Below are positions 1-36,480 of a stretch of 36,480 nt of DNA, piece by piece; positions within the stretch are counted from its first letter, which is position 1, and each line of letters opens with the position of its first letter. A model generated the notes under the pieces. It did no database searches. It had not been told where the DNA came from and saw only the letters and a list, made by a program, of their open reading frames with translations. The DNA is from Lachnospiraceae bacterium. Lineage in GTDB: Bacteria > Bacillota > Clostridia > Lachnospirales > Lachnospiraceae. The stretch spans positions 1 to 36,480 of the forward strand of contig BLMC01000026.1 in assembly GCA_011959805.1 (NCBI GenBank), given 5' to 3'. The position numbers and the translations under genes are program-made.

Positions 1-63
1 CCCGTGGTCCTGTTTAAGATGGTTCTCCTCCAGATCGTTACGGTATCCTTTCTTGTGGTATAA
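1..63 (+). CDS. Probable AgrB C-terminus (partial, 5' end outside window)
   Basis: The first 20 codons in frame 1 run open from the window edge to TAA at 61-63 and encode a hydrophobic stretch (PVVLFKMVLLQIVTVSFLVV) that looks like a final membrane helix. An agrD-like gene follows 154 bases downstream. In agr loci the membrane protease AgrB, which cleaves and cyclises AgrD, usually lies directly upstream of agrD, so this is most likely its end. Only position and hydrophobicity support the call; any small membrane protein would look the same. Confidence 0.4.
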   Translation, partial: PVVLFKMVLLQIVTVSFLVV

Positions 64-217
64 TATAGAGGAATGCTCATGAGATATAAGCTAAATATCA
101 GATTAGCATGATTGCAGGGAAAAATTACAAGCTATATCGGAATTTCAACATTTAAACGAAATAAGTTGTAGAATACGGTATACTTTTACTGAAATAAAGA
201 AATTGGAGATGTATTAT

Positions 218-361
218 ATGTCAGGCAACGGAAAGAAAAATATTACAGCTACAATTTTGGAAAAAGTAGCACGTAATTCTGTGAAAGCAGCAGCCGATAG
301 CAGATGTATGTACTGTCTGCATCAGCCAAAGCAACCGACAGGGATCAAGAAGCTTTCTTGA
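218..361 (+). CDS. AgrD-like cyclic lactone/thiolactone autoinducer peptide precursor (47 aa)
   Basis: This 47-aa ORF starts at ATG 218 with GGAG at 205-208. It has the three-part AgrD layout: a Lys-containing amphipathic N-terminal helix (residues 5-27, with ILEKVARNSVKAAADS), a Cys centre at Cys30 and Cys33, and a conserved-looking tail HQPKQPTGIKKLS. The Ala/Asn/Ser-rich stretch before the Cys and the QPKxP tail are typical of clostridial cyclic lactone autoinducer precursors. By family knowledge AgrB would cut after the core and cyclise the peptide through a Cys thiolactone, giving an exported signal sensed by AgrC/AgrA. Neither AgrC nor AgrA is visible in this window. The second core Cys is a small oddity, and which Cys forms the ring cannot be told. 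Confidence 0.8.
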   Translation: MSGNGKKNITATILEKVARNSVKAAADSRCMYCLHQPKQPTGIKKLS

Positions 362-377
362 TAAGAAAACTACATAC

Positions 378-432
378 GGAAAAAATACTGTCATATGTGT
401 GAGAAAATTTACATATATGGCAGTATTTTTTA
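378..432 (+). terminator. Rho-independent terminator after the agrD-like gene
   Basis: A long stem pairs AAAATACTGTCATATGTG (from about 381) with CATATATGGCAGTATTTTTT, with a short A/T loop and a T-run on the + strand. It lies 17 bases after the agrD-like stop. The A-run at the other end could make it work in both directions. Confidence 0.75.
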
Positions 433-810
433 TTTATCGTTTCAGTAGTTAATTTGTTTTCGATGTATTGAATTTGAAAATATACAATGAACATTTTATG
501 TTGAAAAATATGAATACACACGAATGACATTTTTATTTGAAATTCATGTGTTGTTTCTAAATATGCATTTTCGGATAGGGGCATACTAAACATTTCTATA
601 ATAGTAACATGTGGGATAAGAACAGTTATTGATTTATCATACTTTTAAATGTTTATGCAAAATGTTTTTTAAAAGTAGAAATTTGAAAAAATAGGGAAAA
701 ATTACTTATAAATTAGGAAAAATGACAAGATAAAAATATAGATAAAAAAATATGATATTTTATAAGAGGTTACAGAACATAACCACAAAATAAAAAAGGA
801 GGAAAAGAGC
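433..810. other. AT-rich intergenic leader upstream of the sactipeptide gene
   Basis: This gap of about 380 bases holds no convincing gene. A promoter-like pair TTGAAA (683-688) and TATAAA (707-712), spaced 18 bp, precedes the 44-aa precursor and would give a 5' leader of nearly 100 bases. The TTTCTGYAA direct repeats found before three other units in the window are not seen here. Confidence 0.35.
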
Positions 811-945
811 ATGGAAGTGACAACTATGAGTGCAGTACCTTGGGTATGTGCAACAATTTGTGCAGCAGCGTGCTTAGCAGATGGCCCTAGCTTTGCGGTA
901 GATTTGGCAGTGGGTATTTCTACTGCTGCAGCTTTGGATAGCTAA
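811..945 (+). CDS. Thuricin CD-like sactipeptide precursor (44 aa, three Cys)
   Basis: ATG 811 follows a consensus AGGAGG at 797-802 and the ORF ends at TAA 943-945. Trp11 is followed by Cys13, Cys17 and Cys21, exactly C-x3-C-x3-C, then by a Gly/Pro turn (25-26) and an Ala/Val/Ile/Ser/Thr-rich C-terminal half (28-41). This is the plan of the thuricin CD peptides, in which Cys5, Cys9 and Cys13 form sulfur-to-alpha-carbon bridges to residues in the second half, giving a hairpin. The WVC...CLA pattern especially recalls the Trn-beta chain. If Cys13 equals thuricin Cys5, only about eight residues remain as leader, which is unusually short. Two radical SAM genes and an ABC exporter follow, as in the trn cluster. 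Bridging and activity are inferred. Confidence 0.75.
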   Translation: MEVTTMSAVPWVCATICAAACLADGPSFAVDLAVGISTAAALDS

Positions 946-950
946 GAACC

Positions 951-999
951 AGCCTCTTATGGAGAGAATGTCTATGTCTTTTCTCTATAAGAGGCATTC
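951..999 (+). terminator. Hairpin terminator/attenuator between precursor and maturase
   Basis: GCCTCTTATGGAGAGAA pairs with TTTTCTCTATAAGAGGC across a short loop and is followed by ATTCTTTT. It begins six bases after the precursor stop and lies before the radical SAM gene, so it probably limits read-through and keeps precursor transcripts in excess. Confidence 0.75.
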
Positions 1000-1051
1000 T
1001 TTTAATGTATCAGCAGAAAAGGGGATATTGTAAAAGAGAGGTAATATATTG

Positions 1052-2428
1052 ATGGAAAAGCAAAATAAGAGAGGATTTATTTTTAAAACAGATAAAGGTA
1101 ACTTTTATTTTTATGATGATAAAACGGCATATGTTAGTAGAACAATATCATATAATGAAGAAATCGTCTATGGAACGGAAGATTTTAATTATTTAGAAAC
1201 AAATGAAGCAGTCATAAATAATATGTTGGAACATTTGGTTACTAAGCAGCTTATATTAAATGTTACCGAAGATTGCAATATGCGATGCAAATATTGTGTA
1301 TATTCAGGAAACTATACAAATAATAGAGTGCATTCAAATATTTATATGAGTGAAACGATTGCGAAAAAATCTGTAATAAAATATTTAGAACAGTTTAAAA
1401 TAAAGAGAAAATATAATATATCAAGTCAGCCTATAATTTCATTTTTCGGAGGAGAACCGCTTTTAAATTTTGAGTTAATTAAGAATATAGTTAAATTTGT
1501 GAAAGATAATTATGATGGGATGGTTGTGTATACTGTTACTACAAACGGAACCTTACTTAGTAGAGAAATCACAGATTTTTTCGTTGAAAATAATTTTGAT
1601 CTAACTGTTAGTGTAAATGGTAGCGAACAAGAGCATAATAGGTTACGTGTATTTGGAAATGGATTAGGGAGTTACGATATAATTAAAAAAAATTTAAATT
1701 ATGTTTTTGAACAATACCCTGATTACTATGCTCAAAAAGTTTATTTCTCTGTGGTATATGACACGGGAACGGATATGGTTGCTTTAGAGAGTTTCTTTAC
1801 AGAAGAAAAATTGTTTAGGAATAAACTTAGTTCACTCAGTGAGGTAGTATCATCTTTTACGAATTGGTATGCTCAATATGATAAAACAGAAAAGGAAAAA
1901 TTTATTAGTAATAGAAATAACTTAAAACAAAAATTTTTATCCAAGATATATACAGATGATTCCATAAATCATGTTTTAAGAAAAATGTTTGGTGACATGT
2001 TTGTTTTAATATTAAATAGGAGATTTTGTGATAAAGGAAAAATGGAAAAACCTTCTGTACTTCCGTATACTGGAGCTTGTATTCCGGGCACGAAGGTTAG
2101 TGTAGGGTGTGATGGTAAACTGTATCTATGCGAAAAGGTTAATTGTGCAAATCCTATAGGAAATGTCGATGAGTGGATAGATTCAAAGTGTATTAAGACT
2201 TTATTGGACGAGTATAATAAAGTCGGTGTAAAGTGTATAAATTGTCCAATTCAATCTTTATGTCCTTCGTGTTATCGGCTATTAATGGATGAAAATGGGA
2301 GATTGGATATGGATCAGCTCAAAGGTTGCGAAAAAATAATCCAACAATTTATGCAAGGGTTTAGGAATCTGTATTCACTAATGGAAGATGGAAAAGATGT
2401 TTACAAAATATTCTTTCCCAAAAAGTAA
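1052..2428 (+). CDS. Radical SAM/SPASM peptide maturase, CcpM-like (458 aa)
   Basis: Likely the enzyme that installs thioether bridges on the 44-aa peptide. The CxxxCxxC motif (C75, C79, C82 in CNMRCKYC) binds the SAM-cleaving 4Fe-4S cluster, and a FFGGEP motif follows. The C-terminal third has the Cys pattern of a SPASM domain: CIPG, CDGKLYLCEKVNC, then CINCPIQSLCPSC and a late GC. The CKYCVYSG context is shared with the CcpM homologue at 31522-32973, so the two are related. I chose ATG 1052 over the adjacent TTG 1049; AGAGAGG at 1035-1042 serves either. It sits between the precursor and a second radical SAM gene. Whether bridging is to alpha carbon (sactipeptide) or beta/gamma carbon (ranthipeptide) cannot be read from the protein. 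Confidence 0.85.
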   Translation: MEKQNKRGFIFKTDKGNFYFYDDKTAYVSRTISYNEEIVYGTEDFNYLETNEAVINNMLEHLVTKQLILNVTEDCNMRCKYCVYSGNYTNNRVHSNIYMSETIAKKSVIKYLEQFKIKRKYNISSQPIISFFGGEPLLNFELIKNIVKFVKDNYDGMVVYTVTTNGTLLSREITDFFVENNFDLTVSVNGSEQEHNRLRVFGNGLGSYDIIKKNLNYVFEQYPDYYAQKVYFSVVYDTGTDMVALESFFTEEKLFRNKLSSLSEVVSSFTNWYAQYDKTEKEKFISNRNNLKQKFLSKIYTDDSINHVLRKMFGDMFVLILNRRFCDKGKMEKPSVLPYTGACIPGTKVSVGCDGKLYLCEKVNCANPIGNVDEWIDSKCIKTLLDEYNKVGVKCINCPIQSLCPSCYRLLMDENGRLDMDQLKGCEKIIQQFMQGFRNLYSLMEDGKDVYKIFFPKK

Positions 2429-2484
2429 CAAGAGATACAGTCATTATTGTCAATGCCTGACAAATTCCAAAAGGAGGAGATAAA

Positions 2485-3642
2485 ATGTTTTATCTTTTTA
2501 GAGAAGATTGTAATATAGTATATGGTGTAAATGGAGCTTGTATATATGATTTGGGAAATGGTAAAATGTATAGCATAAAAAAGAATGAAAGTATTGTTTT
2601 GCAAGCTATGCAACAGGGAAAAACGATAAAAGACATATATGAAAAAAATGATCATGCTACGGTTGATATGGTTTGTAAACGCTTAGAAGAGGCGAGTATA
2701 GTAACTAAGTCAGAAACCTTTTGCCCTCACGAAGAATATAGAGAAGGCAAGTACAAGACATCTAGATTAGAAAAGGAATATAGAATACATACTTGCTTTT
2801 TGGAATTACCTTTTGATTGTATGCAAAGTTGCATTTATTGTGAATCCAATAAATTATTAGGATGTTTTGCATGTTCAAAAGTCAAAAAAAGTTGTACTTT
2901 GGATTTTAATTTTTATAGTAATGTAATAAAGGAAATTCTGGGATTAGGGTGTAAAAATTTTGTTTTTTATGGCGGCGATATATTAAGTCACTATTTAGAA
3001 CTAAAAGAATTAATGGATTTGTTCGATAAGCAAACAAGCATTGGCTTGATTCTGCCAATAAAAGACGATGTAAAAGAAATTTCCAAAGTATTATCTGAAA
3101 GAAGTAATGTTTATGTAGTTTTAAATGTAGACTATAATAAAATGGGAAATTATACTTTTCAACAAAGAAAAAATATAAGTTATAATTTTAATGTTTCTTT
3201 AGAAGAAGGGAAAAAGGCTTTAAGCGAGCTTTTACAACTTAGGGAAAGGGGTATTAACTATATGATCAGTTTCTTTTCCGATAAAAAAAGTAATTTTAAT
3301 TATAGCCGCCAATTGCCACAGATCCAAATGGATAAAAAAATGTATAAATTGGTAGAAGAAGTTAATCCATGTTTATTTGGGAAAATTACTATAAAAAGCA
3401 ATAAAAGAGTATATCCATGTATTAATAGCCGATGTGAGATTGGCGATATTTCTGGAGATATAAAGGAAGGGTTAGAAAACAGTTTTGAAAAATTGATTAT
3501 GTATTGGGAAAGCTCATATATTAAAAGGACTAATTGCGCTATATGTAAATATGGGAAAAGTTGTGTGGATTGCAGGAGTTATGAAGAAAATTTTGAAAGG
3601 GATCTTACGGAAAAGGACTGTAATGGTTATTTGGAAGACTAA
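2485..3642 (+). CDS. Second radical SAM protein with N-terminal PqqD-like region (385 aa)
   Basis: ATG 2485 follows AAGGAGGAG. Residues 1-90 look like a winged-helix RiPP recognition element (the LGNGKMYSIKKNESIVLQ pattern). A radical SAM core then has C112, C116 and C119 (CMQSCIYC) and a GGDI motif where GGEP is usual. C-terminal Cys (VYPCINSRCEIGDI, then CAICKYGKSCVDC) suggest a complete or near-complete SPASM domain. The protein is shorter and more divergent than its upstream neighbour. Thuricin CD also uses two radical SAM proteins (TrnC and TrnD), one expected per peptide chain; here only one precursor is visible, so this one may act as a partner or on different residues of the same peptide. 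Confidence 0.8.
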   Translation: MFYLFREDCNIVYGVNGACIYDLGNGKMYSIKKNESIVLQAMQQGKTIKDIYEKNDHATVDMVCKRLEEASIVTKSETFCPHEEYREGKYKTSRLEKEYRIHTCFLELPFDCMQSCIYCESNKLLGCFACSKVKKSCTLDFNFYSNVIKEILGLGCKNFVFYGGDILSHYLELKELMDLFDKQTSIGLILPIKDDVKEISKVLSERSNVYVVLNVDYNKMGNYTFQQRKNISYNFNVSLEEGKKALSELLQLRERGINYMISFFSDKKSNFNYSRQLPQIQMDKKMYKLVEEVNPCLFGKITIKSNKRVYPCINSRCEIGDISGDIKEGLENSFEKLIMYWESSYIKRTNCAICKYGKSCVDCRSYEENFERDLTEKDCNGYLED

Positions 3643-3771
3643 AAATAGCAATAAGGAATTTTTAATCTGAAAGTCGTGTAATATTCACTCAAGATAATTG
3701 GCTTTGTTATTTGGGTAAATATTATCTGGCTTTTGAGATTATTATACTTAAAAATTGTGTGGGGTATCAAT

Positions 3772-5367
3772 ATGATAAGAAGAATATTGGGATTTTTGAA
3801 AAAAGAAAAATTGGCAATTATGATTATATTTTTGTTTTCATTAATTATACCTGTCCTTTCCAATATCATACCAGAATTAAATAGCAGGATTGTCAATGCT
3901 ATAATGCTTAAAGATTTTAATACTATAATAGTTTTGACGATCCTTTTGGTTTGCGCATACACAGGTAAAACCTTTATCAATATCTTAATGCAAAATAAGA
4001 TTATAAAATTAAATTTGGACATTGTTACGAAACTGAAAATGGAAATTACTTCAAATATAATTAATCAACCAATTTCTTTTCATGATAATATGTCTAGTCA
4101 ATATATGGTTTCCAGAATTAATGAGGTTGATAATTTTTCTAAACTCTTTTCGACAGAAATCTTTTCATTTCTTACTAATCTTTTTGCTGCGGTCTTTGCA
4201 CTATTTATGATAGCGCGTCGCAGTGTTGTATTAGCAGTGATAGCTTTTTTGTCTTTACCTATATTCTGGGTTATTTCTAAAAAATTATTTAGCAAAATGA
4301 GCGTTCAAATAAATAATTCTTTAGAAGCATCTGCAAAAGCAAATGAAAGTTTGCATACAACACTAATGGGAACTTATGATATTAAGCAATTTAACGAAGA
4401 AGACAAATTACTTGATAAAGTATTTGGAGATATGAGGAAGTTAGCTTCAAAATTAGCTTTACAAAATGCAACAGTCAATAAGAGTGGAAATTTGTTAAGT
4501 TTGACGACATATGTTGTTCAAACATTATTGTTAGGAGCAGTAGCATTGACAATAGCACAAGATAAATTGGGAGTTGGAGACTATGTAGCATTAGGTCAGT
4601 ATTTTGGATTATTGTTTGCACCTATAATATCTGTACAAGCAATTAATATAAGCATTAAACCAGCATTAGTTGCAATGAAAAGAATAGATGAATTTGTACA
4701 GAAAGAAGAAAAGAAGCGAGATAAAAAGATTAAACAAATTTTAGAGATAGAAATATGTGATTTGAGCTTTTCCTATAACAATCAAAAACAGGTATTAAAT
4801 GATGTCTCTTTTAAAATACAAAAAGGAGAAAAAATCACTATTACTGGTAGTAATGGAAGCGGAAAAACAACATTGGTAAAAATATTGTGTGGATTTTATC
4901 CTGATTATAATGGAAAGGTTTTACTTAATGGGATTGAGGCAAAAGAAATATCTGAAAAGTGTTTAAGGAATCATATTGCAATGTTATCCCAAAAATCATA
5001 TCTTTTTAATACTTCAATATTGGAAAACATTCGAATGGCAAATAGAGAAGTTAATGATGAGGAATTTACAAGAAGGATAGATCATTGGAAAAAAATAGGT
5101 TTGCTTGATAATCTGAATTTAGAAGAAAATGTAATTGAAAATGGTAAACAATTATCAGGAGGTCAAATTCAAAGAATCGCTTTAGCAAGGGTATTGCATA
5201 GAAAAGCAGATGTTTATATTTTTGATGAATTTTCTAATTCTTTAGATGATAGTACAAAACAGCTAATTAGAGATGTAGTGGATAGTGAATTTAAGGATAA
5301 AATTTGTATATTTATAGTACATGATAATTTGCTGGATGATTTGATGACATATAAATATCAACTTTGA
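3772..5367 (+). CDS. ABC exporter, fused membrane and ATPase domains (531 aa)
   Basis: A half-transporter with about six membrane helices in residues 15-300 and an ATPase domain in 325-531. Visible motifs are Walker A GSNGSGKTT (359-367), signature LSGGQ (461-465), Walker B VYIFDE (481-486) and the switch His517. No C39 peptidase domain precedes the membrane region, so leader removal must be done by another protease. ATG 3772 has GGGG seven bases upstream and was preferred over an in-frame TTG at 3733. By position it exports the matured 44-aa peptide or provides self-protection. Confidence 0.85.
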   Translation: MIRRILGFLKKEKLAIMIIFLFSLIIPVLSNIIPELNSRIVNAIMLKDFNTIIVLTILLVCAYTGKTFINILMQNKIIKLNLDIVTKLKMEITSNIINQPISFHDNMSSQYMVSRINEVDNFSKLFSTEIFSFLTNLFAAVFALFMIARRSVVLAVIAFLSLPIFWVISKKLFSKMSVQINNSLEASAKANESLHTTLMGTYDIKQFNEEDKLLDKVFGDMRKLASKLALQNATVNKSGNLLSLTTYVVQTLLLGAVALTIAQDKLGVGDYVALGQYFGLLFAPIISVQAINISIKPALVAMKRIDEFVQKEEKKRDKKIKQILEIEICDLSFSYNNQKQVLNDVSFKIQKGEKITITGSNGSGKTTLVKILCGFYPDYNGKVLLNGIEAKEISEKCLRNHIAMLSQKSYLFNTSILENIRMANREVNDEEFTRRIDHWKKIGLLDNLNLEENVIENGKQLSGGQIQRIALARVLHRKADVYIFDEFSNSLDDSTKQLIRDVVDSEFKDKICIFIVHDNLLDDLMTYKYQL

Positions 5368-5432
5368 CTTTATTCCATTAAGTAGAGATATTGAATGATA
5401 TTCTATAAATATGTTTCCCTTTTTACAATGTA

Positions 5433-5461
5433 TTGACTATTTTTAACAAGTGTGATATAGT
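5433..5461 (+). promoter_or_regulatory. Sigma-A type promoter of the GntR/ABC operon
   Basis: TTGACT (5433-5438) and TATAGT (5456-5461) are separated by exactly 17 bp and lie about 33 bases before the first GntR start codon. The following TACAGTAGTACAGTA is a short direct repeat that could be a GntR operator. Confidence 0.65.
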
Positions 5462-5493
5462 CATATTATACAGTAGTACAGTAGGGGATGCAT

Positions 5494-5874
5494 ATGCAGA
5501 TTATTATAAAAGATACAAGTGGTATGGCAATATATGAACAAATAAAGGAACAAATAAAGAATGCAATTTTGAATGAAGAATTAAAAGAGGGTGATGTATT
5601 GCCCTCTTTAAGAAGGTTGGCAAGTGATTTACATATTAGTATTTTAACAGTTCAAAGAGCTTATATGGAATTGGAAAATGATGGGTATATAACAAATGTT
5701 CAGGGAAAAGGATGCTATATTTCCCAAAAAAGTAATGAATTGGTTAAGACACACTTATTATATGATGTTGAAGAAAACTTTAGATTGGCAATTGATAGTG
5801 CTTGCAAAGCAGGGTGTGAAATAGAAGCATTACATAATCTTTTGGATCAGGTATGGACTCAAGCCAACAAATAG
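5494..5874 (+). CDS. GntR-family (YtrA-type) transcriptional regulator (126 aa)
   Basis: The N-terminal winged helix-turn-helix of GntR proteins is clear: IYEQIKEQI, then EGDVLPSLRRLASDLHIS and VQRAYMELENDGYI. The short C-terminal tail of about 55 residues without a ligand domain matches the YtrA subfamily, whose members usually repress neighbouring ABC transporter genes and respond to cell-envelope antibiotics. ATG 5494 is preferred because AGGGG at 5483-5487 is well spaced for it; ATG 5488 is also in frame. The gene heads an operon with a second GntR gene, an ABC ATPase and a permease, so autoregulation is likely. Confidence 0.8.
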   Translation: MQIIIKDTSGMAIYEQIKEQIKNAILNEELKEGDVLPSLRRLASDLHISILTVQRAYMELENDGYITNVQGKGCYISQKSNELVKTHLLYDVEENFRLAIDSACKAGCEIEALHNLLDQVWTQANK

Positions 5875-5884
5875 GAGGATTGAT

Positions 5885-6178
5885 ATGTTGTATAAGCAAG
5901 TTGCAGAGGAAGTTTTCTTTGATATTTTATCAGGGAAATATAAGCCAGGGGAACAGTTGCCAAGTGTAAGAAAATTGGCTGATTTTTATCAGGTAAATGT
6001 AAATACTGTACAACGAAGTATTAGCGAATTGAAAATGTCGGGCTTGGTTATAAAAAGGAAAATGTGTAACTATGTTGTGCAAGAAAGCGAAATTATAGAA
6101 GATGTAAAAACTAATTATATAAAAAAAATAGAGAATGATTACTTTAGAGTAAAAGAAAGGATTGGGATTAAATGGTGA
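5885..6178 (+). CDS. Second small GntR-family regulator (97 aa)
   Basis: A second winged-helix GntR protein follows the first by ten bases with its own AGGAGG at about 5873-5878. The motif GEQLPSVRKLADFYQVNVNTVQRSISELKMSGL covers the helix-turn-helix; only about 30 residues follow. Its stop overlaps the start of the ABC ATPase gene in ATGGTGA, so translation is probably coupled. Two tandem YtrA-like regulators in one operon are unusual and could form a heterodimer or respond to different signals; no specific function is known. Confidence 0.75.
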   Translation: MLYKQVAEEVFFDILSGKYKPGEQLPSVRKLADFYQVNVNTVQRSISELKMSGLVIKRKMCNYVVQESEIIEDVKTNYIKKIENDYFRVKERIGIKW

Positions 6179-7053
6179 ATGAGAAAAATGTTTTAAAAGT
6201 AAAGAATGTTGAAAAAACTTATTCAGATTTTAAGCTGAATGATATAAGTTTTTCTCTGCCGGAAGGTTATATAATGGGACTGGTTGGACCAAATGGAGCT
6301 GGAAAAACAACAATCATTAAAATGATATTGGATTTAATCAATAAAGAATCTGGTGAAATAGCTGTTTTTGGTAAGGATAATAAAAAGCATAGAACAGAAA
6401 TACTGCAAAACATAGGAGTAGTTTTTGACACTCATTGTTTTATGGATGAATGGAAGGCAAAAGAGATAAATCAAATATATAAATGGTTTTATCCTCAGTG
6501 GAATGGATTCAAATTTGAGAAATACTTAGAAAAGTTTGAAATAAGTAAAAAGAAGTGCATAAAAGATATGTCAAAAGGGATGCAAATGAAGTTAATGATT
6601 GCATGTGCATTGTCTTATAATGCAAAGTTCCTGATTTTGGATGAACCTACTAGTGGATTAGATCCAATTGCAAGAGATGAATTAATTGATATACTAGGGA
6701 AATATGTAGAAGATGGAGAACATAGTGTTTTATTTTCTACGCATATTACAGAAGATTTGGAAAAAATTGCCGATTATATAACCTATCTTTATAAAGGAAA
6801 TCTCATTTATTCAGGAGATAAGATGGGTTTCTTGGAAAAATATTTGAAAGTGAAGGGTGATTATTCGGTTTTGACTGCAGAGATGAGGGAAGCTGTCATA
6901 GGCATTCGACATTATGGGGAAAGTTTTGAAGGAATGATAGAAATAAATAAAAAAGATTTGTTTAACGACTTCTATACGGAAGCAGTAACTATTGAAGATG
7001 TTGTAGTGTTTATGGGAAGGAAAAATTATGAAGGTCATTTGGAGTGTAATTAA
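6172..7053 (+). CDS. ABC transporter ATP-binding protein, YtrB/BcrA-like (293 aa)
   Basis: A stand-alone ATPase subunit with Walker A GPNGAGKTT (39-47), signature MSKGMQMKL (133-141; the usual LSGGQ is replaced by MSKGM, common in antibiotic-type exporters) and Walker B FLILDEPTSGLDP (153-165). About 80 C-terminal residues beyond the ATPase are typical of the Ytr/Bcr group. It overlaps the upstream regulator by 7 bases and the downstream permease by 26 bases. Likely role: powering the permease at 7028-7660, possibly for resistance to the peptides made here or to cell-wall antibiotics. Confidence 0.85.
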   Translation: MVNEKNVLKVKNVEKTYSDFKLNDISFSLPEGYIMGLVGPNGAGKTTIIKMILDLINKESGEIAVFGKDNKKHRTEILQNIGVVFDTHCFMDEWKAKEINQIYKWFYPQWNGFKFEKYLEKFEISKKKCIKDMSKGMQMKLMIACALSYNAKFLILDEPTSGLDPIARDELIDILGKYVEDGEHSVLFSTHITEDLEKIADYITYLYKGNLIYSGDKMGFLEKYLKVKGDYSVLTAEMREAVIGIRHYGESFEGMIEINKKDLFNDFYTEAVTIEDVVVFMGRKNYEGHLECN

Positions 7054-7660
7054 GTTAGATTTTATATGCATTAAAAAGTATTTTAAACTGTACTTTTATT
7101 TATTATGTGTCGCAATTGCTTTTGCATTATTTTCTAAAAATTTAATGTTGAGTACAATAACTATGATGATGTTGATCTCTGTTAGAGGAGTCAGTCTTAT
7201 ATACGAAGTGCAAGATAAATACAATAATGATAAATTATATAACTATTTACCTTTAACCCATGTGCAGATTGTGGTTGGTAGATATATAAGCACATCGTTA
7301 GTCGGTTTGTTTGTTTTAGTTCTATATTTGATTTTACAAAGTATGATACTTGTCTCATTAGGTCAAACAATGGATGCCGGGGAGGTTCTTCTAAGTTTTG
7401 CGTTAGGTTGCTTGCTAATGTATTCGAGCGTTGTAATACAGATTCCTATTTTTTATGGATTAGGTGCTATATCAGCAAAGCCTTTTTGCTTTTTGCCTAT
7501 AATTTTTTATAGTATGCTTGTGTATATAATAAATGAAACGGTGTGGTTTAGCAACTTAAATAAAGCACTATTCTGTTTCTTAATCTGTTGCGTTGTCATA
7601 GTAATGTTAGTATTGTCAATTAAAGTATCACTTAAAATATATAGAAGGAAAGAATTTTAA
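7028..7660 (+). CDS. ABC-2 type permease subunit (210 aa)
   Basis: A short polytopic membrane protein with about six hydrophobic helices. The early segment LYNYLPLTHVQIVVGRYIST resembles the small ABC2 membrane proteins (PF13346-like) that pair with YtrB/BcrA-type ATPases. AAGGA precedes ATG 7028, which lies inside the ATPase gene. The substrate is unknown. Confidence 0.75.
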   Translation: MKVIWSVIKLDFICIKKYFKLYFYLLCVAIAFALFSKNLMLSTITMMMLISVRGVSLIYEVQDKYNNDKLYNYLPLTHVQIVVGRYISTSLVGLFVLVLYLILQSMILVSLGQTMDAGEVLLSFALGCLLMYSSVVIQIPIFYGLGAISAKPFCFLPIIFYSMLVYIINETVWFSNLNKALFCFLICCVVIVMLVLSIKVSLKIYRRKEF

Positions 7661-7682
7661 ATATGGAAAAGAGGTGAGATAT

Positions 7683-7850
7683 GTGAAAAAACAAATAATA
7701 ATGAAGATCTTTAGATATGGAGGATTGCTCCTTGCTGTTGGAGGAGCAGTTTTGTGGTATGCACATTTAATACCTAAATCTGTTCAATTAGGAACTTTTG
7801 TAGTTGGCATTTTGTGCTTTATAATTGGAAGTGCTGGATTGAAAAAATAG
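7683..7850 (+). CDS. Small two-helix membrane protein (55 aa)
   Basis: A GTG start at 7683 with AGAGGTGAG about 10 bases upstream gives a 55-aa protein. It has a basic N-terminus (KKQIIMKIFRY) and two hydrophobic helices (about 13-26 and 37-54) ending GLKK. It lies 22 bases after the permease and before a terminator, so it closes this operon. Small basic two-helix proteins next to bacteriocin loci are sometimes immunity factors; that role is only a guess here. Confidence 0.6.
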   Translation: MKKQIIMKIFRYGGLLLAVGGAVLWYAHLIPKSVQLGTFVVGILCFIIGSAGLKK

Positions 7851-7888
7851 GTGTTTGGGTTTTTAACTGCAAATTGAATTGATATTAA

Positions 7889-7928
7889 GAAATCGGATTT
7901 AAGTATAAGACTTATTATCCGATTTTTT
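7889..7928 (+). terminator. Terminator of the GntR/ABC operon
   Basis: AAATCGGATTTAAG pairs with CTTATTATCCGATTT around a short loop and is followed by a T-run. It lies about 40 bases after the small membrane protein. Confidence 0.75.
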
Positions 7929-8396
7929 AATGTTATTTTTAGATATTTAAATACATGCTACATGTCATATTAGGGATTTTATTAATATATTTTGATCAGC
8001 AAAATAAGTATTTTAGGATTGTTATTTTTAATGATTATTTGGTGGTATGTAGTCTAATAAATCTGAAATGGAACAATTTAATGTGTGGCATATCCATACA
8101 AGCACTTCCGTATCTAGCCAAGTAATAGTATTATTGATATATCCATTTAGTTGAGAACGTTGAATTTCTGCTTTCTAGCAGAATTTGTTTTTGCTTAAAC
8201 TGGACTCTTTTAGTAGCTGTCCTAAGTGATATTTTAATACTTCCGTTTTGGTTTATTTTCTACTTCCTTGTTGAATGGTGTCATAATAAGCAGGCACAAA
8301 TTGTTTGACTAATTAAGTATACATTAGTTACAATTTACTTATCAGTTATAGAATATTATGGATAAGAAATTATATCATAAGAAAGGAGAGAAACGA
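7929..8396. other. Gene-free region upstream of an IS3 remnant
   Basis: No supported gene in about 470 bases. A 7-bp hairpin (TTCTGCT/AGCAGAA at 8166-8183) followed by a T-rich stretch could be a weak terminator. The rest looks like decayed accessory DNA. Confidence 0.3.
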
Positions 8397-8508
8397 ATGA
8401 ATGAACCGCTAAAGAGGCAATTAAGAAAATTGCTAAAAGAGAAGGAAAAAGTGAAATTAGAGAGGAAATGGAGCAAGATATTATGATTGGTTTCCAGAAC
8501 AAGGAAAC
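8397..8508 (+). pseudogene. Remnant of a small helical hypothetical protein, frameshifted
   Basis: ATG 8397 has a good site (AAAGGAGAG). After MNEPL the reading must shift by one base to continue as KEAIKKIAKREGKSEIREEMEQDI. This pattern resembles small clostridial proteins often annotated as Spo0A-C-domain-like, seen here from memory only. The frame ends where the IS3 remnant begins. Low confidence in family, moderate that it is broken. Confidence 0.35.
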
Positions 8509-9009
8509 AAGAAATATTCTAAAGAATTGAAACAGCAAGCGGTTTTGGATTATTTAGCAGGTCGTGGTTCTCAGAATGATATCTGTAAAAAATATGGAAT
8601 TCGTTCAAAAGCTAAGTTATAAACCTGGATAAAGAAGTATAATGGTCATGAAGAGTTAAAATCTTCTGGAACAGGAGGAACCACTATCATGACCAAAGGA
8701 AGAAAAATCACTTTTGAAGAACGAGTCGAAATAGTACAGTATTGCATCGCACATGACCACAATTATGCCAAAACAGCAGAAAAATATCAGGTATCTTATC
8801 AACAGGCACGTAGTTATACGATTAAATATGAATCCGGCGGAGTAGAAGCTTTAAGAGATAATCGCGGAAAACGAAAAAATCCTGATGAAATGGATGAGGT
8901 GGAAAAGCTGCGTGCCGAAGTTAAAATTTTAAGGGCAGAGAAAGAACGTGCTGAAATGGAGGTTTCTTTCCTAAAAAAACTCGAGGAGATAGAGAGGAGG
9001 TGGGACTAA
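8509..9009 (+). pseudogene. IS3-family transposase OrfA, interrupted by a stop codon
   Basis: One frame runs from about 8509 to TAA 9007-9009 and encodes two IS3 OrfA helix-turn-helix units: YSKELKQQAVLDYLAG with CKKYGIRSKAKL, then ITFEERVEIVQYCIAHDHNYAKTAEKYQVSYQQAR. A Leu/Lys coiled coil (about 8905-9000) follows, as in OrfA. TAA at 8620-8622 sits where Gln or similar is expected before TWIKKY, so only the second half (ATG 8689, 106 aa) could still be made. Inactive. Confidence 0.8.
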
Positions 9010-9122
9010 GCCTGATCCGTCATGAATATATATACCAGGCAATCAAAGAAGAACACGAGGAGAATCATTATCCTATTTGTCATAGTGTATATTTTTGTGT
9101 ATCTATTAGTTTTGATAATTAA
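9003..9122 (+). pseudogene. IS3-family OrfB, truncated N-terminal fragment
   Basis: A different frame just after OrfA reads LSLIRHEYIYQAIKEEHEENHYPI, the start of an IS3 OrfB (DDE integrase). It turns into unrelated sequence after about 9080 and stops at 9120-9122. The catalytic domain is missing, so this element is dead and its right end was lost by deletion or by insertion of neighbouring DNA. Confidence 0.7.
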
Positions 9123-9646
9123 AACTTATTTAGATTTATTTTTGAAAACTATATATATGAGATAGGCTATCTTGGGGTATATGTTCTGTGAAAAAGAATA
9201 TATAATTTAAAAATATATTATACTACAGGGAGAGCCGAAAAAATTAGTTTATCTGAGTATTTAAATTAAAAGTCGGAAACAGAATAGCTTTCTATACTAG
9301 AATGAATAAAAAATGCTTAGATAGTAGGAGCAGAGAACAGAATTTGCTATATATGTTAAAGAAAATGGCGAAAGGAGTAGACAAATTATTGTAAGAATAA
9401 ATTTTGACACCATATAAATAAGTGTAACTAGTGAAAAAAGTCAAAAACAGGAAAGAATATCCTATTTTTGACTTTTTTTCATTCAGAAAATTAATGTCTG
9501 TTATGAATACAAATTAAATAGAAATATTTTTTTGGATTTTTCAACATAAAAAATCGTGTTTCTTACAAGGTGGAAGCAAAAGACTAAAAAACAGTTATAA
9601 TTTTTATAGATATTAAGAGATATGTTAAATAAAGAGGAAAAATAAA
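9123..9646. other. AT-rich region upstream of the Asn-repeat peptide cluster
   Basis: No supported gene. It contains a bidirectional terminator at 9434-9479 and a TATAAT at 9596-9601 about 45 bases before the ABC gene, with no good -35 box at the usual distance. Nothing else recognisable. Confidence 0.4.
9434..9479. terminator. Symmetrical terminator
   Basis: AAAAAAGTCAAAAACAGGA pairs with TCCTATTTTTGACTTTTTTT around a small loop. A-run and T-run flanks allow termination in either direction. It isolates the downstream cluster from read-through. Confidence 0.75.
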
Positions 9647-11245
9647 ATGAAAACCATTAATTATATAAGACAAGTATCAATAAGCGAATTAAAAAAAAGA
9701 AAAAAATCTGTGTTTACCCTTATAATGATTCATTTTACTACTATGATATTATCTGTTTTATTACCACTTTTGAATGGAAACTTTTTAGACTTGTTGATAT
9801 CTGACATAGCTGTGGTGGAATTGCTGAGATATGCTTTAATAATAATAGTAATTGGAATAATAAGTTCTTTATTTGCTTATATTTATAATGTATTGAGTAT
9901 TAGATTAAAAAATAGAATTGCATTTGAGATTAATTTAAATGTTATTAATCATATGCATAAAATTGGATTGAGAAAATTTGAAGAGTATAATATTTCCTAT
10001 TTAAATCAAAGGGTTAATGCTGATGCAACAACAATATCTGATTTTTTCTTTGATAATTTTCTTGTCATTGCTATGAATGTTATTCAATTCTTTGTACTAA
10101 TTTATATTTTAGTTAGAATAAAGATTATATTTTTTTTGATTATTCTGCTATTTATACCTATCTATATTTTTTTATATGCTTGGTTAAAAAAACCATTATA
10201 TTCAAATGGTTCAAAGTACAAGGAAGAACAAAATATTTTTTTTGATAAATTAAATGAGCAGTTTGAATTAAATAAAGAAATTAAGATTCATTCTGATATT
10301 GAAACGCAAGAAATTGATGTTAGAAAGCAGTATGAATATTTTGTACACTCGCTAATTAAGCTAACAAAAATTTCTAGTCTATTTAATTCACTTGACGGAA
10401 TAATTTGTTTAGTTTTTCAAGCCATTTCTCTTTTAGTAGGAGGGTTAATGGTTATTGAAAATTGGATTACATTAGGGGAATACAGCATTTTGAGTTTATA
10501 CTTTACAAATATTTTGGGTATTATTAAATATTTCTTTAGCTTTGGAAAAACTTATCAGGACTTTAAGATTTCAGTAAATAGGATGAATGATTTATTGTTA
10601 ATTCAAGAGGAATGTGATGGAAAAAATAATATAAATAATTTCAATAGTATTACTGTAACTTATAACAATAAAAAATATAAATTTGAAAAAGGGAAATTAA
10701 ATATTATCTGTGGAAAAAACGGAATAGGAAAAACTACTTTGTTATATATATTGACGGGCATATTACAAAATCCAGAATCGCAAGTTTGTTTTGAGGATAC
10801 ACCTAGCAGTGTAATAAATATGTATGAAATAAGAAAAAAGAATGTGTCCTTTATGGTGCAAAATGAAAAAACAGGAAATGTAAAAGTAAAGGATTATTTA
10901 TATAGAAGTTTAGAAATAAATTCAAAGGAAGAACTGGAAAAAATAATTGATGAAAAGAATCTTAGATATGTATTTTGCAACGCTAGATTTAATTTATATG
11001 ATTATTTAGGAAAGTCCCTTGGAGGAATATCGGATGGTGAGCGACAAATTATCATTTTGTTTAAAACATTAGCTAAAGAGTGTAACGCATTATTGTTAGA
11101 TGAACCCTCATCAAATTTAAGTCTTTCTTTTACGGCTCAAATAATTGATTATTTGAAAAGTATTATGGATAAAAAAATTGTAGTTATTGTATCTCATGAA
11201 AATGCGTTTATTGAAAACGCTGATTATGTTATTGAAGTTATTTAA
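9647..11245 (+). CDS. ABC exporter (532 aa) of the Asn-repeat peptide cluster
   Basis: Residues 20-300 form about six membrane helices and 335-532 an ATPase. Walker A is GKNGIGKTT (356-364), Walker B ALLLDEP (481-487) and the switch His is 517. The signature is GGISDGE (459-465) rather than LSGGQ, a divergent but recognisable form. No peptidase domain is present. The gene is very AT-rich even for this window. AGAGGA precedes ATG 9647. It lies 49 bases upstream of the 78-aa precursor and most likely exports the mature peptide. Confidence 0.8.
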   Translation: MKTINYIRQVSISELKKRKKSVFTLIMIHFTTMILSVLLPLLNGNFLDLLISDIAVVELLRYALIIIVIGIISSLFAYIYNVLSIRLKNRIAFEINLNVINHMHKIGLRKFEEYNISYLNQRVNADATTISDFFFDNFLVIAMNVIQFFVLIYILVRIKIIFFLIILLFIPIYIFLYAWLKKPLYSNGSKYKEEQNIFFDKLNEQFELNKEIKIHSDIETQEIDVRKQYEYFVHSLIKLTKISSLFNSLDGIICLVFQAISLLVGGLMVIENWITLGEYSILSLYFTNILGIIKYFFSFGKTYQDFKISVNRMNDLLLIQEECDGKNNINNFNSITVTYNNKKYKFEKGKLNIICGKNGIGKTTLLYILTGILQNPESQVCFEDTPSSVINMYEIRKKNVSFMVQNEKTGNVKVKDYLYRSLEINSKEELEKIIDEKNLRYVFCNARFNLYDYLGKSLGGISDGERQIIILFKTLAKECNALLLDEPSSNLSLSFTAQIIDYLKSIMDKKIVVIVSHENAFIENADYVIEVI

Positions 11246-11294
11246 GATGTAAAAGTTATTTTTACATAATATTAAGCAGAAAGGAGGAAAATCT

Positions 11295-11531
11295 ATGAGT
11301 GTAATGTCTAATTATGAAAAGCCAAGTGTTCAGGTTGATGGAGCTGAACCACGTGGTGTGCTGATAGTACCGGCAACAGTAGCGATCAATGCAAATGTTG
11401 GACTAAATGCAAATGCTATTTTAAATGCAAATGTTTATACAAATGCGAATGCTAATTTAGTAGCAAATGCAAATGGTGCGGTTAATGCAAATATTGGCGC
11501 TAACTGGAACTACACAGATTCATCCGCGTAA
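11295..11531 (+). CDS. Asn-ladder RiPP precursor, Cys-free, polytheonamide-like core (78 aa)
   Basis: AAGGAGGAAAATCT precedes ATG 11295. Residues 1-25 look like a leader with charged residues (YEKP, VDGAEPRG). From residue 31 the peptide is a run of Asn, Ala and hydrophobic residues. All 15 Asn between 32 and 72 fall on even positions, while odd positions are Ala, Val, Leu, Ile, Gly, Thr, Trp or Tyr. Asn34, 40, 46, 52, 58, 64 and 70 form an unbroken i/i+6 series; 32-50 and 54-72 form two further series. Polytheonamide has the same one-parity, every-sixth Asn arrangement, where alternating D-residues form a beta-helix and N-methyl-Asn side chains stack along it. There is no Cys, so thioether chemistry is excluded. 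The leader is not proteusin (nitrile hydratase-like). Maturation is inferred from neighbours. Confidence 0.85.
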   Translation: MSVMSNYEKPSVQVDGAEPRGVLIVPATVAINANVGLNANAILNANVYTNANANLVANANGAVNANIGANWNYTDSSA

Positions 11532-11543
11532 AAAGTTGTACAA

Positions 11544-11572
11544 CTTGGTGCTTTGAAAAAAGCACCAAGCAT
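11544..11572 (+). terminator. Hairpin between precursor and radical SAM gene (attenuator)
   Basis: CTTGGTGCTTT (11544-11554) pairs perfectly with AAAGCACCAAG (11559-11569). The T-run is weak (CATTTAAAA), so partial termination or transcript-end protection is more likely than a full stop. Confidence 0.6.
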
Positions 11573-11604
11573 TTAAAATCATAAAAGGTAGAAAGGAGAA
11601 ATCT

Positions 11605-12630
11605 ATGGAAAGAGTTTTTGACAGTAGTTTATCAACAAATTATTCTGTTATGAAAAATTTGTCAGGACCAGTTACTGTGTCATTTGATATAACGACAAAA
11701 TGTAATTTAAGATGTCTTCATTGTTATAATAATAGTGGAGCAAATCCAGCACCAGAAGCATCAGATGAAGAAATACTAAAGATTGCAAAACAAATTGCAG
11801 ATTTGCATCCTTATAATGTTTGTTTGTGCGGAGGAGAAACACTATGTAGAAAAAATATACTAGATATAATGGATGTTTTGCGTGGGAATGTTGGAAGAAT
11901 AAGCATGGTCTCTAACGGTTTTGCTTTAAAAAAAGAGGTGGCTAAAGAGCTAATTGAACATGGATTGGATCATATTCAAATTAGTTTGGATGGAACAAAT
12001 AAGTTTCAGCATGATACTTTTCGGGGGATGCAGGGTTCTTTTGAACAGGCAGTAAAAGCAATAGGATATTTAAAAGAGTATAAAATATCAAGAATTGCAA
12101 CATCTTTAGTTCCCAATAAACTGAATTACAAGTCAGTAAAAGAATATATGAATTTATGTTATAGTCTGGGTGTGGATAATGTCAGAATGATGCCTTTTAT
12201 TCCATCTGGGAGAGGGAAAACGGTAGGTAGAAACTTAATGTTATCCGATTTGGATTACTTTTACTTTTTGCGTGATGTCGAAGAAGAATGCTACATATAT
12301 GCTGGAAAAATGGAAATTGAATGGGGAGATCCTCTGGACCATATGCGAAGAATGCCATTCAATGCATATAACGGCTTGCGAACATATTGCATGGAAGTAA
12401 AAGCTAATGCAGATATAACAGTAACAACATATTTGCCAATTGTTGTAGGGAATTGTCATGAACATTCCCTAAAAGAATACTGGGATAAAGGATATTGTTG
12501 TATATGGAATGACAAGCGAGTGGTTGAGCAAGTTGACAAAATCCAAAATATATATGATTTTGATTCATTTGAACCGGCTCCTTATTCGGGTGAAAAAATA
12601 TATTATGATATAATTGGAGGTAAAATATGA
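11605..12630 (+). CDS. Radical SAM peptide-modifying enzyme, candidate epimerase (341 aa)
   Basis: AAAGGAG precedes ATG 11605. The core has C33, C37, C40 (CNLRCLHC), GGE at 75-77 and the SLDG segment near 127-130, all standard for radical SAM. The C-terminal part keeps few Cys (C262, C284, C298, C299) and lacks a complete SPASM pattern, so at most one auxiliary cluster is likely. Its presumed substrate, the 78-aa peptide, contains no Cys, so sactionine or ranthionine formation is ruled out. Given the alternating core, peptide epimerisation (as by PoyD or OspD, which use a Cys as hydrogen donor) is the best fit. Side-chain C-C cross-linking through Trp71 or Tyr73 is the main alternative. Confidence 0.8.
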   Translation: MERVFDSSLSTNYSVMKNLSGPVTVSFDITTKCNLRCLHCYNNSGANPAPEASDEEILKIAKQIADLHPYNVCLCGGETLCRKNILDIMDVLRGNVGRISMVSNGFALKKEVAKELIEHGLDHIQISLDGTNKFQHDTFRGMQGSFEQAVKAIGYLKEYKISRIATSLVPNKLNYKSVKEYMNLCYSLGVDNVRMMPFIPSGRGKTVGRNLMLSDLDYFYFLRDVEEECYIYAGKMEIEWGDPLDHMRRMPFNAYNGLRTYCMEVKANADITVTTYLPIVVGNCHEHSLKEYWDKGYCCIWNDKRVVEQVDKIQNIYDFDSFEPAPYSGEKIYYDIIGGKI

Positions 12631-13403
12631 GATACAAATTTAATGAAGGCAGTTATACAGTAAGAAAAGAAGAAAATGATACAATTTCACTGATGATAAA
12701 GAAAACAAATCAAATAATTTATTTAAATAGTGCTGCAAGAAAAATTTTGTTTGATCCGAATAAGACAGGAGATTTGGACAAGTTTGTACAAACTTTGAAT
12801 GTGGAAGATAAGGAGCAAGCATATAAAGATTATGAAGAGCTTTTATATCAGTTGGAATGTTTTGAATTGGTAAAAATTGAAAAGGAAGAACAAGAAAGTA
12901 TTTTGGGCTGTAAAATTGCGGGAGAAAAAGATTATAATGAAATAGCTCGATTCATAACTGCAAATATAAAAAATCAGTTTAGCTATTCAAATGTTGTAAA
13001 TATGAAATATTATAATCCAATAAGTATTCGCACTAGACAATTCAATAATAATGAGTATAATATTTTATATTTTTCGGAAGGTAAAATTATTGCAGATTTA
13101 GTAGTAGCTTTACCTCCTAAGACATCAGGGTTTGTTGTTGTTTATTTTAATGCTGTATTTTTCAGCAAAGAATTAAATGAAAGTGACAGTAAGAGAGTAC
13201 TCAAAGAATTACTTGAATATGCAAGTAAATTATTTGAAAAAAATTTCTGCAAACTTAGATTTCATTATTTTAATGAAATGCAAAATTGGTTGCTTGATAC
13301 TTTGGAAAATATGGGATTTAACAAGGTATGTACTTTTGAAAAGGAATTACGTGAAGATAAAGCATTGACAGTTTACGATAAATTCTTTGATAAAAACAGT
13401 TAA
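12627..13403 (+). CDS. RRE-GNAT fusion: peptide-binding domain plus acetyltransferase-like domain (258 aa)
   Basis: ATG 12627 overlaps the radical SAM stop by four bases and has GGAGG just upstream, so translation is coupled. Residues 1-85 resemble a PqqD-like recognition element (LMIKKTNQIIYLNSAARKIL pattern). Residues 95-258 look like a GNAT fold, with a long beta-rich middle (FVVVYFNAVFF) and the end pattern WLLDTLENMGFNKVCTFEKELR typical of GNAT C-termini. The likely role is acylation of the peptide N-terminus or a side chain after leader removal. Polytheonamide likewise carries an N-terminal acyl cap, though made differently. No acyl-CoA pyrophosphate loop could be assigned with certainty. 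Confidence 0.6.
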   Translation: MRYKFNEGSYTVRKEENDTISLMIKKTNQIIYLNSAARKILFDPNKTGDLDKFVQTLNVEDKEQAYKDYEELLYQLECFELVKIEKEEQESILGCKIAGEKDYNEIARFITANIKNQFSYSNVVNMKYYNPISIRTRQFNNNEYNILYFSEGKIIADLVVALPPKTSGFVVVYFNAVFFSKELNESDSKRVLKELLEYASKLFEKNFCKLRFHYFNEMQNWLLDTLENMGFNKVCTFEKELREDKALTVYDKFFDKNS

Positions 13404-13458
13404 TTCAATTAGTAAAAATGAAAATTATGTGAAAATGGTAGGAGGTATCGAGAAAGAC

Positions 13459-14856
13459 ATGATAAATTACAATAGACAATATACAAATAATTTATCTGAA
13501 ATATTAAATCGTATTAACTATGTATTTGTGTTGAAAAATATTAGAGGCAGTTCTGATTTTTTTGATCCTTGGTATAATTTTGACATGATGGAAAAATTAC
13601 TGAATACATTAGATATAAGATATAAGAATGCATTCAGGCTCTTGTATTTAGGGCAAAGGGTTCCGTATAGAGATTTAGTTGAAGAATTGAGTGAAGAGCA
13701 AATTGATAGCATGATAAAGGCTAAAATTTGGATAATGGATTCAGGCTATGTAAAAACTAATAATCTTGTGGTCTTAGTTTATGAAGGACTAAAAATATTA
13801 ACAGAAATTAACCCTTGGTATTCAACATGCATAAAGAATAACACTGATGTCTATATTGGCATTGATAGTTTACGATTAGCAGAAAACATTCATTTTAAAA
13901 AGGATGCAATAGTACTTGATTTATGTAGTGGTACGGGGATTCAAGGTATAATTGCAGCAAGGTCTGCCCAAAAAGTCGTCTCCGTAGAAATAAATGAGAA
14001 AGCGGCATCTGTAACGCAGTTTAATATAGCATTGAATGGGTTAGAAAATATTATTGAACTTCGTAAAGGAAATTTGTATGATGTTTTGGATGATGAAAAG
14101 TTTGATTATATATATGCGAATCCGCCTTTTATACCAATGATTTCGGACGTAAATTATCCGATTTGCGGAGCTGGTGGAGAAGATGGGTTAATGATTTTGA
14201 ATAATATATTCGAACGATTAAACATATATTTAAAAGTCGGAGGAGAGGCTATCGTTTTTTGCCAGTGTTTGGGTGATGAAAAGAAGATTTTTTTTAATGA
14301 AAAAGTTAAAGATCTGTGCGAAAGAAATAATCAAGACGTGCTTTGTTTAATGCAGGATAGAATTCCTTTGGAATATCAATTACGAACTTTGACTTCTTTG
14401 ACGAAACTGTTTAATGCAGATTTTGATGAAAGCAATTTTGAAAGAAAAATGTCCAAAATCTATAATAAACTTAATGCAAAATATTTATACAGTATTTTGT
14501 ATCAGATAAAGCAAAAACAAAATGGAGGAGGTGAGTTGTCGCTCTTGCAGTTTGAGAGTAAGTGGGATGCAAATAGTCATGCAAAAGAAAATAAGGCGGT
14601 CAATATCGTTACTGATAATGAAAGCTATGTGATAAGTGACTTAAGTATGAAAAGAATTGGCTATATTGATCAAGAGGCATTTGATATATATAGCTTGTTA
14701 AAAAATGATAAATCAGTTAGCGATATAACAAATGAGTTATATGATAAATACAAGCAGAAGTCTAAATACAGTAGATTTGGAAAACCAAGCTTTTTATGTG
14801 CTGTATTGGATAATTGCTTAAGAATGGAACAATTGGGGCTGATTCATAGAGTATAA
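13459..14856 (+). CDS. NPPF-motif SAM methyltransferase with C-terminal RRE (465 aa)
   Basis: A Rossmann methyltransferase in the middle of the protein shows motif I VLDLCSGTG (152-160), the acidic end of strand 2 (VVSVEINEKA) and motif IV NPPF (221-224). (D/N)PP(Y/F) marks enzymes that methylate a planar amide or amino nitrogen, such as PrmC/HemK on Gln side-chain amides. A C-terminal block (about 376-465, with EAFDIYSLLKNDKSVSDI and CLRMEQLGLIH) resembles a PqqD-like recognition element, so the enzyme may bind the leader directly. With an Asn-ladder substrate, amide N-methylation of Asn is the natural prediction, as PoyE does in polytheonamide. ATG 13459 follows AGGAGG at 13440-13445 with a long 13-base spacer; ATG 13435 and TTG 13387 are alternatives. 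Confidence 0.75.
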   Translation: MINYNRQYTNNLSEILNRINYVFVLKNIRGSSDFFDPWYNFDMMEKLLNTLDIRYKNAFRLLYLGQRVPYRDLVEELSEEQIDSMIKAKIWIMDSGYVKTNNLVVLVYEGLKILTEINPWYSTCIKNNTDVYIGIDSLRLAENIHFKKDAIVLDLCSGTGIQGIIAARSAQKVVSVEINEKAASVTQFNIALNGLENIIELRKGNLYDVLDDEKFDYIYANPPFIPMISDVNYPICGAGGEDGLMILNNIFERLNIYLKVGGEAIVFCQCLGDEKKIFFNEKVKDLCERNNQDVLCLMQDRIPLEYQLRTLTSLTKLFNADFDESNFERKMSKIYNKLNAKYLYSILYQIKQKQNGGGELSLLQFESKWDANSHAKENKAVNIVTDNESYVISDLSMKRIGYIDQEAFDIYSLLKNDKSVSDITNELYDKYKQKSKYSRFGKPSFLCAVLDNCLRMEQLGLIHRV

Positions 14857-14920
14857 AAGTGGTTTGATGATGAAAACATATGATATAGGTAAAAAGTATA
14901 AAAAATGATAATTAAACAAA

Positions 14921-14969
14921 AGGTCAATAGCTATTTCAAAAAAAATTTAAATAACTATTGACTTTTTTA
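14921..14969 (+). terminator. Terminator of the Asn-repeat peptide operon
   Basis: AGGTCAATAGCTATTT pairs with AAATAACTATTGACTT across an A-rich loop, then a T-run. The right arm's TTGACT also serves as the -35 box of the next promoter, a compact arrangement. Confidence 0.75.
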
Positions 14970-14985
14970 TAGGGATAAATATAAT
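14958..14985 (+). promoter_or_regulatory. Promoter of the sdpR-sdpI-like pair
   Basis: TTGACT (14958-14963), a 16-bp spacer and a perfect TATAAT (14980-14985). The operator-like palindrome begins one base after the -10 box. Confidence 0.75.
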
Positions 14986-14986
14986 C

Positions 14987-15008
14987 TATTTAAGAAAAAT
15001 TTTAAATA
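14987..15008. promoter_or_regulatory. Putative ArsR/SdpR operator palindrome
   Basis: TATTTAA and TTAAATA are perfect 7-bp inverted arms separated by 8 bases, placed directly after the -10 box and before the ribosome site. The position suits repression by the ArsR-family protein encoded just downstream. Confidence 0.55.
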
Positions 15009-15025
15009 TCATAGGGGGTGACATA

Positions 15026-15295
15026 TTGGCTTTGCATGAAATCTTAGATGCAGTAGCGGATGATAATAGAAGAAAAATTATGATTAAACTTAAAGGAGGG
15101 AAAATTAATTCAGGAGATTTGGCGAAAGAGTTAAACATGACGCCACAAGCACTTTCATATCATCTGGCAAAGCTTAAGAAAGCTGATTTGATTTACGAAA
15201 CACGTTATAAGAACTACATTTATTACGAATTGAATTTATCTGTGCTTGATGAAGTAATCATTTGGTTTAAAGGAATACAAGGAGAAGAAAAGTAA
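15026..15295 (+). CDS. ArsR-family repressor, SdpR-like (89 aa)
   Basis: TTG 15026 is preceded by AGGGGGTG at 15012-15019. The whole protein is one winged helix: ILDAVADDNRRKIMIKLKGG, then SGDLAKELNMTPQALSYHLAKLKKADLI and the wing RYKNYIYYELN. It lacks the metal-binding Cys of ArsR/SmtB sensors. The size and the SdpI-like gene 85 bases downstream match the SdpR-SdpI pair of Bacillus subtilis, where SdpR is a repressor sequestered by toxin-bound SdpI. The palindrome at 14987-15008 is its probable operator. Confidence 0.8.
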   Translation: MALHEILDAVADDNRRKIMIKLKGGKINSGDLAKELNMTPQALSYHLAKLKKADLIYETRYKNYIYYELNLSVLDEVIIWFKGIQGEEK

Positions 15296-15380
15296 AAAGG
15301 ATAAAATTTATTTTTACTTAAGAAGAAAGGAAAACGGTAACTTATTATACTATGAGAGATGATGAAAGGAATGATCAAAT

Positions 15381-16040
15381 ATGAAAAAAATGAAAATGAT
15401 TTATAACACGCTTATGCTTATACCGATAGCTGTAACACTAATTGGCTTGCATTATCTGCCTGAAAGAATTCCTACACATTATAATCTGGCAAATCAAGCG
15501 GATAGATGGGGGAGCAAATATGAACTTTTGGCGTTTCCTATTTTGGTTGTTTTTTTTGGGATCTTTATGCGTGTACTTGCAAATTATCATAAAAATCAGG
15601 AAAAATTCGGTTCAAATAATGAGAGGATATGTTTTATTTCAGGTATTATATGCATGATTACTTTTAGTTTTTTGAATTATTATTTCTTGTATGTAGGGAG
15701 TAAAAGTATTGAGAACATTTCGATACTTGCTATTGATTTAGAGCAATTTGTTTTTGCAATGTTAGGAATTGTTCTGATAATTATAGGCAATATTTTACCA
15801 AAAATAAAAATGAATTCGGTTACTGGACTTAGAACCCGCTGGAGCATGAAAAATGAAGTAACTTGGAAAAAAAGCCAATTCTTTGGGGGAGTATCTTTTT
15901 TAATAACAGGATTTATTATAGTTATAATTAGCTTTATAACGAAAGGAATAAAATGTATGATTCTTTCTTTAGTAATTTTTGGCACTGCAATAATTATAGA
16001 TATTTTTTACACTTATTGGATTGCTAAAAAAAACAATTAA
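15381..16040 (+). CDS. SdpI-family immunity-type membrane protein (219 aa)
   Basis: The N-terminal half has the signature of the DUF1648/SdpI family: LIGLHYLPERIPTHYNLANQADRW, two helices flanking it. The C-terminal half contains the SdpI-like segment KMNSVTGLRTRWSMKNEVTW between further helices; about six helices in total. In Bacillus subtilis SdpI protects against the SDP toxin, which collapses the proton-motive force, and signals to SdpR. Placed directly after a cluster predicted to make a helical membrane-active peptide, it is the best immunity candidate. AAAGG precedes ATG 15381. Many genomes also carry SdpI homologues away from any toxin, so the pairing is an inference. Confidence 0.8.
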   Translation: MKKMKMIYNTLMLIPIAVTLIGLHYLPERIPTHYNLANQADRWGSKYELLAFPILVVFFGIFMRVLANYHKNQEKFGSNNERICFISGIICMITFSFLNYYFLYVGSKSIENISILAIDLEQFVFAMLGIVLIIIGNILPKIKMNSVTGLRTRWSMKNEVTWKKSQFFGGVSFLITGFIIVIISFITKGIKCMILSLVIFGTAIIIDIFYTYWIAKKNN

Positions 16041-16143
16041 ATGGGACAATAGCAAAAGAATATGGAAAAGACAATGTGATTCCGACGATCAAGTAATACA
16101 AGAGAGAAGATAAAAATAATATCTTGTAGTGTTAAATATAATC

Positions 16144-16183
16144 AGGTTTTAAACCATATCCATTTAGTTTAAAATCTTTTTTT
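16144..16183 (+). terminator. Terminator after the sdpI-like gene
   Basis: AGGTTTTAAAC pairs with GTTTAAAATCT (one mismatch) around a 12-base loop and is followed by seven T. Confidence 0.7.
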
Positions 16184-16251
16184 ATGCTGGTTTATGTGTT
16201 AAGGGTGACGTATATCGGTTATAAATAGCAGATATATTTGTTGCAGTTTTA

Positions 16252-16800
16252 TTAATGAAGGTTGTGAAAAGGTATGAAGAGTAGTATTTCATCAAATTTA
16301 CATTTATGGCAGTCACTCTCCAGAATCATGCGATTCATGACATCATACAAATATCCAAACCCTATAGAGGCCTGGGCTTTGTCCCTTTCTTGCTGGAAGT
16401 TCCGAATTCTTCCAGGGTTTCCTTGTAGTAGGGATATTGATCCCTGATCCGTCCGCGGCAAGGACTAAATATCCGTGAAAGGTAGAAAATCCAGGTTCTG
16501 CATAAAAGTTTCTGCTATGATGGCGGTAAAGTTTATAAAAAGCCAGTGGATTAAGTTTTATGCGCTGTTTCAGATAGCCAGGTTTTGATATTTCCAATCC
16601 AGGATGTGCAGTTTTCATATAATTCGTTCCAGACGCAATGTGATACCCTTTCGGTTCAGCATGGTAAACAGAAGGTCTGTGAAAGGCGTTTTTGGGTTTC
16701 TTATAAAAGAGAACGGATTGCCATTTCTACAAAAATTCTGAAATTCAGCCTGATGGATCAAACTGATATCACAACAGGATCGTTTTTGAGAATTATTCAT
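16252..16800 (-). pseudogene. IS4-type transposase remnant, frameshifted and truncated
   Basis: Read on the minus strand, three consecutive frames give pieces of one IS4-family transposase. The N-terminal piece (16615-16800) contains FIRNPKTPFTDLLFTMLNRKG. The middle piece (about 16440-16618) contains SRNFY and LAADGSGINIP, where the Asp of ADGS is the first catalytic acid. The last piece (16252-16440) contains IGFGYLYDVMNRMILES. Frameshifts fall near 16620 and 16440, and the second half of the DDE domain is missing. Dead element; its upstream end is near 16917, where AGCATTATCTCAATGTGATTAA reads on the minus strand. Confidence 0.75.
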
Positions 16801-16870
16801 AAAATCACCTGCCTTAGGGAGTACGAAGAATATCAGTTTTCTATTTCAATTTTACAGCATAATACAGAAA

Positions 16871-16909
16871 AAAGGAACCTTTTACAATTTACAATATAAA
16901 AGATTCCTT
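16871..16909. terminator. Hairpin at the upstream end of the IS4 remnant
   Basis: AAGGAACCTTT and AAAGATTCCTT form a stem with one mismatch. It lies upstream of the minus-strand transposase start, where such elements often carry a hairpin that blocks incoming transcription. Terminator strength is unclear. Confidence 0.4.
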
Positions 16910-17287
16910 AAGTTAATCACATTGAGATAATGCTGACTTTTTTGACAGTTTGAGCGTGAAATCAACTATTTCACACATCCTGATTTGTACGCCCGCAAAA
17001 GCAGACAGATGGGAGTTAGTGTAAAAAGTGTTGTGCTGATAGAATAACAATGCTATTTGCAAGTTTTTCATTTAATTGATATGCAAAAGTAATTTTGCCC
17101 GAATCATTTGGACCTATCATAACAATTGGGAAGTCCGCTGACAGGCGGAGGGTTGCTTAAAGCCTTCTTAGCGCCATAAAGTGAATTCCCGCTAGTTAGT
17201 CAAGAGCGATTTATAGGAAATTCATTTGTATTTATGCTTGGCATACGATATAATAAAATCATATATTTGGTGAATCAGGTGGAAAAT
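16910..17287. other. Decayed mobile DNA between IS4 remnant and restriction genes
   Basis: No intact gene. Contains a P-loop protein fragment on the minus strand (17040-17129) and a relatively GC-rich stretch (17131-17215) of unknown origin. Confidence 0.4.
17040..17129 (-). pseudogene. Fragment of a P-loop (zeta-toxin-like) protein
   Basis: On the minus strand about 30 codons read PIVMIGPNDSGKITFAYQLN and on, the start of a P-loop ATPase or kinase with Walker A GPNDSGKI. Proteins beginning this way include zeta-type kinases. No start, no continuation: a scrap left by recombination. Confidence 0.4.
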
Positions 17288-17911
17288 ATGAATGTTGATG
17301 TCTATAATAAAGTAAAAGAATTGGCTGATAAATATGCGGAAGAACTAAAAAATCAAGTTGATTTACGCATTGAAGAAATGAAATTAGATGATACTTCACA
17401 TTATTTGTTGTATAGAGTTCTGGGTGTAACAAATGAGGAAGGAAATTTAATTGATCTATATCAGAATAAAGGGCGGTTCTTATATAAATATGCGGGGGCA
17501 TTTTTAGAAGAAGCGGCGGTTTTATGTATTAAATATAAATATGCTTATGCTTCTAAAGTGAAAATTCAAAATACGTTAGGCATTAGACCTAAAACATTTG
17601 AGATTGATTGCTTAGTTGATAATTTGGCACATGAAATAAAATGGAGAGATGCTACAACTGATGGGGATCATATTACAAAAGAGCATACGAGAGTAAAAGT
17701 TATTAGCGATAAAGGCTATATTCCTATAAGAGTGATGTTTTATTACCCACAGCGCACTCAAGCACAGAGAATACAAGATACATTGAAAACATTGTATCAA
17801 GGGATTGGTGGCAAGTATTATTATGGGGACGTAGCCTGGAGGTATATTGAAGAGTTTACAGGGATTAATTTACTTGAGATACTTGAATGTATTGCACAAT
17901 CGAGGGAGTGA
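17288..17911 (+). CDS. ApaLI-like type II restriction endonuclease (207 aa)
   Basis: The protein resembles the ApaLI-like endonuclease family: LYRVLGVTNEEGNLIDLYQNKGRFLYKYAG, then EIDCLVDNLAHEIKWRDATTDGDHI. The latter contains an acidic residue and the E-x-K pair (HEIKW) of a PD-(D/E)xK nuclease core. AGGTGG at 17276-17282 favours ATG 17288; ATG 17234 is also in frame but lacks a site. A DNA methyltransferase gene starts nine bases after its stop, giving a standard type II pair. By family the target would be GTGCAC or a relative, not verifiable here. Confidence 0.7.
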   Translation: MNVDVYNKVKELADKYAEELKNQVDLRIEEMKLDDTSHYLLYRVLGVTNEEGNLIDLYQNKGRFLYKYAGAFLEEAAVLCIKYKYAYASKVKIQNTLGIRPKTFEIDCLVDNLAHEIKWRDATTDGDHITKEHTRVKVISDKGYIPIRVMFYYPQRTQAQRIQDTLKTLYQGIGGKYYYGDVAWRYIEEFTGINLLEILECIAQSRE

Positions 17912-17919
17912 GGGTATAA

Positions 17920-19104
17920 GTGATAATTTGTGATGATTGTCTAAACGTATTAAAAAAAATAGAAGATAATACTATTGATATGGTATATTTAGATCCACCC
18001 TTTTTTTCTCAAAAGATTCAGTGCATGAAAGATTCCAGTGGAATTGAGTATAGGTTTTCTGATATTTGGAATACAAGAGGTGAGTATCTTGAATATATAA
18101 GAATTCGTATTAAAGAAATAAAAAGGGTATTAAAGAAAACAGGAAGTGTTTTTTTGCATTGTGATGATTCTGCTTCACATTACTTGCGGATGATTTTAGA
18201 TGATGAGTTTGGAGAAAGCAATTTTAGGAGTGAAATTATTTGGACATATAAAAGATGGTCTAACGCAAGAAAAGGATTACTTCCTGGTCATCAAACTATA
18301 TTCTTTTATTCTAAAACTAGTAATTTTAAGTTTAATATAATTTATAAGAAATATTCGCCTACTACTAATATAGATCAAATTCTACAAGAGAGAGTACGAA
18401 ATAGTGAGGGAAAAGCGAGTTATAAGTATGATAAAAAGGGAAATGTTGTAATAGCTAAAGAGAAGAAAGGAGTGCCTATGTCAGATGTATGGGAAATTCC
18501 CTTTTTAAATCCGAAAGCGAAAGAAAGAACTGGCTATCCCACACAAAAACCGATAGAATTGCTTGAAAGGATAATTCAAATAAGTACGGATGAAGGAGAC
18601 TCTGTTTTAGATCCATTTTGCGGAAGTGGCACTACATTGGTAGCGGCGAAAATATTAAATAGAAATTTTATAGGAGTTGATAAAAATTCTAGTGCTATTG
18701 AGTTATGCAATCGAAGATTAGCTGCACCAATTAAGACTGTGTCCAGATTGTTACAAGTTGGGGTGGATGCATATAGAACTAAAACTGATGAAGAATTAGC
18801 AATATTAAATATGCTGGGATGTGACGTGGTACAGAGGAATAAGGGAATAGATGGATTTCTAAAAAAATTCTATTTAGGCGCACCCGTCGCTATAAAAATA
18901 CAAAAGTCACATGAAAGCTTTTCAAAGGCAATTAGTTTACTTAATAATGCTGGAAAAAGGAAAAAGTGTAGTTTTACTGTGATGATTCGAACATCCGAAG
19001 ACCTAGTGGACAGTGAGATACCAATACCATCAAATATGATAGTGATTGATGGACTTGATTTGCAATTGAATGCGAGTTTATTAAAGGGATTAAATAATAT
19101 ATAA
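17920..19104 (+). CDS. Type II DNA (adenine-N6 or cytosine-N4) methyltransferase with C-terminal extension (394 aa)
   Basis: GTG 17920 follows GAGGG. Motif IV DPPF (25-28) precedes motif I DPFCGSGTT (231-239), the order of beta-class amino-methyltransferases; TGYPTQKP (204-211) is also typical. It protects host DNA from the neighbouring endonuclease. Residues after about 285 form an added domain with CDVVQRNKGIDGFL (301-314) and PVAIKIQK (322-329), which resembles a PD-(D/E)xK-like fold with Gln-x-Lys; this could be a DNA-recognition or degenerate nuclease domain. Base and sequence specificity cannot be told. Confidence 0.8.
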   Translation: MIICDDCLNVLKKIEDNTIDMVYLDPPFFSQKIQCMKDSSGIEYRFSDIWNTRGEYLEYIRIRIKEIKRVLKKTGSVFLHCDDSASHYLRMILDDEFGESNFRSEIIWTYKRWSNARKGLLPGHQTIFFYSKTSNFKFNIIYKKYSPTTNIDQILQERVRNSEGKASYKYDKKGNVVIAKEKKGVPMSDVWEIPFLNPKAKERTGYPTQKPIELLERIIQISTDEGDSVLDPFCGSGTTLVAAKILNRNFIGVDKNSSAIELCNRRLAAPIKTVSRLLQVGVDAYRTKTDEELAILNMLGCDVVQRNKGIDGFLKKFYLGAPVAIKIQKSHESFSKAISLLNNAGKRKKCSFTVMIRTSEDLVDSEIPIPSNMIVIDGLDLQLNASLLKGLNNI

Positions 19105-19149
19105 CAAGAGATTGATGCGAGGATAAAAAAGAGAATTTGAGGAGAATTT

Positions 19150-19357
19150 ATGAAGAATATAATAGAATTTCCCAAAGTTTTTATCTCATATGCGTGCGGG
19201 ACGAAAGATTATCAGGCCAAAGTTCTTTCTTTTGCAACAAATTTAATAAATGATGGTATTGATGTTGTATTAGATCAGTGGTCACTAAAAGAAGAAAATG
19301 ATACATACGCATTTATGAAATAAAGTGTTACAGGCTCAACAATAACAAATGTATTGG
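19150..19357 (+). pseudogene. SEFIR/TIR-domain defence protein, N-terminal remnant
   Basis: GGAG precedes ATG 19150. The first 57 codons read KVFISYACGTKDYQAKVLSF and DGIDVVLDQWSLKEENDTYAF, a typical bacterial SEFIR/TIR domain start. TAA at 19321-19323 interrupts it, yet the frame continues as SVTGSTITNVLVY, the next SEFIR strand, so this is a point mutation in a once intact gene. The sequence is cut by an IS3 fragment at about 19358. It follows the restriction pair by 45 bases, forming a small decayed defence cluster. Confidence 0.7.
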
Positions 19358-19565
19358 TATATCGATGCAGAACTAGCTATACAGACATTAAAAATAGCAT
19401 TGGAAAAACCCACTATCCTAAAAACCTGCTACTGCACAGTGACTAGGGTTCTATACCTCACAGGCATTTACAGACTACTGTAAAGAAAAAGGAGTGAAAC
19501 AAAGTATGAGCAAAACGGGGTGTTCTTACGATAACGCTCCAATGGAAAAAAGAACACAAAGATAA
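19358..19565 (+). pseudogene. IS3-family OrfB C-terminal remnant
   Basis: Fragments in two frames read DAELAIQTLKIALEK, LHSD-stop-GS and then TSQAFTDYCKEKGVKQSMSK with GCSYDNAPME. These are the conserved HSDQGxQYTS and SYDNAPxE blocks of IS3 integrases. A stop replaces Gln, one frameshift follows, and the end is lost. It sits directly on the broken SEFIR gene. Confidence 0.75.
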
Positions 19566-19585
19566 TTACTAACAATTTTTTCCTT

Positions 19586-19804
19586 ATGAGTGTTACAAAA
19601 AAGCTGGACCATTTCATTTTGAATTGTGTGGATGTTGCAATAGAAAAAACAGAACAGGTTGCTGTAGTTGAGAAGCAGTACCAGACGGATAAGGTAGAAC
19701 AGAAGACAGCAGGTATTGGCAATGTGGAGGCTGTAAATTTAGTTGAACTTGCAGTAGTAAGTAGTAGCAGAGTTGGAGTTCTAGTATGGGGCAGAGGTTT
19801 TTAA
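19586..19804 (+). CDS. Hypothetical 72-aa ORF, possible small peptide gene
   Basis: An open frame from ATG 19586 ends 15 bases before a strong terminator. The product is Val- and Glu-rich with one Cys (Cys14) and a C-terminus VVSSSRVGVLVWGRGF. No good ribosome site is visible and no family is recognised. It may be a precursor-like peptide of the downstream cluster, or chance coding next to IS debris. Confidence 0.25.
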   Translation: MSVTKKLDHFILNCVDVAIEKTEQVAVVEKQYQTDKVEQKTAGIGNVEAVNLVELAVVSSSRVGVLVWGRGF

Positions 19805-19818
19805 ACCATACTAAAAAG

Positions 19819-19866
19819 AAAAGTCCTCTTGAATTGAACTAAGGTTTGATTCAAGAGGACTTTTTT
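19819..19866 (+). terminator. Strong terminator
   Basis: AAGTCCTCTTGAAT pairs perfectly with ATTCAAGAGGACTT and is followed by six T. It separates the defence/IS debris from the next peptide operon. Confidence 0.85.
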
Positions 19867-19879
19867 GGATTTAGTGGTC

Positions 19880-19945
19880 GTTTTCTGCAAAAACATGTTA
19901 TTTTCTGCAAGGGTGGTTGTTTTTGATGATGGTATAACTTACAAT
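19880..19945 (+). promoter_or_regulatory. LytTR/AgrA-like direct repeat and promoter of the 47-aa peptide operon
   Basis: TTTTCTGCAA occurs at 19881-19890 and 19901-19910 (period 20 bp). A -10-like TACAAT lies at 19940-19945, 30 bases after the second copy. The same motif with near-identical geometry precedes 30560 and 35735. Direct repeats about two helical turns apart and close to the -35 region are the mark of LytTR-domain activators such as AgrA. Confidence 0.6.
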
Positions 19946-20022
19946 TTAACAAAGTAATTTCATAAGCTCTAATGTGAAATTATTTCTGTGTACAAACAAC
20001 AATAACTAAGGAGGTAAAATGT

Positions 20023-20166
20023 ATGGAACAGAACAAGAATTTTGAGAATGAAAATGAGGAAGTAAAGGCAGATTTCGAAGAGGTGAAATTGACGGATTGT
20101 GATGTGCCGATTAATTGTCCATTTGGACTTGATCTAGCAGAAGATGCATTTCCGGATCATCACTAA
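20023..20166 (+). CDS. RiPP precursor, acidic 47-aa peptide with two Cys
   Basis: ATG 20023 follows AAGGAGG. The first 22 residues are rich in Glu, Asn and Lys (leader-like). The C-terminal part contains Cys26 and Cys32 (C-x5-C) in TDCDVPINCPFGLDLAEDAF, ending PDHH. It is the only peptide gene between a regulated promoter and five radical SAM genes, and a hairpin follows it as with the other precursors here. The five Asp and two Pro in the core and the terminal His pair are unusual for a membrane-active peptide. I know no family that it matches. Likely modifications are Cys-based or C-C cross-links plus methylation, judged only from the enzymes. Confidence 0.75.
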   Translation: MEQNKNFENENEEVKADFEEVKLTDCDVPINCPFGLDLAEDAFPDHH

Positions 20167-20239
20167 AATGAAAGTTAATACCTTATTTCTTTTGTAAATC
20201 AACACTTGAGTAACAAGGGAATGATTGAAAAGGCAAGAT

Positions 20240-20294
20240 AAGCTGTATGGTAAGAATTGTTAGGTACATAGAATTTTGCCATACAGCTTTTTTG
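20240..20294 (+). terminator. Terminator/attenuator between precursor and maturases
   Basis: AAGCTGTATGGTAAGAATT pairs with AATTTTGCCATACAGCTT (two mismatches), followed by TTTTTG. Partial read-through would be needed to express the maturases unless they have another promoter. Confidence 0.8.
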
Positions 20295-20335
20295 TGGAAC
20301 ATTAATGCTACGATTGAGGATAGGAAGAATTGTTA

Positions 20336-21718
20336 ATGTTAACTGAAAATATAATGTTATTTAAAACGCATAACAGATATATAATGATTGATAATTTTAC
20401 TTTTAATATTTTTTTACTGAATGAAACAACTTTTAAAATCCTGGAAGCCTTAAAAAGAGGATTAAATAAAGGTGAAGTTGAAAAAGTATTTGGAAAAAAT
20501 AATGTAAGTAAAGTTTGTGATTACATAAATGATTTAAAAGAAAAGAAGGCAATATATGATCTTAAAGAAGATTTCTATAATAGTAAAAAGATAGTAGAAG
20601 GTATTATTCCTAGGCAGCCAGAATTATTGGAGGCTGTATTTATGCTTGTACAATGCTGTAATATGCAGTGTAAGTATTGTTATGGGAATAGCGGTCAGTT
20701 TGGAAATAAAAGTGTCATGAGTAAGGAAATGGCAAAAAAGTATTTTGAATATTTTTTAAAAAGTTGTGAAGAGCATTCTCGCCAAAAAGTTAAATTTTTA
20801 GGTGGTGAACCATTATTAAATTTTGATATTATGAAATATATTATAGAGCTGTGGGAGCAATGGAAAAGCTCATTCTTAGGAAGAGATTTATCATTTTCAT
20901 TTACTACAAATGGAACACTTTTTACTCCTGAAATAGTTCAATATATTAAGGAAAAGAAAATAGGTGTTACAATTAGTTTAGATGGGCCTGAGAATATACA
21001 GAATAGTATGAGAAAATTCCATGATGGAAGTTTCACTTACAATGCTGTAATGAGAGGAATAGATTTACTTGAAAAATATGAAGTATTTTTTACAATTAGG
21101 GCGACTGTAACAAGCAATGAAAACTTGGATGAATTATACCAATATTTTGAGGAAAAAAATTTTAGTATTGTGCATATTATACCTGTTGATTATCCAATGA
21201 AAGCAAAAGTTGAGGACTACCAATGGGATTTAAAACAATATGGAGATTATGTTAATAGAGAAATGAATTTGCTCACAGAAGGTTGTGATGAGATTAGCGC
21301 TGGTAATAATAATACATTTAAAGCAAGGCAGATGAAGATTATATATAATGATATTAATTTTAGAAATAAAACATTTCCCTTTAAGTGTAGTGCTGGATGG
21401 TGGAGCGCTGTTTTTAGCTCTGATGGGTACATATATCCATGTCATAGATTAGTTGGCAATAAGCATTATCGCATAGGTGATTATTTAAAGGGGATTGAGG
21501 TAAATAAAATAAAAGAAATATATTTTAAAATACTCGAAGCAAGTAAGAAATGTAATTTTTGTATAGCATTTACAACATGCAAAAGAAGATGTATGGCTCA
21601 AATGGCTTTGCCAGATGGAAATTTTGCTGAGATTTCAGATGAATTATGTGACATATATCGAGATTCAAATAAACATATTTGGGACTTGTTTTTTAAAATT
21701 CGAGATGTGGTAGATTGA
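20336..21718 (+). CDS. Radical SAM/SPASM maturase with N-terminal RRE (460 aa)
   Basis: Residues 1-90 resemble a PqqD-like recognition element. The radical SAM motif is C108, C112, C115 (CNMQCKYC), then FLGGEPLLNF. The SPASM part has CSAGWW, YIYPCHRLVGN, IGDY and a final CNFC...CKRRC...LCD set. It is about 45 percent similar by eye to the next gene, so the two arose by duplication. ATG 20336 is seven bases from AGGAAG; an in-frame TTG at 20330 is less likely. Presumed to install a radical-derived cross-link on the 47-aa peptide. Confidence 0.85.
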   Translation: MLTENIMLFKTHNRYIMIDNFTFNIFLLNETTFKILEALKRGLNKGEVEKVFGKNNVSKVCDYINDLKEKKAIYDLKEDFYNSKKIVEGIIPRQPELLEAVFMLVQCCNMQCKYCYGNSGQFGNKSVMSKEMAKKYFEYFLKSCEEHSRQKVKFLGGEPLLNFDIMKYIIELWEQWKSSFLGRDLSFSFTTNGTLFTPEIVQYIKEKKIGVTISLDGPENIQNSMRKFHDGSFTYNAVMRGIDLLEKYEVFFTIRATVTSNENLDELYQYFEEKNFSIVHIIPVDYPMKAKVEDYQWDLKQYGDYVNREMNLLTEGCDEISAGNNNTFKARQMKIIYNDINFRNKTFPFKCSAGWWSAVFSSDGYIYPCHRLVGNKHYRIGDYLKGIEVNKIKEIYFKILEASKKCNFCIAFTTCKRRCMAQMALPDGNFAEISDELCDIYRDSNKHIWDLFFKIRDVVD

Positions 21719-21738
21719 AAAATAGAAGGAGAAAAGAT

Positions 21739-23193
21739 ATGGACTTAAAAGGAATAAATTTAGTTGAAAGTAACAATCGATATATGCTAGTAGATTACTT
21801 AGCCAGAAAACCAGTAATTATTAGTAAAAGAGTATATGATATTTTATCTAAAATGAAAAGTGAGGTTTCAATAGAAACACTGAAGGAAGAGTATGATGCG
21901 GATTTGATTGAAACTGTACTAAATACAGTAAATGATATGATACAGAGAGGGGTTATTGAAAATACAGATAGAAATTTTTATGTGGAAGGAGAAAGGGTAA
22001 TTTGTAATTATAAAGAACAAGATGTTGAATTACTTGAGGGAATGATTATGGTTTCGCAAGATTGCAATATGGCTTGCACATATTGTTATGGGGGAGAGTC
22101 GGGTACATATAATCAAAAGGGATTAATGAGTATCGAAATGGCTGAAAGGTGTTTTCGATACTTACTTTCTGTAGGAACTGAAAGGGAATTTCAAAAGGTT
22201 ATTTTTTTTGGTGGTGAACCTTTGCTAAATATGGAGGTAATAAAACATATTGTACTGTTGTGGGAAAAAATAAAACAGAATTATGATGGGCGGAAAATAT
22301 ATTTTGCATTAACTACAAATGGTCTGCTTTTAAGTTCAGAAATTGTAAAGTTTTTTAAAGATTATAATGTGGGAGTTTCTATTAGTTTAGACGGTCCTAG
22401 AGAAATTCATAATGCAAATCGTGTTTTGCAAAACGGTTCTGCATCATTTGATAAAGTAATGCAAGCAATTGAACTTATGCGCAAATGTGAGTTACCTTTT
22501 TCGGTTAGAACTACTATTACAAAAAATGTTGATCTTGATAAACTGTACAAATTTTTTGAAGAACAGGATTTTGATATTCATACAATTTCTTTAGTTGATT
22601 ATCCGATGGTGCATCCTCAACGGGAATATCAATTTGATTTAAAAACATATGAAGAATTTTCAAAAAGACAACGAGAAATAGTTCATGATGGATGTGAAGA
22701 TATTTTGCGGGGAAAGAAAAACTCATTTAAGGCAAAACAAATGAGTGTGTCGTTTCATAATTCAAAATGTTCAGATTTTCATTTCATATGTGGAGCAGGA
22801 TTTTGGTTGGCAACATTTGGTTTGGATGGGTATATATATCCTTGTAATCGATTAGTCGGGCATGAAAAGTTTCGTATAGGTGATATTGATAATGGGATAA
22901 ACAAAGATAAGATGGTAAAAATATTGGAAGAGTTTTTGGATGCTAGTAAAAATTGTAAATCTTGTTGGGCAGCATCGCATTGTAAGGGAAGATGTTTCCA
23001 CCAAAAAGTAAATAACAAAGGAGCATTAAAGGAATTACCTATAGGATTATGTGACATATATAGAGAAAATATCGCCGATTCATTATTTTTTGCTCATAAA
23101 TTTAAAAATTATATACAAGAAAACAAAAAAGATTTTGGAGAAGCGATAATAAGATATGATGCAGATTATATGATGAAAAATTATAAAAAGTGA
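21739..23193 (+). CDS. Radical SAM/SPASM maturase, tandem paralog (484 aa)
   Basis: AAGGAG precedes ATG 21739, 20 bases after the previous stop. N-terminal PqqD-like domain, motif C109, C113, C116 (CNMACTYC), FFGGEPLLNM, and a SPASM region with CGAGFW, YIYPCNRLVGHEKFRIGDI, CKSC...CKGRC and LCDIYR. Long blocks match the upstream paralog (for example LVDYPM, QFDLKTYEEF, KAKQM and LCDIYR). Its C-terminus is about 35 residues longer. Two paralogs acting on one short precursor suggest different sites, a heterodimer, or recent subfunctionalisation. Confidence 0.85.
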   Translation: MDLKGINLVESNNRYMLVDYLARKPVIISKRVYDILSKMKSEVSIETLKEEYDADLIETVLNTVNDMIQRGVIENTDRNFYVEGERVICNYKEQDVELLEGMIMVSQDCNMACTYCYGGESGTYNQKGLMSIEMAERCFRYLLSVGTEREFQKVIFFGGEPLLNMEVIKHIVLLWEKIKQNYDGRKIYFALTTNGLLLSSEIVKFFKDYNVGVSISLDGPREIHNANRVLQNGSASFDKVMQAIELMRKCELPFSVRTTITKNVDLDKLYKFFEEQDFDIHTISLVDYPMVHPQREYQFDLKTYEEFSKRQREIVHDGCEDILRGKKNSFKAKQMSVSFHNSKCSDFHFICGAGFWLATFGLDGYIYPCNRLVGHEKFRIGDIDNGINKDKMVKILEEFLDASKNCKSCWAASHCKGRCFHQKVNNKGALKELPIGLCDIYRENIADSLFFAHKFKNYIQENKKDFGEAIIRYDADYMMKNYKK

Positions 23194-23202
23194 GGCATAA
23201 AA

Positions 23203-24264
23203 ATGGATAAATGTGAAAAAATATTTAAGTTAAACACTGATAAAACCATTGTTTTTGAACTAAATTATAGTTGTAATTTGCAATGTATTCATTGCTATGT
23301 ACCAAGCGAGGAAAAACTTCAAAGGAGGTTTATGAACTATTCAGATGCAAAAAGTTTGCTAGACCAATTGCAGAATAATGGTTTTAAACGAATACTGATC
23401 ACTGGTGGAGAACCCCTACTTAATCCAGATTTTGAGAAAATATATACATATGCATGGGATATGGGATTTACAATTAGTCTTTTTTCAAATGTAACATTAA
23501 TGGATGAAAAAATTAAAAGGCTGCTTGTTGAAAAAAAACCAGCACTAATCAGAGTATCGCTATTTGGTGGAGACATAGATTCATATGAAAAAGTTACCGG
23601 ACATAATTTGTATAAAGTTGTGTATGCAAATATTCTTTTTCTTAAAGAAAATAATGTGAATGTTACAGTAAAGATTCCATTATTAAAACAAAATAATCTT
23701 GTTGCGATAAGGGAGATTCAGCAAAGTCTAGCGGAACAGGGGATTTCAACGAAAGTTGAAGTAAGGATATTGCCTCGCTTTGATGGTGATAATGAGACTG
23801 TAAATTATCGCTATAGACCGGAAGAAATAATTGCTTTGGGAATAGATAACCAAGTAAGAGGATTAGAAAAATATAAACAGATAAGCAAACAATTTGATAA
23901 GAAAGTAAAAGATATAAATTACTGTATTCATGTATGCCAACCTTTTGTTGTAAATCCGGAATGTAAACTGCAACTATGTTTTTTTATGAGAGAATGGACT
24001 ATTGATTTAAAAACTGTTCCTTTTCTAAAAGCGCTTGAGATGTTAATAGAAAAAATTAGTAATGAACAAATAGAAAATTCAGAATTTGAATGTAAGGGTT
24101 GCGATAAACAGTATATGTGTCCGTATTGTCCGGGATGGGCAAAAACAGAAGTTGGTATGATAAATAAGAAGATTCCCTTTTTATGCGAGTTGGTAGAAGG
24201 ATATGAAAATAAATATAATGCATTAATAGTGAATAAAAAAAATGAGGTAGTTGAAAATGAATAG
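23203..24264 (+). CDS. Third radical SAM/SPASM protein (353 aa)
   Basis: No N-terminal recognition domain: the radical SAM motif lies early at C24, C28, C31 (CNLQCIHC), followed by ITGGEPLLNP (about 65-74). The C-terminal Cys cluster (YCIHVCQP, CKLQLCFF, CKGCDKQYMCPYCPGW, LCEL) fits a SPASM domain. It resembles PqqE/AlbA-type enzymes more than its two upstream neighbours, so a distinct reaction is likely. GAGG precedes ATG 23203, nine bases after the previous stop, and its end overlaps the next gene, showing one operon. Confidence 0.8.
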   Translation: MDKCEKIFKLNTDKTIVFELNYSCNLQCIHCYVPSEEKLQRRFMNYSDAKSLLDQLQNNGFKRILITGGEPLLNPDFEKIYTYAWDMGFTISLFSNVTLMDEKIKRLLVEKKPALIRVSLFGGDIDSYEKVTGHNLYKVVYANILFLKENNVNVTVKIPLLKQNNLVAIREIQQSLAEQGISTKVEVRILPRFDGDNETVNYRYRPEEIIALGIDNQVRGLEKYKQISKQFDKKVKDINYCIHVCQPFVVNPECKLQLCFFMREWTIDLKTVPFLKALEMLIEKISNEQIENSEFECKGCDKQYMCPYCPGWAKTEVGMINKKIPFLCELVEGYENKYNALIVNKKNEVVENE

Positions 24265-25693
24265 CTATAATAAATATAAATCAATTGCAATTATTGATGT
24301 AAGTAGCGAGGAAAAAAGGCGACGACAACTTCAGATATTTGACGTTTTGCCAATTTGGAGATGGTTATGGTGTCAATTGGTAAAAATAAATATTGAGGTG
24401 GATTTTTTAGAGATGCATTTTAGTATAAATGAGCAGTCTTTTGTATTGAGAAAAAAGTATGATTTGCTATTAGTGTATATCGAACATTATATTCCTGAAT
24501 GGTTAAGCTCTTTCTTTGAAGAAATCCGAACAGGCGAAAATGCAACAGACATATTTTTGTGTGGATTTTTGCCAACGATAAAAATGAAAGAAATGAAAGA
24601 AAAATTTCCGTTTATAGATAATATTTTAACGGGACCGCTAGAAGTATCATTGATGCAACTATGTGATAAATTATATTCTGTTCTAAATACTGATATAGTG
24701 TTTTCCCAATATCCGAAGGAGGGGAATTTATCTGATAATTTACAGATAGAGTATAAAAGAAATTTTTTGTCTTCAACTGTTGGAATAATACAGTCATCAA
24801 TAGGATGTCCAAAAATGTGTCATTTCTGTAGATATAGTAAATTTTATCATCAGTTTTATCCTTATATTTACAAGCAATATCCAATGCAGGAAGTTGTGGA
24901 GGAAATTAAAAAATTGGTCGTAGATTATAATGTTCATTTTATTAAATTTATGGATAGTAATTTATTAGGATCAGGTAAATTGATTTATAAAAGGGCGTAT
25001 GAGCTTGCAAATGCACTTAAAGAAAATGATTTGCATATAATTTTTGCAATGCATTGTCGCAGTGATTCTGTGACAAAGGAAGTAATTAATATATTGGCTC
25101 CAGTTGGATTAAAATATATTAGCATGGGAATTGAAAGCATGTCAATAAAACAATTAGAACGTTTTGGGAAGCAAGAAATAGTTAATACTCATTGGGAAGC
25201 AGTAAATATATTAAAAGAAAAAGGAATTTTTGTTCAAGGTTATGGAATCTTAGCAGATCCATTAATAACAAGGGACGAGCTATTAGAAAATTTGCAAGGA
25301 CTATATAAATTAAGCCAAGAAATTTTGATTGTATTAAATGAAAAAATGATTTTATACACTATGACTAATTATTATAAGAATTATGAAAAATTAATACCAA
25401 ATAAGCGACTGGTAGAGTCTTCATTAGGTGTTGTTGTAGAATATGATTTTAGTGACGAGTGGTGTAGTAAATATTTTAGATATATAGAAGAAACAAGTAT
25501 TTGGTTACAGCAAATGGCGGTTAATCTTTATAGAAAAATGAAAAATCAAAGGAATGCAAATGACTATATGAAAAGAGCGGCTTCATATCGTTTGGAGGCG
25601 TTAATTACTATTGCAAATATGAATGATCCTGATGATTTTGCAGTGGAAAAAATAAAGAATGACACAATTGAAAAAATAAGAAAAATGAGGTGA
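24257..25693 (+). CDS. B12-type radical SAM protein with degenerate cobalamin domain (478 aa)
   Basis: ATG 24257 overlaps the preceding stop by 8 bases, with GAGG nine bases upstream. Residues 1-150 have the order of a cobalamin-binding Rossmann domain (YDLLLVYIEHYIPEW, then DIFLCGFLPTI, then IDNILTGP), but weakly conserved. The radical SAM motif is C184, C188, C191 (CPKMCHFC), followed by FIKFMDSNLLG and a GIESM motif, as in the B12-binding (class B-like) radical SAM group. Such enzymes typically methylate unactivated carbons or rearrange rings. It probably acts on the 47-aa peptide together with the next gene product. Confidence 0.75.
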   Translation: MNSYNKYKSIAIIDVSSEEKRRRQLQIFDVLPIWRWLWCQLVKINIEVDFLEMHFSINEQSFVLRKKYDLLLVYIEHYIPEWLSSFFEEIRTGENATDIFLCGFLPTIKMKEMKEKFPFIDNILTGPLEVSLMQLCDKLYSVLNTDIVFSQYPKEGNLSDNLQIEYKRNFLSSTVGIIQSSIGCPKMCHFCRYSKFYHQFYPYIYKQYPMQEVVEEIKKLVVDYNVHFIKFMDSNLLGSGKLIYKRAYELANALKENDLHIIFAMHCRSDSVTKEVINILAPVGLKYISMGIESMSIKQLERFGKQEIVNTHWEAVNILKEKGIFVQGYGILADPLITRDELLENLQGLYKLSQEILIVLNEKMILYTMTNYYKNYEKLIPNKRLVESSLGVVVEYDFSDEWCSKYFRYIEETSIWLQQMAVNLYRKMKNQRNANDYMKRAASYRLEALITIANMNDPDDFAVEKIKNDTIEKIRKMR

Positions 25694-25697
25694 GGTT

Positions 25698-27461
25698 ATG
25701 AAAGCAAAATGTTTGTTTATCGGTGCAACAAAATATAATTATAAGGAGGTTAATCCATCACCAGTAAAATATTCTTTATTATCGTTAATGAGCTATGTAG
25801 TTGATATAGCTGATGTTGAAGTAATTGATTTTGAAATGCTATTTGGGTACCCCCGCTCACTGAATGAAATCGAAAATTTTAAGGAATATGTTAAAAAAAT
25901 TTTAAAACAAAAAAATCCAGATGTGGTGGCTATAAGTTGCTATACTTCATTTGATTATTTGGCAACAATTGATATATTGGAGATATGCAGGTACTTATAT
26001 CCGGACGCAATATTAGTAGTAGGTGGTTACCATCCTACAGCTGTACCAGAAGATTTCTTGGGAAATAATAGTCCTGTGGATTATATAATTCGTGGTGAAG
26101 GCGAAGAGGCACTGAGAGAAATCATTAATAATAGTGGGAAGAATATGCCCAAGGTTATCTTGGGGAAAAATCTGGATTTAAGCATGGAAAAACCGTTAAG
26201 ATATGATCTGTATCCCTATAAGACCGATGAATTATATATAAGTCTTAGCAGAGGATGTTTTCATAAGTGTGCTTTTTGTGTACAAAGTGATGATTATATA
26301 AACAAATATAGAAAAATGGATGTTGAAAGGATAAAGGAAAAAATTGATACAGCATCTCAATATTTTCCTATAAAACGTTTGCTATTTTCTGATCCAATAT
26401 TTGGAATTGATTTAGAACAAACAGAGCTGCTTGTAGAATTTTTGAAAAATAAATATCCGCACTATTCTTATTGGGCAGAAACCAGAATTGATAGATTAAC
26501 GCAAGAATTAATAGCCTGCTTGTCACAGTTAAGAATTGACCTTCATTTTGGGGTAGAATCCTTGGCTGAAGACACATTGTTAAACCTTATGGAAAAAACA
26601 ACGAATCCGCAATTCTATAATGAATCTTTTTATAAAGCAGTAGAGTTGTGTCAAAAATATAATGTGTTGGGATTGTTTGGTTTTATAATGAATTATCCGG
26701 GAGAACAAGCAAAGAGCAGTCAATATACATTAAATCAAATTAGGAATGTCATAGAGAAGTATGATGAAATAAATGTAACTTTTCATATAAATCAATATGC
26801 GTTATATCCGGGAAACAAAATATATAATATGCGCCATCAATTGAGTGAAGAAAGAGGATTTTTCTTTCCTAATGATGGCTGGTGGCGTTCAAAAGAACCC
26901 AATATAAGACAACGAAGTGAAGCGTGTATTGCCTCTGCATCTTTAAGAGAAGCATATAATGGAAATATTCATTATTGGCATGAGGAAAAGAATGATTTGT
27001 TAAGAAGGTATGTTTCAAAGTATAATTTTAATGCATATCAATTTTATCAAAGGGACGAGATTCGCAGCGTAATAAATACATATAATTCCAAATTGAGAGT
27101 TAGGGATGATTATGACAAAATATATGCAATTATTGCACAATCTAGGCATTCCTTTTGTAAAATTTTATTATTATATAATCAAGAAATAGAGAATAAGAAA
27201 AGCAAGAAATTTATAGATTCTATTAATAGGTTATTTGCATATGTAACATCTGATTTTGATAATCAGTTAATAAAGGCATATCTTGAAAACGAAGAAATAG
27301 AGAAAATCAATGGAAGAATAATTGATTTTGAAGATCTATTATTTAAGGAATTTAAATATAATGCTGAGGTTTTGTCTAAGGTGCAAGATGAATATTCTAT
27401 GACTTTTTTAAAAACAGAATATCGGGTTGATAAGAATGGAAATATTAGGAAGAGAAAATAA
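25698..27461 (+). CDS. B12-binding radical SAM protein, putative peptide C-methyltransferase (587 aa)
   Basis: GAGGTGAGG precedes ATG 25698. The cobalamin-binding domain is clear: PDVVAISCYTSFDYLAT, then ILVVGGYHPTAVPEDFL and VDYIIRGEGEEALREI (about 74-142). The radical SAM motif is C187, C191, C194 (CFHKCAFC), followed by FSDPIFGID, AETRIDRL, FGVESL and FGFIMNYPGE. The last 150 residues form a helical tail seen in this group. Expected chemistry is cobalamin-dependent methyl transfer to sp3 carbon (as by PoyC or TsrM relatives), though non-methylating members such as OxsB exist. Four bases separate it from the previous gene. Confidence 0.8.
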   Translation: MKAKCLFIGATKYNYKEVNPSPVKYSLLSLMSYVVDIADVEVIDFEMLFGYPRSLNEIENFKEYVKKILKQKNPDVVAISCYTSFDYLATIDILEICRYLYPDAILVVGGYHPTAVPEDFLGNNSPVDYIIRGEGEEALREIINNSGKNMPKVILGKNLDLSMEKPLRYDLYPYKTDELYISLSRGCFHKCAFCVQSDDYINKYRKMDVERIKEKIDTASQYFPIKRLLFSDPIFGIDLEQTELLVEFLKNKYPHYSYWAETRIDRLTQELIACLSQLRIDLHFGVESLAEDTLLNLMEKTTNPQFYNESFYKAVELCQKYNVLGLFGFIMNYPGEQAKSSQYTLNQIRNVIEKYDEINVTFHINQYALYPGNKIYNMRHQLSEERGFFFPNDGWWRSKEPNIRQRSEACIASASLREAYNGNIHYWHEEKNDLLRRYVSKYNFNAYQFYQRDEIRSVINTYNSKLRVRDDYDKIYAIIAQSRHSFCKILLLYNQEIENKKSKKFIDSINRLFAYVTSDFDNQLIKAYLENEEIEKINGRIIDFEDLLFKEFKYNAEVLSKVQDEYSMTFLKTEYRVDKNGNIRKRK

Positions 27462-27512
27462 AGATAAGAAAATTCAGATATGCATTAAAATCATAAAAGG
27501 AGAAGCACTATT

Positions 27513-28196
27513 ATGGAAATCTTGAAATGTAATGAAATTGAAAAAATATTTGGGAAAGGGGATAGCCAAGTTACTGCTTTAAATGGTGTTACGTTTTCTG
27601 TTGACAGAGGAGAGTTTGTAGCAGTGATTGGTGCATCTGGTTCTGGCAAATCGACACTTCTTCATATTTTGGGGAGTGTGGATAAACCTACTAGAGGAAA
27701 TGTTATCGTGGATGGTGTTGATATTAGCAAGCTAAATGCTACAGATGCTGCCATTTTCAGGAGAAGAAAAGTTGGATTGGTCTATCAGTTTTATAATTTA
27801 ATTCCCACTTTAACAGTAGAAAAGAATATTCTTATGCCTGTGTTACTTGATAGGAAAAAACCGGATAAAGAGTTTTTTGAAGTGATTGTAAACACATTGG
27901 GAATTAAGGATAAGCTGCAAGCACTCCCCTATCAATTATCTGGAGGACAGCAACAAAGGGTAGCGATTGCAAGATCGTTAATTTATCAACCTGCAGTTTT
28001 ATTAGCAGATGAACCGACTGGAAACCTTGATCAAAAGAATACAAATGATATTATTGATCTTTTAAAGCTGTCTAACCGTAATCTGAAACAGACAATTTTG
28101 CTAATTACACATGATGAGAAAGTGGCAATTAAAGCAGATCGTATTGTGACAATAGAAGATGGCAGAATTATTAGTGATCAGAAACGAGGTGAGTAA
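27513..28196 (+). CDS. MacB/LolD-type ABC transporter ATPase (227 aa)
   Basis: AAAGGAG precedes ATG 27513. Walker A GASGSGKST (40-48), YQFYNLIPTL with the Q-loop Gln92, signature LSGGQ (142-146) and Walker B VLLADEPTGNLD (162-173) match the family that pairs with FtsX-like permeases. Stop (28194-28196) and next start (28198) are nearly adjacent. With the permease it exports the modified peptide or provides self-resistance. Confidence 0.9.
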   Translation: MEILKCNEIEKIFGKGDSQVTALNGVTFSVDRGEFVAVIGASGSGKSTLLHILGSVDKPTRGNVIVDGVDISKLNATDAAIFRRRKVGLVYQFYNLIPTLTVEKNILMPVLLDRKKPDKEFFEVIVNTLGIKDKLQALPYQLSGGQQQRVAIARSLIYQPAVLLADEPTGNLDQKNTNDIIDLLKLSNRNLKQTILLITHDEKVAIKADRIVTIEDGRIISDQKRGE

Positions 28197-28197
28197 A

Positions 28198-30390
28198 ATG
28201 TGGAAAGATTATTCTAAAAGTTATATAAAAAATAATCGTGCATCTAGTATATCAATTATGGTAGCGGCACTTATTGCAACATTTTTTCTGTCTTTGATTA
28301 ATACTCTGGCATACAATTTTTGGGTATATGAAATTGAAAGGATTGTATTGGAGGAAGGGGATTGGCAAGGACGTATTATTGGAGAAATAGATAAAGACCG
28401 CTTATCATTAATACAAAATTTTGGTAATGTAGAAAAGGCTATAGTAAATCAAGAATTATATAGCGAGGATGGAGTAGTGGTCGATGTTTATTTTAAGAAT
28501 AAAAAAACGATTTATGAAGATATGCATTTGATTTTAGAGCGTCTTGGATTTGAGGAAAAATCAGCCATATATCATGAATTGCTGTTATCAAGATATTTGG
28601 TTCATGATCCACAAGATTCTACGCCACCACTTTTAATGACTTTTTATTTAGGGATATTACTAATAATATCCTTTTCACTTATTTTGATTATACATAATGC
28701 TTTTGAATTATCTATGAATGCTAGAATTCATCAATTGGGAATTTTATCTAGCATTGGGGCTACACCAAAACAAATAAGGACTTGTCTTGTGCAAGAGGCT
28801 GTCATGCTTTGCATTGTACCAATGTTAATTGGGAATTTTATTGGTATTATTGTAAGTTTTGGGTTGATGAAGGTAATTAATTTTTTTGCAGCAGATATTT
28901 CTGGACGCCATAATGCAATTTTCCAGTACCGTCCTTATATTTGCTTATTTACTTTTTTAATAGCTTTCTTAACGGTATTTCTTTCGGTATGGATACCAGC
29001 AAGAAAGTTAAGCAAGATGTCTATACTTCAAGCTATCCGAAATTCAGGTGGGCTACAGCTTAAAAAAAGAAAAAATTCACGTATTTTATACCTGCTGTTT
29101 GGAGCAGAGGGTGAATTAGCAGGAAATGCATTAAAAGCACAGAAAAAGTTTTTGCGTATATCTACTCTATCATTATTGCTTTCATTTCTTGGTTTTTCTA
29201 TCATGCTTTGCTTTACTACACTTTCTGGCATCAGTACGAGATATACTTATTTTGAACGTTATCAGGATGTGTGGGATGTTATGATGACAATAAAAGATAC
29301 AAGAATAGAAAATTTTGAACTGATGGAGGCACTAAAGGTAACTCCTGGTGTACGGGATGCAATTGTGTATCAAAAAGCGGAGACAATTACACTTGTGACT
29401 GATACTTGGCAAAGTGACGAATTAATTGCATTAGGAGGATTAGAAACAATTGCGGAAAATATAAAGGAGGAGGGGCAATTTAATGTGAAATCCCCTATTT
29501 TGATATTAGATGATGCGAGCTTTTTAAGTTACTGCTCGCAGATTGGAGTATCACCAAATTTAGAAGGAATAATCTTACTAAATCAAATATGGGATAGTGT
29601 AAACAGTAATTTTAGATACAAAAAATATGTTCCTTTTGTAAAAGAAAATAGGAAAAATACTGTTTTGTATAGTACCAGTGAAAATTTAATAGAACTTCCA
29701 ATTTTGTCTTACACGCAAAAAGCTCCTGCACTTAGAGAAGAATATGAAAATTATACGCTTGTATATTTTATTTCCTTGTCTGCGTGGAAAAAGTTGTCAG
29801 AGCAACTAGGAGGGACAAAATCAAATGTTTATATTAGGATTTTATCTAGTGAAAATGTAGATTACGCCGATTTAAGTGATCTGGAAGGAACAGTAGCGAG
29901 AAATTTAGAATCAGCAGGATATATAATAGAGAGCGAAAATCGGATTCAGGAAAAAATATCTAACGATAATATGCAAAAGGGAATGGTGATGATTTTCGGA
30001 GCATTTTGTGTTTTACTTGCTGTGATTGGGATTGCTAATGTGTTCTCAAATACATTGGGATTTTTGCGTCAAAGAAAGAGAGAATTTGCAGGATATTTAT
30101 CAATTGGACTAACTCCGTTACAGATGCGAAAAATATTTTATATTGAAGCATCTGTGATTGCTGGAAAGCCGCTTTTGATTACTTTCTTTCTTACCATAGT
30201 AGTGGTCCAATTTATGACAACGGCAAGTTATTTAGAGCCTATGGTATTCTGGAGAGAGGCTCCGGTAGTGCCGATTTTAGTGTTTGCTATAGCTATTACA
30301 TTTTTTATTGCACTTGCCTATTGCATAGGTGGAAAACGACTCTTAAAATGTGATTTAAACGAGACATTACGAAATGATTCTTTGGTTTAA
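28198..30390 (+). CDS. FtsX-like ABC permease (730 aa)
   Basis: Start ATG 28198 follows GAGGTGAG; an in-frame ATG 28159 inside the ATPase gene is less likely. The layout is one N-terminal helix (15-40), a first FtsX unit of three helices (about 150-280) ending IPARKLSKMSILQAIRNSGG, a further helix near 325-345, a large extracytoplasmic region (345-590) and a second three-helix FtsX unit (about 595-710). This matches two-unit permeases of the MacB/BceB-like class. Those in Firmicutes commonly export or resist peptide antibiotics. No two-component system lies nearby, unlike BceAB modules. Confidence 0.85.
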   Translation: MWKDYSKSYIKNNRASSISIMVAALIATFFLSLINTLAYNFWVYEIERIVLEEGDWQGRIIGEIDKDRLSLIQNFGNVEKAIVNQELYSEDGVVVDVYFKNKKTIYEDMHLILERLGFEEKSAIYHELLLSRYLVHDPQDSTPPLLMTFYLGILLIISFSLILIIHNAFELSMNARIHQLGILSSIGATPKQIRTCLVQEAVMLCIVPMLIGNFIGIIVSFGLMKVINFFAADISGRHNAIFQYRPYICLFTFLIAFLTVFLSVWIPARKLSKMSILQAIRNSGGLQLKKRKNSRILYLLFGAEGELAGNALKAQKKFLRISTLSLLLSFLGFSIMLCFTTLSGISTRYTYFERYQDVWDVMMTIKDTRIENFELMEALKVTPGVRDAIVYQKAETITLVTDTWQSDELIALGGLETIAENIKEEGQFNVKSPILILDDASFLSYCSQIGVSPNLEGIILLNQIWDSVNSNFRYKKYVPFVKENRKNTVLYSTSENLIELPILSYTQKAPALREEYENYTLVYFISLSAWKKLSEQLGGTKSNVYIRILSSENVDYADLSDLEGTVARNLESAGYIIESENRIQEKISNDNMQKGMVMIFGAFCVLLAVIGIANVFSNTLGFLRQRKREFAGYLSIGLTPLQMRKIFYIEASVIAGKPLLITFFLTIVVVQFMTTASYLEPMVFWREAPVVPILVFAIAITFFIALAYCIGGKRLLKCDLNETLRNDSLV

Positions 30391-30440
30391 AGATTCTTGC
30401 TCAAATAGTTTATTTGTAATGGTTAAAAGAATTTTGTGCC

Positions 30441-30506
30441 GTTTTCTGCAAAAAATAGTCCATTTTCTGTAACGTATCTTGTCATACGCAATATTTACAC
30501 GATAAT
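30441..30506 (+). promoter_or_regulatory. LytTR/AgrA-like direct repeat and promoter of the DUF6033/CLI_3235 unit
   Basis: TTTTCTGCAA starts at 30442 and TTTTCTGTAA at 30463 (period 21 bp). GATAAT at 30501-30506 begins 38 bases after the start of the second copy. Same motif and layout as before 20023 and 35735. Confidence 0.6.
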
Positions 30507-30559
30507 ATAAGTAAAATAGAACTCAATAGTTATTGAAAGTAATAAGGAGGATGTTTAGT

Positions 30560-31210
30560 ATGAGTATGGAAGTAACAAGTATTTATAGTGGATATACAAC
30601 AGGCACGTATGATTCTGCAATTAAGAAGAATACTGCAACAAAAAGTGATAAATCTACTAACAATGTGGATGAATACTACGAAAGGCTATGTAAAAAGTTT
30701 TCGCAGATATCCATTAATGCAAATGGTGGTATTTTCAGCAGTAATAAAAACAAGATAGTTCTAAATTTATCTAGTGACTGCTTAAAAAGGATGGCAAGCG
30801 ATCCAACTTTTGCAAAAAAAATTGAAAATGATATATCGGGAATACCGGCAGCTCATGAGCAGATGTACGCTAAAGCAAAAAGTGATGGTATTGAAATACA
30901 AGGTTTTGCAGTAAGAATTAATGCAGACGGAAGCATGCAATGTTCCTGTAGTGGTTCAACAAGATCCAGCAATGCAAACAAAAATACAGGTATATTAAGT
31001 ACCAAAAATCAAAGACAGGACAGATTGGAGAAAATACGAGAAAAGAAAAAAGAGGAAGAGAAACGTATAGAGACTGCACGGAAAGAAAAAGAAGAAAGAA
31101 ATGATTATATAAACAGGCTACTGGACAAATCTAGTTTTATGGCAGATACATATGATTCGATGGGGCACGATATTGCAGATGTTAAATCTACAATAAATAG
31201 ACAAATATAA
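30560..31210 (+). CDS. DUF6033-family-like protein (216 aa)
   Basis: AAGGAGG at 30544-30550 favours ATG 30560, followed by another ATG two codons on. The N-terminal 25 residues are Ser/Thr/Tyr/Gly-rich and flexible (IYSGYTTGTYDS). The middle (40-125) contains the DUF6033-type blocks YYERLCKKFSQISINANGG, KNKIVLNLSSDCLKRMASDP and AHEQMYAKAKSDGIEIQGFAVRINADG. Residues 150-190 form a very charged Lys/Glu coiled coil. No signal peptide. It lies 16 bases before a Cys-rich precursor and shares its promoter, so a role in the peptide system is suggested, but none is established. Confidence 0.65.
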   Translation: MSMEVTSIYSGYTTGTYDSAIKKNTATKSDKSTNNVDEYYERLCKKFSQISINANGGIFSSNKNKIVLNLSSDCLKRMASDPTFAKKIENDISGIPAAHEQMYAKAKSDGIEIQGFAVRINADGSMQCSCSGSTRSSNANKNTGILSTKNQRQDRLEKIREKKKEEEKRIETARKEKEERNDYINRLLDKSSFMADTYDSMGHDIADVKSTINRQI

Positions 31211-31226
31211 GAAAGGAGCGAAACTC

Positions 31227-31433
31227 ATGAAGAAATTGGGAAAGAAGAGTAGCTTAGAGAGTGGAACATTTTTCTCTTATGCTTGTAACTGTAATTGTGC
31301 AGGAATTATTTGTGGGGCTTGCAATAATTGCAACACCAAAAATCCGACAGCAACGGGCTCATACGCTTTGTTTTATGCTACGCAATCACAGATGAACACT
31401 AAAGCATTTTCTGTTCCGGCAATATTGGGTTAG
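31227..31433 (+). CDS. CLI_3235-family Cys-rich bacteriocin precursor (68 aa)
   Basis: AAAGGAG precedes ATG 31227. The N-terminus MKKLGKKSSLESG is the family hallmark, followed by six Cys in 16 residues (20, 22, 24, 29, 32, 35; CNCNC...C..C..C) and a 30-residue Cys-free tail rich in Thr, Ala, Ser and Phe. The family (TIGR04065) accompanies the CcpM maturase; here that gene follows. Six Cys donors and many Thr/Ser/Ala acceptors downstream suit thioether formation, but linkage is unknown. Confidence 0.85.
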   Translation: MKKLGKKSSLESGTFFSYACNCNCAGIICGACNNCNTKNPTATGSYALFYATQSQMNTKAFSVPAILG

Positions 31434-31439
31434 GCTACG

Positions 31440-31497
31440 ATATTGCAGTAAAGATTTACCCTCGCTCTGTTTACAGAGTGAGGGTAAATTGCAATAT
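31440..31497 (+). terminator. Long hairpin between CLI_3235 precursor and CcpM gene
   Basis: An inner stem ATTTACCCTCGCTCTG/CAGAGTGAGGGTAAAT with a 4-base loop is extended by ATATTGCA/TGCAATAT after an asymmetric six-base bulge. There is no T-run, so it probably stabilises or processes the precursor mRNA rather than terminating; it also ends only about 10 bases before the CcpM ribosome site. Confidence 0.65.
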
Positions 31498-31521
31498 AAA
31501 AGATTTAAGGAGAAAGTGAAC

Positions 31522-32973
31522 ATGAAGCTATTAGGAATGCCGCATATACATATGATTGAACTATATAATGAGCATTATTGTTATGATGTTAATACAAATG
31601 CAATATTTAAATTGAGTGATGAACTTGCAGAGTATTTACATGAAGTTATAAGAACGAGAGAATGTGATCTAAAGAATATTAAATTGAGTCAAGAGGCTCA
31701 GGAAGGACTGAATTACTTATTATCACAAGGATTGTTACAGCCATTAAATGATAATTTAGAAATAGAGCATTTGGAGACAAGTGTTTTAGAGAATATGTAT
31801 TCTGATAATCTTAAGGGGATTATCCTACAAGTTACTCAAAATTGTAACTTAAGATGTAAGTATTGTGTATATTCAGGAAGTTATGTAAATCGCCAACATA
31901 ATAATAAAAGAATGTCTTTAGATACCGCAAAAGCGATAATAGATTTTTTTTGGAGTCACTCAGGTAAGTCAAATGATGTATCGTTTGGCTTTTATGGCGG
32001 AGAACCTCTTTTGGAGTTTGAATTAATTAAAGATGTTGTAGCTTACATTAAGCAAAAGTTTGTGGGGAAAAAGTATATTTTTACTATTACAACAAATGCT
32101 ACGTTACTTAAGGAAGAACAGATTAAATTCTTGGCAGAAAATAATTTTAATTTAGTAATAAGTTTGGATGGACCGGCTGAAATACAAGATGCAAATAGAG
32201 TATTTGCGGATGGAGAAAGTGGTACATTTGAGACCGTGATGAACAATTTAAAAAAGGTCAAAGAAATAAATGAGGATTATTATTCCAACATTTCTTTTAA
32301 TGCTGTTATTGATTTGAGTCAAAACTTTAGTTGCGCAAATGATTTCTTTTTATCTTATGATATGGTGAAAAATTCTGGAATAACAGGTAATTTTGTGAGT
32401 AATACAAATAGAAAGGAAGAAATGAATTTTAAATTACAATTTTATATAGATTCACTATATGAATTGTTTAAGATATACTTATATTATGCTAATGATAAAA
32501 ATTTTTATAGCAGGTATAAACCAAGTCTTTTAGACGCTTCTGTTAGATCAATAAGATCAGGTATGTATGAGCGATTTGTTTCTAAAAATATGGTTTCAGG
32601 GAAAATAACTACAGGTGGACAATGCCTACCGGGTATTCAAAGGTTTTTTGTTAATGTAGATGGTGATTTCTATCCTTGCGAAAGAGTAGATGAAAGTTCA
32701 GAATCTTTGTGTATTGGAAGTATAAAAAAGGGATTTGATATATGTAAGGCAAGTAAAATTTTAAATATTGCACAGTTAACAAAGAATGAATGCAGAAAAT
32801 GCTGGTGTTTCAATATGTGTACACAATGTGTATCTATGGCAGAACAGAATGGAGAACTATCTGCACCTATGCGCTTGAGTAATTGTTTGGGTGTAAAAGC
32901 CAATATAGAGAACGAAATTAAAAATTATATAGTATTAAGAAGCCACCAGGCAAGAATTGGGGAGGAATTTTAA
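31522..32973 (+). CDS. ccpM: Cys-rich peptide radical SAM maturase CcpM (483 aa)
   Basis: AAGGAG precedes ATG 31522. Residues 1-90 form a PqqD-like peptide-binding domain (YCYDVNTNAIFKLSDELAEYL). The radical SAM motif is C108, C112, C115 (CNLRCKYC) followed by VYSG, FYGGEPLLEF and ISLDGP. The SPASM region shows CLPGIQ, DGDFYPCERVD, CRKCWCFNMCTQC and NCLG. The adjacent CLI_3235 precursor and the two accessory genes downstream match the TIGR04068 setting. Expected to make thioether bonds on the six-Cys peptide. The enzyme at 1052-2428 is its closest relative in the window. Confidence 0.9.
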   Translation: MKLLGMPHIHMIELYNEHYCYDVNTNAIFKLSDELAEYLHEVIRTRECDLKNIKLSQEAQEGLNYLLSQGLLQPLNDNLEIEHLETSVLENMYSDNLKGIILQVTQNCNLRCKYCVYSGSYVNRQHNNKRMSLDTAKAIIDFFWSHSGKSNDVSFGFYGGEPLLEFELIKDVVAYIKQKFVGKKYIFTITTNATLLKEEQIKFLAENNFNLVISLDGPAEIQDANRVFADGESGTFETVMNNLKKVKEINEDYYSNISFNAVIDLSQNFSCANDFFLSYDMVKNSGITGNFVSNTNRKEEMNFKLQFYIDSLYELFKIYLYYANDKNFYSRYKPSLLDASVRSIRSGMYERFVSKNMVSGKITTGGQCLPGIQRFFVNVDGDFYPCERVDESSESLCIGSIKKGFDICKASKILNIAQLTKNECRKCWCFNMCTQCVSMAEQNGELSAPMRLSNCLGVKANIENEIKNYIVLRSHQARIGEEF

Positions 32974-34041
32974 ATGAAGCAGAAATTAGCAGTTTTTCCA
33001 TATAATAATGAAGTTTCTTCTTTATGGCAATATAGCGATTTACTTCAAGATTTTGAAATTGAGAAATTGATAGCACCTAAAGGATGGGGATTGACAGGAC
33101 AAAATATAAAAATTGAATTAAATACCAAAACAATTAATTTAAGTATACAAGATAACTTGAGTGAGAACGAATATAACCTAATAGATGCTATCTGGATAAC
33201 AGAAGAAATAAATAAAATGAATGAACAAATAGCGATAGAGTTCTTGAAGAAATTATTCTATTCTGAGAAAAAAATTATATATACATATGGTATTTGCTCA
33301 GGATTAAGAGAGTTTATAACTAATACAGGAAGATCCATTGATTTATCTGAATCTAATAAGATAAAGAAAGAATTATCACCATCTTATCACAGTTATTCTA
33401 TTGATGTACCAGTGGTAATGGTTATAGGTACATCTATTATGACAGAAAAATTTGATTTACAACTTAGTATCAGAAGAAAATTACAAAATATGGGATATAA
33501 AGTTAGTCAGATTGGTTCAAAGTCTTTTTGCGAGTTTTTTGGATTTCATTCCATTCCAGATTGGTTTTTTGGTCAAAAATATTCAGAAGCAGAAAAGATT
33601 TCTATGTTTAATATGTTTTTGAGGTATATTGAAATAGAGGAAAAACCAGATATTATTATAATTGGCGTTCCAGAAGGTATAATACCATTAACTAAAAAAC
33701 ATCATTTTAATTATGGAATATTCGCTTTTGAAATTTGTTGTGCGGTATCTCCGGATTATACAATATTGACATTGCCTTATGGTGAGTACAATGATGAATT
33801 TTATACAGAAATGAAAAATTTGTGCCAATACAGATTGAATGTAACTTTGGATTCATTTTATATTTCTAGGTATCAACCGATTTCCAATTCTTTAACTAAG
33901 CCGAATTTAGAATTTACTTGGTCTAAAGGCATAGTGCCATTAGCTAAAAAGCATAAGGTATTTCGTAAAATTGAGGATAGCTTTTTGACAGATCATATCG
34001 TGAAAAAGTTATCAATATATAATCAGTTTCAAATAATATAA
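32974..34041 (+). CDS. Peptide maturation system protein, TIGR04066-like (355 aa)
   Basis: The start codon follows directly on the ccpM stop with GGGGAGG upstream. It matches in size, opening (KLAVFPYNNEVSSLWQYSDL) and location the TIGR04066 protein that accompanies CLI_3235/CcpM clusters. Inside it, VVMVIGTSIMTEKFDLQLSI and PDIIIIGVPEGIIPLTKKHHFNYG suggest two nucleotide- or cofactor-binding Rossmann-like units. Its reaction is not known. Confidence 0.8.
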   Translation: MKQKLAVFPYNNEVSSLWQYSDLLQDFEIEKLIAPKGWGLTGQNIKIELNTKTINLSIQDNLSENEYNLIDAIWITEEINKMNEQIAIEFLKKLFYSEKKIIYTYGICSGLREFITNTGRSIDLSESNKIKKELSPSYHSYSIDVPVVMVIGTSIMTEKFDLQLSIRRKLQNMGYKVSQIGSKSFCEFFGFHSIPDWFFGQKYSEAEKISMFNMFLRYIEIEEKPDIIIIGVPEGIIPLTKKHHFNYGIFAFEICCAVSPDYTILTLPYGEYNDEFYTEMKNLCQYRLNVTLDSFYISRYQPISNSLTKPNLEFTWSKGIVPLAKKHKVFRKIEDSFLTDHIVKKLSIYNQFQII

Positions 34042-34058
34042 AAGATTGGAGAACGATT

Positions 34059-34319
34059 ATGAGAAAATCGGATATAGTTGAAGAAATTGTGGTTTTGTTG
34101 AAAAATAAATTTGGTGTTCAAAGTAAGGACATTGGACATATAAGTTTATTAGATCCAGAAATAGGCATGTTACCTAGAGATTTATTTACATTATTTTTTG
34201 ATTTGCAAAAAAAATATGGTATTAAATTTGTGGAAAGTGATGTTATAGACAAAAGATTTGATTATTTTAACGAACTTACAGAGATTGTATATCAGAAGAT
34301 AAAAGAAAAAAATAGTTAG
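34059..34319 (+). CDS. Acyl carrier-related protein of the peptide maturation system, TIGR04069-like (86 aa)
   Basis: GGAG precedes ATG 34059. Length and helical pattern (SDIVEEIVVLLKNKFG, PRDLFTLFFDLQKKYGIKF, FDYFNELTEIVYQKI) match the acyl-carrier-like fold. At the position of the usual Asp-Ser-Leu attachment site the protein reads GMLPRDL, so there is no Ser for phosphopantetheine and it cannot act as a classical carrier. It probably serves as a scaffold with the TIGR04066 protein. Confidence 0.75.
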   Translation: MRKSDIVEEIVVLLKNKFGVQSKDIGHISLLDPEIGMLPRDLFTLFFDLQKKYGIKFVESDVIDKRFDYFNELTEIVYQKIKEKNS

Positions 34320-34957
34320 AGTTTTTTGATATAGGTGACAATAAATGGGAATATACTTGAGCTAGTTTGAGTTTGGTGGAGGATGAAGATGAGGTAAGAT
34401 ATTCATCATTGCATATAATGTTGACGCGATATATAAGAGTAATAGTATTGATTTGCTTCGCGGGATAGTTGATAAATGCGGCATAGTATACAAATGGATA
34501 TAATCCCAAAAGTATGAAAAAACTTTTTGGATGCTATGCGGTTGATTATTCAACATAGTTTTACTTTTTACCTCAAATTATAAAAGAAGAGAATAAAATG
34601 GTTTATTTTTTAATTGACAAGGGTAGTGATTGGTATAGGGGAGAAGAATTTTGAATATTTGAAAGTTATATACCTAAATTGATAAAAGCTCTTGATTTGC
34701 TAAACCATATTGCTTTTTTTGACAATGGCTGGTTAAATTATTATATTGTTTCCAAAAATATCAATGGATTATTGGATTTAATCACCATAATATAATTTCT
34801 TGCATTGGAGAGGGATTAAATCTTGACTGCTTCAAAAACCATTAAGTTAATTTTGCTTTATGCGAAGCAGTAGGTCGAGAGATTATTATTTTTAAGGAGT
34901 TTCAATATAAATAATCTACAAAAAGGGACTATTTTAACATTGCTGAAAGCGGATAAA
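34320..34957. other. Decayed coding region, possibly an immunity-type gene
   Basis: Short broken frames occur on the + strand, such as MVYFLIDKGSDWYRGEEF at 34598-34651 ending in TGA, then FESYIPKLIKALDLLNHIAF and a further stop near 34790. They look like a degraded small protein in the style of the next ORF. No intact gene, terminator or repeat is convincing. Confidence 0.35.
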
Positions 34958-35368
34958 ATGAACAATAATTATACAAACAATTATTGGTTCTCATATAAAG
35001 ATTATCTGGATCCGACAGATGATTTTACGGATTTCTGTTGTGAATGTCTTGAAGGAAAGTATGAATATATTGTTTTGATTGAAAATTTGGTCAGTAAAGA
35101 TAAAACTGCAAAAATTTTTGTGCAGGTCTATGGATTGGAAGATAAAGATAGAGTTATAACCGCAGATACTTTGATTATTTTCAGTAAATTATCGCTTGTC
35201 GAAATAAAGCAAATTTTTAATGAACCAAAAGATATATTTCCAAGTGATATTGGAGAAGAAACAGATTTTTCGCAGTCTGCTTTTCTTATTGGGAGTAATG
35301 GGGAGTTAATTTCAAGTACAGAGCTATTTCATGAAGAGCAGTCTGTTTATTATTGCTGGTGGGACTAA
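34958..35368 (+). CDS. Hypothetical acidic protein (136 aa)
   Basis: ATG 34958 gives 136 residues; a TTG six codons upstream is also possible and neither has a strong ribosome site. The product is acidic and Tyr/Phe-rich, with two adjacent Cys (FCCEC), a beta-like centre (EYIVLIENLVSKDKTAKIFVQVYGL) and an end VYYCWWD. It has no signal peptide or helix-turn-helix. I recognise no family; the look is that of small immunity proteins. Codon usage fits the neighbours, so it is probably real. Confidence 0.5.
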   Translation: MNNNYTNNYWFSYKDYLDPTDDFTDFCCECLEGKYEYIVLIENLVSKDKTAKIFVQVYGLEDKDRVITADTLIIFSKLSLVEIKQIFNEPKDIFPSDIGEETDFSQSAFLIGSNGELISSTELFHEEQSVYYCWWD

Positions 35369-35499
35369 TATTCTCATTACTGAATAATGAAAAAGAATTC
35401 CCTTTTCTTTGTTAAGGGTATAGATACGTAAATAAATAGAGTTAAGAGAGACCAAGAACATGCCAAGTTCGAATGAGAGCATAGTGGTTCAAATAAAGT

Positions 35500-35534
35500 A
35501 GCTTTATCATTAAGTGTGGTAAAGCTGTTTTTAT
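35500..35534 (+). terminator. Terminator upstream of the protease promoter
   Basis: AGCTTTATC pairs with GGTAAAGCT around a short loop, followed by GTTTTTAT. The T-run runs into the first direct repeat of the next promoter. Confidence 0.6.
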
Positions 35535-35538
35535 GTCC

Positions 35539-35603
35539 ATTTTCTGTAATAAAAGGATGCTTTCTGTAAGGGCTATTGTACTTAAACTATTGCTTGCTAT
35601 AAT
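35539..35603 (+). promoter_or_regulatory. LytTR/AgrA-like direct repeat and promoter of the protease gene
   Basis: TTTCTGTAA occurs at 35541-35549 and 35561-35569 (period 20). A perfect TATAAT with upstream TGC (35598-35603) begins 37 bases after the second copy. Geometry matches the repeats before 20023 and 30560. Confidence 0.65.
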
Positions 35604-35734
35604 TGATTTTGGGAGGTTATATATGGTAATGAATTTGATAATTGGTTTATCAAGGATAAACACTTACCAACATTCAAATATAAAATCCATAGTATTTGAA
35701 ACAAAACATAATTTTCTGAAGGGAGAAAACGTAT

Positions 35735-36480
35735 ATGAAAAAAATAATTTCTATTTTTAGCGTAATGTTATTATTACTTAGTGGTACTACTGTATATGCA
35801 CAGGAAATTCCACAGAATAATGAAGGTGAATGGGTATCACAAACAGAACAGCTATTGGAAGTAGACGTAGTAAATGGTACAGAGAGGGTTATTGATTTGC
35901 CTGAGACAGCTACATATTCTATGGTAGCTGATACTGCAGCTTCAGAGATCATTTTAGAAAGGTCGATTATAGGGACCGATGAAAGAACGAAGGTTACCAA
36001 CACGACAATCTTTCCTTATTATGCAATAGCATACTTAAGCATTACTATGGAAGATGGACAAACTTTTAGGGGAACAGGGTTTATGATTTCACCTAATACT
36101 ATGTTGACAGCGGGGCATTGTCTTAAGTCATCCACCAGTAAGGCAAAATCGGTTACAGTATATGCGGGAAGAAATGGCACATCTAAACCTATAACTGCTA
36201 ATATGACAAAATATTATGTTGATACCAAATATACTGGTAGCGAAGTTGACTGGGATTATGGTATAATGGTATTGGACAGTAGTATTGGAAATACTACTGG
36301 ATGGTTTGGACTTCATGGAACCAGTGGAAGCAGCATAGGAACTACAAATATAAGAGTAACAGGGTATCCATCTGATTTGGCAGGATATTATATGTGGACT
36401 TGTGCTGGAACTGTTAGCAATATTACAACGAACCGTTTTATGCATACAGCGGATACTGAACGCGGCGAGAGTGGGTCACC
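35735..36480 (+). CDS. Secreted trypsin/V8-like serine protease (partial, runs past window end)
   Basis: AAGGGAG precedes ATG 35735; 248 codons are visible and the frame is open at the edge. Residues 1-22 are a Sec signal peptide (MKKIISIF, a hydrophobic core, then TVYA-QE). A pro-region of about 70 residues follows. The catalytic triad of the chymotrypsin-fold (S1, glutamyl-endopeptidase-like) family is present: His128 in MLTAGHC, Asp174 in VDWDYGIMVLD and Ser246 in GESGSP. It is under the same type of promoter as two RiPP units. Since the exporters here lack peptidase domains, it may remove leaders outside the cell; general proteolysis is the alternative. Confidence 0.85.
   Translation, partial: MKKIISIFSVMLLLLSGTTVYAQEIPQNNEGEWVSQTEQLLEVDVVNGTERVIDLPETATYSMVADTAASEIILERSIIGTDERTKVTNTTIFPYYAIAYLSITMEDGQTFRGTGFMISPNTMLTAGHCLKSSTSKAKSVTVYAGRNGTSKPITANMTKYYVDTKYTGSEVDWDYGIMVLDSSIGNTTGWFGLHGTSGSSIGTTNIRVTGYPSDLAGYYMWTCAGTVSNITTNRFMHTADTERGESGS

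What the first reader, a model, noticed from the sequence alone, without database searches (positions are those of the whole stretch)
11295..11531. Cys-free precursor with an Asn ladder: candidate polytheonamide-type beta-helix peptide in a Firmicute
Seen: all 15 Asn from residue 32 to 72 occupy even positions; Asn34, 40, 46, 52, 58, 64 and 70 are spaced exactly six apart, with two more partial i/i+6 series; odd positions are small or hydrophobic. Known: polytheonamide and aeronamide cores have Asn every sixth residue on one parity, made D-configured and N-methylated to build a membrane-spanning beta-helix. Here the leader is short and not proteusin-like. If real, this would be a new leader class for the same pore-forming architecture.
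Basis: partly seen in the sequence, partly recalled or inferred. Interest (0 to 1): 0.95.

Follow-up and report, generated by a model that had tools for sequence, protein, structure and literature searches.

The report
Minimal polytheonamide-like pore peptide in Firmicutes
A bacterium carries a small gene whose peptide has all its asparagines on even positions in a six-residue ladder, a pattern kept in dozens of related peptides, and the gene sits beside a methyltransferase and a radical enzyme; the peptide is likely turned into a tube-shaped, membrane-piercing antibiotic like the sponge toxin polytheonamide, by a predicted pathway with far fewer enzymes.

Summary
All 15 Asn of residues 32-72 are on even positions; in 47 homologous precursors 562 of 567 core Asn share one parity. 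The gene lies in a conserved block: ladder precursor, short radical SAM protein (CxCGGE motif), GNAT-fold protein, methyltransferase. The methyltransferase's best solved relatives are 7rc2-7rc6 (recalled as AerE, the Asn side-chain N-methyltransferase of aeronamide), profile E 1e-26; the three positions changed in sister entries are invariant in our family. NX5N is the printed core motif of polytheonamides. The leader is not proteusin-like; it carries the YxxPxV tag known from lasso-type leaders. Downstream lie SdpR-like and SdpI-like genes; SdpI recurs beside three more clusters. Best reading: a minimal route to an alternating D/L, Asn-N-methylated beta-helix bacteriocin that would form pores. 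N-methylation is well supported by homology; epimerisation, helix and pore are inferred. It works like polytheonamide but is not a proteusin.

The parts
9647..11245 (+). ABC exporter (membrane + ATPase domains, no C39 peptidase)
   Evidence: PF00664 3.6e-23, PF00005 5.5e-17, no PF03412; an ABC gene of similar length lies at the same place in L010
11280..11287 (+). ribosome binding site AAAGGAGG of the precursor
   Evidence: read directly
11295..11531 (+). ladder precursor peptide, 78 aa
11313..11330 (+). leader tag YEKPSV (residues 7-12), fits [Y/W]xxPx[L/V/I/F/A]
   Evidence: motif in print, PMC13381572 (passage)
11388..11510 (+). Asn ladder, residues 32-72 (41 residues)
11544..11569 (+). 11-bp hairpin between precursor and radical SAM gene; inferred to keep precursor mRNA in excess
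   Evidence: -17 kcal/mol, z -3.4, 0 of 200 shuffles as stable; not called a terminator
11605..12630 (+). radical SAM protein, 341 aa, CxxxCxxC plus CxCGGE; candidate peptide epimerase
   Evidence: PF04055 9.9e-27
12627..13403 (+). 258-aa protein: N-terminal RRE-like region (by eye and one relative), C-terminal GNAT fold without the usual acyl-CoA motif; likely peptide-binding adaptor
13459..14856 (+). predicted Asn N-methyltransferase, AerE-like (ORF open from 13387; relatives start at the ATG at 13459)
15026..15295 (+). SdpR-like ArsR-family repressor
   Evidence: NF033789 2.6e-25, 88.1 bits, below its cut-off of 100; PF01022 4.4e-11
15381..16040 (+). SdpI-like membrane protein, predicted self-immunity
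   Evidence: PF07853 7.3e-16 and PF13630 1.5e-14, both over cut-off

Best explanation
Window 11295-11531 encodes a RiPP-type precursor with a 41-residue Asn ladder beside a radical SAM protein, a predicted GNAT-fold protein and a methyltransferase that is likely of the polytheonamide/aeronamide Asn N-methylating type, and its core is likely epimerised on the Asn parity, N-methylated on Asn side chains and folded into a beta-helix predicted to span and perforate bacterial membranes. Steps: (1) shown: the precursor, its ladder, and the conserved gene block. (2) Inferred: the YxxPxV leader tag is held by the RRE-like region of the 258-aa protein. (3) Inferred: the radical SAM protein (11605-12630) flips alternate core residues, Asn included, to D, with Cys73 or Cys75 of the CxCGGE motif as candidate hydrogen donor. 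(4) Well supported by homology, not tested: the methyltransferase (13459-14856) methylates Asn side-chain amides along the six-residue ladder; these amides would stack along the outside of a roughly six-residue-per-turn helix and lock it. (5) Inferred: the C39-less ABC exporter (9647-11245) exports it after cleavage by an unidentified protease. (6) Predicted: the pore is held off in the producer by the SdpI-like protein, under an SdpR-like repressor.
For: Ladder kept: 562 of 567 core Asn on one parity in 47 precursors; 26 non-redundant cores 303/307, shuffles 184 +- 4.6. Of 224 ORFs of 30-160 aa with at least 5 Asn in 262,052 held bases, 8 pass a parity and six-spacing filter: one each in window, L010, L011, L012, L014, L015, L016, L022, each close to the methyltransferase gene; no other ORF passes. 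Linkage: 6 of 6 named genome loci with full surroundings (L010, L011, L012, L014, L015, L016; L013 and L017 are cut by contig ends) have the ladder gene within 3 kb of the methyltransferase; 8 of 44 precursor proteins compared (of 51) share their longest-contig length with one of 78 methyltransferases compared (of 114). Methyltransferase: top solved hits 7rc2-7rc6 (E 5.5e-12 single sequence, 1.1e-26 as a profile over 300 residues; next MJ0882 4.1e-13, HemK 4.2e-5); residues changed in 7rc3, 7rc4, 7rc5 (Y137F, D141A, N231A by the printed alignments) match Y156, D160, N245, invariant in all 36 aligned members. In print: PoyE N-methylates eight D-configured Asn (PMC9505594, passage); AerE acts without the leader on one Asn configuration only (D as I recall; the letter is lost in the held text) and N-methyl-Asn is essential for the beta-helix (PMC11285071, passages). 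NX5N is named as the polytheonamide core motif (PMC9259500, passage). Radical SAM: 13 of 13 aligned proteins, the window's included, keep CxCGGE; 0 of 5 other radical SAM proteins of the window that I checked have it. Cross-link chemistry is disfavoured: of 41 ladders (of 45 precursors examined) 2 hold Cys and 20 any of F/W/Y/H. No B12-binding match in the window's block. SdpI beside the cluster in window, L010, L014, L016, while PF13630 has 2 matches in the whole own genome and is over the cut-off in 9 of 30 genomes, own included.
Confidence: 0.74

Rival explanations
1. A RiPP whose Asn side chains are methylated but whose radical SAM protein does something else (for example a cross-link, oxidation or alpha-carbon bond), so that the product is an all-L or differently built membrane peptide.
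For: Closest solved relative of the radical SAM protein is SkfB; its epimerase role rests on context; CxCGGE also occurs where no ladder gene is seen (L024, L025).
Against: Ladders nearly lack Cys (2 of 41) and 21 of 41 lack F/W/Y/H, so thioether and aromatic cross-links have no shared partner; strict one-parity Asn is what alternating L/D needs; PoyE is reported to methylate D-configured Asn (PMC9505594, passage).
Confidence: 0.15
2. The Asn ladder is a cell-surface or structural repeat (beta-solenoid, adhesin, ice-binding type) grown by DNA repeat slippage, not a RiPP core.
For: DNA reads as an 18/36-bp tandem repeat; the only NCBIfam hit is a 955-position adhesin model at E 0.048.
Against: In all 8 clusters with DNA the ladder ORF (55-134 aa) lies beside a radical SAM gene and the methyltransferase; parity survives where Asn codons and neighbours have changed (3 of 11, 1 of 13, 4 of 8 and 2 of 11 shared Asn use another codon in L010, L014, L015, L016).
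Confidence: 0.04
3. The product is made as proposed but is a signal or some other secreted molecule rather than a pore.
For: SdpI/SdpR also relay a peptide signal in Bacillus (recalled); no activity data here.
Against: SdpI protects against a membrane-collapsing toxin in Bacillus (PMC6818787, passages); polytheonamide, the model for this architecture, is an ion channel (PMC8183687, passages).
Confidence: 0.07

Closest known systems
Polytheonamides / aeronamides (poy, aer clusters)
   Same: Asn six apart on one parity (NX5N), ladder of membrane-spanning length (41 residues here, median 45 in 41 relatives; polytheonamide 48-49 in print), AerE/PoyE-like methyltransferase, a radical SAM enzyme in the cluster
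   Different: No NHLP leader match; three conserved tailoring-type proteins instead of the poy set (PoyB, C, D, E, F, I in PMC9505594): no C-methyltransferase, LanM-like dehydratase or oxygenase seen in the window's block; carriers are Firmicutes; SdpI-like neighbour
Epipeptide (YydF) system of Bacillus
   Same: Firmicute RiPP, short precursor, one radical SAM enzyme, ABC export, membrane target
   Different: Epipeptide has two D-residues (PMC8326336, passage) and, as I recall, no Asn ladder or methyltransferase; our radical SAM protein matches EpeE/YydG only over 103 core residues
SDP toxin with SdpR/SdpI (Bacillus subtilis)
   Same: Repressor + SdpI immunity pair next to a membrane-active peptide
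   Different: SDP is an unrelated peptide made by SdpA/B/C (partly recalled); no such genes were recognised in our block
Lasso and linear polyphosphorylated peptide leaders
   Same: YxxPx[V/I/L] tag for an RRE
   Different: No lasso cyclase match in the block; the core is a ladder

Membership tests
Polytheonamide-type ladder peptide (works like) | NX5N core, Asn on one parity | tested here: met
   motif named in PMC9259500 (passage)
Polytheonamide-type ladder peptide (works like) | D-Asn and side-chain N-methyl groups in the product | not testable with these tools
   needs chemistry
Polytheonamide-type ladder peptide (works like) | beta-helix channel in membranes | not testable with these tools
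   needs the modified peptide; not modelled here
Proteusin | nitrile-hydratase-like (NHLP) leader | tested here: not met
   no NHLP model for P0001 up to E 0.1; of 9 other ladder precursors scanned, P0157 matches TIGR03793 only at 0.079 (12.8 bits, cut-off 50.9) and P0154 an NHLP-clan model at 0.041 (14 bits, cut-off 40)
CTB family bacteriocin (NF038167) | match over the curated cut-off | tested here: not met
   not listed for the window peptide; one relative, P0157, is over it (37.1 vs 32 bits)
AerE/PoyE Asn N-methyltransferase | closest solved relative is AerE, active-site residues kept | tested here: met
   naming 7rc2 as AerE is recalled
Radical SAM peptide epimerase | CxxxCxxC cluster motif | tested here: met
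   C33, C37, C40 in 13 of 13
Radical SAM peptide epimerase | a strictly conserved extra Cys as hydrogen donor (Cys223 in EpeE, Cys372 in PoyD, PMC8326336 passages) | tested here: inconclusive
   C73 and C75 invariant in 13 of 13, at a place not compared with either known donor
Radical SAM peptide epimerase | membership of the EpeE or PoyD sequence family | tested here: inconclusive
   EpeE/YydG only 4e-5 over 103 residues, behind SkfB; PoyD not available
Sactipeptide / ranthipeptide | Cys in the core | tested here: not met
   window peptide has none; 2 of 41 ladders do
Lasso peptide | YxxP leader tag | tested here: met
Lasso peptide | Asn-synthetase-like cyclase beside the precursor | tested here: not met
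   no such Pfam match among the exporter, radical SAM, 258-aa and methyltransferase proteins
SdpI immunity family | PF13630 over its cut-off, with an ArsR-type repressor next to it | tested here: met
   54.3 bits vs 28.2

The most novel reading that the evidence does not exclude
Firmicutes, animal-gut species included, own a stripped-down polytheonamide machine: a leader of about 30 residues with a lasso-type YxxP tag, one radical SAM enzyme of a new CxCGGE epimerase family, one inactive acetyltransferase-fold carrier and one D-Asn N-methyltransferase build a transmembrane beta-helical pore, and SdpI is its immunity protein. Leaders were swapped repeatedly (YxxP, GG-type, acidic GAG-type) while the ladder stayed.
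Probability: 0.55. Interest if true: 0.9.

Novelty: new variant of a known kind. Interest (0 to 1): 0.83.

Why it matters
Polytheonamides are among the most heavily modified peptides known and come from a sponge symbiont. A version with three tailoring-type proteins in Firmicutes, some of them cultured (Anaerococcus tetradius, Enterococcus sp. PF1-24 and Caloranaerobacter azorensis carry it), would show the least machinery that makes a D/L beta-helix, open the class to ordinary genetics, offer a new radical SAM epimerase family to test, and give a candidate for how a producer survives its own beta-helix pore. Two carriers are MAGs from animal rectum samples (L011, L017 record titles), so such peptides may be made in gut microbiomes.

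Tried and rejected
First genome scan with the single methyltransferase sequence found nothing; with the 36-member alignment it gave 8 loci. Structural repeat/adhesin reading: weak single hit, rejected. Thioether or aromatic cross-link chemistry: disfavoured for lack of Cys or shared aromatics. GNAT protein as active acyltransferase: the [Q/R]xxGx[G/A] motif (recalled) is absent in 6 of 7 members; the one regex hit, in L011 at residue 105, is not in the stretch after strand 4 where I expect it, so an adaptor role is preferred, not shown. B12-type radical SAM genes at 24251-27461 (about 9 kb away) were considered as C-methyltransferases for this peptide and set aside, because by eye I saw none inside the precursor-to-methyltransferase block of window, L010, L011, L012, L014, L015 or L016 (part of the L014 listing was cut); L022 has one next to its radical SAM gene, so C-methylation there is open. 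Promoter scan: fewer matches than the shuffle mean, no use. In the first ladder scan 6 of 10 loci had a hit; L003, L004, L013, L017 had none, all short or cut. Rows left out of the 47-precursor count: P0160-P0166 (7 hits, E 0.22-0.83), the L011 precursor (near-identical to P0128) and L022 (found later). Kept although truncated: P0129, P0153, P0159 and others; the 5 precursors with an off-parity Asn are P0129, P0148, P0151, P0153, P0159, of which P0129, P0153 and P0159 are fragments whose counted stretch includes the leader. VIA-align rows are a second look at Foldseek's list; families not listed there are not excluded. Prior art: searches showed no Firmicute ladder cluster in the listings or in the passages I read; key papers of the polytheonamide field are not held, so earlier description there cannot be excluded.

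Full report
OBSERVATION. The 78-aa peptide at 11295-11531 is as described. All 16 Asn are on even positions, 15 of them at 32-72; 12 pairs are six apart. In 200,000 shuffles of residues 31-73 the parity recurred once and the six-spacing never. The DNA is a loose 18/36-bp repeat, so homologues had to decide.

HOMOLOGUES. A single-sequence search gave 4 relatives; a profile of ten precursors gave 51 hits up to E 1. I counted 47 precursors: P0001-P0005, P0120-P0159, and those of L012 and L014; the last seven hits (P0160-P0166) were dropped. 562 of 567 core Asn lie on one parity, 42 of 47 perfectly; three of the five exceptions are fragments in which leader residues were counted. In 26 non-redundant cores it is 303 of 307 (shuffles 184 +- 4.6, maximum 201) and 228 N/N+6 pairs (65 +- 6, maximum 86). 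In the ten-row alignment Asn34, 46, 52, 58 and 60 are in every row and Asn40, 64, 66 in at least 90%, while positions 32, 38, 44 and 50 vary. The set was collected by similarity, so it is not independent of the pattern; the leaders, however, are of different kinds: YxxPx[VIL] in 19 of 48 (the 48th is L022), acidic ELSDDDL in 19 of 48, GG before the YxxP tag in 5. One relative, P0157, is over the cut-off of NCBI's CTB bacteriocin family; the window peptide is not listed for it.

NEIGHBOURHOOD. In the window: ABC exporter 9647-11245, precursor, radical SAM 11605-12630, 258-aa protein 12627-13403 (4-bp overlap), methyltransferase 13459-14856, SdpR-like 15026-15295, SdpI-like 15381-16040. Named relatives: a Lachnospiraceae MAG (L010), two Clostridia/Clostridiales MAGs (L011, L012), Anaerococcus tetradius (L014), Enterococcus sp. 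PF1-24 (L015), Caloranaerobacter azorensis (L016). All six have a radical SAM gene, a GNAT-like gene and the methyltransferase with one ladder gene within 3 kb of the latter; L013 and L017 are cut by contig ends. Of five more distant relatives of the methyltransferase one (L022) has a ladder gene and four (L023-L026) show none. Over 262,052 held bases, 224 ORFs have at least five Asn; 8 pass a parity and spacing filter, one each in window, L010, L011, L012, L014, L015, L016 and L022. Longest-contig lengths coincide for 8 precursor/methyltransferase pairs, 44 of 51 precursors and 78 of 114 methyltransferases compared. The cluster is patchy: the methyltransferase is in 1 of 38 genomes of the genus (the window's own), in 7 of 397 of the family at a loose cut-off that takes in general methyltransferases, and in 3 of 391 of the class and 2 of 398 of the phylum at E 1e-20, own genome counted. 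A transposase-like HTH ORF lies upstream at 8689-9009.

METHYLTRANSFERASE. Best solved relatives are 7rc2-7rc6: E 5.5e-12 alone, 1.1e-26 as a profile over 300 residues; the next family, MJ0882, reaches 4.1e-13 and HemK, which shares the NPP motif, 4.2e-5. I recall these entries as AerE; the tool names them only 'Methyltransferase family protein' and the paper is not held. The printed rows show that 7rc3, 7rc4 and 7rc5 differ by Y137F, D141A and N231A. The matching residues Y156, D160 and N245 are invariant in 36 aligned members. A review states that AerE methylates one Asn configuration only, without need of the leader, and that N-methyl-Asn is essential for the beta-helix of polytheonamide B (PMC11285071, passages); the D/L letter is lost in the held text, D is recalled. 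Another says that PoyE methylates D-configured Asn (PMC9505594, passage).

LEADER AND EXPORT. The window leader has no GG site and its exporter no C39 peptidase; L011, whose precursor has a GAG end, carries a C39 exporter. The protease for the window peptide is unknown.

IMMUNITY. SdpI (PF13630) lies by the cluster in window, L010, L014 and L016; L015 has an ArsR gene and the DUF1648 half. The window's genome has 2 PF13630 matches, and 9 of 30 genomes, own included, are over the cut-off. A whole-genome check of the six relatives puts SdpI at the cluster in three (L010, L014, L016) and not at it in L011, L012 and L015 (positions compared). SdpI in Bacillus protects against the membrane-collapsing SDP toxin (PMC6818787, passages).

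VERDICT. It works like polytheonamide on the evidence of core and methyltransferase, and is not a proteusin because the leader test fails. Novel as a variant: Firmicute carriers, small enzyme set, other leader types, SdpI neighbour. Whether the genome-mining papers of that field already list such clusters could not be checked.

Noticed in passing
811-5367: A second RiPP-like set: 44-aa ORF, radical SAM resembling CcpM (TIGR04068 256.7 bits, below its cut-off of 500), a 385-aa Cys-rich protein without a convincing family, ABC transporter.
   Followed up: no
20023-30390: A third set: 47-aa ORF, two PapB-like radical SAM proteins (below cut-off), a third radical SAM, two proteins resembling B12-type radical SAM enzymes, and, by eye, an ABC exporter.
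   Followed up: partly
31227-34319: A fourth set: CLI_3235-like Cys-rich precursor (23.5 bits, cut-off 26), CcpM maturase (507 bits, over cut-off), TIGR04066 (over cut-off) and TIGR04069-like (below) proteins.
   Followed up: no
L011 7889-8197 and 11808-12812; L012 11807-13578: Beside the ladder gene, L011 has a Nif11-leader-like ORF (24.3 bits, cut-off 32.3), and L011 and L012 have a second CxCGGE radical SAM gene; in L012 a GNAT-like gene follows it.
   Followed up: no
L022 10328-11644 (minus strand): A B12-binding-type radical SAM gene (by eye) next to the ladder cluster of G593, so C-methylation may exist in that lineage.
   Followed up: no
11544-11569: Stable hairpin between the precursor and the radical SAM gene, -17 kcal/mol.
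   Followed up: partly
L025, L026: Distant relatives of the methyltransferase beside radical SAM genes but without a visible ladder gene; in L025 also acyl-carrier-like ORFs by eye: another, unknown product.
   Followed up: no
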